A stretch of 64,000 nt of DNA from Tubulanus polymorphus. Lineage: Eukaryota > Nemertea > Palaeonemertea > Tubulaniformes > Tubulanidae. Position 1 is the stretch's first letter; the number at the start of each line of letters is the position of its first letter. The DNA is taken from contig NC_134036.1 in NCBI RefSeq assembly GCF_964204645.1, positions 3,830,001-3,894,000 of the forward strand. Direction: 5' to 3'. Shown here in pieces: positions 1-64,000 of this stretch. A model generated the notes under the pieces. The model was not told the origin of the DNA. It saw only the letters and a program-made list of their open reading frames with translations, and ran no database searches. The translations under genes and the position numbers were made by a program.

Positions 1-232
1 TATTGTTTGATCAAAAACTAAATTGAAAAAATTAAAAGCAAAGACGATGATCTCCTGCGGTTCAATTTCCGAATAACATTTCGCCTTTTGTCTTTTAAGG
101 AGTTCGGGTTTTAATCTTTCGATCTATCGGATCTCAACGTATTCTACTACGACGCGCTCAATTTCGAAGAGATCGAAAAACATTATGCCCTTCGATTTGT
201 TATTCTGTGTCCTGCTTTTCCGACATCATGCG

Positions 233-233
<1 letters not shown>

Positions 234-317
<84 letters not shown>
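234..317. repeat. (AT)n microsatellite
   Basis: Uninterrupted alternating A/T, about 42 dinucleotides. Its translations (Ile-Tyr runs) are not genes. Confidence 0.99.
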
Positions 318-320
<3 letters not shown>

Positions 321-2353
321 TAGTACACCAGATTCATCCTGGCTTCGGGCGGATATTTTTGCGAAATTTGCGAATGAGGCTGAAAGAAATTGATACATCG
401 TTTCTCAGTGTTCTGCCGAGTGGCCAAAAGTTGACCCGGCGGGCCGCCTATCTTCCATGTACATTACTTTATGTACATTACTTTTTTTTCATCAAATAAC
501 GATCAAGCTTTACAAGACGAGGGCTCAGATGCGCAGTCGCGAATTTAAGTCCAAAAGTTGACTTAAATTGTGGTCCGCAATTTTCCCATTCATTTTCTCT
601 GGTTTCCGTTACGAGACCCTTATTTTTCGAACTGTCTGCCACTAGTGTGTCCGTCTGTTTTTCAGCTACTCATCTTCGTAAATAGTGGGTCGATCTTGAT
701 GAAACCCGGGTATAATATCGGTAAGGGGGTCTAGTTGCGCGGTGCGAAAAATGGACCCAGTGCGCCACCTAGCGGCAAAACTATATGCACTAAATCTCTG
801 TATAACTCGAAGGTGACCTCCTCACAACACAGAGGAACGCGGTCGAAACGCACACGTCAGTGACGACGGATTCGAGCCTGAATCCGAGAGAACCGTTGTC
901 GCTTGCGGTATGTCAATACTATTTCATAGCATAAAGCGCGACACAGGCTCGTAATGTCAAGTATCGAACGCGTGTACCCTTATAGATGAAGCTTCTCGGG
1001 GGAGACGATATATACACATGCAATACACATCGTCTACTTGATCTAGGGTGCACCCATTACATTCTGGCATGCTGCTTGTATCGGGGGGCAAACAACCTGC
1101 AGACAACAGTTCGCTAACCCGCGCGATACACAAGAAAACCACTTAACCGTCTTAAAAGTAACAATGCCTTCGCTTTCTTTTTCGAGTTTTTTTTTCGCGA
1201 AAAACGCGATGTTGAGTTTTTGTAGGAAAAATTCGGCGCTCGCTGATCTGTATGTACGCGGAAAAGCCTTTTTAGCGAGGGGGGTGGGGGGCATTTTCGA
1301 GTTCAACGCAGGGGTGGCCACTTTTATTTCGACCAGCTTTTTCCCCCGACTATTCCCTGACATGCGCGCGTTGTTTTCCCTGACTTGATCTGCTAAGAAT
1401 CTAATCAACTAACTCAGTCAAATACGTTAGACATTGACAGAAAATGCTTGATTTTACGCGCGATCTTGCAATCCCAACAAACTTATCCTTAAGCTTTTTT
1501 TTAGAAAATGACCACGACTTTTATTTTTAAGTACTAAAAAGTTTCCCGATTTCCAGGTTAGACAGTTGGCGGACCGCATCGAAAAATCGCTTTCGCTGCG
1601 CAAAAATCAGAAATTCGACCGAGTTTTTCAACGCGCCAGGGAAAAAGTCACTCCACTCCGCAACTGAGACTTTTAAAAACGACGGGTTTAAAAAAGCAAA
1701 TACACCGGTACATATATACAATAGAGTCGAACAATAGATTTTAAAATCAGCTGATGAAACATCTGCGCCTTCGAAATTTATTTCCATTTTAAAAATCTAT
1801 ATTCAATATATATATTATATATTTACATTCATATTTATATAAACCAATTCAACGATATATATATATATATATCTATATAATACTGGACTTATAGAAATAG
1901 GCGACGTGTGCCTCGTAATCCTAAATGAGAGCATTGAACTGGATTTTATTTATTTTTTGTTCAATTCGCTACTCGGTTACCTCGCACTGACTGTCAGCGA
2001 GGACAGCGATTGAAAAAAAGAAACTTTAGAAAAACCACTGAACCGATTTAAAGCCGAAACTTCTCCGTGAAACTGGATCCTGACAAGTCAGCTACGGTAT
2101 GAAAGTCCTCGATTATTTTCAATTTGAATTCGAATTTGAACGAGCAAATTTGTTCTCTCTGAAAAAAAGTGTTGGCGTTCTTGCCAGAGCGGCGGCGTTA
2201 AAAAGGAGATGGCAGCGTTATAGCGGACTTCGACTGCGTTTCGAATACACTGCTTTTAGAGGTTCAAATTCTAACACAAATCGCCAATAGCTATAATGCT
2301 GCTTAGTTGATGACGATACATCCAGGGATAAGAAGTCTAACCTAAGGCTAACA

Positions 2354-2545
2354 AATAATACCTCGTCTCTCCTAATCGGCCGGGTCATTTTTAAAACTAA
2401 AACAAATTTTGTAATCATTTAGCTTTTATGGTGTCTGTTATTGTTAGCTTGACCGTGATTTGACAAAAAAAAAGTAATACATAAGCAGCCGGCCGGCCGG
2501 GTCAACTTTTAGGCTCAGCAGAAAATGAGAAACAAGGTATCATTT
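2354..2545. mobile_element. MITE-like palindromic element, family A
   Basis: About 200 bp flanked by inverted ends ATACCTTGTTTCTC / GAGAAACAAGGTAT, with internal GGCCGGCCGGGTCAACTTTT and GGCCGGGTCATTTTT. No coding capacity. Further copies: 22200-22398, 52738-52934 and, reversed, 59379-59583. Confidence 0.75.
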
Positions 2546-3490
2546 GCTTTTTAGCCTAAGACAAAATTTACTGGTCCGCTGAAGTTCGTTGTAACGAGGG
2601 TTCCGCCTTAAACAGCACTTGAACACATGATGATAAAACAGAAAAACACCTTGTTCGTTTGTATACATTAAACCGACTTAAAAACTAATAATAAATATGT
2701 ATATATTCATATAAAATTCAAATAAAACATGCACAAGATACATCAACGCGAAGCCTATTTTCAAAAGAAAAATAAAACAGTTTTAACGACCAGTTTGATG
2801 ATGAATATCAGGAGATCACATTGAAAATGGACGGATTCAAGCGTTCGGGTGAAATCGCTGTAGATATGAACCTAATATGATTACGTCATGGGGGTGTAGA
2901 TTACCGGGTGTATGCGTCTTTTTTGAATCGAATATTTCGGTACATCGTTTGACGACGTCATAGGAATGCGTTATACGTGTATATTTTTATAATGACGATG
3001 ATGTCAGAGGGGGACTTATGCGGGGGCAGCCATACTTCCTGGAATAGGCTATGTGATTAGAACGGGGGGATTTGTGGAAGGTGCCATCTTCGAAATGAGA
3101 ATGCTCGATGCACCTCACATCGCGGGAAGGGTCCAGAGCCACGTGTCAGCAGCAATGGGTCGGTGCGTTGATGATGTCGAACCCCTTACAGGTAGAAGGC
3201 TCGGAATCTGTTGCATCGTGTTTGCGGTTGCAGTTGCGGGCCGGTGCGGGGCACATGTGCAACCGCAGAAGTACACACACGCGATACTCGGAACAGAGTC
3301 ATCAATATCGACAGCAACCGCACGTGACTATACTACAATACATGTACTCTAACCACAAATTACACGGATTCGTCCGATCACTTGTAGTAAATACGTGGAA
3401 AGGTTCTCCCGTTACAAGCGCGCACTTCAGAGTAAAACATCTGGATAAAGCACTGAATTAATTTGTATGCTTGGCAATTATACCAACACA

Positions 3491-4690
3491 GTGCAGGGTT
3501 CAGTAACTGAAAGGTTGTTTAATGTAAAGCAGTGTTCAAATACCGCGGTACAGGGGTCAGTTACTGAAAGGTTGTTTAATGTAAAGCAGTGTTCAAATAC
3601 CGCGGTACAGGGGTCAGTTACTGAAAGGCTGTTTAATGTAAAGCAGTGTTCAAATACCACGGTACAGGGGTCAGTTACTGAAAGGCTGTTTAATGTAAAG
3701 CAGTGTTCAAATACCCCGGTGCAGTCGTCAGTTACTGAAAGGTTGTTTAATTTAAAGCAGTGTTCAAATACCGCGGTACAGGGGTCAGTTACTGAAAGGC
3801 TGTTTAATGTAAAGCAGTGTTTAAATACCGCGGTACAGGGGTCAGTTACTGAAAGGCTGTTTAATGTAAAGCAGTGTTCAAATACCGCGGTACAGGGTTC
3901 AGTTACTGAAAGATTGTTTTATGTAAACCAGTGTTTAAATACCGCGGTACAGGGGTCAGTTACTGAAAGGTTGTTTAATGTAAAGCAGTGTTCAAATACC
4001 CCGGTGCAGGGGTCAGTTACTGAAAGGTTGTTTAATATAAAGCAGTGTTTATATACCCCGGTACAGGGTTCAATTACTGAAAGGTTGTTTAATGTAAAGC
4101 GGTGTTCAAATACCGCGGTACAGGGTTCAGTTACTGAAAGATTGTTTAATGTAAACCAGTGTTTAAATACTGCGGTACAGGGATCAGTTACTGAAAGGTT
4201 GTTTAATGTAAAGCAGTGTTCAAATACCGCGGTACAGGGGTCAGTTACTGAAAGGTTGTTTTATGTAAAGCAGTGTTCAAATACCGCGGTACAGGGTTCA
4301 GTTACTGAAAGGTTGTTTAATGTAAACCAGTGTTCAAATACCGCTGTACAGGGGTCAGTTACCGAAAGATTTTTTGATGTAAACCAGTTTTTAATTCCGT
4401 GGTACAGGGGTCAGTTACTGAAAGGCTGTTTAATGTAATCCAGTGTTTAAATACCGCGGTACGGGGGTCAGTTACTGAAAGGTTGTTTAATGCAAACCAG
4501 TGTTTAAATACCGCGGCACAGGGGTCAGTTACTGAAAGATTGTTTAATGTAAACCAGTGTTTGAATACCGCGGTACGGGGGTCAGTTACTGAAAGGTTGT
4601 TTAATGTAAACCAGTGTTTAAATACCGCGGTACGGGGGTCAGTTACTGAAAGATTGTTTAATGGAAACCAGTGTTTGAAATACAAAAGTA
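3491..4690. repeat. 57-bp minisatellite, about 21 copies
   Basis: Unit contains CAGTTACTGAAAGGTTGTTT and GCAGTGTTCAAATACCGCGG. Because 57 is divisible by 3, both strands stay open over long stretches (plus strand 3467-4438, reading 19-residue repeats with SVTERLFNVKQCSNTAVQG). No start context, signal or homology supports a gene. Confidence 0.97.
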
Positions 4691-5999
4691 CATGAGGTCA
4701 GTCGTTTGAAGGTTGTTCCATGTTTACCGGTGTCTAAATAACTCGGTATTTGGTGTAATTTCTAGACTATTGCATTGTTCGGTTTATTATGCCAATTACT
4801 ATTATGTCTGATTGCCCGTTGTTAATGCGTATTTCTAATATCGGGTTCTTCGCACTTTAAACGCGAAACAATTCGTGTCTATACGAACATTAACAACGAA
4901 TATTTCACGAACAATTTTTTTTCCCCTGACGAACAAAAATGACGTATACATGATACGAATAATAATTTCATACACCAAAAAAGTATATCCAGGCAACAGT
5001 CACCGAACGACCTAGTTCCGTAGCTGTGAATTTGACTCGGGATTTGACTCGGGAGTCGACTCTCTGAAGTTGAACTTGCTATAATATACAGAGTTAACTA
5101 TAAACTCGAAACTGTGGCACTGGGTCTACAATGAATATAACCAATTGACGAATTACGCGGAAATGCCCCGCACATCCAGGTGTCCGGCAGGTGTCTATCG
5201 AGTGCCTGGTGTGTCAAGCAAACCATTTTGAGGTCTAGTGCACGCATCTGGCACCAAGCTTGCGTTTTGGCATTATATACGAAAAAAATCTCCGATCCTA
5301 TGGGATTTGCAAAATATGAATAGTCAATAATACCGCCCTTGAATTTGCATCTTTTTAAAAGTTGGATTCGGTGTTACATTACATGCGCTTTAGTAGCAAT
5401 GTAACAGCATTATCGTAGATATCAAGTTACATTAATCCGTTTACCGTTGAAATACAGTGATCTAAACAGCTATGTAACAGCACAGTCGATGCTCAAGTTA
5501 CATTATCCTTGCATCTGTAGAAATACGCCTGCCCACACAGCAAAGTAACAGCACTCTACAGATTGAAATGAAATCAGCCCGATGTTACGATTTTTTTAGT
5601 AACAGGGGCGGATCTAGGGTCTGACTCAGGAGGGAATGCATCCCCAAAATAGGGGATCACATATCACGAAATTGAATGGGCACCCCGGAAAGAAAGCTCA
5701 ACGGAAAACATTTACTAGTTTCTAGAAATACAGCTTAAATGAAATTCAATAGGACAAGCGTTACATGAATTTAAACTTTTGTGGGTAGCGATTTAAATTT
5801 CATGGCAACTTGACGTTTTAGGGAGGGAGGGGTTGCGCGCTCTCCTTACACCCCCTAGGGTCCGCCCCTGAGCAACACGTTCTGAAAACTGAACACATAC
5901 GAGTCGAGGAAACAGTTTATCCTCCTAAACAGTCACGCAATCAATGAATAGACTGTAATAATTAAAAACATCCAGACACTATAAAACATGTAAGCGGTG
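4691..5999. other. Gene-free flank downstream of the kinase gene
   Basis: Holds a degenerate tandem stretch (5371-5610) built on AGTTACATTA / TGTAACAGCA and a palindromic element (5603-5871). A TTTATT at 4783 (AATAAA on the minus strand) is a distant, uncertain polyadenylation signal for the kinase gene. Confidence 0.55.
5603..5871. mobile_element. Palindromic element with GGGGCGGATC ends
   Basis: Ends AGGGGCGGATCTAGGG and CCCTAGGGTCCGCCCCTG are inverted copies about 270 bp apart; the inside is AT-rich and non-coding. A related copy is at 36065-36354. Confidence 0.7.
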
Positions 6000-8900
6000 T
6001 CATTGTATTATGCAGACTTTGCTTTCTTTTTGAGCTGCCGGTGCGCTGGCTAGTTTCTTCGTCGTCGTCTGCGTTCGGTTGAACGTCCAGTGGCTGTTTC
6101 CGGCTGTTCGTTGGTCTTTGATTCGCTGTTCGCGAGCGTTCATTCTCATCTGTTCCGATTGAACTTTCAGAAGTTGTTCCTACGCGAATGAATGAATGAA
6201 TGAATGAATGAATGAATGAAATTACAGTTTATGTCAGTTCATATTGAAAGTTATTCAGAATGAGAAGGTCGTCGTAAATGACTAATCAGAATTTTACTGA
6301 ATCGTTGAAGTTATTGAGAATGAGAAGGTCGTCGTAAATGACTAATCATAATTTTACTGAATCGTTGAAGTCATTGAGAATGAAGTCGTCGGTAGTAACT
6401 AATCATAGTTTTACTGAATCCTTGAAGTTATTGAGAATGAGAGGGTAGTCATCAGTAACTAATCACAATTTGACTGAATCCTTAAAGTTATAGAGAATGA
6501 GAAGGTCATCATTGGTAACTAATCATATTTTGACTGAATCCTTAAAGTTATTGAGAATGGGTAGGTCGTCATTAGTAACTAATCATAATTTTACTGCACC
6601 GTTGAATTTATCGAGAATGAGACGATCGTTGTTAGTAACTAATCATAATTTTCTGAATAATCTTATTGAATCGCTGAATTTATCGAGAATGAGAAGGTTG
6701 TTGCTAATCATAATTTTACTGAATCGTAGAAGCTATCGAGAATGAGAAGGTCGTCGATAATTTTACTGAACGACATCTTCGATAGCAACTAATGAAGATT
6801 TCGTCGTTACCGCATCACTAACCTGTAATTCTAATACTAGATTATAGTTATCTTTCAGTTTCATGTTCTGCTCGCTGAATTGTCCGCGCAGAGAATCGAT
6901 CTCGTTGAGCAGCTGTTTCTCGCGTTGTTTCGCCATCTCCTCCGACTCGCGGCGCAGTTGCTCCTTCTGGCGGTCGTGCTCCTCCTCCATTTGGCGCAGG
7001 CGCGTTTCGATGTTCATTTTCTCGGCCTTCAAACGCTCGAGCTCGCTCTGCAAAAGTATCGCGTCCCAAGAGGAAAAAAAAGAGGTGAAAACCGCGCGGA
7101 GAGATCGGCGGCGGGGCGGGTGTACCCTAGCTACTGCGTAAGCCGAACTGCGTATTTTCTTTTTTATAGTTAGGTAAAAATAAAATTATGAAACGAAAAC
7201 GTTTTTTCGAAAAAAGAAAGACAATGACTTTTTGTCGGTTAGCTTGAAAAAATTGAAAAGAAAAATCTCTATTCTCGTCGAGAACCGGACACCGTTAACT
7301 TAAAGATCCGAGACAAATTTTTGGTCTCTAGAATTCGAGCCGATTAAATTGATTATTCGATGTTTTCGTAATTACCCAGGGCCTGGTTTCATAGACTGAG
7401 TATCGAAGTTATCCCTAGGGGTAAATCCTCAATCTGAGTAACAACCACCATGGTTACAATGAGAAACCATGGTAATAACTGACAAATTTCAAAATGTTCC
7501 CGGAGACTATTTTTCTTCCACATCTATAAAACCCAGCCCAGTTGTATAGCCGCACAAACAGATCGTGCCTCGTAAAATAGCTCCGAATTCCCCGTAAAAT
7601 AAAAAGAAATCATCCGCATTGAACCGGCTCTACTACTGCCGTCGTCGTCGTGCGACCACTCACCTGTATCATGTCCTCTTTTGAATGACGCAGCGACGTT
7701 TTACATTGCGAGCGAATTTTCTGCAGCGGTTTCTGAGACGGCGTCGGACTGGTTCTACCCTTGTATGCGCCTGCGCCGCCAGTCAGCTTACGAACACCGG
7801 ACGCCGGACAAACGCTGATCTTCGCCATCTTTTCGTCGACGCTCCCGCTGCGAATAGGCAATAGAAATTATTGTGAGTGAATTATATAATTTCACTGAAT
7901 TGCTCGAGTTTTGAGAATCATAATTTTACTGAATCGTTGAAGTTATCGAGAATGAGAAGGTCGTCATTGGTAACTCATCGGAATTTTACTGAATCGTTGA
8001 AGTTATCGAGAATGAGAAGGTCATCATTAGTAACTACTCGTAATTTTACTGAATCGTTGAAGTTATTCAGAATGAGAAGATCTTTAGTAACTAATCATAA
8101 TTTTACTGAATCATTGAAGTTATCGAGAATGAGACGATCGTTGTTAGTAACTAATTATCATTTTACTGAATCGTTGAAGTCATTGATATTCACCTGGCGC
8201 CGATAGTTTCCGATGAGGAACTTGATGATAGCGGGTTGACCGGCGTGAATTCGATCATTCTACGGCAATCGTCACCGGACGGCGCTGTAACACCCTCGCA
8301 CACTAGTTCCTCGCCCGGATGGTGACGATGTTTCGATTTATGTTTATCTAAAGAAAAAGAAAATGCAATGCCTACCTAATAAATGTCTGGTGTTTGTAGT
8401 TCATTTGTGAAGTACTGAACACATGTGAAGTGTCGACAATCAGATTTCGAAACTGATGAGGAAATGTCAGATGTTTGTAGTTCATTTTTGATCAAAAATG
8501 TGAAGGTGAAGCACTTAACACGTATGAACTGTGGAAGGTCAGATTTCAGAAGTGTGATATCATGTCTAATGTCTGGTGTTCGTAGTTCATTTTCGATTAA
8601 AAATTTTCTCAGGTGAAGCACTGAACACGTGTGAACTGTAGACGATCATTTTTCGAAATTGTGATGAAATGTCGGTCTGGTGTTCGTAGTTCATTTTCTA
8701 ACAGAAATGTGGGTGATGTGCAGAATCCGGGCTGTAGATTGACACTAACATTAAATCATCTTTCAGGAATCTACTTAACCCTTTCAGAGCTGACCGATAA
8801 ATACCGTGGACCCAGTTCCACAGTTCCGAGTTAAAATTTGACTCCGAGTTAAAACATTGAAAATGAACTAATTTTAACAGGGAGTTAACTCTAACTCACA

Positions 8901-11900
8901 ACTCTGGAACCGGATCCCGAAATGCTGGAGATAATTTGAAAATCTAAAAAAATAACACCCCCATCGCGTTGAATAACGGGCATACTGTTAACTACTAATA
9001 TTTTACTATGTTTGAAAGGCGCTGCCATCTTTCCTTAAAAATAAAATCTAATTACTGATTACATCAATACTCCCTGTTGCGGTGTACTTGCAAAGTCCAT
9101 CGCCGATTTATACACCGCACTGCGGTGTAGCTGCACTGAATTGGTCGATATGACTATGTTATAAGCATACACACCTTGTTTACTGTGATTACTGTGATAA
9201 GCCGAGTCAATACCGGTCGACGACCGCCGAGTCGTCCTCGTTTCGGTCGACTGTATCTCCGACGACGCCAGCTCTTGACGGATCCAAGTCGGTATCTGAA
9301 AAGAACCCAAAAAGAAAAATCGTGAAAAAGCATTTCGGGCAAAAACTATATCAGGGGCTGCAGTTGCTGTAAAGTCGGTTAAAGATAACCGGCGGATAAA
9401 TGCCATAGTAACAATGAACTTTTGATTGTCACTCTAAGCAACTTTTGAGCTACTGGCCCCAGACTGTCACTGGTTCATTTGGGATCAAATTTCCTTCTCA
9501 GCCACGCTGAAGTGGGCACTCCGACAGGTATGGGCATCAACTTAATTAGACGACAGAACCAGCTCTAACTATTCCTTTTTAGACTATGAATTCTATTCGT
9601 AATATAGATTTTCGTTAAAATCACTCGCTCCTAGCGCCACCTATTTGTTGCGGTGCGTATGAATAGTTCCGGAGCGTGTTCATTAAGTTATAGCAGCCTC
9701 AGCTTTGACTAGTTCGCCACCTACCAAATTACAACGAGTTCGTGTCAGCTGCCAGCAGAATGCGCCTGAGGCTAATGAGCAAAATGATGATATTCAAAAC
9801 AGTTCATTCTGACAGTTTCAAAGTTTTTCAAACTACACTTAATGATCAGATCACCGAAAAAAGTTTAGTCAAAATGAACTGTTTAATAAGGGCGCCCACT
9901 TTCCTCCCATATGCAAATTCCCTGAGTTTTCGCTGATTTTCTCCGCGAAACTACACAAAATCCACACCGTGCGAATCCGGGAAATTTCTAGGTTTAAAAT
10001 GTTACAATTCATTCATTTTTCCTTGAATCACTTACAGATAAACAAACATTAACATTATCCGAATTCCCCGAGCTTTCCAGGTTTTTGGCACAATTTATCA
10101 AATTCACTGAGTTTTCCAGAGGTTTTCCAGGACTGTCAGAGGCCACCCCATTCAGATATCATCAACTGCAGGTTTTACTCATTAACTTCGATGAAATCCC
10201 GAGATCAATATCAATCAGTCGCGTGTGAACCTATCGTCTGCTGTCCAGCCGAACTAGACGAATGAAGAAGAGTTTTAAAGTTTTATCGTCGCTCACCGTT
10301 CCCATCGTGTCGATCTCCGACGTCTCCGACGAGTACTCGTCGCCGCCCTCGCGACTCGACAGCGAATGATTCGGCTTCGTCGTGTCGGGCAGCGGCAGCA
10401 CGTTCGAGCTGCTGACCCGTCGACGGAAACTTTTCTTCTTTCGATTCCTGCAACGTGACACACGCAACACGCAATGAGTACCGTTTAAAAATACAGGAAA
10501 ACCCAATTATGTACTTCCATTTAAAAATATTCTGTGAACTCGACCGCCGATCACACAACTATATATGTACTTCGATTTCCGATTTCAAAATTAAACCGCC
10601 TGTTTCGCTCCCGGCAGGTGTGGTGGGTTTGTAAGGGACACTCAATCAAAAAAATCAAACGGAATTTACCAACCAACTGAATAAATAACGGGGACAATCC
10701 CTATTTTAAGATCGAAAAAGAAAAAAAAAAAACATCTCAGTTAGGTTTCCTACGAATCGGTCGTTCCTGGATACAAGTGTTTTTAATAAGTTGTAAAAGA
10801 GAAAATTTCAAATTTCCAGGAATTGTCTGCAACACTTTCATACCTCAATTACAGGAGACTCATCCTTAATCTCTAGTGTTTATCTCAGTACACTGGTAAT
10901 TTAGTGGTTTTGTAAGGAAGTGTTTATCCTATACACTACCAGGGGCCAGTTGCTCAAAAGTTGGTTAAAGATAACCGGTGGATAAATACCATAGCAACAA
11001 TGAAATTTCAATTGTCACTATGTTAACTATCCACTGGTTAACTCTAGCCAACTTTCGAGCAACTGGCCCCAGGTCACTAAACTTGTTTTTTCATTTGGTA
11101 ACCGCCTAATTGGGTCGAGAATAAATCCTGGTTCCAACTGTACACACATCATATACCGGGTAATTGCCTACTTTTCAAAATTGAACGCGTTACAGGCATT
11201 TTGTTCAAATTAAAGGAGTTTCAAGCGACTTTAAAACATTTTCTGTTAATAAGAGGTATGATATAAGATTTGATGAGGTGGGCCACCAAAATCCTGACTC
11301 ACTTGGAGTGAGCTTACGGGTTTGAATCCTGCTGTAACCATTTTGTGAAGTAGACGAAAAGAGAGTCAAGGTGGTTTGGGGCGACTTGAGGAGTGATAGG
11401 CGCAACTTTTGACCATATATACATGGAGAACGCCGGTGGATTGCAAGTATTTTTCGAATTCATCATTCTCGGATTTGTTGTTTCTACTCACCGCCGTTTC
11501 GGGGGTGGAGCCGTCGTTTCGACTTGCACGAACAGGTTTTCGCCGTGGCAGATGAAGTTCGATAGACTGACGCTCTCCAGTTGTTGTTGATCGGCGCCTT
11601 GCGGTGGCGCTTTCGACATCAACCTGCAGTCAAAATGAGAACAACACGACGATGACGATGATGTCATAGGTGCTTTATAGCGATACCGATCTATGGATTT
11701 ATAGAGGAAGCCATGAGCTAAACGCTCGCAGTACCGTAGAATATGCGTCGGAAACAGAATCAGTTCCTGATCTTCGCGATTCAACGAGAAATCCTTGTCT
11801 AAATTCGTCACGCTCGGCGTACGCAGCGGCGCGCTACCTACGAAAAAAATTTAAAAAAACAGCCGAAAATTATTGATGTGTGAAAAAAATAAATGATAAT

Positions 11901-14900
11901 ATAAAATCCCGTGAAATCTATATTTTCCAGGCATTCTTATAATCAGTAGATTTTAAGAGCTGTAACAGTGAACTTGTATCTTGGATCTGCAGATGATAAC
12001 TAATGACTGAAGACAATCAAAGGACAATGACAATGATTTAGGGAATTAAGACTCCATTCCACGATAATCGAGGCCTTGAATTGACCAGTTCATATTTCAA
12101 AACATTTAAGGACCTGCGAGGACTGCTATGAACCCTACTACGGGAATCGTGTGCCCTATTTCGACTTTTGAATATTTCCTATGACGAAAAAAGTAAATAT
12201 ACTGACTAAGCGGTCGAAATCCGAGTCGCGTGTCGCTGCTATTGCTGGTCGGTAAATCTAACGAACTTGAACACGGGTCGTGGGCGCCGCCACCGGTATC
12301 GCTTAAATGGCTGTCATTAGGTGGCGCTTTCGTCGACGAGGCCTCTTCCTGCTGTTGCTGGTGCTGGTCTACAACTGGAAGAAATACATTATTGATTACA
12401 GGGTCCCTACATATCAGTCATTGTTGGATATAAGGGGTTTTCAAGGAGTTTTAAAGGAGCAAATTTCAAATTTTTGAGGAAGCGTCTGCATCACTTAATA
12501 TCCTATAACGGTAAAATCCTCCTGAATTGGAACTGATTATCTGGTAGATTGGTTTTGTAAATGCAAATTTTTATCCTTTACACTACCTAACCTGAGTTTC
12601 TAATTCGGTTAATTCCTGGTCCGAACTGTACCGATTTGGGTGCAGTTTACTGCATAACTGAACAAAAATTTCTAATTGCCTGTTTCTAATTAAATTGAAG
12701 GAGTTTTAGGCATTTTGCTTAAATTAAAGCAGTTTCAACCAATTTTAAATGCATTTTCTGTCTAGGAGTTTTCAAGGAGTCAAGAAGTCGTATAGAGACC
12801 CAGGTCTAAGGAAATCTATTATTAGTCCAACATGATCTGAGCCAAGCGGAGACTAGTGAACTCATACCCGCGGCGTATCGTTAATTGTACTTACCGGTTT
12901 TATCGCCGAAGAACCCTCCTCCTCCACCGGCGCCGCTTCCCGAGTGGTTGAACTTGAAATTCGAACCGAAATCCGTTTTGCTGCCGCTCGACTCGTCGGG
13001 CGTCGACTGCGGCGGACATTTGAACCGTACGCCCCAGAAATACAGCTCGTTATCGTCGGTGCTGACCGACGTGAAGTGAGCTCCGCACTGAACTTGCTGA
13101 AACGATTAGAATTAGGTTTAGATTCATTGATTATAATGTTCAAAATGTAACTTAGGGTCTGTTTCTAAGAAGTGAACCATTTTCAGACTCCGTCCCTCAC
13201 AACCAGGGGACTGTTTCTGAAAATCGGGGGACAGTAAACTATTTCCAAAGACTGTTTCTGACAATCGGGGTACAGTTAACTATTTCCAAAGACGGTTCCT
13301 GACAATCAAGGGACAGTAAACTATTTCCAAAGACTGTTCCTGACAATCAGGGTACAGTAAACTATTTCCAAAGACTGTTCCTGACAATCAGGGGACAGGA
13401 AACTATTTCCAAAGACTGTTCCTGACAATCGGGGTACAGTAAACTATTTCCAAAGACTGTTCCTGACAATCAGGGGACAGTAAACTATTTCCAAAGACTG
13501 TTCCTGACAATCAGGGTACAGTAAACTTTTTCCAAAGACTGTTCCTGACAATCAGGGGACAGTAAACCATTTTCAGAGACTGTTCCTGACAATCAGGGGA
13601 CAGTAAACTATTTCCAAAGACTGTTCCTGACAATCAGGGTACAGTAAACCATTTTCAGAGATTGTTTCTGACAATCAGGGGGGAACAGTTGCAAATCAAG
13701 AATCCAATCAAAAGTGAAATCACACTTACCGTAACGACTCTATCTTTGAGAGCGCGCACCTCGACCGGGCCGTTTTGTGGTTTGATATCGCCGGACCCGA
13801 GTTGGCCCTCGCAGTTGCGACCGATCGTATAGACGTGCCCGGGCTCGACGAGTATCGCGCTGTGATCGGGTCCGAGCGATACGTCGACGACGCGATGACG
13901 CGTCAACGCTTTCACCAACGTCGGCGTTAAACGCTTCTCGACTTCGGTCTGCGGAGAAAACATGAGAACAAAGTGATATGAAATGATCGATCTCCGATGA
14001 CGTCAGCGTATGATGTCATCAGTATGATTAGGCATACAGTTGTATGCGCAAGCTCACGAGTAAGTGCTCTAATATTATCCAGGGTCCAGTTCCACAGTTC
14101 CGAGGTAAGATTTAACTCTGAGTTAACTCATTGAAAATGAACAAACTTTAACTCAGAGTTAACTCTAACTCACAACTGTGGAACTGGGTCCTGAGTATCA
14201 AAGTTTAAATGGATTTAACTATCTAAAACCCGGATAGATGAATCTACATCAATGAAGAAAAGTTACTCCATTATTTGAATGTGTAACAATATGTTTCCAT
14301 CCCTAAATACCACAACTTTTGATGATTTGAAAAAAAGTTCAGTTGGTAAGCATGGAACATCAATGTTTTATATCAACTGCCCGTCTGTGCTGGTCCTATT
14401 AAGATCTATATGTCTAACTAAACTGACTGAGCTAGGCCACACAAGCAAAGTTAAAATAGACAGTACACACTTAGGCCCTATGCTAAACGTATCCTTGCGA
14501 ACGCACCTTGTTGAAGATATTCTTCATCGCCATCAGGAAGCCTTGACGATGATTCAAGCCGAGTTTGTTGAAGCAGTTGCTGCCGAACGCGAGCACGCTG
14601 CCGACGTCTGTCAGCAACATCGTGCCGTCGTCGCCGCAGTAGACTTCGCGCGCGAACACCGGCTCCGAGATCGTTACCTCCTGCGGGAAACAACTGAAAC
14701 CAAGAACGGACGTTACGAGCATTTCATCTTAACACACCCGAAAAACTTGGCGTCTCCCTTTATAGTGGCAGTTTTCAGCACAAATCGTGAAATTTTGACA
14801 TCGAAAATGGTAATTTATTGAAAATAAACAAGAATCGTTCTGATTTTTAGAGCGTTTTGATAATTTTGGTAGAACTTGAGCTCTTAAAAGTGATTACCTT

Positions 14901-17900
14901 AAAATTCTAACGACAGTCAGGCCTAGATCTGTCTTAATACTAGCGGACTACCGAAGCCTAAAAACAAGTCTACACGGAGCCATCCTTCGATCTCTCCACG
15001 GATACGTAACGATTCGCATATTCTCGGAGTCACCGTCAATCGGAAACATATGCTCAAATTGCCAATTTGTATTCCTAACTCTATTCGCTAAGCGTATGTT
15101 GTTATTGGATAAGTCATCGACATACCGGGCAATGATTATCCCAACTATAAGATGGCAAATTGAAATACTCACTGATTGGTTTCGTTGCCGAGTCCGAGTC
15201 GTCCGTCTGCCCCGATGCCCCAGGCGTGCACCTCTCCCTCGCTGCCGATAGTGACCACATGCTGCGGCCCGCACGCCACCGCTATCACATCAACGCTGAA
15301 ATGATAATTACCGAAAAAGTTTTACGCAACGTTTTTCCAGATGCATCTACACTGCGATGCGGCGTATAAATCGGCGATGGACTTAGCTAGTACGCCGCAT
15401 CGAGGTGTATTGACGTTATATTACTAATTAGATTTTCATATTTGGTAAAAGATGGCAGCGTCTGTCGAACATGGTAAAATGTTAGTAACTAACGATACAC
15501 GATACACCGCACCGCGGTGTAGACGCACTATAGCGTTATGTCCATCATGCATAAGACTGGGGTGGAATTTTTCAAAGTTTTCAATCATCCCCAGCACTTT
15601 ATGGTATTACTTAATTAGCAATGATAGGGTCAATGATATTCCGAATACTTAAACGACGTGGTTTCGTCAGTTTTACCTGAGTAGACACTCGATCAAACGC
15701 GGTCGAGATATCGGGGCGTAGTCGCCGTGTCCGAGACAACCGTTCAGACCGTCGCCGCACGTCATCACGATGCCGTTATCGCTGCTGAACACGCTGAAAC
15801 CGTCTCCGCAACACGCCCTGAAATCAGAAGAGAAACATCCGTGACGTCGTGAAATCATCGTTCTATTTTTCCATCCTTCTCGTTTGGTTTCTTCTTCATT
15901 TACAATCATGTACTCTTGATTTATGATGAATAATGAATGAATTTTTTTAAATATCCGAAACGTCACAATAACATAACATCATAATATAATATGAATCGGT
16001 GATTCAGCTGTCATGAGATTCTACTGCATATCTGTCTCACCGGTTTGGGAACTCGATGACATCGTGAAACTCAGCCGCATTCCTCCACCGCAGGGATTTG
16101 AACCTGATGACAGGGTAAGACTCCGCCACATTCTTCCTTTACAGGGATTCAAACCTAGTGGCATCGTAAGACTATGCCACGTCCTTCCTCACGGGGATTT
16201 GAAATCTGGTGGCATTGCGAGACTCGGCCACATACGTCCTTTACAGAGATTTAAACCCGATGACATTTTGAGACTCCGTCACATTACCTCCTGGCAGGAA
16301 TTCAAATCTGATGGCATCGCGAAACTCTGCAACGTTCCACCTTCCTTGCAGGGATTTGAACCTGATGGCATCGCGAGACTCTGCCACGTTCCTCCCTTGC
16401 AGGAATTCAAACGTGATGGCATTGTGAGACTCTGCAACGTTCCTTCCTCGCAGGGATTTGAACCCAACGGTATTGCGAAAACAACTTTATAAAAAAACTA
16501 GCAAAAACACTTACTTCGTGATCGACTTGCCCTTCAAAGCCTCGACGAGCGTCGGTGAAAGTTTCGAGTCGAGCGAGCCGTGCCCGAGTTGCCCGTAGCT
16601 TCCTTCGCCCCACGTGTACACCGACCGCTCTATCGTGACAACGATCACGTGATCGCTTCCGACGGCAACCTGTAAGCGAGCGCGCAAGTTAGGTGAACCG
16701 AACATTCAGTCAATCGAACGAATCGTCTCGATTAGAAAACTTCGTAAATCGAACAACGATGGCCGCCAGTCAGCCATCTTGACTACGATCATGAACATTT
16801 TTTGAACGCAGAAACGTTTGAATAAGGTATTTCAGTATAATTACGTATCCCATTTCAAAAGGGCTGCATTCGTTGTTAAGCAAGGCCAAAAAATACAGAC
16901 AATTGAAGCTTAATTTTGGTGTTATCTTCTATTTTTCACATAAGCTCGAAATATTTCAAAGCTATTATCAGCGTTGATAGAATATCGACACACACTCTGG
17001 TAGGGGCAGAAAGGGGTGTCCGCCCTCTAAAACCTTAGAACCCTGTAAATCTACATACCTCTCTTATTTTCGCTTTAGACGGCAGGTCGATCGGACTGAG
17101 ACCCATACTGCACGTTTCCAAATAATACAACACCGACCTTCAACGAAATAAACAATTTCGATAAACTTCAATAACATATATCTAGTAGAGGTAAGAATGG
17201 CAGAACAACTGGATGTAGACAGTAGCAATGATGACACACATGCAAGATATCTCTAAAAGACAATGCCCGCTGAAGCGGGAGCACGAGATATCTCTAAAAG
17301 GCAATGCCCGCTGAATCGGGAGCACGAGATATCTCTAAAAGGCAATGCCAGCTGAATCGGGAGCACGAGATATCTCTAAAAGGCAATGCCGGCAGAATCG
17401 AGAGCACGAGATATCTCTAAAAGACAATGCCCGCTGAATCGGGAGCACGAGATATCTCTAAAAGGCAATGCCAGCTGAATCGGGAGCACGAGATATCTCT
17501 AAAAGGCAATGCCGGCTGAATCGGGAGCACGAGATATCTCTAAAAGGCAATGCCGGCAGAATCGAGAGCACGAGATATCTCTAAAAGGCAATGCCCGCTG
17601 AATCAGGAACACGAGATATCTCTAAAAGGCAATGCCGGCTGAATCGGGAGCACGAGATATCTCTAAAAGGCAATGCCGGCAGAATCGAGAGCACGAGATA
17701 TCTCTAAAAGGCAATGCCCGCTGAATCAGGAACACGAGATATCTCTAAAAGGCAATGCCGGCTGAATCGGGAGCACGAGATATCTCTAAAAGGCAATGCC
17801 GGCTGAATCGGGAGCACGAGATATCTCTAGAAGGCAATGCCAGCTGAATCGGGAGGACGAGATATCTCTAGAAGGCAATGCCAGCTGAATCGGGAGGACG

Positions 17901-20900
17901 AGATATCTCTAAAAGGCAATGCTAGCTGAATCAGGAACACGAGATATCTCTAAAAGGCAATGCCGGCAGAATCGGAAGTACGAGATATCTCTAAAAGGCA
18001 ATGCCGGCAGAATCAGAAGTAGGAGATATCTCGTTGTAGCGACTGAGGTACGGGATATCTCTTCTTAACAAGGCAACGACGACAAAATCGAAATTACGAA
18101 ACATTCTTCGAAACGGACGACATCGACGGTTACCTTTTCTCCAAAACGTTAGGACTGAGTCGATAGAATGCGGCGCGAAAATGAAAAGAACGAAGGCACA
18201 CGATTAAAACGAGAGGAAATTCACGCGTAACACAGGAACATTGACAAGTTGGAAACATCGGATGCGGTTAAAATATACAGTGTATATGTATATACAATAT
18301 AATATGACGGAATAAATCATGTATAAAGTTTGTTTTCGGGTTTTTTAGGCACGTATTAGTTATTCAACGTCTACATAAATAGGAAATATCTGCCGGCGGG
18401 GATTCGAACGTGATGACGGTATCGCTGGACTCAGCCACGGTACGAAAACCTGCCACACCAGACCGCAGTGCGCAGATGTGCAGCTCGGATGATGTCATTA
18501 GCCGATCAGAAATCCTGTTTTATTCTAGCGCTGGTATTTTCATTCATAGTTTATCCGTGAAATTCGCCTCAGCCATTATACAATGGCCAATCTGATCGGC
18601 GCCACAAGTTTTCTTGCAGCAAACCTGGCATGTACTTATGCAAGCGGTCTAGTGTGGCAGGGTTTCGTGCTGTGGCTGAGTGCAGCGATGCCATCAGGTT
18701 CGTATATCCCTGCTGGGGGAGGATGCTTAGAGCATATGGGGAAGAGGAAAGGTCCGGTTTATCGGGGAATCAACAAGTCTTAGAGACCCTGATATAAAAT
18801 CTCGGAGGTCATTTTCAAGCGTTTGGGTGGGAATTTTCGGGCGGGTATTAGTTTTTCAACATCTAATAGGGAATATAGGGATGAGGAGAGGTCAACAAGT
18901 CTTAGAGACCCTGATATAAAATCTTGAAAGTCATTTTCAGGCGTTTGGGCGGGTATTTTCTAGTGGTTACTAGTTCTTCAACATCTAATAGGGAATATAG
19001 GGATGAGGAGAGGTCAACAAGTCTTAGAGACCCTGACATAAAATCTCGGAAGTCATTTTCAAGCGTTTGGGCGGGTATTTTCTAGTGGGTATTAGTTCTT
19101 CAACATCTAATAGGGAATATAGGGATGAGGAGAGGTCAACAAGTCTTAGAGACCCTGATATAAAATCTTGAAAGTCATTTTCAAGTGTTTTGGCGGGTAT
19201 TTTCTAGTGGGTATTAGTTCTTCAACATCTAATAGGGAATATAGGGAAGAGGTGAGGTCAACAAGTCTTAGGGACCCTGATATAAAATCTCGGAAGTCAT
19301 TTTCAAGCGTTTGGGCGGGTATTTTCTAGTGGGTATTAGTTCTTCAACATCTAATAGGGAATATAGGGATGAGGAGAGGTCAACAAGTCTTAGGGACCCT
19401 GATATAAAATCTCGGAGGTCATTTTCAAGCGTTTGGGTGGGAATTTTCGGGCGGGTATTAGTTTTTCAACATCTAATAGGGAATATAGGGATGAGGAGAG
19501 GTCAACAAGTCTTAGAGACCCTGATATAAAATCTTGAAAGTCATTTTCAGGCGTTTGGGCGGGTATTTTCTAGTGGTTACTAGTTCTTCAACATCTAATA
19601 GGGAATATAGGGATGAGGAGAGGTCAACAAGTCTTAGAGACCCTGACATAAAATCTCGGAAGTCATTTTCAAGCGTTTGGGCGGGTATTTTCTAGTGGGT
19701 ATTAGTTCTTCAACATCTAATAGGGAATATAGGGATGAGGAGAGGTCAACAAGTCTTAGAGACCCTGATATAAAATCTTGAAAGTCATTTTCAAGTGTTT
19801 TGGCGGGTATTTTCTAGTGGGTATTAGTTCTTCAACATCTAATAGGGAATATAGGGAAGAGGTGAGGTCAACAAGTCTTAGGGACCCTGATATAAAATCT
19901 CGGAAGTCATTTTCAAGCGTTTGGGCGGGTATTTTCTAGTGGGTATTAGTTCTTCAACATCTAATAGGGAATATAGGGATGAGGAGAGGTCAACAAGTCT
20001 TAGGGACCCTGATATAAAATCTCGGAAGTCATTTTCAAGCGTTTGGGCGGGTATTTTCTAGTGGGTATTAGTTCTTCAACATCTAATAGGGAATATAGGG
20101 ATGAGGAGAGGTCAACAAGTCTTAGAGACCCTGATATAAAATCTTGAAAGTCATTTTCAAGTGTTTTGGCGGGTATTTTCTAGTGGGTATTAGTTCTTCA
20201 ACATCTAATAGGGAATATAGGGATGAGGAGAGGTCAACAAGTCTTAGGGACCCTGATATAAAATCTCGGAAGTCATTTTCAAGCGTTTGGCCGGGAATTT
20301 TCGGGTGGGTATTAGTTCTTCAACATCTAATAGGGAATATAGGGAAGAGGAGAGGACCGGTTTATCGGGGACACAGCCGGGGGGGGGGGGGATCTATACC
20401 TATAGCTGGACAGAACGAAACGCGAGAAATGTCTGAAAAATAATAATCAGAAAAACGTAATACGCCGGAAATCTGTTGAAGCCTCACGTTGAGCGTCTAC
20501 AGAACTTCACCACCTAAGACATACTTTTTCATCTAGAATCATCCACGCTACAAATGTAATTCTTCCTGTGGACTCCTCCTAAATCGGTACTGTTTATCTC
20601 AGTGAACTCAGTTAATTCAGTGGTTTTGAAAGCAAATTTCTATCTACGTAAACTTCTAATTCGGTAACCGCCTAATTGGGTAAAAACCCGCTTTCAACCG
20701 TACCACCGATTTAGGCATAGTCTACTATACAACTACAAACTACGTAAAAAATTTCTAATTGCCTATTTCTCAATATTGAAGGAGTTTTAAAAGAGTTTCG
20801 GGCATTTTTCTCAAAATCAAAGGAGTTTCGAGCACCTTTTTTAAAAGCATTTTCCGTTTAGGAGATTTTAAGGAATCAAGCAGTCGTATAGGGAGCCCGC

Positions 20901-23900
20901 TTCGTTATGTCGAGTACGTACCTAGTTCGTTTACGACGGGTAGACGGCGCTAGTTGATTACCGTCGGTAATCGCGGGATCGTCCTCGTAATCGGTCGGCG
21001 GCTCTTCATATCTGCTCATCAACTAGAGAAAATAGAAAAATTGAATTTAAATTGTTTTAAAGATTTCTTTTTCTTGACTGCTCAACCCACTGAATGCAGT
21101 AGTAACAAAACCGCTCCAGCAGATAAATGGTTTGTTTTCCTGGTCGTCCTATGAAATGGGCCCTTATATTTGTTGGACAGGTTAGGTTCATTTTTTTACC
21201 TATCTATGTACATGTTGCAATACTGCAATATTGCACAGGCAGAGCAATAGAACAGAATGGCCACTTTACACTAATTGGGAGCCCTCTAGTAGAAGACCAT
21301 GACCACGATGGGGCCACTTTTCACCAATTTACAAATCCCCAGAATTTTCCCTCATTTTTCCATGCGATTACACACAGTTCCCCCTGAGTGAATCGGAGAA
21401 ATTTCCAGGCTTAAAATGTTACAATTCATTCATTTTTCATAAATCATGTAGTGATTAAGTAACACACGGTCAATAGCGTTATCCAAATTCCCTGAGTTTT
21501 CTAGGTTTTTGGTAAAATTTGTCGAAATCCCCGAGTTAACCCCTGATCTTTCTAGATTTTTCTGATCTCCTTTTCCCCTGACTATTCCCCGACATGCACG
21601 CGTTGTTTTCCCTGACTCGATCTGCTAAGAATCTGATCAATTACCACAATCAAATACGCGTGAGACATAGACAGAAACTGTTTTTACACACAATCTAGCA
21701 ATCTCAACAAATCTACCTATGACTTTTCCATGATTTTTAGCGTTTCACAAAATTTCACGACAATTCCCTGACCTTCTTTTTAAAAGAAAAGACAACTCCC
21801 TTAAAGAATTAAAAGACTTAAAGAATGAAATAAAAAATCCCGATTTTGCCAGGTAAGTGACCGCGCCCTGTTTTTGTTCAATTCGAAATATACGCAGTCA
21901 CTCGCCCGTAGAAAAGAAGACAATACGTATACATTTGGATAACCGGGTGACGGGTGATTAATGAGTCGTTGATAAGTAATTGATATTAACGCTCGCTCGC
22001 TGGCGCATGCAGCAGCAGCAGCAGCAGCAGCAGCGTCGTAGAGTAAACATCACCCGAGAACATATATCATCGCTACCAGGTTGATCCTCTAATTCATCAC
22101 GACCCTCGGATAACGAAGGCAAATCGATTCTGCTCGATAATTGCCCCCTAATAGTAACTTACCGGTAAATCATCTCGTCGAGCTTAAGGCTGAAAAAATG
22201 ATACCTTGTTTCTCCTAATCAGCCTGGTCATTTTTGTAAACTGCAATACAATTTGTAATCAGTTCAGTTCAATAGCTGCCCGGTTTGTTATTGTTAGCTT
22301 GTTCATGATTTTTTTTCAAAGTTATGTACAGGGTAGATAGGCGGTGGGCCGGGTCAACTTTTAAGCTCAGCAGAACTGAAATGAGAAGCAAGGTGTCAAG
22401 TTTCTTGCGAGCAACCCAACAGCCTTGCCCGGTTGTCTTCTTGAGAAATCGCAAGGACCATCTAATTTATACGGCATCACGCTTTCTCTAAGTTCGGAGC
22501 TTAATTTTAAAAGATCGACTAAGGAAGGGGAGAACCCCTGGTCTTCTTAAGTGTTGATGTGAAAAAACCGATATTCAATATTTGCTTATTTCATGGTGAA
22601 GGCTCAAGTGTCTTAAATGGACAGTGTGGCCATTTTCTGCCGATTTACAAATTCCATGAGTTTTGTCGGATTTTCTAAGTTATAACACAAAATTCCCCCT
22701 AAGTGAATCAGAAAAAGTTCTAGGTCAAAAATTTGACAATTTATTCATTTTTTATGAACCACGCATTAATAAACGAACGTATGGTCAATATTATCATCAG
22801 AATTCTCTCTGAGTTTTTCAGGTTTTTCAGTAAAATGTGTCAAATTCCCCGATTTGTCCGTGAAATTTTTTCTACATTTTTTCTAATTCAATGAGTTTTC
22901 CTCGAGTTTTCCTCTTAAACTCTCGACGCGAAAAAAAAACGTATATACAATATCGCCGTATTTTTCTGACGAGGATCAAGTATCTTCGGAAATGGTGCCG
23001 CCGCGATTGCACCCTTTACGATTGCACCTCTTGGTCCGATCGGAAATTCTGAATTTCGCGCGATAGGTCCTCTACACTTTCCGTAAGCGTAACAGGAAAC
23101 GCTCTACGAGAATGTCGAAAGCTTTGAAACCTCTCCAATCCGTCGACGAAAGAGAGCGCACGTACTATTACGACGGCGAAGAAGGAAAAGACGCTAAAAA
23201 AAAAATGTTTCCCTTCCATTATTCAAACGCACGCACACCTTTCATCGCGACGTTCACCGTCGCCGTGGTAACCGACCGTAAGCAGACGCGCGCTGCGCGG
23301 CGATCCAGGGACGAAGAGTTTTACCGACGAAAAGAAATCAACGCCAGTCGTTTGTTCGTTCGTTTGTTCATTCGTTCGTCGAGAGCTGCAACTAAATCAG
23401 GTAAGTGCGCTGTTTTGATTCAGAGTATTCTTAACTAACTCGTCAATATATCAATAGTTGCGTGTAGCCTGGAATCTGCACTCCCTATACGCAATTCAAT
23501 ACTTTATCAGCCCATTTTCAAGCCCCTGATTTTTCCATGAGATGACACAAAATTTGCTGATGAGTGAATCTGAGAAATTTCTAGGTTTTTTTAAAAATGT
23601 TGTTACGGTTCATTCATTTTTCATTGAATCATGTTTTCGGGGTTTTTGGAAAAATTTGTCTAATTCCCTGATTTTCCCTGTTTATCATTATGTTCAAACT
23701 TTTGATCGTCCACACTTCGCATGTGTCCAGGACTTCACCCGAGACATTTCTAATTGAAAATGAACTACTAACACCAGACATTCGACATTTTAGCAGCTCA
23801 CTTTCAATAACCGATTGCCCACAATTACAACAGTGAAAGTCTGAAGGGGGGTTCCAGGCTAAGAAATGATACCTGTATTTCACGAAGAGTAGCTCGTGCA

Positions 23901-26900
23901 AACCTGGGTACAGAGATGAATTAGTAAAAGAAATTTCTAGATCTTGCAAAATATCTAGAAAAGCAACTGGTATAGCACTGAAATAATGAGATATTTTGGA
24001 ATCAGTTTAAAGTGTCTTATCACAATTTTTAGTGTTGGAAATCGATTGTCTACAACCGACATATCTGAATCAACTGAGAGACACTGCACGCCAAGATGAA
24101 GTTCAGTTTAATGGCGTGTTGGGTGGTGGCGCTGCTGTCCGTAGGAGCCGCCAAAGACGACGGCGGATCGCGGAAATACCGCGCGCGACGCCAGGACGCG
24201 CTCGGAGAATTAGACGACGAGGTGCCCAACGATGACGGCCAGTGTAAACCGTGTCAGTGCATGCCGGGACCTGCGGGTAAGATCTCCGGACCGGTATTAC
24301 CGGACTACGGGCCCCGAGTTACGGTATTTACGGTATAATCTTTTCCTCAATTTTATAGGCGCGCCCGGTCCGATGGGTATGCCCGGAAACCACGGCAACA
24401 ATGGTAACAACGGAGCCCCGGGCCCGGCCGGGCCACAGGGCAAACCCGGTGAAAAGGGCGAAAAAGGCATGAAAGGTAGGCAAACGAGGAATCGGGTTCG
24501 GAGTCAAAATAAACATCCGCACAACTACGGAACTTGGTCCAGAAACAAATTAAATCTATACGACCGTGGAACTGGGTCCAGAGATAGATTTAACCCACAC
24601 TTCTGTGGAACTGGGTCCAGAGACCAATCAAACCCACACAACTGGGGAACTTGGTCCGCAGATAGATTAATCACACACGACTGTGGAACTGGATCCAGAG
24701 TCAAATCAAACCCACACAACTGTGGAACTGGATCCAGAGTCAAATTCAACCAACACAAATGTGGAACTGGATCCAGAGTCAAATCAAACCCACACGACTG
24801 TGTAACTGGATCCAGAGACAAATTCAACCAACACAAATGTGGAACTGGATCCAGAAATAGATTAATCACACACGACTGTGGAACTGGATCCAGAGCCCAA
24901 TCTAACAACACAAATGTGGAACTGGATTCAGTTTTAACCATAAACCGCTTAAACTAAGACCTGTCTCAGCTCATTTGAGTTCTATAACCAATCTAACAAC
25001 TTCAGACCATGATGTGAGACCACTTTTGAACCTTTAACCGCGCAATCAGCCTTCGATCTTTCGTTCGCAGGCAAAAAGGGACCGAAGGGCGACGCCGGCG
25101 AGGCGGCGCCGCGACCGACGAAGGTCGCGTTCTCCGTGCAGCGCAACTCGACGTTCGGCGGACTGACGTACGACTTCACGATCACGTTCGACCACGTCGT
25201 GACGAACGAGGGCGGCGCGTTCAGCTCGTACACGTCGTACGTGACGATACCGCGCGCCGGCACGTACGCGTTCTTCATCAACACAACTGGTAACAACGGC
25301 AACTCGCTCATCTGGCTGCTCGTTAACGGATCAAAGAAGGTACGTACACGTAAGACACGCGCGCTACTCGGAAAAATATATCACGGTGGCCACTTTTATT
25401 TGACTAGTTTTTCCCAGACTATTGCACTTTTATTTGACTAGTTTTTTCCCGACTATTGCACTTTTATTTGACTAGTTTTTCCCCGACTATTCCACTTTTA
25501 TTTGACTAGTTTAACCCCGACTATTCAACTTTAATTTGACTAGTTTTTCCCCCGACTATTGCACTTTTATTTGAATATTTTTTCCCTGACTTTTCCACTT
25601 TTATTTGACTCACTTTTCCCCGACATTTCCCTGGCATGCACGCGTTTGTTTTCCCTGACTTGATCTGCTTAGAATCCGATCAATTAACACAGTCACATAC
25701 GTATGACATAGACGGAAACTGTTCGATTTTACGCGCGATCTAGCGATTAATTTTCCCTGATTTTTAGCACTTTTACAAAATTCCCCGACCATGCATTTTA
25801 CAGAAAAGACATTTCCCTGACTTTATCCTGATTTCCAGGCAAGCGGCCACGCTGTAACAGGTTTTCATCAACTGTAGTATTTGCTCATTAACGTTCGAAT
25901 ATCGTTACTAGGTCATTTTCATTTATTTCTCCGATGATTAAGTTTATTCAAAACTTTGAAACTACCAGAAAATAACGTAATAACTGTTAAATCATATAGA
26001 TTGTGGATTTTGCTAATTTTTTCTATCCGTCTATCGCGCAGGCGTCGGTGTGGGCGTCGTCGAGCAAGTCGAACCCGTATCCGACGGCGAACAATCAGAT
26101 CATACTGATGCTGCAGCAGGACGACCGCGTGTGGCTGCAGCTGGCCGCCGGCAGCACGATGAACTTCGGCACCAGTCCGTCCGTGTTGACGTTCAACGGA
26201 TACATACTGTGGACTCTTGATTAGTACGCCGAGTCCACAGTATTCTAGATATTTCCGCTGGATCCAGTTCCGCAGTTCTGAGAACGACTAAAACTGTTTA
26301 ACTCAAGTCTGGTTTCATTAAATGCACGAGGCCCAGAATTGTACAAACGGGCGGGTTGCGCAGTTGGCGCTTAAGTCTTAAAGCGGTCTTAAATATCTCA
26401 AAACCAAAAGTTGTTCCATTGGCTATAGAACTAAGTTGGTCTTAGACCGGTCTTAAGTCTTAGCCGTGTCTATGCAACCAGGGGCCAGTTGCACAGTCGT
26501 GACTTAAGTCCAAAAGTGGTCTTAAATCTTAAGACTGGTCTAAAGTTGTTAGATTGGCTATAGATATAGAACAAAGTTGGTCTTAGACCGGTCTTCAGTC
26601 TAAGCCGTGACTATGCAACCGGGTTCCGTAGAACTTTGCGAGTTGAGTTCGAATTAAAATCAGTTGATTTTCAACGAGTAAAATCGGCGTCAAATCTCAG
26701 AACTGTAGAACTGGGTCGAGCAGCGTTATAAAATAACTGTCTCTTTATATGCTAATGTAACTAATTATCCTAATTGACTATTTTGTGATTTGCGACTGTT
26801 TTGTGCCTATACATTCTAAAAATGTTGTTCATCTACAGGGCATATATCCCGTTCGGGAAGTTCCTGCTAAATATGATTCTTTAGCCGATATCTTATAAAA

Positions 26901-29900
26901 TTAGGACAGTTACCGTTAAATAACGCATACGATCTATTCTAATCAACCGATGCCCGAGTCTAAACTATGCATTTTTTTCTATAACCAACCTAACAATTCT
27001 CGGAACATACTACAAGCATTTAGATTTACTAATTACTTTGAGGGCCAGCCTGAGCTGATAATTGTTCGATAGTCTTAACGTTGGTCTTAGGATTTTCGAA
27101 GACCATTTCTATGTAATATATATATATATATATATATACCGTATATATAACCAGTTGTAGCTTTGTTTCTTCCTTTCATCGATTATATAACGAAACATTT
27201 TAGGGACATTTTTTCCTACCCACCTACGTATATTTTGCACTCTTTTTTAACTTAATAAATAAAACTACTGATCGAAAAAAAAAAGTTTTTTTCTATCGAC
27301 TCAACATTTTTCTCTGTAGTGCTTATCAGTTCAGTGCTGCTGACTAAGCGTAATTAATACTTGAAAGTGCTGGAGATTATTTGAAAACTTTAAGAAAAAT
27401 TCCACGGCAGTACGTTGTATAACGGGTGTACCACTTTAATGTCTATTTCAACCTGACTTGAGAGCATTCCGGGTGGCCTAGCTCGGTCTGTTTTGGTTGT
27501 ACATACCTGATAGAAGTCTTATTAGGAACAGAAAGCACTGGCAGCTGACCTAAAATATCGTTTTTGAATCCACTTTAAACTGTATTGAAGGATATCCAAA
27601 AAGTCTTTATTGAGAGGGGTTCCTGAGAGAAAAGAGACTCCATGATTTGAAAGTTTAACAATATGTCTCCATGCCTACCAACTGAAGTTTGGTACGTAGG
27701 CATGGACACATACTGTTAAACCTGCAAATCATGGAGTCACTTCTTTTCATTTAACCCCTTTCAGTGAAGACTTTTTGGATATCCTTCAATACAGTTTCAA
27801 ATGGATTAAAAAATGATGATTTAGGTCGACTGCCAGTCCTTTCCGGTCCTATTAAGACCTTTATCAGGTGTGTAGTACCAAAAATTAGCGAGCTAGGCCA
27901 CCCGGAATGCTCTCAAGTCAGGTTGAAATAGACATTAGTACATCTACACCTAACATCAATACACCGTGATGCGGTGTACGTACTACCTAATGAATAGAGA
28001 ATTAAAACGCAAAGGATCTCTGCGCCTACCTCCGGCAAGCGATGGTACATGAGCTCGTGGGCGGACGGACGATAGACGGGATCTTTCTGCAGCATGTCTC
28101 GAATTAAATCCTTTATCTCCTGCGAGTAGACGTCTTTCACCGGCGCGAACGAACCCTGGCAGAAGAGAAACATCGACGCAATTTAAATACCGACGATCGT
28201 GAATTTCCCCTTCTCAAATACTACAAGAGGTAGGAACTGAGAACAGGTAGCATGAGTTTGTACCACGGTGGTGTCTCGTGATGCTATCAAATTCCAGCGA
28301 GGGAGGAATGTGGCAGAGTCTCGCGATGCAATTAGGTTCGAATCCCCGCGAGGGAGGAACGTGGCTAAGTCTCACAATGCTATCAGGCTCGAATCCCTGC
28401 AAGGGAGGAACATGGCAGAGTCTCACGATGCCATCAGGTTCAAATCCCTGCAAGGGAGGAACATGGCAGAGTCTCACGATGCCATCAGGTTCAAATCCCT
28501 GCAAGGGAGGAACATGGCAGAGTCTCGCGATGCCATCAGGTTCAAATCCCTGCGAGGGAGGAATGTGGCAGAGTCTCGCGATGTCATCAGATTCTAATCA
28601 TTGAGAGGATGGAACGTAGCAGAGTCTAGCCCGATCACTGACCTTCATGATTTTGTTGACTAGAGCGGGAAGATTCGAACCTTCAAACGTTTTCTGTAGA
28701 CACGCCATCTCGTATAGGATACACCCTAGAGCCCATATATCCGACTTGTCGTTGTACGGTTTGCCTTCGCACTGAATTCGAAAAAAAATACAACAAATCT
28801 ATGGTTATAATCAATAATATATCAATAATAATAATAAATCCTATTTCCATATGGCGCATATTCTGAAAAATAAAGATTCATTTCGCTTAACGACGTAAAA
28901 CATTTTGGATTTGTTAGAATTCCTCGATAAAAATAATTCTAGCAAAAACTCGTTTTCGTACCAGATCGAAAAATGGAATCGATTGGACCGCCGCAGTTAT
29001 TCTTGCGAGAGGAATTCCGTAAAAAAAGGCAAAGGGGCAAAGGCATCCTCGCTTGCCAGGGTTTGTTTGTCTCCTGCTGAAGCTCTAGATTTCTTGGACG
29101 GACGGGTTGCCAGTCTATATTTCTAGCCAATCAGAGATGCGCGGTATTAATAGAGCAAATGTGTTGAAGAAAAACAACACATCGGATTGGCTAGATATTT
29201 AGACCCAATAAATCATGGACGGTTACACCACTAAGGAACTGCGACCAGGGTTTGTGTAGACGTGAGCTTCGGCGGAAGGCAATCAAACCCTGGTAAGTGA
29301 GGATAGAGCAAAGGTCGAAATAGAGATATTATCATCGTTAATCAAACTCACCATTTCGGGGCTGATGTAGTACGGCGTACCGAGCACGGTGTTCGCGCCG
29401 CGGTTTACCGTGGTCATCATTTTCGAAATTCCGAAATCGCCCATTTTCACGACGCCCTCCTTCGTCAGGAAAACGTTTGCCGTTTTCAAGTCCCTGAACG
29501 AGATAACGAACGTAACAATTTGTAATTTGTGGTTGGCTTCTATCCCATAACAGGGGTCCAGATACATCCTAACAATCGGCTTTCAACACATTTTTCACAA
29601 GTAAAAAAAAAAATACCACATTTGTAAACATTTTTTCACATAATTTTTCAAGACTTTTCACATTGTTTCGCATAAAATTTCAAGATTTCACACAGATCAA
29701 TATTTCCAGATTCTCAATTTTTTTCGTATTATTTTTCACGTCGGTACAGGTACAATAACACAAGCAGTTACCGACCACAATCTGGACGGATCGAAATACG
29801 TAAGCTTTAACACGGCATGTGTATGAATTCTCAACTCGACAGTATATGGCATGAAAAACAACTGAAACATCGAAAGAGCTTTCTCTAAAAGATTTTCACG

Positions 29901-32900
29901 CAATTTCATCAGTTTTCGTTTACACAGATCACTCTTCCCCGGAATTTTTAAAAGGACAAAAAATTCCCCAAATTTTCCTCGATTTCCAGATTAGTGCCCC
30001 ACGCCGTAAAGATCGTAAAAGAAATGAAACTCCGACCTGTGCAGGATGTTGTGTTCGTGTATGTGTCGTATCGCGGCGACCATCTGCTGAAACATCGACA
30101 AAATCTGTTTCTCTTCGAGCGGTTTGTCTTGAGCTTGCTGCGCCAGGAATTGACACAACGTCCTACACGCAAATAATGAAAAAGCGAAATACAGTCAGGG
30201 TTATAAGATAAAATCCCACTATTTACAGATTAAAAGAATTTAAAAACCAGAATTTATTTATTAAATCTAAAATATTTAAAAGACACGACGTTTCGATCTC
30301 ACCCTAGAGATCATTGTCAGGTGTGTCACACCTGACGATGATCTCTAGGGTGAGATATTTTAGATTTAATAAATAAATTCTGGTTTTTAAATTCATTTAA
30401 TCTGTAAATAGTGGGATTTTATCTTATTATCCGTTCACCACGTTTGAGTGTGGTCATCGTTCTACAGTCAGGGTTCTTATCGAGTCAGTTTTTCCCTATT
30501 GTTTTTACAGATCAGAGGATCCAAAACCCCAGGGGGTTGGTTGCATAGCAATGGCTTATATTTAAAACCAGTCTAAGACCAATTTAGTTAAACAGCCAAT
30601 CTGACAACTTAAGACCAGTCTTGCGCGCAACCGAGCCTGATGACCCAGCTGAAAATTCTCTGATAGAATTATGAGATAACCACAGCCAGGGCTGTTTCTA
30701 CTTGAGCGGTTCCTCGTGCCACTCATCACCAGCAAGAACATCAAGATGACAAAATTTCAAATTACCCGACACTCCCCTTATTTTCAACGAAAGATTCAAA
30801 TTCCCTACTTTACCCAGCAGAATGTTTTGTAAGAAGGCTGGACCCAGTTCCACAATTCTGAGATAAGATTCGACCCAAAGTAAACACATTGAAAATGAAC
30901 TAATTTGTCACTCGACTGACAAAACTGTGGCGCTGGATCCCCTTTATAGTTTCATACTAAAAAACAACATCGTAATTTGATGCAATAGAAATGAGCAGGG
31001 GATGGGGGAGAGGGCGAGTACGTACCCGCCGTCGGCGTATTCCATCTCGATCATCAAAACTCCGTCCTCCTCGAAACTGTCGTAATAACTGATGATATTC
31101 GGGTGATCGAGCAAAGCGAGAACTTTCACCTGAAAAAACAAAAAAAAAATGTCAGAATTCCTAAATTTCCACACAAAGAAACAAAGAACTAAATGTCTTA
31201 TGTCTGGTGTTTGTAGTTCATTTTCAATTAAAAATGTCTCAGGTGAAACTCTGAACACATGAGAAGTGTGGACAATCAGTTTTTCGAAGTGTGCTGATAA
31301 AATGTCTAATGTCCGGTGCGTGAAGTTTATTTTCACTCAAAAATGTCTCAAGTGAAGTTCTAGACACATGTGAAGTGTGGACGATCTGTTTTTGAAAGTT
31401 TGCTGATAAAATATCTAATGTTTGTAGTTCATTTTCAATTGAAAATGTCTCAGGTGAAGCACTGAACACATGTGAAATGTGGACGATCAGAAATTCTAAG
31501 TATGGTGATAAAGTAGTGAATATCCGAGGGTCCAGACAGCAGCCTGAACCATCATCTAACCACTCGCCGACCACGCACTCATCACTCACCTCGTTCAGCG
31601 CGAGTTGCCGTTCGTTGGCGTTCAACTCATGCATGTTGATCTCTTTCAGAATCACCAGCGAGTCGTCGTCTTTCTTGCGGTAGAGCACGGCGGCGCCGTA
31701 CGCGCCCTTACCGACCGTGCGGATCTTCTCGAACCCGGCCAGCGACTGCTGGTATCGTCCGCTCCAGCCGCGCAGCTGAGTCAAATGGAAATATAACTCG
31801 CCGACGTTTCTGAAATAATAAAGTAACCCTCTGATATCTCAGTGTAAGCTAACAGGGTTCCTACAGATCGAAGATTCCTGGATACAACGAAATTTTAGGG
31901 AGAGAATTTCAAACTCAAGCAATTTTAAAAGCATTTCATAAGTTCAAAAGCATTTCATAAGGAATCTAGCAGTCGTAGGGTCCACGATGAAGCCATCCTT
32001 TGATGTCTCTGTGAATGTTAACAGGGTCCCTACAAATCGATCATTTCTGGATATAAGGAGATTTTAAGGAGAGAATTTCAAACTCAAGCACCTTTAAAAG
32101 CATTTCATAAGTTTTCTAAGGAATCTAGCAGTTGTAGGGACCCCGATGAAGCCATCCTTTGATGTCTCTGTGAATGTTAACACGGTCCCTACAGATCGAT
32201 TATTTCTGGACATAAGGAGATTTTAAGGAGAGAATTTCGAGTTCAAACATTTTTAAAAGCACTTTGTTTAAAAGCTTTTTTAAGGAATCTAGCAGTTGTA
32301 GGGACCCTGATGGAGCCATCGTTTGATATTTCCCTGTACTTAAAAGAGTTTTTACTAACATTTTTTTCGCAGCGTCAGCAGACGCGTCGTCGTGTTTGAT
32401 GCTGATTTCCGGGCCGTGCACGTCTTTAGAGATGTTCACCGGAATCTACAATGTGTAAATATATCCAATTATATATCCATTCAAAATTCATCATAATTCA
32501 TCAAATTCCCAAAAATCTCGAAACAAAAATATTTTTATAAAAATTCGTAAACATAAGTTTTCCCAATTTGCCAGCAGAACTGTGCAAATCACATAGTAGC
32601 GACACCTGGTGGATCCTCACTTTCCACGAAGGGAATCCACCGGATCCGGTGCGGAATCAAATCTAACCGACAAGACTACAATGCGAAGACTACGACTTAC
32701 GTTAAGGCGCGATTCAAGTTCACGACAGATGGCGCTGCTGTCGGTCGTTTGGGCGACCGAACTGGCGAGGAAATCCACGCGTTTACTGGTCGACGACGGG
32801 TCGACGTGGTCTTTTACGAGGGACGCGAGGAAATCGATCAACGTCGAGTTGTCTTTGATCGTGTCTTTCGAGATTATCTGAAATAAGATGAAAATATTTT

Positions 32901-35900
32901 CGCTGAAAATCTGGTGGGACGGAACTATTGTAAAACTTCCCTTAATGAACACCATTTGCCCGTTCCCAAAATGTTCCTATCTAAAATACATGGATCAGTA
33001 CCTCTTTATAGTGAACAGTCAAGAAGGTTCATTTGACCTCCCAATAGTAAACAGCTTTGTTTATAGTTGTGGATTTATAGGAGGATTCTAGTGTCACTCA
33101 CATCCATGACCTGACCCTGCTTATAGCGAACACCTCAGACAGTGAACACTTTTTGCTTGGTCCCACAGACGTTTACCATACCCCCTAGCTTACCCTCTTT
33201 AATCTGTTTTAGCGTGTAACCGTTTCTATGTCGATTTTCCTTCAGTTTGTATCACCTTTGATTTAACTTAAATTATTCTCTTTGTTTCTGGATTGTATAT
33301 TGACTCATAATTTCTGTTGTAACTCAGTATTCCTGAAGATGACTATTAGGATATAGTCGAAACGTTGAATAAACGACTCTCCGGTAACATTTTCGGACTG
33401 CTGTTCGTTATTATTGTGGGATTCTCTCTACATCACCATAGAGGGTTTATTTACCGTGTAGCAGTCGGTAGAATATCAGAACTTTCAATGACAAATATAC
33501 TTATAAAAACAACTTATAAAAAGACTCTTTCCAAAACTATAAGAACCTGAAGCAGTCCTTCCCGGAGACCCAAGGCGACAGAGCGAGACTTAACTTGCCC
33601 TCTCCCCCGACGAGCGAGAGACATTACCTGGTCGTCCTTGCCGGAGAGATGTATCGCGTGATTCGTGCCGTGTACGATGAACGCGATGCTGTGAACTTTT
33701 TTCGCAGGCGACGGCGACGAGGTCGAGTCGAGTTTCTTTCCGGCGCCGCTTGATGACAACGCTAGACTAACGGCCGCTGAAACATGAGATAAATATTGAG
33801 AATTATTACTAGGCCTAACTGATTATAATTTTACTGAGAAATTTTACTCATTTGGTCACTTATGCATTTACGCATGAACAGTGGCAACTTTAATTTTACT
33901 TCTTCCCTGACTATTGCGGAAATGCACCTTGTTTTCCCTGACTTGATCTGCTTCCAATATTCCAAGATTCCAATCAATTGTCAAATACATAAATGGAAAC
34001 TATTCGATTGTACGCGCAATCTAGCAAATTCCCCTAAATTATCGCGGATTTTCAGCTTTTTACAAAATTTCCTACCTTTCCTTAAAGAAAAGGAACTTCT
34101 CTGTCTTTTCCTTGATTTTTAGCTTTTATATTACAAAATTCCCTGAAATTTTTAACGAAAAGAAAATTCCCCGACTTTCCCCCCGCCCCACCCCCCCCGA
34201 TTTCCATAAGCCAGCGACCACCCTAAACATACCTCGAATACTCTCCAGCGACGAACTCTCGTATTTATACTGCACGTGGGCGACGTTCGGCAACAGAGCC
34301 GCGTAAATCGCCGTCAAATTCTTAACCTTCGACGAGATAACCACCAACCGCGGATCCGCGTCGGAGTCCGCAACCGCCGACGTCTGCTGATCGGCGGCGC
34401 CGGCGTTAGTTTCGACCGCCGATCCGGCCAGTTCGGCGACCGGCTCGACGTCGACGACCGGCATCTCGGGCACGATGACCTCGACGCCGGTGTCGTCGTC
34501 GAAGAACGCGCGCGACGACAGTTTCATCTTCGACTGAACGATGAACGACGTGCACGTACGCAACGGCCGGTAGATCTTCAGACGACGCGCGCGCGACGCC
34601 GCCGCCACCGGCGACGACTCGCGATCGCCGCACACCGCGTTAGACGTCTCGACGCGCGCGTTTTTACGACTGTTCTGACGAGACGGCGCCGGTTTGCCCG
34701 ACGCGCCGCTGCCGGGCGGCACTTCGGTAAGGGGATCGTTGCTGTTTTGTCGTCTGCAAAAAAGGGAAACAAGATCAATAATCATCCAGGACCAAGTTCC
34801 ACAGTCGTCAGTTAGAGTTAACTCTGAGTTAAAGTTAGTTCATTTTCAATGAGTTAGTCTAACCCAGAGTCAGATCTTAACTCAGAAATGTGGAACTGGA
34901 CCCAGGGTGAACACTCTCATGTGGCTTTTCCCTCCTGAATATTCCCTGACAAGCACGTAGATTTCCCTGACTTGATCTGCTAAGAATCCAATCAATTAAC
35001 ACAGTCAAGAAGACGTAGACTGTTTGAGTTGCTGCGCGATCTAGCATTCTCAGTAAATTTAGGCCTACGTGATTTTTTGCAAAATTCCCAATTCCCTGAC
35101 TTTTCGAAGAAAAGAAAATTCCCCGACTATTCCCGGATTTCCAGGTTAGTGGCCAACATGTTATCGCTCAGTGGCCTGTACTGGGGTTAATGACGGATTC
35201 AAGGCGGGGAAGATGAAGTGTTCTGGTCATTTGAATAATTCAGCATAAGAATTTATGCCGATTCTGAGTTACCCATGATTTGTAACGAAAATTTTGATTA
35301 GGCCTAAAATTCCTAAAAATTGTCTCAAAACGCCCAAGACTTCCTAGGGTAAGACCCTCATCAGAGCCTTCAACCCACTCTCCTGAAATAATCAAAAATC
35401 ATCAACTCTCATTTCCTTCCCCTTCGTTTCTTCATTTCCCTTTCGTTTGTTCCCTGGGTGCTTGCGACAGCGGCCTAAAGGCTTTGCTTGGCCCACACTG
35501 AAAGCTAGTGTCCTCTCTCTTTTTATAATTGTGCTTTTTTAAAAAAAAAAATTGTGAATTTTATTGCTTGTTTTCTCTCAACCTGTGTACATAGCCCGTA
35601 ATGCTTTCTGTGAAATAAATTTGAACTTGAACTTGAACTTGAACAACCGCTGGCTTGCTCGGCTTTATTTACGCCTTGGCTTCGTTTAGGCACCTCTTAT
35701 GGCGCGAATATGAACTCTACATAAAATTGCCCCCCCCCCATTAAACTGTGATAATCATGTGGCTCTCAGAATTTCGAGGATATATCTTCATCCGAGACGT
35801 AACTGGATTACCTCGTTGTATGTTTGTGCCCACGACGAGTGATGTCTTCATCTTTCCATTTTTCGTGATCTTCGGTTGTTGTTTCGGATTTGTGTTTAAC

Positions 35901-35936
35901 GACGTTGCTTCGAGAAGTAAGCTCTGCATCGTCCAT
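6000..35936 (-). CDS. NEK9: NEK9/Niki-type NimA-related kinase with RCC1 repeats and an extra N-terminal domain (29 coding exons)
   Basis: Serine/threonine kinase of the NEK9 (Nercc1)/fly Niki type, a cytoplasmic and mitotic kinase. Exons in transcript order: 35936-35812, 34753-34233, 33776-33628, 32877-32701, 32445-32360, 31809-31590, 31129-31026, 30162-30037, 29493-29352, 28771-28643, 28155-28030, 21022-20922, 18154-18134, 17137-17059, 16669-16515, 15817-15677, 15295-15173, 14693-14507, 13948-13730, 13096-12895, 12368-12207, 11837-11735, 11623-11492, 10447-10297, 9295-9175, 8347-8194, 7847-7664, 7047-6823, 6179-6000. Every junction is GT-AG and all phases agree, giving 4545 nt, 1514 aa and a TGA stop. 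Order: DUF4347-like domain about 176-365, kinase 379-635, RCC1 repeats about 676-1030, low-complexity tail, coiled coil 1381-1455, TQT 1491-1493, CIIQ end. The ATG at 35936 follows an acceptor at 35940, so a 5' non-coding exon probably lies upstream. The exon 21/22 junction has an alternative (donor after 12203, acceptor before 11834) that changes one residue. Family assignment rests on kinase motifs plus [13 protein letters not shown], close to fly Niki. Confidence 0.93.
6182..6222. repeat. (GAAT)n microsatellite
   Basis: About eight GAAT units directly after the acceptor of the last kinase-gene exon. Confidence 0.95.
6235..6770. repeat. About 60-bp minisatellite in intron 28 of the kinase gene
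   Basis: About nine units with GAGAATGAGAAGGTCGTC and AATTTTACTGAATCGTTGAA. The same unit recurs in intron 26 (7905-8190). Confidence 0.93.
7905..8190. repeat. About 60-bp minisatellite in intron 26 of the kinase gene
   Basis: About five units of the array type seen at 6235-6770, ending just before the donor of exon 26. Confidence 0.93.
8370..8710. repeat. About 110-bp dispersed/tandem repeat, family H
   Basis: Three to four degenerate units with AGGTGAAGCACTGAACAC and GGTGTTTGTAGTTCATTTT. Other copies: 23690-23830, 31195-31505, 41890-42180, 48230-48300, 52480-52560, 54115-54590, 55790-56105, in either orientation. Confidence 0.85.
8774..9141. mobile_element. MITE-like element family B, interrupted by family C
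   Basis: Begins TTAACCCTTTCAG and ends in the ACACCGCACTGCGGTGTAG block typical of family B. A complete family C element (about 8805-8921) sits inside it. Confidence 0.65.
8805..8921. mobile_element. Family C palindromic element
   Basis: About 115 bp with inverted ends GGACCCAGTTCCACAGTTCC / CTCTGGAACCGGATCC and a self-complementary middle (GAGTTAAAA, TTAACAGGGAGTTAAC). Other copies: 14082-14192, 26622-26719, 30840-30940, 34788-34905; fragment near 5040-5110. Confidence 0.75.
9353..9462. mobile_element. Family D palindromic element, diverged copy
   Basis: Resembles the element at 10942-11070 (GGTTAAAGATAACCGGCGGATAAAT, ending AGCTACTGGCCCC when read in two pieces), in intron 24 of the kinase gene. 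Confidence 0.6.
10530..10700. repeat. Dispersed repeat shared with 54950-55130
   Basis: Shares CTCGACCGCCGATC, TACTTCGATTTCCGATTTCA and AAATAACGGGG blocks with 54950-55130 in the same orientation. No function evident. Confidence 0.7.
10942..11070. mobile_element. Family D palindromic MITE-like element
   Basis: About 129 bp, ends GGGGCCAGTTGCTCAAAAGT / CTTTCGAGCAACTGGCCCC, flanked on both sides by AG. It interrupts a family F repeat (10740-11400). Confidence 0.75.
12401..12802. repeat. Dispersed repeat family F
   Basis: Begins AGGGTCCCTACA and ends AAGTCGTATAGAGACCC, with AGGAGTTTTAAAGGAG and CTAATTGCCT inside. Other copies: 10740-11400, 20480-20901, 31856-31982, 32032-32126, 32187-32304, 48873-49254, 51076-51665, 57600-57825. 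The inverted GGGTCCC / GGGACCC ends suggest a non-autonomous DNA transposon. Confidence 0.7.
13185..13680. repeat. 41-bp minisatellite in intron 19 of the kinase gene
   Basis: About 12 units of GACTGTTCCTGACAATCAGG plus GGACAGTAAACTATTTCCAAA. The same unit forms a second array at 59935-60500. Confidence 0.96.
14082..14192. mobile_element. Family C palindromic element
   Basis: Ends GGGTCCAGTTCCACAGTTCC / CACAACTGTGGAACTGGGTC, intact inverted ends, in intron 18 of the kinase gene. Confidence 0.8.
16060..16490. repeat. 51-bp minisatellite with a tRNA B-box-like core, intron 15
   Basis: About eight degenerate units with GCAGGGATTTGAACCTGATGG and GCGAGACTCTGCCACGTTCC. Read on the minus strand the core GGTTCAAATCCC fits a Pol III box B. 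The same unit, opposite orientation, is at 28268-28625. Confidence 0.9.
17244..18060. repeat. 41-bp minisatellite in intron 13 of the kinase gene
   Basis: About 20 units of GAGATATCTCTAAAAGGCAA plus TGCCGGCTGAATCGGGAGCAC. GAGATATCTC is a perfect palindrome repeated every 41 bp. It fills most of the intron next to the 21-nt exon. Confidence 0.97.
18134..18154 (-). other. 21-nt microexon of the NEK9-type gene (exon 13)
   Basis: Encodes the core of SPNVLEK between the linker exon (20922-21022) and the first RCC1 exon (17059-17137). It is bounded by an AG acceptor (GACTCAG) and a good donor (AAAAG followed by GTAACC). Its phases (1 base, 6 codons, 2 bases) are exactly those needed to join exon 12 (2 bases left over) to exon 14 (1 base completing). 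Without it the join of exons 12 and 14 also stays in frame, so it could be an optional 7-residue cassette. There is no homology support because linkers diverge fast. Confidence 0.65.
18393..18722. mobile_element. Foldback element with tRNA B-box-like ends, family N
   Basis: Ends GGGGATTCGAACGTGATGAC and GATGCCATCAGGTTCGTATA are approximate inverted repeats; inner arms CCTGCCACACCAGACCGC / GCGGTCTAGTGTGGCAGG are a closer match. A second copy is at 51930-52240. Confidence 0.7.
18771..20360. repeat. 122-bp satellite-like array with a 610-bp higher-order repeat, intron 12
   Basis: Thirteen 122-bp units (CAACAAGTCTTAGAGACCC, TCATTTTCAAGCGTTTGGGC, CATCTAATAGGGAATATAGG). Diagnostic variants (GGTGGGAATTTTCGGGCGGG, GTGGTTACTAGTTC, GAAGAGGTGAGG) recur in the same order after exactly five units, so 18801-19410 and 19411-20020 are near-identical blocks. 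The array ends in a G-run near 20381. Confidence 0.96.
21290..21870. repeat. Dispersed repeat family G
   Basis: Starts near GGCCACTTTTCACCAATTTA, continues with AATTCATTCATTTTTCAT, then TTTTCCCTGACTCGATCTGC and ends near CAGGTAAGTGACCGC. Related pieces: 9890-10150, 22620-22910, 23500-23690, 25600-25860, 33880-34215, 34915-35160, 58375-58630 (inverted), 61960-62210. No coding capacity seen. Confidence 0.7.
22008..22034. repeat. (CAG)n trinucleotide repeat
   Basis: About eight to nine CAG units in a non-coding part of intron 11. Confidence 0.95.
22200..22398. mobile_element. MITE-like element, family A
   Basis: Ends ATACCTTGTTTCTCC / GAGAAGCAAGGTGT with the GGGCCGGGTCAACTTTTAAG block; same layout as the 2354 copy. 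Confidence 0.75.
24096..26224 (+). CDS. Secreted collagen-like C1q-domain protein (4 exons), nested in an intron of the kinase gene
   Basis: Exons 24096-24276, 24359-24475, 25071-25339 and 26042-26224 join in frame to 750 nt (249 aa, TAG stop). The protein starts with a signal peptide ([19 protein letters not shown]), followed by a basic RKYRARR stretch (possible processing site), an acidic segment and a CKPCQC cluster that could cross-link chains. About 18 Gly-X-Y triplets run from residue 58 to 111 ([13 protein letters not shown] to GDAGEA), then a C1q domain spans 116-249 ([37 protein letters not shown], ending [10 protein letters not shown]). Such proteins trimerise and act as secreted recognition or adhesion molecules; invertebrate members are often immune lectins. 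A possible 5' non-coding exon ends at the GTAAGT donor at 23401, with an acceptor near 24031. Intron 2 carries a 36-bp minisatellite. The gene lies opposite and inside intron 11 (21023-28029) of the kinase gene. The specific family member is not recognised. Confidence 0.94.
24500..24945. repeat. About 36-bp minisatellite in intron 2 of the C1q gene
   Basis: About 12 units with GTGGAACTGGATCCAGAG and CAACCCACACAA-type blocks. The unit GGAACTGGGTCC resembles the end of family C elements, so the array may have grown from one. Confidence 0.93.
25385..25620. repeat. About 34-bp tandem repeat in intron 3 of the C1q gene
   Basis: Seven or so units of CACTTTTATTTGACTAGTTT plus TTCCCCGACTATTG, leading straight into a family G copy; probably an internal expansion of that repeat. 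Confidence 0.85.
26481..26621. mobile_element. Family E palindromic element
   Basis: Begins GGGGCCAGTTGCACAGTCGT and ends AGCCGTGACTATGCAACCGGG, with TTAAGTC / GACTTAA pairs inside. A similar block precedes it (26325-26480). Other copies: 30532-30640, 51373-51524, fragment 62518-62590. Confidence 0.7.
27254..27263 (+). promoter_or_regulatory. Probable polyadenylation signals of the C1q gene
   Basis: Two overlapping AATAAA hexamers (27254 and 27258) lie about 1 kb after the C1q stop codon, on its strand. They are the best hexamers noticed there. Confidence 0.45.
27439..27936. mobile_element. About 500-bp foldback (long inverted repeat)
   Basis: Left arm starts AATGTCTATTTCAACCTGAC and right arm ends GTCAGGTTGAAATAGACATT. 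Pairing continues inward through GAGAGCATTCCGGGTGGCCT and GAAGGATATCCAAAAAGTCT to a centre near 27690. It sits inside a family B element (27320-27990) with TA-type flanks. Fragments related to its arms occur near 14279-14470. Confidence 0.85.
28268..28625. repeat. 51-bp minisatellite with a tRNA B-box-like core, intron 10
   Basis: Seven units with GAACATGGCAGAGTCTCACG and GCCATCAGGTTCAAATCCCT, exact 51-bp spacing (28411, 28462). Same unit as 16060-16490 in the opposite orientation. Confidence 0.95.
29043..29310. mobile_element. Foldback with CATCCTCGCTTGCCAGGGTT ends, family I
   Basis: Ends CATCCTCGCTTGCCAGGGTT and AACCCTGGTAAGTGAGGAT are inverted copies. A shorter, better-preserved copy is at 48353-48470, and a single arm lies near 40572-40590. 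Confidence 0.75.
30203..30428. mobile_element. Near-perfect inverted repeat with a CTGACGATGA...GAAACG motif
   Basis: Arms of about 110 bp: GATAAAATCCCACTATTTAC on the left and its complement GTAAATAGTGGGATTTTATC on the right. Inside, CTGACAATGATCTC...GAGATCGAAACGTC (minus strand) is the same kind of motif as at 33329 and 53291. Confidence 0.85.
31770..34354 (-). other. DUF4347-like domain encoded by exons 2-6 of the NEK9-type gene
   Basis: Residues about 176-365 match, by eye, the layout of Pfam DUF4347, known mainly from large bacterial surface proteins: an opening beta-alpha unit ([20 protein letters not shown]) ending in SSSLESI, a hydrophobic strand into His-Gly ([18 protein letters not shown]), a second strand into a small-residue motif ([11 protein letters not shown]), then a helix and an NISKDVHG segment before VGELYF. 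The His-Gly is retained; the position where many DUF4347 members carry Cys reads Ser-Ser. Four introns (phases 1, 0, 0, 2) interrupt the region and the reading frame runs straight into the kinase, so this is not a contaminating or adjacent bacterial gene. The assignment is pattern recognition only; a divergent caspase-like or CHAT-like fold is the main alternative. Confidence 0.55.
33329..33440 (+). repeat. Single copy of the CTGAAGATGA...GTCGAAACGTTG repeat, family J
   Basis: Reads CTGAAGATGACTATTAGGAT, then ATAGTCGAAACGTTG and a downstream block with TTATTATTGTGGGATTCTCT. The inner stem GACTAT/ATAGTC is perfect. Confidence 0.7.
34788..34905. mobile_element. Family C palindromic element
   Basis: Ends GGACCAAGTTCCACAGTCGT / AATGTGGAACTGGACCC, just upstream of exon 2 of the kinase gene. 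Confidence 0.75.
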
Positions 35937-37481
35937 AATCTGAAAAAAAAAACGCTTAAAGAAATTAATACCCGTATATCAAGCCAGGGGTGCAAACAAC
36001 AGACAAACTCTTTAGAAATCAAAGTTGCTGAATGCTCTAACTTCATGTTATCATACTACCATATCACAAGGGCGGATCAAGGATTCCTTGAAATTCGAAT
36101 GGGCACTTAATCTGAAAGGGTAGATGCGAGGGGTGCAAGCGAAACATTGGTAGGGGTTCTTGTGACCCTCCCACAGAACATTTAGGACAAACAGGGCTTT
36201 TTTTGTCCTTATCACTATCAGGACCCATTTGGATTTATTTTTAGTCTTTTCGAAATTTTCTTTGCAAAAAAATTTTTCCAGACTTTTTGGAGGCTGATTC
36301 GGATTTTGAAGGGGGTGGACCAGTCCACCCCCCCCCCCCTAAATCCGCCCTTGTATCATATCATATCAAGTTCAGACACTGTTAGGCCAGGAAGCTCTGA
36401 GAGAATAATATAGGCCTACTGTCGTACTGAAACTATTTGTGATGAAACAAATGGAAATTCTGTGGTTAAGGCTCAGCAAAGCTTGCAAGCCGCCAAATTT
36501 TTTTTCTTGGGACATGGACTGAGGACCCGGAACTCATCAGAATCAGATCACTTCGGACCATCAACCCCCGCCGAAGTCCGCGCGACCCACGACGAAGCCT
36601 GATCCAAGCGCAGCTTTGGAAAATATCCTATAGACGAACCTGTGAGCTGATTTTGATATTGTATCAAAAATATCAGATACAACGAGGACCTCTCTTTTTA
36701 AATATAAAGAAACTAGAAAGCAAAATAGACTTGTTGTTGGTGGGAATGGTTCTGGTTGGGGGAGCTTTTTGAAAGGGTTTTCAAGAATTTCGACATACTT
36801 TACGAGTTCCAACGCCTTCGACGATTTTCTCAGGATGACTGTAGATCAACGGTCGTTCTACACGGCTCCGAAATAATAAAGAGTTTCTCGAATTTTTCTC
36901 TCATTTTCATTTCATCTCTTGACAGCACCCCAATAAAATATGGTTGATTGAATTGGATTGGAGAGTCGATTCGAAAATCGGATTTTTTCCGAAAATCGTT
37001 TTTTGTCTTCTCCCGAAAAATAAATTTTCTCATTCGCCATTTTAATTCCAATCTATCCGGAATCCGCGTTACGTCCCGAACTGCTTAACCGGACCGTACG
37101 AAGCTTAAATATTCACTTTTGAGCAATAAAATCATATTTGTTTTGAATTGGTCTGTGATGAGCCGGATGAAAAGCGTAAACTAATTGACGAAGCATTTTA
37201 AACAAAGAATAGCTGAATCTTCGATAAGAAATAAAAAAATCCAATGTTACACGGATTTAATATTTTCTAAACATGTTCTCTCTATTCATACACCCCTTTT
37301 AATCCATCGTACCAGTTTCTTTCAAACAGTTCTTTCGCCATCAGTTCGTCTGAGGTCAGAATTCCGCAATTTGCGCCGCCATTGCTCGTATTCGTGCTTC
37401 ATTTCGAAAATTCGGGCCTCAACAAATAACCCGACGAAATTAGCGCCTAATTTTACTGCATTTTAACCCCAACAGAACAAA
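35937..37481. other. Intergenic region between the divergent kinase and RANGAP1 genes
   Basis: About 1.5 kb separates the two start codons; both gene promoters and 5' UTR exons should lie here. It contains a palindromic element (36065-36354). No CpG-rich core, TATA box or clear first exon could be assigned by eye. Confidence 0.6.
36065..36354. mobile_element. Palindromic element with AAGGGCGGATC ends
   Basis: Ends CAAGGGCGGATCAAGGA and AAATCCGCCCTTG; same family as 5603-5871. Confidence 0.65.
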
Positions 37482-40066
37482 ATGACGACGACCAACGACG
37501 TAGTAGAAAACCTGACCGCTAAGCTGGCGCAGGCCGCCGTCGACGACGAGGAAAAACAAGAAGAAGACCCTCGGAGTACCGAACTCAGTTTCGCCGGTCG
37601 GGGTTTGAAATTGAACGAAGAAAAAGACGCCGCCGAAATCGTCGAGGCGATCGAGAAATTCGACCGCGGCAAATTGCTGACGCTTCGACTGGAAGGGAAC
37701 ACTATGGGTATCGAAGCGGCTCGCGCGATCGCCGGGGCGTTAGAGAAACGACCCGAGTTTCGGTGTGCGTTGTGGAGCGACATGTTTACGGGTAGGCCCC
37801 CTAGAATTAGAAATTTCTTCGTTTTGTTTTTTATCTTTCAGAGAAAGTCTTGAATGTCATGAATTCTGCAAATTCTGTTGGGGACGTTTTGTCAATTGAT
37901 TAGATAGACCCTTTGCAACTTGACTCGACGACGCATCCGAGCGAGGTGCCCCGGCCCTCTGGGAAAGCAATCTAGCGTTTTAGCTGTTTGTGTTAAACGC
38001 TGAAAACGCTTCGAAAGTCTGTAAAGATAAAGAACTGTTTTTACGTCAGTTTCCGATGGAGACTATTTATTTCAGACCAGGACACGGGATCCCGGGTACG
38101 TGTTATAATCATGAACAGGGGCTAAATTCTTGAGTTCTCGTTACAGGTCGCCTGAAGTCCGAAATCCCGATCGCGTTGAAGCACCTCGGCGCGGCGATGA
38201 CCGCCGCCAACACGCACCTCGTCGAGTTGAACCTCAGCGACAACGCTTTCGGCCCGAACGGCGTTGAAGGTTTCAAAGACCTGCTGAAATCGCCCGTATG
38301 CTACACGCTCGAAGAACTCTACCTTAACAACAACGGCCTCGGCATCGCCGGCGGTACCATGTTGGCGCGGAGCCTCGTCGAGTGCCACGAGCGATCGGAC
38401 GGCGCGTTCGCGCTGCGCGTATTCGTCGCCGGACGCAACCGCCTCGAAAACGACGCCGCCGCCGAGTTGGCGCGCGCGTTCGAACGCATCGGCACGCTCC
38501 AGCGCGTTGAGATGCCGCAGAACGGTATCAACGCGCCGGGTATACGCGCGTTGGCGGCGGCGTTCGACGCCAATCGGCGGCTACGCGTCGTCAATCTGAA
38601 CGACAACACGTTCACGGCGGACGGCGCCCGGTCGATGGCGCGTGTGCTGCCGCACCTCGTCGAACTGGAAACGTTGAATTTCGGCGATTGTTTGACGCGT
38701 ACCGACGGCGCGCTGGCGCTCGCCGACGCCTTGAAGTCCGGGCTCGTCAAATTACGCGAGATAGTTTTATCCGGTAACGAGATCGGGCAGGCTGGCGGCG
38801 TGGCATTGGCCGAGTCGATCGAAAATAAGCCGGCGTTGGAGAAGTTGGATTTGAGCGCGAATTGTTTCGGCGAGGCCGGCGTCGAGCTGGTGACCGGCGT
38901 CGTCGAAGCGATGGACCGCGTCGACGTGCTGCAGTCGTTGAGCGACGACGAGGGCACTGACGACGACGATGATGATGAAGATGACGAACCGGATGAAGAT
39001 CAATCGGAAGATGAGAAAGGTGATGATAATGACGCAACGGTGAGTATTCATAATCCTGATCATTCCAGATAGACGTGAGAATAGGTATTTATTTAACCCT
39101 TTCAGTTCGTCATTACACCGCAGTGCGATGTATGATTCGATGATGGAGTACAGTGGTCTCTTTTTACATGTAATAATTAGTTTTTATCTCCATTGAAAGA
39201 TAGCAGCCCCTGTTAAACAGAAATATTAGTAACTAACGATACATCGCACCATGGTGTCGACGCATCAGAGTGGCATTCCGGTTATACAACACCCTGAATA
39301 TATAGAATCTTTGAAAATTTCCAATTTAGCTCCAGCGCTTTCGGGAATTGATTAATAGTTAGCACTGAAAGGGTTAAAAATCTAAGAAAATACCCGAAAT
39401 ACTTGAAAACCTAAGAAAAGTGTGAATAAAGTTTCATCCAGATTCTTACAATGAAGATTTTTTCTACGCGTCTCGTTTCAGAAGATCGATAAGAAGGACA
39501 ACGAATTGAACGACTCGATTCAACAAATCAACGAATCGAATCTGGCACCGCTGACCGTCGCGAACTTCCTGAAATTCCCGACCGCGAAAAAACTAGTCGC
39601 GCTCGGTGGCGATGGCGACGAGGCGGTCGCGAAATTCCGCGCCGAACTCGGCGCCGACGAACGGGACGTCGACCGCGTGCTCGGCGTCGCGGTGAAAGTC
39701 GCGTCGGTCGCGACCGACGACGACTCGGAGGCGACCCGCGCGGCGACCCGGTGTTTCGACGCGTTGGTGTCGCGTCTGCTGCGTAGTACGGACGACTCGA
39801 CGGGCGAATCGGCGAAAAACAACGCGGTGATGTCGTTCGCGAACGCGCTGCTCGTGCAGATCGGACTGTTGAAATCGGAGGATAAAACGCACCGCCCCCT
39901 GGTGGACATCAGCGGCGTTTTGATCACGCTCGAACACGCCGTGCGGCAGGACTATTTCCCGCGATCGGTGACCGAGATCCTGCGCGTTTTCGTCGGTCGG
40001 CCGCATCCGCAGCTGGAAACGGCCGGCGCCGCGCGCGATAAACTACTACAGACATTGTCTAAATAA
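37482..40066 (+). CDS. RANGAP1: Ran GTPase-activating protein 1 (3 exons)
   Basis: Exons 37482-37791, 38147-39039 and 39482-40066 give 1788 nt, 595 aa (human is 587), TAA stop. The protein stimulates GTP hydrolysis by Ran at the cytoplasmic face of nuclear pores and at the spindle. Residues about 30-365 are leucine-rich repeats with near-identical family blocks: [55 protein letters not shown]-type, [29 protein letters not shown]. An acidic stretch rich in Asp/Glu follows (about 370-401). Exon 3 encodes the C-terminal domain, with GLLKSEDK containing the sumoylation consensus L-K532-S-E, matching the SUMO1 site of vertebrate RanGAP1. So the Ubc9/RanBP2 docking domain, absent from yeast, is present. 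The ATG follows AACAAA and an AG that may end a 5' UTR intron. It is divergent from the NEK9-type gene. Confidence 0.97.
39093..39377. mobile_element. Family B element in RANGAP1 intron 2
   Basis: Starts TTAACCCTTTCAGT and ends ACTGAAAGGGTTAA, about 285 bp, with ACACCGCAGTGCGATGT inside. Intact inverted ends. Confidence 0.85.
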
Positions 40067-41047
40067 TAATCGTTAATCGAGTAATTATCGGTTAATCGTT
40101 TAATCGGGTAATTAATCAGAGGGTGCCGGCGGCCCTTTTAATTTGGACGAAATGCTCGAAGCTCCTTAAACACGTTCGCCGCTGGCTTGATAATACGGTG
40201 TCGCCGCCAGTCGTCGTATCGAATTAATGGTTTACCGACATAAACAGTAGCGATTCAGGAGGAGTGTACGGTATATAATTGGAATATGAAAGTGGTGCAG
40301 AATTTAGTATTTCCTCCTTTTAAAACTCCTTGAAAATGAACGACCGAAATGAAGGGACCTTGTATCAAGTGTGTTGATGGACCTTGATTTGTTGATGTAA
40401 CATATGAAATAAAATGATGTATCTCGCGATATTTTTTAACGAATTCTATTGGTTTTCGTTGTTTTTCGATATGTCGTTCGACGTCTATGTTGTTTTGTGT
40501 GGGAATTTTTTGGTCGTCTCGAACGGATTGGCTCCCTCCTGCTGATCGAAGCTGTCTTCTTGGGTTGGTTTTACCAGACCCTGGCAAGCGAGGATGTAAA
40601 GATGATTCATTTGAAGGGATTAGTTCGAAGTAAAGTTGATTAGGCCAGTATAGTGCTAATTAACCAGCTTGGCGATACGAATTAAATCAAAACTCTATAA
40701 TGGAGAAGATAAGTATGTATCCAGTTGTTTATCTCCAGTAGGCTACCAGCTTACTAAATTTGATGAAGAACATAATCATAAAATTGTTGCAGCTTTACAT
40801 ATATCTAAGTCTTCATTTCAACATTATCACGGGGTCTTGGTAGTTAGTTACCTAATCGTTGGTGGTAAGCTTTTTATAATCGGATGTGAAAATATCCGAT
40901 CGTGAAACTAAACCACAGACAGGTTACTGACTAGGGGTCTTGGGTGATTTGATAGTGAAATGATTAACCTCCTAATCTCAGCCTGTAGCGTGCCCAGGGA
41001 AGCGAGGTCGGAGGCGATGCGCAGCGTGCACAGGGAAGCGAATAAAC
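40067..41047. other. RANGAP1-HINT1 intergenic region
   Basis: Contains the probable RANGAP1 3' UTR and its AATAAA, a family I arm (near 40572) and a short duplicated GGGAAGCGA block (40998-41041) just before the HINT1 ATG. No other gene seen. Confidence 0.6.
40408..40413 (+). promoter_or_regulatory. Probable polyadenylation signal of RANGAP1
   Basis: AATAAA about 340 nt after the RANGAP1 stop codon, same strand. Confidence 0.55.
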
Positions 41048-43073
<2,026 letters not shown>

Positions 43074-43330
43074 CGCGCGCGCGGGGCGCGGATTAAAGAA
43101 ACGAGGACTGCGGCGGTTTCTCGTCGCGTCGTCGTTGGATTTAGCGGAATAGTCGAGAGGTTATCGACATCGAAATTGTAACTTAAAACGCTTAACTTTA
43201 TGTGCCAGCATCAAGATAATCATGCTGATATGAGGCTGCTGCTGCTGCTGCTACTTTATTGAAACATACATTCTGCCATACGCAGTAAACCTCGTCTCAC
43301 TCGGACGGCTGGCCAGTTCGAACTTCTGAC

Positions 43331-43597
43331 TTAACCCTTTCAGTGCTGACTAATCAATACCCTATATTGCCGGAGATAATTTGAAAATTTTGAAAAATTC
43401 CACCCTAGTGTGTTGAAGAATAAGGGGAATACCACTATAGAGCGCGGTGTATTTCACTATGTTTGACTGGTGCTGCCATCTTTCCAGAGATAAAAACTAA
43501 TTACTAATTACATCAATACACCGCAATGCGGTGTACTAGCAAAATCCATCACCGATTCATACACCGCACTGCGGTGTAGACGCACTGAAAGGGTTAA
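43331..43597. mobile_element. Family B element, intact inverted ends
   Basis: TTAACCCTTTCAGTGCTGAC at the left and CGCACTGAAAGGGTTAA at the right; 267 bp; internal ACACCGCACTGCGGTGT is itself a palindrome. Confidence 0.88.
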
Positions 43598-44720
43598 GCA
43601 AAATCACAATCAAAATCGCAACTATAACGAGATTCATCCTTGAAAAATAATCTATGAAATTGAAGTACGGTCGATTTCGCTTCAGCCTCGTCGGGTATGT
43701 TCCGATGTTTTCGAGGATGGATTTCACTTTTTAGTTATGATTCCCCTGCTGTGGCTTTATAGATCAGTCGACCATAAAAGTCCGATGTACATTTTCTTAG
43801 CATCAACTCGGTCTTACGTTTACCTTTGGAACTTTTTTCGCCGGTCCGAGTTTGTCCGAGTTAGGCGACGTTTTACGGTATAAACTTAAAATAGAAAAAA
43901 AAAAGATTATAACTTCTACAGTAGGTATGTAGGCTATTCTCGTATTGGAAAAATAAGGGGCAATGGTTTAACGAAAATATCGGTATATATGTAAAAAATG
44001 TTATATGCTCAAATCTACGCTTTAACCTATGAAAACTTTGCGTTTTGGGTTTGTATTACTTGAATGAACCGATCTGTTTCGGGGATATGATGAAATCGAC
44101 AACTCTGAAAGTCTGAATACTACATGTTTGATGCGAACTATCGGGCTTAACGAATATGTAACTGTGAGGTTGACTTGTTTCCCAATCAGCGCCAGTCTGG
44201 GAGGTTGTATTGATATAAAGTATACAGTCCTGTATATTCAAATGTTAATCGTGGTTGGTAAATGTTTTAGTACGGTAACTAGCGGACTTTGTTGTGTCTT
44301 TGTGTCATCCTTGCTTGCCAGTGTTCGACAGCCCGACCTGTGCGCGGGTTTTTACGGGGGTGTACGTCGTCGAACTTCTGGCGTCTGCTGTTCCGGAGCC
44401 TCCTCTTCGATGTGTGGTCGTCATTGTTATTATAGTACGGTAGTTGTTGTTATGTCCGTGTAGATGTTGTAGTCGATATCCGATCTCAGGGCATGATTAA
44501 CAATCGATGTTATTGTGATAGTAGATTTCTATGTTTTCGTCGACATGTTTAATGTTCTCCTGTTCATCTTCTGAACGTTATCGGCGTTACTAACACTGTC
44601 TGTCGCTTAACGCGCTAGTTTCCATCTTTTGGCTTATTCTTGTTAACCCATCTCCTCGACCCACCACTCACGGTAGAACGGGTTCTAGGAACTTTCTTTC
44701 TTTCCCCCCTCCCGCTTACA

Positions 44721-45015
44721 GGAGTGGCGTGGCCTAAAGGTTAAGGCGTTGGCTTCTCAATCGAGATGTCCAGTGTTCGAACCCCGGCTATGCTGTAGTG
44801 TCCTTAGGCAAGGCATTAATTCACACTTGCTACCGGCTGACGACGCCTGATCGTGATTTGCTGATCGGCGTTGTATCTCCCCAGGGAGAGTAAGACTGCT
44901 ATGGAATGGTAACAGAAGCTGGGTAATAATAATCAGGTTTGACAGCGCGGCTGAACTTTGTACACAGGTACGTGGAAAGAGGCGCTATACAAATTCGTGT
45001 TTTTTATTATTATTT
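44721..45015 (+). mobile_element. tRNA-derived SINE
   Basis: The head has Pol III promoter-like boxes: box A-like TGGCCTAAAGGTTAAGG and box B GTTCGAACCCC about 35 bp later. A body with TGTCCTTAGGCAAGGCATTA follows, a segment shared by many marine-invertebrate SINEs, and the tail reads GGCGCTATACAAATTC then T/A-rich sequence. It is not a tRNA gene: the anticodon arm and 3' acceptor strand do not fold. It lies between the two alternative HINT1 last exons. Confidence 0.75.
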
Positions 45016-45474
45016 ACAGTGTGGCCGAAAAGACACACCTTACCGGTACTTTTCTTCGAATAAATCCGTGTATGAATTTCCACGACGACCGGGGACTGTT
45101 TGCGCGTAGTCGTGGTTTAAGACCGAAATTGCTAGATCGGCTATGGAACCGAGATGGTCTTGGAGTGGTCATTAAGTCTCGGTCGCGCAAACCTCCCTAG
45201 GCACGTCCTCTCTGTTCGTCGATGTGGCGTTTTTGCGTAATTGTCTAGTCGGCTTTCTTACTCGCGACCTGATAATCGATAGCTTTTTATTCCTTTTTTA
45301 TAAATGATACATTTATTCTCTAAATTACATTTATTCTCGTACTACATTACTTATTCTAATAGTCATTTACTCTCTACGCTGCGGATGTTACGAAATATTG
45401 CAAATTTAGATTTCCTTTTTACGAATAATTACCGGGTATATGATGATATAGGCTGTATGTGATTATTTTATGAT

Positions 45475-45484
45475 AATAAATAAA
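45475..45484 (+). promoter_or_regulatory. Possible polyadenylation signal for HINT1 transcripts ending in exon 3a
   Basis: Overlapping AATAAA hexamers about 2.4 kb after the 3a stop. If used, the 3a transcript would have a long 3' UTR containing the SINE at 44721. Confidence 0.3.
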
Positions 45485-46161
45485 GAAGCTTTGATGTTGA
45501 TCAAATCAAGAAAGATAAGACGGTTGCGCTTATTTCTTTTGGCGTCGTAAGCTGCGATCGCAAATGGGGGTGGCAAACATGAAACATCTTGTAACAGGTA
45601 GGCCTACATGAATGCGAGCGCCGTAGAAGCTAAGTCCAACAGCCAACTACAGGACATTTACAGGGGACAGTGCCGTTGCGCCAACTTTCGAGCAGAAATC
45701 AACATAGAAATACCGATTCAACTTAACGAATACCTTACGTAGATCAAGAGTCGACCAAGGGCCGTTGAGCCACGAAGCAGCCTAGCAGAGGAAGCATCCA
45801 CGTGATCTGAGTAGACGAGAGTGGACTAGCATGCAGAGAAAGTTATACACGAGTGGAGCAGTCACTCTCTGCGATTGACTAAACACCAATGCCTACCTCG
45901 AAAACAATGCACCGCACCTTAACAATTCAGCACTACAGTAAAAGTCCGTTTTAACGCCGCTGTTGGGAACGACGAAGAACGCGGGTTTAAAACGAATTTG
46001 ACGTTATAAAAAATGGTATTTGCATTGAATTTAATGTGTTGAGATTGCGAAAATTTGTTCTGTGAAAAAAGTCATGGCGTTAAGGAGAGCAAAGGAGAGC
46101 ATTGGCATTACGAAGGATAACAGCGTTATAACGGACTTTCACTGTATATTTACCACCTTAG

Positions 46162-46461
<300 letters not shown>

Positions 46462-46613
46462 AGAGAGAGCGAGAAGACGGATGGCAGCGTCGCCTTCTAT
46501 TCTTATAAACTAAGTCAGCATCAGCGCCGTTAGGAGATGGGAAGAAGTTATCGCTTATTAAATCTACACGAAATGTGCTTTATGAATACATCATGTAAAC
46601 TTGAAATTGGGAA

Positions 46614-46619
46614 AATAAA
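46614..46619 (+). promoter_or_regulatory. Probable polyadenylation signal for HINT1 exon 3b
   Basis: AATAAA about 150 nt after the exon 3b stop codon, same strand; a typical short 3' UTR. Confidence 0.6.
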
Positions 46620-49600
46620 TCATTTGATTTGTCGTGAAAATCTGTCATTGTTCGTTGTTTGTTTGGGGAATTTCGTACCACCAGGAATTTGTAAATGGTT
46701 GGACAGCTTTTAACTGCCTAGTGGACCTGGTGGATCTTCGCATTTCATTACGTGGAATCCTCACTCGCCACAGTAGTGGTACCGGAGCCCCATCGGAAAT
46801 ACTAATTTGAACATGAAAATAGTGATGGCTTAGATTATGAGTCGACTCATGACGATGATTTAAGTTGGACTTGAATCGATGAACCCTACAGCAACTGGTG
46901 GTCCTACAACATAGTTGCGTATTGATATACCTTTCGACAACAGATCCTTGTACACCATGGTACAGCAGTGTCCGATCTAAGCCTGTCTGAGTACGAAATA
47001 TCAACCGACATGAGGGCTATAGGGTTCGATCTAAGGAATGAAAGCCAATTGCCCGGGGGCAAGCATATCTGAAATTCGCCTGCCCCCTCCAAAAGCTACT
47101 TGCCCTACACAGGCAGTCCGATTGGTGGCACTATCATCCGTTGTATCGAGTGGGGAAAAAAGCTTTGTGACATAAAATTGCACTACCCCGGGGGACAAGT
47201 GATAACGATTACCTACTCGCCCTGATAAGAATATACTCGTCCCTGGCAATCGGACAAGTGCTTAGATCGGAAGCTGGATTACGGTAAACCGTGCCTTACT
47301 GTGACCGTCTGGAACTGGCTAAATTGAGTTAATAAGGAATGGATCCTGTAAGGAAGTCAGGAAATAGTTTGCTGACTTAAAGTAGGTCAAAAATATGAGC
47401 GAGGCAAGGTTTACCGTAAGTACACTGTTGTACATGCTTAAAATGATTGTCGACACATCTGTTGGCGACGTTTAGGAATACGACGAACGAGGCAGAAAAA
47501 GACGATAAACGAGAAGAAAATGCGAAACATTAATACAACGACAGCTGCGAGGCCATTCACACGTGTAATCTACCGTTCCTACAGTAGAAGATATACATCG
47601 AGGACTTTGCCATGAATCGAGACCTTAAAAGAAACGATAACAACAAAACAGTCGACTTCATTCATAGAGATACTTATATTATCGTTATCATAACATGATA
47701 ATCATTATTACATTATTATTTACAACAAACGAAATGAAATTTAAACTAACAAATAAATTTACGCGCAATTCATCGATTAAACTAGTATATTCTTCGTGTA
47801 GCGTGTCCCGAGGAGGAGATAAAATACACCGCCTGCCTAAAACTAACGTTTAAAAAAAAAAAAATTCGGTACTCGCTAAAATTCATCAGACGACGACGAT
47901 GATAATGACACCTGTTGGCAGCTATGAACACTATTATTCTAAATACACTCATACGCATAACACAAGACATTGGATCATCAGAGACTCACTTTGTATAAGG
48001 CTGATCGGGAAAGGTCGATTCAAACGACGACCATGTTAAAAGCCCGAGTTGCATTCGAGTTATTCGGGCCCTTTTTCTAGCTCACTACGTTCGACTTAGC
48101 CTTCTAAGCCTTAGCAATTTTAATGCGCGCATTTCATAATCGGAATTCGTATGACCGCGGCAGCCTGGACCCGGCACCTCCCTCAGACATTTGATTCTTC
48201 ATCCCCATCAATCAATTTTTGGTCACCGGAGACCTTTTCAAAAAGAAAATGAACTACAAACACCAGACATTAGACATTATCGGCTCAAAAACTGATCTCA
48301 CTACAGCCGAGACATTAAAAATTGAAGATTCTACGAACACCAGGCTTAAGACATCCTCGCTTGCCTTCATTCCTGGTCTATTACGACAAGAAGGAACAGT
48401 GGCCAGGGTTTGTGTCGGCGCGAGCTTTCTCCACGGAAGGCAATCAAACCCTGGCAAGCGAGGATGGACTTCACTAGATATTCTATCGGCACGCTTTAAA
48501 AAAGCGATTACCCAAACTGCGCACACGCGAAAATGGCGAATATCTTAGAAGCGGGTTCCAGGCTGCGTAATTGATACCCGAAACGATGAAAAAGCTCGGC
48601 GGAATTAAAAGAATTAATTATAACGAACTGAATTTTTAAAAAAGCATCAGCATTTTAAATAAAACATCCATCACAGCTGAAATCAAATTAATCGATTAAT
48701 AATTATATCTATTTAATTTAACCGGATAACATGAAAATAATAATCCATTCACACGCGCGCGTTGTATTATAATAATAACCCCCATTTTAAAAACGAAACG
48801 AAAACAAAAATTAGAAGATTTTCAACAATAATTTTTTTTTTTACCCGCTAACCGTTTATTAGTTAAGTATTAAGGGGTCCCTACCGATCGGTTATTCCAG
48901 GATGGAGAAAATTTCGAATTTCGCGGAATTGTCCATATCCCTTTCATATCCCAATTACCGTAGACTTCTAAACTGATTTAGGTGTAGTCTAGGGATCATT
49001 CGTTCATAACCTACGCATAAAATTTGAATTTTTCCAACCCCCCTCCTCCCCCTCTGTACGCAAAATCGGCCATTCTTTCATATACATTAAGCATTACAGT
49101 ACGCAATTGCACTGACCCCTCCCCCTCCCCCAATGCGTACGTAATAAATGAATGACCCCCTACAGTACAATAACAAACTAGACAAACATTTCTAATTGCC
49201 TATTTTACCAAATTGAAGTTTGAGTTGAAAAGGAGTTTGGAGTCGTAGGGACCCTTGCTGAAATTGCCGTCTTAGCAAATTTTTAAAAACGTTTTCTCAT
49301 CGGAATAAAATTTTCGCAACTCTCCATTTTTTGGCTCGTAAGCTCAAACCGTAACCGAGCGGCCTACCGAATAATAATACGCGATAAAATGGCGTATTCT
49401 TGCTTCTAAATAAAATATAATTATCCATTTTCCCGTTCTTTTTATAAAACATTCTTCTTTTTTTTTTTAGACGACGCGACAGATAATACAATATATCAGT
49501 ATAAACTTTCATAATAATAATGATAATAATAATTATTATTATAATCATTATTGAGCAGTAATTTTCCGTTTAAAGCCAGTAGTTATAAGTAATAGACGCT

Positions 49601-49703
49601 TGTTGTTTGGCGACGCAGGGCGTAGACGTTGAAATTGGTCAATACGACAAGGACGTTGATTTTTCTTTTCCTTAAATCTTAAGAACCTCGGTGAAGCTAC
49701 TGC

Positions 49704-49988
49704 AGGGTTCATACTACTAGCAGATGTTACGCGACGAAAAGCGCTACCTCAACGGGAAGGCGGGGGTCGGCACGCCCCTAAATCCACCTGGCATAGGCCC
49801 CTTTACATATCTTAAGTCGATGGTTACTACGCCAGACAGAAGTACATCCGCAATGCGGAAATAAGTCGACCAAAATCAGACAAGTTTCGAGAAGTTTAGG
49901 AGCGAGTTCGTAAAAAAGGAGGAATAAATTTCTTCTCGGTTTTGGGAAAGTTTCCGAGGAATCGGCCATCAGTAGTATGAACCCTTCG
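49704..49988. mobile_element. Foldback with GGGTTCATACTACT ends
   Basis: Left end AGGGTTCATACTACTAGCAG and right end ATCAGTAGTATGAACCC are inverted copies about 285 bp apart. Confidence 0.65.
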
Positions 49989-50062
49989 CCGCGGCAAGTG
50001 AGGTGGCTCTAGTGTACAATATAAGACATACATCAAATACAAAGGCCAGTTTCACGAATTAG

Positions 50063-50446
50063 TTAACCCTTTCAGTGCCAACCAACTAATCAATTGCCGA
50101 AAGTGCAGGGAATAATTTGAAAATTCCGAAAAATTCCACCCCTGTGCATCGTAAGACGGGTTTACCGCTATAGCACCTGTCCACCGCGGCACGGTGTATT
50201 GTTAGTTGCCAATATTCCACTAAGATTGATAGGTGCTGCCATCGTTCATCAAAGAATTAATGTATTGGTGATATTAATAATTAGTTTATATCTCTATTGA
50301 AAGATGGCAGCACCTGTCAATCTTAGTGAAATATTGAATACACCACATTACTAATAACGTCAATACACTGCGGCGCGGTGTACTAGCAAAGACCATCACC
50401 ACTTAAATACATCGCACTGCCGTGTAGATGTACTGAAAAGGTTCAA
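50063..50446. mobile_element. Family B element with extra internal inverted repeat
   Basis: TTAACCCTTTCAGTGCCAAC to GTACTGAAAAGGTT. Inside, ATTGATAGGTGCTGCCATC and GATGGCAGCACCTGTCAAT pair with each other, suggesting rearrangement of two copies. Confidence 0.75.
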
Positions 50447-51075
50447 CTCTTAACTCTTAACAACTTTAATTCAGCTTGGACCGTTTTAAACGTAAAAACA
50501 TTTTCGTGAAACCAGACTCGAAGTTAACACGCGAAATAAACGCCCTCTACAACGCATCTGAAACGCACACACATCACAGCTTAAAATCCATTCGTTAAAT
50601 ATAATCAACCGATTCATCCGATAGTTCCGATTTAACGCACCAGACGACGAACGAATCGCCGACACGGCGAAAACGGGCTATTTAAAACATCAGTTCGCAA
50701 TTGTGACACTAGGCGGCGCGTCGATATCACATGATGATGATTTTTCCGTCATTGCTTTCGGGTATCGCGCGCGCGCACGGAATAATACACACATCGTTAT
50801 AGTTTATATATATATACGCACACGCTCGCGTGCGCGCACACCGGCAACCCGTCACCCCTCGGTCTCGCGCGCGTATGCACACGCCCGGCGGACTAGACCG
50901 TATAGTTCGTGTAATGTTTTTTTCGCCGTCGCGACGCGAGGGGTGATAGGTGTAGACGGGAGGCGCGTTCGATAGCCGGGAATGATTCCTAGTAGTGAAA
51001 GCATCCGATGGGCAGCGTACCTGCGACGAGAAAGCAGAAAGAACTATTGAAACATTTGAAATTACTACCCAGGTT

Positions 51076-51665
51076 CCGGCTCCATACAGATCGGTCATTC
51101 CTGGATATAAGGAGTTTTGAAGGGATTTTGGAGGAGAAAATTTCGAGGAAGCGTCTGCATCACTTTCACAGCCCAATGACAGTGGACTACTACTTAATCT
51201 GTACTGTTAAACTGGGTAAACCGGCAATTCGGTGCTTTTATTTAAGCTTATTCTTTTCCTATGTACACTTGGGTCCGGTTTTTGTAGACTGGTATTAACT
51301 TTAACCCGGGGGTTTACTTCATTTTGAATTTAAATAACCCCCTCGGGTTAAAGTTAATACCAGTCTATAAAACCGGGCCCAGGGGCTGGTTGCATAGTCA
51401 TGACTTAGACTTAAGACCAGTCTAAGACCAACTTAGTTCTATAGCCAATCGAACAACTTAAGACCAGTCTTAAGATTTAAGACGACTCTTGGACTTAAGT
51501 CACGACTGTGCAACTGGCCCCAGGTTTCTCGTAATTCAATAACCGCCTGATTCATTTCTAATCGCCTATTTCTCAAAATTGACGGTGTTTCGGACATTTT
51601 GTAGGAGTTTCGAGCACCATTTTCATCGTTTACGAGTTTTTAAGGAACCAAGGAATTGTAGGAAC
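51076..51665. repeat. Composite family F copy with two inserted palindromes
   Basis: F sequence is interrupted by a foldback (about 51262-51372, GACTGGTATTAACTTTAACC / GGTTAAAGTTAATACCAGTC) and a family E element (51373-51524). Confidence 0.75.
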
Positions 51666-51731
51666 CGCGTGAGAGTCTATCGACTAGTCGGGGTCGGTAT
51701 CGCGCTACTACTACTACTAACCTGACGAACA

Positions 51732-53090
51732 TCACGAGGCGACCGTCGTCATCGGCTGCGGCGAAAGATCTATCACTTTGATTTGTACGTTAACCGGCGC
51801 GACGGCGTTGTAGCCCCCTTTACCGGACATCTGAGTCTGCAACGACGAAAACTGCGAAAGAAAAAAAAAAACGAGATGAATTATAGAAAAACTAGCGGAA
51901 AGACGAGGGACTTAGCGCTCGCTCATCCTACCCTCGGTAGGGATTTGAACCTGATGGCATCACTAGACCCAGACACAGTAAGAAACCCTGACACACTAGA
52001 CTGCATTTACATACACAGCTTAGATTATGTTATTATTAGCCAATCAGAAATCCTATCTTATTTCAGCCTGGGTTTTTCCATTTATAGTTTCTGTGAAATT
52101 TGTCTCAACGATTATGCCTCGGACAATCTGATTGGTGCTGCAAATCTGCGCATGTACCTATGCACAACATGGTCTAGTGTGGCAGGGTTCCTTACATGTT
52201 GTGGCGTCCAACGATGCCACCAGGTTCGAATTCCTACCCGAGGAGGACGGGGAGGAAATGAGATACGCGACTTACGTTAGTTTTATGGGGTCCGGCGCCG
52301 TTCTCCATGTCCCCGGAGCCGATGTGGCCCGTGTGTCTGAAATCGGTCGGCTGACCGATCATACTTCTGTCGATACGTCTTCGCCGCTTCTAGGAATGAA
52401 ACGAATAACATCGCCGTTTAAATATCACCCGCTTCGATGACATCGTTCTGGCGATTTATGATCATCGAAGCAATCAGTGATCCACGTGATCGGTACTTTG
52501 TCCGAGACATTTCTAATTGAAAATGAACTACAAACACGGGACATTTTAAGTGACCGACTAGGCACATACACAGGGGCGGTTCTGGAGGCCAATTTTAAAG
52601 GACTTGTCACATCTAGAAAGGACACTTTGATGTCCAAAAGAGGCAGTATTAGGTGTACTCCCGCACTAAAATCACACCTTTACACAACAGCCCTAGATAC
52701 ATAATAATTGACTGCTTCAGACTAAGGCTAAACAAAAATGATACCTTGTTTCTCCGCAGAGGCCGGGTCATTTTTGTAAAATATGATAAAATTTATAAAC
52801 AGTTCATTTCTATAGCGGCCGGGTCTGTTATGGTGAAATTGATCACGATTTAAAAAAAAGTAATGTATAGGGTAGATAGGCGGCCGGCCGGGTCAACATT
52901 TAAGCTCAGCAGAGCGGAGAAACAAGGTATCAATTTTTTTTAGCCTAATCAGCATCACATTTGCCAGGGGTTGATGGGGAAGCCGGCGAAGGGGGTGAAC
53001 GGATTGAAGCATACTACAGTCGTAGTTAAGACTTACCGGCTGCGGCTGTTGGGTTATACAGCACCTGAAACAAACCATCACTTCACTCAT
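51732..53090 (-). CDS. CDC42SE2: CDC42 small effector (SPEC) protein, 3 exons
   Basis: Exons 53090-53037, 52389-52276 and 51851-51732 give 288 nt, 95 aa (TGA stop); the human proteins are 79-84 aa. It is a small adaptor that binds GTP-loaded CDC42 at the plasma membrane. The N-terminus [18 protein letters not shown] has the paired cysteines (C10, C11) that are palmitoylated in the family. Exon 2 gives a basic KRRRRIDRS patch and the CRIB motif [17 protein letters not shown] (residues 28-44; I29, P32, F35, H37, H40, G42). Exon 3 has [11 protein letters not shown] and [10 protein letters not shown], closer to CDC42SE2 than CDC42SE1, then a tail ([10 protein letters not shown]) longer than in vertebrates. 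Introns are phase 0 and hold a tRNA-like foldback (51930-52240) and a MITE (52738-52934). Confidence 0.95.
51930..52240. mobile_element. Family N foldback with tRNA B-box-like ends, CDC42SE intron 2
   Basis: CTCGGTAGGGATTTGAACCT at one end and AGGTTCGAATTCCTACCCGAG at the other are inverted copies, about 310 bp apart; inner arms CCTGACACACTAGAC / GTCTAGTGTGGCAGG. Same family as 18393-18722. Confidence 0.82.
52738..52934. mobile_element. MITE-like element, family A, CDC42SE intron 1
   Basis: ATGATACCTTGTTTCTCC / GGAGAAACAAGGTATC ends, with GGCCGGCCGGGTCAACATTT. The best-preserved ends of this family in the window. Confidence 0.85.
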
Positions 53091-53180
53091 CTCTCAATAG
53101 ATGGCACCACCGATAGCACCTGAAATCATACCAAGAAAATACATTTGTATCATCAAAAATGTGTAACTAGAGGTGTATAA

Positions 53181-53388
53181 GGAGAGAATCGCACAATGAT
53201 AATAAAAAGTCCGAAAATGAAACTTCGAGACAGTAGTTTATTTCAACGTTTCGACTATATCCTAATAGTCATCTTATTCTCATTATTCCTGAAGATGACT
53301 ATTAGGATATAGTCGAAACGTTGAAATAAACTACTATCTCGAAGTTTCATTTTCGGACTTTTTATTATCATTGTGCGATTCTCTCCTC
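53181..53388. mobile_element. Near-perfect inverted repeat of family J
   Basis: Left arm GGAGAGAATCGCACAATGAT and right arm ATCATTGTGCGATTCTCTCC; about 95-bp arms around a 15-bp centre, each carrying the CTGAAGATGA...GTCGAAACGTTG motif. Confidence 0.9.
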
Positions 53389-56300
53389 ATCACGTCAACA
53401 CGGATATAGTGTTCTACCAATCGTGATAGAGGTGTTTAAGTCGGAGAATTTCCTCTAAAACCGTTCTAATACTTTCACTGTTGTCGAGCTAGGCTTTAGT
53501 GTGTCCCATCACTGCTAGTAATAATAGCCTAATTCGGGTAATACTAATAATAACGATCATCTCGACTATTCGACAACTTACAGGGAGCTCGGCCGTATTA
53601 TCAACACGCGCGGTAACGTCATTCCAGGCGTTTAAAGGGCAAATTCTTTACGACTGATTACCGCGCGTATAAACCGTAATAACACAATACGAACAGCGGT
53701 AGTTATTAACGCGCCGCATAGAGTTAGACGCGAACCTCGCCGCCACCCTATAGACCGGCGGTGCTTACGACGGATAAATTAAAATGGACACATTCCGGAG
53801 TTCATTACTATCATCATCATCGTCGACTAATGGCATACATCTCCATTATCTGACAGCTCTATCTATTACGGACGACGACCGGCGATTGCTTTTTGACTTA
53901 ATTATACACAACAATAATATAACAACAACTCCAGCAGCGGCGACTACGTCGACGGTTAATCATCGACGATATCCTCTTTCGAGTCCTACGCTGCCGAACC
54001 GGCCGGAATGGCACGATCGGGATGGAGATGGCAACTGAATTTAACCGCGATAGTTTTACGGGCACTTTCACTATTGTCCTACTCCTTCGCCATTCTTTCT
54101 ATATTTGCCTTGTGTGATCGTCCACACTTAACATGTGTTCAGGACTTCACCAGAGACAGTTTAAATCAAATATGATCTACGAACACCAGACAAGACATTT
54201 TATCCGATCAGCGAACTGATCGTCCACACGGTCATTCAGTACTTCACCCGAGACATTTTAGATTCAAACACAAGATATAAGACATTTCAGCATACTTTCT
54301 AAAACTGATCGCCCACACTTCACTTGTGTTCAGGACTTCATCTGAGACATTTTTAATTGAAATTTAACTACAAACAACAGACATTTTATCAGCTCACTTT
54401 CAAAAGCTGATAGTCCACACTTAACATGTGTTCAGTGCTTCACCTGAGATATTTTCAATTGTAATGTCAGACATCAGACATTACATAAGCATATGTTGAA
54501 AAAGTAATCGTCCACACTTCAAAGGCATTCAGAGGCTCTTCACCAGCGAGATTTCTAATCGAAATCGAACTACGAATACCAGATAATTCCGATGGTAATA
54601 ATATCGAAGCTTCGTACTTACGACAGCGAGCGTCTGAATGTGTTTTAATCGCGATCGTTGTGTCGTGCGTTCGAACTGGTTTTTCGAAATACGACTCGCG
54701 ATATCGATTGATATTATTCTAGTATCGCGCTGAGCTCGGCAGTAATGCGTGTGTATGCACACGCGCGCGCGTACACTCGGTTCCGATCAACAGGTGTCTG
54801 CCATCGATATCCTGTACAACCGGATATCCATCACCGCGCCGGACCGAACAACGGGTGCTGCCCTCAACGAATTAGTCTGCGGCGAATATCCCGAAGCCGA
54901 CTGGAACCGAAATTTCCAATCACGCGCTTCGCAAACGAACAATTCTAATAAATTCGACCGCCGATCGCACGGCTATATCCGTACTTCGATTTCCGATTTC
55001 AAAATCGAACGCCCCGTTTCGCTGCTGCAGCGGGTGGTGGGCTTATCTATAAAATGGACACCAAATCATAACAAATCAGACCAAAACTACTGATCAAATA
55101 AATAACGGGGTCGATCCCCATTTCAAAACATCCTGGTGAGAGCTTCAGTAACGTGGGGCGACTTCAAACGTCGAAACTGGCTACCGACTATGAAAGAAGC
55201 TCGACGCTTCCGAACTAACCCGCGAACAACAACGACGGCGAAGATAATAACCTTATATCTTTCAGATTTCGTGTAGTAAATCCTTTAGTGAAATGATGTT
55301 GAAACATACCCTACACCAGCGTTACACAGACCGGTATACTACGATAGACCTAATGTTGATACCTCGTGATAAGAATGGTTAAAAAAAAGGGAGCGAAAAA
55401 ATATGATAAATTCCACGAAGAACGCCCACAATACGCAAACGTACGATATTAAAGGCTGGCTGCTGGCTTAACTAAAAAAAAAAAATTACCTTTCAAAATA
55501 ATGACATATATGTAAACGCGATAGATCGCTGTGTACATACACGGACTTCCTAGTTCATCCCGGTTCATCAATAGGCAATAATAACGAGTAAATATGATTT
55601 TTTTGTTTCGGCAAAAAAACGATGTTGACTGTTATTATTCGTAACAGTGTATAACAAAGTCGGAATAATTATTGCGATGAGTCACGTTCGTCGCGAGATA
55701 GACGTAAAATGCGTTTCGGGTGAGGTTAGGTATAGGTCAGAGGATATCGTTAGACGCGCAGTTCTCTCATCGTCCTAATTAGGCTTCATTTCACCTGAGA
55801 TACGTTTCGCTATCAAAATTGAACTATAAACAACTAGAATTAGACATTTTATCGCCGCACTTTTCAAAAATTGATCGTCCACACTTCGCGTGTGTTCGGT
55901 GCTTCACCAAAACAGACACATTTTTTGATCAAAAATCAACTACAAACACCAGACATTAGACATTTTATCAGCACACTTTCAAAAACTGATCGTCCACACT
56001 TCACATGTGTTCAGTGATTCACAAGAACAGACACATTTCTTATCAACAATCAACTACAAACACCGGTCATTAGACATATTATCAGCACACTTTCAAAAAC
56101 TGAAGATGACTAGTAGGATATAGTTGAAACGTCAACTACTAGCTCGAGGAATACAGTATTGCTTAACATGACTAGAAGGATATAGTCAAAACGTCAACTA
56201 CTAGGCCTAGCTCAAGGAATACAGTATTCCTGGAGATCACACATGTAGTAGGATAAAGTCAAAACGTCGAATAAACTACAGCCCTGGGTATTTTTTCATT

Positions 56301-56937
56301 CTTAGAACGGGATTCTATATCGAAGCGAGATTGAAGTACCTGTACCTATGATACCACCCTGAATTACGACATATGTAGCGCTGTTAGGCAATCCACAGAC
56401 ATTCACGCGTTCTCGCAGACAGATGATGTTTGTTTATAGACGTACACCTACTACTAACAACTTCAGTTCTCATACAACTCCGTGGTCACGCTGGTAACGA
56501 ACGAACGTATCAACAATCATCGATTTGCCCCTGCATTGATTTACAGAAGAATCAATCGAAGGAATCTCGATTCAGCCCCGGCCAGGAGAAACGAATAGAG
56601 CTTAAGGCATCAGTCGACGTCGTCGTGTGACTCATTCAACTATTAGATAAAGAGGATGTCATATACTAATCAATTTTCTCTTCTCAGGGGCTCAACCAGT
56701 ATGAGATAGATTGATAGATAGACTACTAAACTCTTAATCGTCAACGCCTCCCCCAACCCCGACTTAAAGCGTGAAAGAGTTTTTCCCATGCTTTACTGCA
56801 CGATTTATATCAGTGACAACTTTTTCCTACAGGACACAGAGTCTTCAACATTTCGCAATGTCGTAGTTGTATCTGTATTTGAATCTAACTCAACCAACAT
56901 GGCCTTTTACTTCTATATAGGCTACTACTGCAACCCT

Positions 56938-57255
56938 ACTCAGCATTTGGCACAAACTCGTGGTAGAATTTTACCGGTCTCAACCTTACCGCAGTAAAAG
57001 ACAGAGTCTACTGTATTTCACAAACTCTTACTCATTATTTGACACCAACTCAGGATTCAGAATTTTACCAGTCTCAACTTTACCGCAGTCAGAGACAGAG
57101 TCTACTGTATTTCACAAACTCTTACTCAGTACTTGACACAAACTCGGGATAGAATTTCACCAGTCTTAACTTTACCGCAGTAAGAGACACAGTCGACTGT
57201 ATTTCACAAACTCTTACTCAGTATTTGACACCAACTCGGGGTAGAATTATACCTG
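56938..57255. repeat. About 92-bp tandem repeat, 3.5 copies
   Basis: Units share GTCTACTGTATTTCACAAAC, TCTTACTCAGTATTTGACAC and AACTTTACCGCAGTAAGAGA. Confidence 0.92.
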
Positions 57256-59378
57256 TCCCTGATTTTCAGGGCCCGCGACCCTGCATAAAGCGAGCGGAGT
57301 GACATGAATTCAAAAACAACATCGGTCAAAAAGTCACCAGAGATTGTGTGTGACAGCACGCTCGCGCGCTTCGCGAAATGACGAGTAAGAAGATGGAATC
57401 GAAATGAAACCGAATTAAACACGAATAAATCCATCGATCGCGAAGACGAGGAATGTTCTACCGAATAACGACTGACTCAGAATCCCGGAGGTCGACGATG
57501 ATTCATCCGCAGAGATCTTGTACGCTTCTTTTTCAGATTCTTCTTTTTCTGAAGAATTCGAGGAGAAAAACCTTGAGATTTTCTTCCTACCACGCGAGCG
57601 ATCCTGGTCCCGACTGTACCAATTTTGGCACGGTTTACTAACCCCTAAATTTACTGAACTACTCAAGTATCTTCGCACCCTATTTCTCAAAATTGAAGGA
57701 GTTTAAAAAAGGAGATTCCGACAATTTGCTCGAATCAAAGGAGTTTCAAGCTCTTTTAGAAACACTTTCCGTTTTAGGAAGGAGTTTTCTTATTGAACCA
57801 AGGAGTCGTATAAAGGGACCCCGTTATAATAGGAGAGGAAATATCTAAAGGTATTTTGGTTTTCGTAGACAATTGAGAATAAAACCTACAATTAAACGAA
57901 GAAAAACTGATAGAGGATTTTGAAAACACCTTTTCCTCATCGAAATGTATAAACCTATCAGAAGGTCGTTTAATTGTGTACGCGTTATATAGGAATTAGG
58001 CTTATAGGTTCAGTTAAGTAAGGTGAGAGAGGAGTTGCTGGTGTAAGCAGCTGATTCCCGCCACTGCCTCGTGACACGGACAATAGCCGCATAGAAATAC
58101 CATATCCCGTTCTAACTGATCCATAATGATTATAGCTGTTGAAATGTTCATTATATCACGTGTCGAGCTTGTTAAAATCGTATTGCCCTGAAGGAGGTGT
58201 CTCACAACGACACAAGACCCACTGACAACATCGAGGTCTTTGAGAAACATCTGTCCTTTGAGATGAGAGTAGTAGTGGCTTCATACACCACACTAGGCCC
58301 AGGTTTCGTACGCCTTACGGTATAAAACTCAATTGAGTTTTTTTTATTCCGCTAACTCGAATTAATACCACGGGGCGACCACTTATCTGGAGATCAGGGA
58401 AATCAAGGACACAACAGGGAATTTTCTTTTCTTTAAAAATGTCAGAGAATTTCGTAAAAAAGCTTCAAGTCAGGGAAGTATTTGTTAAGATTTGCTAAAT
58501 CGCGCGTAAAATCAAACAGTTTCCGTCTATGCCTTACGTATTTGACTGTGTTAATTGATCGGATTCTTAGCGGATCAATTCAGGTAATATTTCAGGAAAA
58601 AAGCAAGTCACATATAAGTGGTCACCTCGCACCAGTCTACAAACTTTGGTTAACAGAAATGGCTGGTTATATACCATAGACACAACTACCAGGGTAATCC
58701 CCCGATCAGGCTCAGCCCCTAGGGCTTGGGGTTATCCTTCTTATGTACCTATCTATCTATGAAATTATATCCAAAGAAATTATGTTTATAATCTTGTACA
58801 TATTATTCATAAATAAATCATTCATTCATAACTCTCAGAGACCAACGAGTCAATGGTATAACCATTATAGAGAGATAGAAACGGCAATCGAAATGAGAAA
58901 AAAAATATCATACTATACCCATCTCAAGAACGGATATCGAGTGTGACAAAAATATCGGAGTTGGTTGAAACGTACGTAGTAGCTAGCACCTATCGACAGG
59001 AATCGAAATATTTCAATGAATTTCCTCATAGGTAGTTGTTTATGGTTAAATTGATATTTGTATTGTCAATAAGAAGGGGGGGGGGGCATTTCCTTCTTTC
59101 CTATGAATATGATCATAGGATATATCGGGACGTATTACTTAACGCGACCAACCAAGTTGTTGACTATAAACGGTGCTAATCGTATAGGTGCTAATATACC
59201 GAGACCTACGCACAGGTATGTTCCGGTTGACGAGCGATTATCTAAGAATCGAAACCGCAACCCAAAACAACAGCGTCATATCAACAGGTCGTCGTCGGTC
59301 TAACGCGAATAAATAGAGTATGAGAGGGTTTTCCCATTGATCGAGCCAATTTCGTACGGATAAGGCTAGATAAATCGA

Positions 59379-59583
59379 TAACTTTGTTTCTATCATTTCT
59401 GCTGAGTTTAAACGTCGACCCGGCCGACCACCTACGTATCTACCCTGTACATTACTAATTATTCTAAAAATTATTATCACGTTAACCATAACAGATCCGG
59501 CAGCTATAGCAACGAACTGATTACAAAAATTTTATCGCAGTTTTTAAAAGTTACCCGGCCGATTAGGAGAAACAAGGTATCGT
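59379..59583. mobile_element. MITE-like element, family A, reversed copy
   Basis: Full-length reversed copy: GACCCGGCCGACCACCTACG inside and AGGAGAAACAAGGTATCG at the right end. Confidence 0.75.
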
Positions 59584-59934
59584 CTTATTATCATTTTAGC
59601 CCGATCGAGTGACTGATAGAAGATAACGCGAGAAACCGTTCATACGCGAAGAGGTCCTCTTTAAACCGGACCTCTCTTAACGAGTGTCACCAAAAACAAC
59701 GCCATAAATATCGAGTCGTATGAAATTAGAACGCATTACGCGCGCGCGCGCCGGGCTTCGCTCGCGAACTAATTACGACGACAAAAACCAAACAACAGGC
59801 ACCAATTATCATAAATCAATTTCAACAAACAACGTGCGTTCCGGGAGGGAAAGCTAGGCCTGTCATTTTTATACGTATATCTGTCTACTGGAATTTCGTA
59901 ATTGAAGCCTTAACGTTTAGGCAACCACTATCAA

Positions 59935-60500
59935 GAGACCGTTCCCGAGAGTGGGGGCAGTAAGACATTTTCAGAGACTGTTCCCGACAATCAGGGGACA
60001 GTAAGCCATTTTCAGAGACTGTTCCTGACAATCAGGGGACAGAAAACCACTTGCAGAGACTGTTCCTCTGACAATCAGGGGACAGTAAACCATTTTTAGA
60101 GACTGTTCCTGACAATCAGGGGACAGAAAACCACTTTCAGAGACTGTTACTGACAATCAGGGGACAGTAAACCATTTTTAGAGACTGTTCCTGACAATCA
60201 GGGGACAGAAAACCACTTTCAGAGACTGTTACTGACAATCAGGGGACAGTAGGCCTAAGCCATTTTCAGAGACTGTTCCTGACAATCAGGGGACAGAAAA
60301 CCACTTTCAGAGACTGTTCCTTTGACAATTAGGGGACAGTAAGCCATTTTCAGAGACTGTTCCTGTTCCTGACAATCAGGGGACAGATAACCACTTTCAG
60401 AGACTGTTCCCGACAATCAGGTGACAGTAAACCATTTTCAGAGACCGTTCCTCATAATCAAGGGACAACACGGGACCGGATCTGACAATCAGGGGACATT
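59935..60500. repeat. 41-bp minisatellite, second array
   Basis: About 13 units of GAGACTGTTCCTGACAATCA plus GGGGACAGTAAACCATTTTCA, the same unit as 13185-13680, 46 kb away. Confidence 0.96.
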
Positions 60501-62591
60501 TCTCCCTGTGAACAAACACAGCAGTTCGACACAGTATTCTAAGACACCCACAGGAGCGCGACGTACTAGAAGGTTCAATCGAGGCACACGACGAACACGA
60601 TCACCGACCACGCCTAAAAAACCCGACTGTCGACTGATAGACCGATCGAATCGATACGAAGTAATCATCCGTCGATCAGCGTATCGAACGGTAATCCACC
60701 GCCGTCGGTAATCGCCTCTAAAAATAACCTCCTTAGAAAAATAATCTATATACGAGAGACTAATTAAAATAGACCTAATTATAATCGACATGTCACGTCA
60801 TTATCGCCTTAAAGACTTCGGAGATAATCCCTAGAGAATGGACTGCAGGCTTTGAGTGTCAAGTTGCCAGGGGCTGGTAGCTCGAAACTTAGTTAGAGCT
60901 TGGAGTAATCATCGAATGATTGCTCCAAGGTTAGATTCGACCAGTGGATTGTTGACATAGCGATGATTAAAAGTTCATTGTTATTACGGGTATTTATCCG
61001 GCATGGTTATGAACCTTTGAGCAGAACTGACTCCAGAGGTTCTCGTTACTATACTATTTAATACTTCCTTGTCGAAGGTTAGTGAACCGAATCGCATATT
61101 AATGATTAAGCGGGAGCTTTATTTATCTATCGCCTTAAAATGCCATTAACCAGAGTAAAATCTGTCGAAATAACATCGAATACTTTTAATTAGCGGCTTT
61201 AACGAGACATTATGCGAGGATCAGAAGAGGTGAAAAGCTCGAAATAGCATCGCGAAAAACCTATTCGTCCCTTCGCCCAAAAAGGTGGATTCAGGGGAGG
61301 TCTCGGGGTCCGGACCCCGACCTTCCTTCCGTTCCAACCGAGGTTGCGCAATTTCCGGGAAGACAAAAATAGCACGTAGGACACCTCGCTTTATCGGAAA
61401 AATGCATCGGTCATTTCTTCTGGACCTTCCAATTTTCTTAGATCCACCTCGTCCAACTGTAGTGACCGTCGGAATGAAAACACTAGGGTCAAAACCAAAG
61501 CAGCATGAAGTTAAAACCACGCGTTTCGATATATCTTAACCCGACGGAAAGGGAACTTTCTTTTCGAGAAAAAAAAAACATTTTTTCATGGGTTTAAGTA
61601 CCAATATAGAATACGTATTTATCCTGTAAGATGCGAGGTATGAATACATTTCGGATGACTCACTCTGACAGAAGACGCCGCGAGCAGCGCGCGCCGGTTA
61701 TTGGCAGATACCGGCGTTTCTACAACACTGACTGACTGAGACTGACTGGATTATTATTAATAATATAACTACTAAACGTCTTCTGTTTAACACGTTACAC
61801 AACATTCCTCTGTATTAACCCTTCTTTTTAAGAAACGTCCGTCCGTCGAATCGAGGTGATCTTGTTAAAGAAATTACGGTAATTTCTACCAGTTCTAACG
61901 ACTTCGGGTCGCGGCAGTTCGAACCCTGATTGTTGTACATGCCCGAAGTAAAGTAAATGGCTACCTGGCCTGATATATCAGGGCGTTTTTTCCATGCTAT
62001 TACACAAAATCAACCCCCCCCCCCCCCAGTGTATCAGAGAAATATCTATGTTTAGAATTTTGCAATTCATTCGTTTTTCATCGAATTATGTACTAATTGA
62101 GAAAAATGTGGCCAATAACATTATTCGAATTCCCCGAGTTTTCCAGGTTTTTGGAAAAACTTGTCCAATTCACTGAGTTTTCCCTGATTTTTAAGGTCAG
62201 TGGATGACTCCTGAGCGCTCGATGAGGACCTCTCACATTACATCTCCCCAGATCGAGATGACAGTAAGAGGTTCGGGGAATATAAACATTGTGTAAAACA
62301 ATGAATGAACAAGCTGGATTGAATCTAAGGATTCTTGTGCTGTATGAATGTCAATTAGTATTAGTATTTACAATTGGGGACCTTTTAAGTTGTTTACTAG
62401 TGTACTGACTTGATTGTTACTGATTTGGGAGCAGTTTGTAAACGGTAAACAGAAATCGATCACAGTCAATGAACTAGCAGTAATGAATTGAGAATAAGGC
62501 TTTATTAATATGCCTGGAGTCCGGTTGCACAGACCAAGACCATCAATCCAAGACCATCTAAGTTCTAGTGACAATCTCTAACAATTCAAGA

Positions 62592-62750
62592 CTTAAGAAA
62601 TCGCTTTCGGACTTCAGCGACGACGGTCCTACTACTGAGAGCCCTGAACATAAATCGTCGTATATGAAACTTAATCGCAAAAGGAAACTAAAAAAAGCTA
62701 TCAAAAATGTTCGAATTGAAGAGCCCTCGAGCGAGACGCGCCGCGAATAA
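62592..62750 (+). CDS. Weak candidate coding fragment, lysine-rich
   Basis: A plus-strand open frame with exon-like composition (KKSLSDFSDDGPTTESPEHK, then KLNRKRKLKKAIKN) ends in TAA, overlapping AATAAA. Its left part runs into a repeat related to the 51373 element, so the start is unknown. It may be a last exon, a processed-gene fragment or chance. No family recognised. Confidence 0.2.
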   Translation, partial: LKKSLSDFSDDGPTTESPEHKSSYMKLNRKRKLKKAIKNVRIEEPSSETRRE

Positions 62751-63725
62751 AACAAACGAAGAGCGGATTGGCCTACCTTTTATAACGAAAGACAAGCACC
62801 GCCATTAACGAGAATTTACAAACGCCGAACGTCGCGAAACCAAACAGAAACGCTATTCACTCGGATATATACGGAACATGTAACAGCAACGTAGTACGTT
62901 CAGACAGAGGGTCCTAGAACACTCCAGACAAGCAGAGAATGTTACGATCTATATCGAAAGTGATTACCACCGACACCGACACCGGCGAGGGCTGAATGTT
63001 TTTTCAATAATATATATGCGTTGGCACCAATTAGAATTCCCAGGGTAACGTTTTTTTTTTGTAATTGATAATATGACGTATAATAAGACAAACTCCATCA
63101 GTAGAAGGCATAAACTAATTAAAAATAGCTAACGACTTTAGGAGTCCAGGGACGCTGTCTCCACTGTCTGATATGGGCAAAAATCTGTGACAATGTCGAT
63201 ATTCAACGCCCCCTGGTGAACGTACACACGTGTACGCCTTTGAAACTGGCCACTATCATTGAGCTATAATTCAGTGACCAGGATACCTCCTTATTGAGAA
63301 AAGATGTCAGCCTTACATCATCAAAATTAGGCCTAAACCAAATATATCTCGGTCGAAAGGAGATAGGCCTATACGGTTTTTGTCACCATGTCTTGAAAGT
63401 AGACGGACGATATAGAGAACCAGAAAAAGAAGTAGAACTTATAATCATAGGCCTAGGCCTACTTCGGTCTTACACATTGCACAGTGGCCGCCATCTTAAA
63501 TACCTTTTAAGCCACAGTGCGGAGAGGTTAAATTAAATATTTAAAAAAAGCGTAAAACATGGGTGGCCAAAAATGATGACCGATTTTTTTTAGTTAGGGG
63601 GGCCAAATATGAAAATTTACAGATCTCTCATCAAAACTTATATCCCTACACAACTTAGGCGGAGGTATAGTATGCCAGTTCAGGTCTGATGGCAATTTTC
63701 GAAATATATCATTGTCACCATTGAA

Positions 63726-63899
63726 TCAGTCAATATCTGTGTTTTCGTACAGAATCAGAAAATAGAACCAGGAAATGAATGAATTGAGAAATCGTCGTAA
63801 ATTTGTTCTCTCGATTCGGAGCCGATTTTCGCTCGAACTAACGGGCGAAATGGGCGTCACGCAGGCCTCGTCGACGTGGAAAGCGTCAAAATTCAATTC
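63726..63899 (-). CDS. Weak candidate terminal exon of an unknown gene entering from the right
   Basis: An open frame on the minus strand follows an AG at 63900-63901 and ends in TGA at 63726. It starts ELNFDAFHVDEACVTPISPV and has GC-biased codons like the real exons. The nearer acceptor CAG at 63904 would put a TAG in frame, so only the second AG works. No family recognised. Confidence 0.2.
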   Translation of the reverse strand, partial: ELNFDAFHVDEACVTPISPVSSSENRLRIERTNLRRFLNSFISWFYFLILYENTDID

Positions 63900-64000
63900 C
63901 TACCTGAAATCGGCGATTGTTAGCGGTTATTAGCGGTAAAATCACGATTCGAAGCGGTTAATCTCTCTTTAAAAGCGACAACACCGGATAACGGGTAGTA

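Follow-up and report, generated by a model that had tools for sequence, protein, structure and literature searches.

The minus strand of the window, the whole 64-kb stretch of Tubulanus polymorphus DNA that was analysed, carries a gene whose product joins a DUF4347 domain, a NEK protein kinase, RCC1-like repeats, a stretch that probably forms a coiled coil, and a CaaX box at the C-terminus. This gene probably belongs to an ancient class within the NEK8/9 group, with the plan DUF4347-kinase-RCC1-coiled coil-CaaX, in which the protein would be lipid-anchored and DUF4347 would serve as a binding or regulatory module. The DUF4347-NEK fusion is not confined to the Tubulanus gene, and seems to represent an ancient type of kinase.

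Gene model and domain organisation

The gene was spliced by hand, checking exons, splice sites and frame, and runs in a single reading frame from an ATG at 35936 to a stop at 6002-6000, its introns being GT-AG. The start codon at 35936 is a predicted one, as would be any sequence placed upstream of that ATG. The features, all on the minus strand, are as follows.

6000..35936, minus strand: DUF4347-NEK kinase-RCC1-probable coiled coil-CaaX gene, hand-spliced, 28 exons, 1509 aa
34357..35936, minus strand: low-complexity extension at the N-terminus, residues 1-174, from exon 1 plus the greater part of exon 2 (translation)
31767..34356, minus strand: DUF4347 domain, residues 175-367 (Pfam, profile-profile comparison, relatives, fold of Owenia relative)
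34753-34233 (part), 33776-33628, 32877-32701, 32445-32360, 31809-31590 (part), minus strand: DUF4347 exons
34330..34350, minus strand: first strand RLVVISS, R177-S183 (translation)
33628..33776, minus strand: exon encoding FIVHG, which contains the His-Gly pair H251 and G252 (translation)
32701..32877, minus strand: exon with S304, motif including position 300 kept (translation)
28039..31733, minus strand: NEK protein kinase domain, residues 379-632 (PF00069, E 1.7e-63)
12895..17137, minus strand: RCC1-like repeat region, seven exons (PF00415, E 3.8e-59; PF25390, E 5.7e-63)
6015..7047, minus strand: charged stretch, probable coiled coil, and tail, last two exons (read from sequence)
6003..6014, minus strand: C-terminal CaaX box CIIQ (translation)

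The kinase domain is intact, all its catalytic motifs being readable in the translation, and with the RCC1 repeats (PF00069, PF00415) it provides the combination by which a kinase is placed in the NEK8/9 group. The first-pass annotation had described a domain spliced in frame into an intact NimA-type kinase, and the continuous frame from 35936 to 6000 agrees with it. A Pfam search gave no match in the N-terminal extension, and Rfam, at gathering thresholds, gave nothing in the window. A 33-base exon candidate at 20432-20400 was discarded as spurious, since the public model of the gene and the Owenia, Lingula and Nematostella relatives join the flanking exons directly.

This public model (P0001, Tubulanus polymorphus Nek8-like) represents the same gene, with 98% identity over 93% of residues 370-960. 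It starts inside exon 6, exons 1-5 not being in that one annotated model, and lacks the kinase glycine loop and the kinase lysine, both of which that exon encodes in frame shortly before the start of the model. Because the glycine loop is missing from it, P0001 was taken as truncated.

Identity of the N-terminal domain

The domain extends from D175 (34356) to near G367 (31767); it fills exons 3-5 and reaches into exon 2 on one side and exon 6 on the other. A DUF4347-like domain of five exons had been proposed at 31770..34354, and the landmarks then listed for the DUF4347 order, the LVVISS opening included, are present in the translation; the position of R177 holds Arg in 98 of 107 family rows. 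Of the searches suggested at that stage, the profile-profile comparison upheld the proposal, and the HMM search did so for the isolated domain. When scanned against Pfam-A with hmmscan, the isolated 205-aa piece matched a single family, PF14252 (DUF4347), with E 4.4e-6 and 27.0 bits, above the curated cut-off of 24.6 bits; scanned as part of the full-length draft protein, it scores 20.6 bits (E 4.1e-4) and falls short of the same threshold. Taken alone, the domains of 21 of 31 relatives hit PF14252 with E <= 0.01 (2e-11 for the strongest), and the other ten do not reach E 0.01. A family profile built from these 31 relatives, the window row being left out, was aligned by hhalign with 79 bacterial DUF4347 sequences, giving a probability of 97-98%, a score of 69-71 and a colinear match over 137-159 columns with 14% identity. 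The controls reached at most 17.2 in 60 column-shuffled alignments and 12.1 for the reversed alignment (70.9 for the real one), which rules out a chance similarity to DUF4347. At the level of sequence profiles, the family domain is homologous to bacterial DUF4347.

More direct searches were empty: the window's domain gave nothing at E <= 0.01 among 2337 candidates when compared by phmmer with 5.8 billion proteins; the 31-row alignment gave nothing at E <= 0.01 among 1729 candidates of similar length; and the profile of the 79 bacterial sequences had no direct match to the window's domain at E <= 10. A PDB sequence search with this domain alone returned three weak matches (best E 0.29), taken as chance. 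An empty six-frame search of the Tubulanus genome with PF14252 was to be expected, because the domain is split over five exons; control genomes likewise gave none, hence this result is no evidence of absence.

The predicted fold of the domain from the Owenia relative is consistent with the DUF4347 identity, its matches to the clan CD peptidase fold being tied with unrelated Rossmann-like folds. Foldseek alone gave no match at E <= 0.001; ranked by E-value, its two top entries were GDSL lipase-like chains, followed by 9qpe_G. This last entry (PDB 9qpe) is Hcp3-Tce1 of Pseudomonas aeruginosa, a secreted secretion-system protein, with 12% identity.

The His/Cys site and the second animal setting of the domain

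Bacterial members typically carry a His-Gly and a Gly-Cys motif ([ST]HG in 71/79 and [LVI][YWFL]GC in 68/79 of the sample), although these are typical of the members sampled and not part of Pfam's definition. In the window, now inside a kinase protein, the His-Gly is kept as H251-G252 and the Cys is replaced by Ser304, as the first-pass annotation had it, so that the Gly-Cys motif is not present; nor are the catalytic His and Cys of clan CD cysteine peptidases (CHAT, caspase, C11) found together, the Cys being absent. Across the family, His occupies the H251 position in 57 of 107 rows (window included) and Cys the S304 position in 63 of 107. Both residues are found in 33 rows, neither in 20, and one or other is missing in 74, while His-Gly occurs as a pair in only 28. 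Several phyla contribute rows that keep the two residues, alongside others that lack the pair. To our knowledge, no activity is known for any DUF4347.

DUF4347 is also carried by ECT2L, an animal RhoGEF protein (11xu residues 289-455, 61.1 bits, E 1.4e-16), which differs from DUF4347-NEK in having a RhoGEF in place of the kinase and RCC1 repeats. Against the NEK profile ECT2L scores 60.7 bits, whereas the top one of the 79 bacterial sequences scores 35.2; in 11xu an Asp occupies the His column, and the Cys column holds some other residue. The Tubulanus genome also holds an ECT2L-like gene, with RhoGEF exons and DUF4347-like exons.

The C-terminal CaaX box

The CIIQ terminus had no place in the first-pass account. 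Farnesylation is directed by a C-terminal Cys-aliphatic-aliphatic-X, where X is M, S or Q. The Tubulanus terminus fits this rule as read in the translation, and the tail of the worm kinase likely carries a lipid anchor. Among the best 120 of 3090 database proteins, 104 have a Cys at -4 (P0001, from the same gene, included) and 16 do not; the last residue of these 104 is Q in 50, M in 39, S in 14 and N in one, and a1 is sometimes a non-aliphatic residue.

Relatives and position in the NEK tree

The relatives are the best 120 of 3090 proteins that passed, from 7981 scored candidates sharing most words; 116 of these 120 were testable for the domain, four being left out. DUF4347, whole or partial, was found in 111 of the 116, with no domain match in five, and these database proteins hold DUF4347 and kinase in one chain, with a short and fairly constant spacing between them. 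Within this best 120 of 3090, the domain-bearing relatives range from corals to sharks and also include 'Opistho-2', which we take to be a unicellular holozoan; bony vertebrates, insects and nematodes are absent from the named rows, which is suggestive only. The earlier interpretation is upheld in part: the fusion in front of a NEK kinase looks old, with 111 relatives sharing the domain, and NEK9 identity is a possibility.

The gene is not NEK8: a separate Tubulanus NEK8 was found and spliced, with its kinase at the start and neither DUF4347 nor CaaX box, and the tree splits the two NEK8 rows from the remaining 42 at 100/100. Among the matches listed, these two genes are the only ones in the Tubulanus genome with a NEK-like kinase beside RCC1 repeats. 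In a PDB search with the kinase alone, the 60 of 261 matches listed include NEK1, NEK2 and NEK7, and neither NEK8 nor NEK9. DUF4347-NEK shares with the NEK8/NEK9 group a NEK kinase followed by RCC1 repeats, and differs from it in having DUF4347 before the kinase and CaaX at the end. In NEK9, the C-terminal coiled coil is reported to pair chains and the RCC1 domain to restrain the kinase (PMC5716973); the putative coiled coil of the Tubulanus protein may be likened to that one.

Proposed role and alternative explanations

It is proposed that farnesylation of the C-terminal Cys would hold the kinase at the membrane, and that, by analogy with NEK9, the coiled coil would pair chains and RCC1 would restrain the kinase. 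DUF4347 would keep the fold of its relatives, freed from the bacterial His/Cys, and would act as a module for binding or regulation placed immediately before the N-lobe of the kinase, perhaps docking a partner or substrate. Such a module, already suggested in the first-pass annotation, is the likeliest role because the bacterial His/Cys pair is eroded across the family, even though 33 of 107 rows keep both. The domain could instead be a cysteine peptidase that is active, or active under certain conditions, where His and Cys stay (Owenia, Lingula, Limulus, sea urchins and sharks are examples of such lineages), decayed in others such as Tubulanus; this is improbable in view of the 74 rows missing one or other residue, the scarcity of the His-Gly pair, the tied clan CD matches and the lack of any known DUF4347 activity. 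That DUF4347 is mainly an in-cis regulator of the adjoining kinase, autoinhibitory or activating, rather than a partner-docking module, is somewhat less unlikely, taking into account the short, fairly constant spacing and the fact that 111 of 116 proteins examined carry the domain. Against it, the AlphaFold three-domain model of an 892-aa relative has a pTM of 0.48 and a low-confidence, flexible hinge at 195-201 with no defined packing, which gives no support to DUF4347 sitting on the kinase in a fixed arrangement, and ECT2L has the same domain beside a RhoGEF.

It is very improbable that the DUF4347 exons form a separate gene or an alternative isoform, with the main kinase start downstream of exon 5: the beginning of P0001 within exon 6 would fit, but that model is without the glycine loop and lysine encoded just upstream, and the relatives carry both domains in one chain. 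A possible reading, somewhat short of even chances and compatible with the class membership favoured here, is that the gene is the invertebrate NEK9 orthologue, DUF4347 and the CaaX box having been lost from NEK9 of bony vertebrates. No other NEK9 candidate appears among the matches listed in the Tubulanus genome, and human NEK9 falls on the class's side of the tree under the chosen rooting on NEK8. It lies, however, outside all members, Opistho-2 included (99/96; 91/89 in a second tree), and in AU tests its union with cartilaginous fishes is borderline rejected (p 0.045) and a place inside animals is not (p 0.10), these placements of human NEK9 being weak, with a provisional sequence and a very long branch.

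Significance

No description of the DUF4347-NEK-RCC1-CaaX architecture was found in the open-access literature, and the open-access DUF4347 literature, in the parts available, holds nothing on a kinase with this domain. According to Parker 2007 (PMC2031824), every NEK begins with its kinase domain apart from a few rare cases, which are confined to Tetrahymena; a broadly conserved NEK class with a domain before the kinase departs from that report, and the extra front domain belongs to a family best known from bacteria. Kinship only, with the NEK8/9 group and ECT2L, suggests a ciliary or centrosomal place for DUF4347-NEK. A bolder proposal, which we consider unlikely as a whole, is that of a NEK class that predates animals and has disappeared from bony vertebrates, farnesyl-tethered to membranes and steered by a retired DUF4347, which together with ECT2L would link a membrane-bound NEK to Rho signalling in motile cilia.

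The CaaX box would make DUF4347-NEK a membrane-bound NEK, and the class bears on the origin of vertebrate NEK9. DUF4347, a domain of unknown function, gains two conserved animal settings, the DUF4347-NEK kinase and ECT2L, and therefore its function becomes testable, for example in Nematostella, sea urchin or Ciona.

Gene structure and surroundings

Spliced by hand, the DUF4347-NEK gene runs from 35936 to 6000 on the minus strand, with 28 exons, GT-AG introns and a product of 1509 aa; we infer its start codon and anything 5' of that.

Regions of the predicted protein
Residues 1-174, minus strand: low-complexity start
Residues 175-367, minus strand: DUF4347
Residues 379-632, minus strand: NEK kinase
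C-terminal to the kinase, before the charged stretch, minus strand: RCC1 repeats
Between the RCC1 repeats and the tail, minus strand: charged stretch that reads as coiled coil
Extreme C-terminus, minus strand: tail ESKVCIIQ

The kinase is 98% identical to the public database model P0001 (Tubulanus polymorphus Nek8-like) across 93% of residues 370-960. P0001 begins in exon 6, past the kinase glycine loop, and has no DUF4347; because that loop is missing, it looks truncated, probably through an annotation error. A 33-base exon at 20432-20400 was discarded as spurious, as neither P0001 nor relatives (Owenia, Lingula and Nematostella among them) have it.

Antisense to the kinase gene, inside its large intron (between 28030 and 21022), lies a collagen-like gene (24096-26199, plus strand), recognised by eye from its Gly-X-Y repeats and C1q-like end, whose product is probably a C1q-type secreted protein. 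A divergent neighbour at 37482-39072 (plus strand) looks like RanGAP1: judged by eye, it has leucine-rich repeats and its tail is acidic. Arrays of a nearly identical 41-bp minisatellite unit, at 13209-13681 (in a kinase intron) and 59953-60467, lie 46 kb apart, and this unit is a dispersed tandem repeat. Other long minisatellites (88-94% matches) are found downstream of the gene at 3494-4683 (57 bp) and in its introns at 17245-18032 (41 bp), 18770-20355 (122 bp) and 28287-28627 (51 bp), while inverted repeats of foldback appearance, noted by eye in introns at 27420-27960 and 30230-30420, are possibly remains of small mobile elements.

Identity of the front domain

The first-pass annotation had proposed a DUF4347-like domain in front of the kinase, and the profile searches bear this out. 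The isolated domain matches a single Pfam-A family, PF14252, at 27.0 bits (E 4.4e-6; cut-off 24.6), the same match within the whole protein scoring 20.6 bits, under the cut-off. When the domains of 31 relatives were scored against PF14252, 21 reached E <= 0.01, with a best value of 2e-11. A profile of these 31, built without the worm's own sequence, was compared with 79 bacterial DUF4347 sequences (80 loci kept, one dropped as too short), a set drawn with a single query that is no fair sample of all DUF4347. The two are colinear over 137-159 columns at 97-98% probability, with a score of 70.9 against at most 17.2 for 60 column-shuffled bacterial alignments and 12.1 for a reversed one. Against this identity, the narrow profile of the 79 bacterial sequences fails to retrieve the worm's domain directly, and word-based searches among 5.8 billion proteins gave no match for it.

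The NEK-domain profile also retrieves the animal RhoGEF protein ECT2L (PDB 11xu, chain A1, residues 289-455; E 1.5e-14), a segment scoring 61.1 bits for PF14252 versus 27.0 for the kinase's domain; in it, an Asp aligns with the His of the bacterial His/Cys pair and the Cys is missing. ECT2L reaches 60.7 bits against the NEK profile, compared with 35.2 for the best of the 79 bacterial sequences, and by these scores is nearer to it than any of them. In the worm's own genome, locus L032 (G000:C1:25740420-25740979) carries DUF4347-like exons (best E 1.1e-4) with RhoGEF exons downstream, and we infer that they form one ECT2L gene. Excerpts of a zebrafish study (PMC4199137) report that ect2l is required for motile cilia (ear and Kupffer's vesicle), and that its loss leads to shorter motile cilia in kidney tubules.

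Distribution and age of the architecture

At E <= 1e-10 a kinase plus RCC1 query matched 3090 proteins; the best 120 of these, a number including close species and isoforms rather than independent events, were used. Species named among them comprise annelids, a brachiopod, molluscs, an acoel, flatworms, a priapulid, chelicerates and crustaceans; hemichordates, echinoderms, amphioxus, tunicates, sharks, rays and a chimaera; and corals, a sea anemone, jellyfish and 'Opistho-2', presumably a unicellular holozoan. An automatic PF14252 label is already attached to 14 of the 120. Where the kinase start could be located, in 116 of the 120, the domain is wholly or partly present in 111 (E <= 1.3e-4 for each match, within a set of 117 sequences). 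Far from being peculiar to this gene, the fusion is shared from corals to sharks and with Opistho-2.

In the kinase-RCC1 tree the main animal groups come together, several deep forks lack resolution, and Opistho-2 falls outside the 40 animal rows (99/96 and 100/98); in a smaller tree it also lies outside the animals (91/89 and 90/91). In the domain tree, NEK and ECT2L domains are split from 14 of the 79 bacterial sequences (100/100), and Opistho-2 is the earliest NEK branch (91/85, 89/92). Most simply read, these results mean that the kinase has kept its DUF4347 domain since before animals.

Relation to NEK8 and NEK9

The search of the worm's genome (268 Mb, 77 contigs) recovered a separate NEK8 of 718 aa (contig G000:C2, spliced from locus L013), which differs from the DUF4347-NEK gene in having its kinase directly at the N-terminus and no terminal CaaX box. 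These two are the only ones among the own-genome matches listed in which a NEK-like kinase adjoins RCC1 repeats. As spliced, one NEK8 intron (L013:3629-3724) starts with ATATCC and ends with AC, like AT-AC (U12-type) introns.

Vertebrate NEK9 may be either a fast-evolving orthologue of the DUF4347-NEK gene or a separate gene. Human NEK9 forms a very long branch outside the whole class in a tree rooted on NEK8 by choice; forcing it with cartilaginous fishes gave an AU p of 0.045, and placing it inside animals 0.10, both weak results. No bony vertebrate is named in the best 120 of 3090, whereas cartilaginous fishes are many, which hints that the DUF4347-NEK gene may have been lost in bony vertebrates. 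A Nematostella apical-organ gene labelled NEK9/RCC1 in excerpts of PMC4300403 may or may not belong to this class.

C-terminal tail, His/Cys pair and proposed working

In 104 of the best 120 of 3090 proteins, a Cys occupies the fourth position from the C-terminus, other cysteines being rare within the last 60 residues. All 104 tails have V, I, L or M at a2 and a mixed a1, and they end in Q (50), M (39), S (14) or N (1); the Opistho-2 tail, CTLM, is also of CaaX type. Such C-termini are usually farnesyl-type CaaX boxes, and by this rule those of the NEK class would be too. A prenylated NEK was described nowhere among the papers found in a literature search.

Bacterial DUF4347 sequences have [ST]HG in 71/79 and [LVI][YWFL]GC in 68/79. 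Across 107 NEK-class rows, the worm included and close species and isoforms counted, so not independent events, the His appears in 57 and the Cys in 63, both in 33 and neither in 20 (two of them gapped at one place), while D300 (105/107) and Y359 (107/107) hardly vary. The worm's domain, as the first-pass annotation had noticed, retains HG and has Ser in place of Cys. This pattern suits a fold that is retained to bind rather than to catalyse. The earlier idea of a binding or regulatory module agrees with this erosion; in some lineages among the 33 rows with both residues, catalysis is a less likely possibility. The fold prediction was made on the domain of the Owenia relative, and the worm's domain shares at most 42% identity with any sequence in the domain tree.

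The domain lies 23-26 residues from the kinase glycine loop in 81/107 rows. For an ostracod relative, a model spanning three domains reached a pTM of 0.48, and its hinge at 195-201 was weak; a rigid docking of DUF4347 on the kinase is therefore not supported. In the simplest picture, the CaaX box would hold the kinase at the membrane and the front DUF4347 domain would dock a partner. By analogy with NEK9, for which excerpts of a review (PMC5716973) describe RCC1 restraint and coiled-coil pairing, the kinase would be restrained by its RCC1 repeats and its chains paired by the coiled coil.
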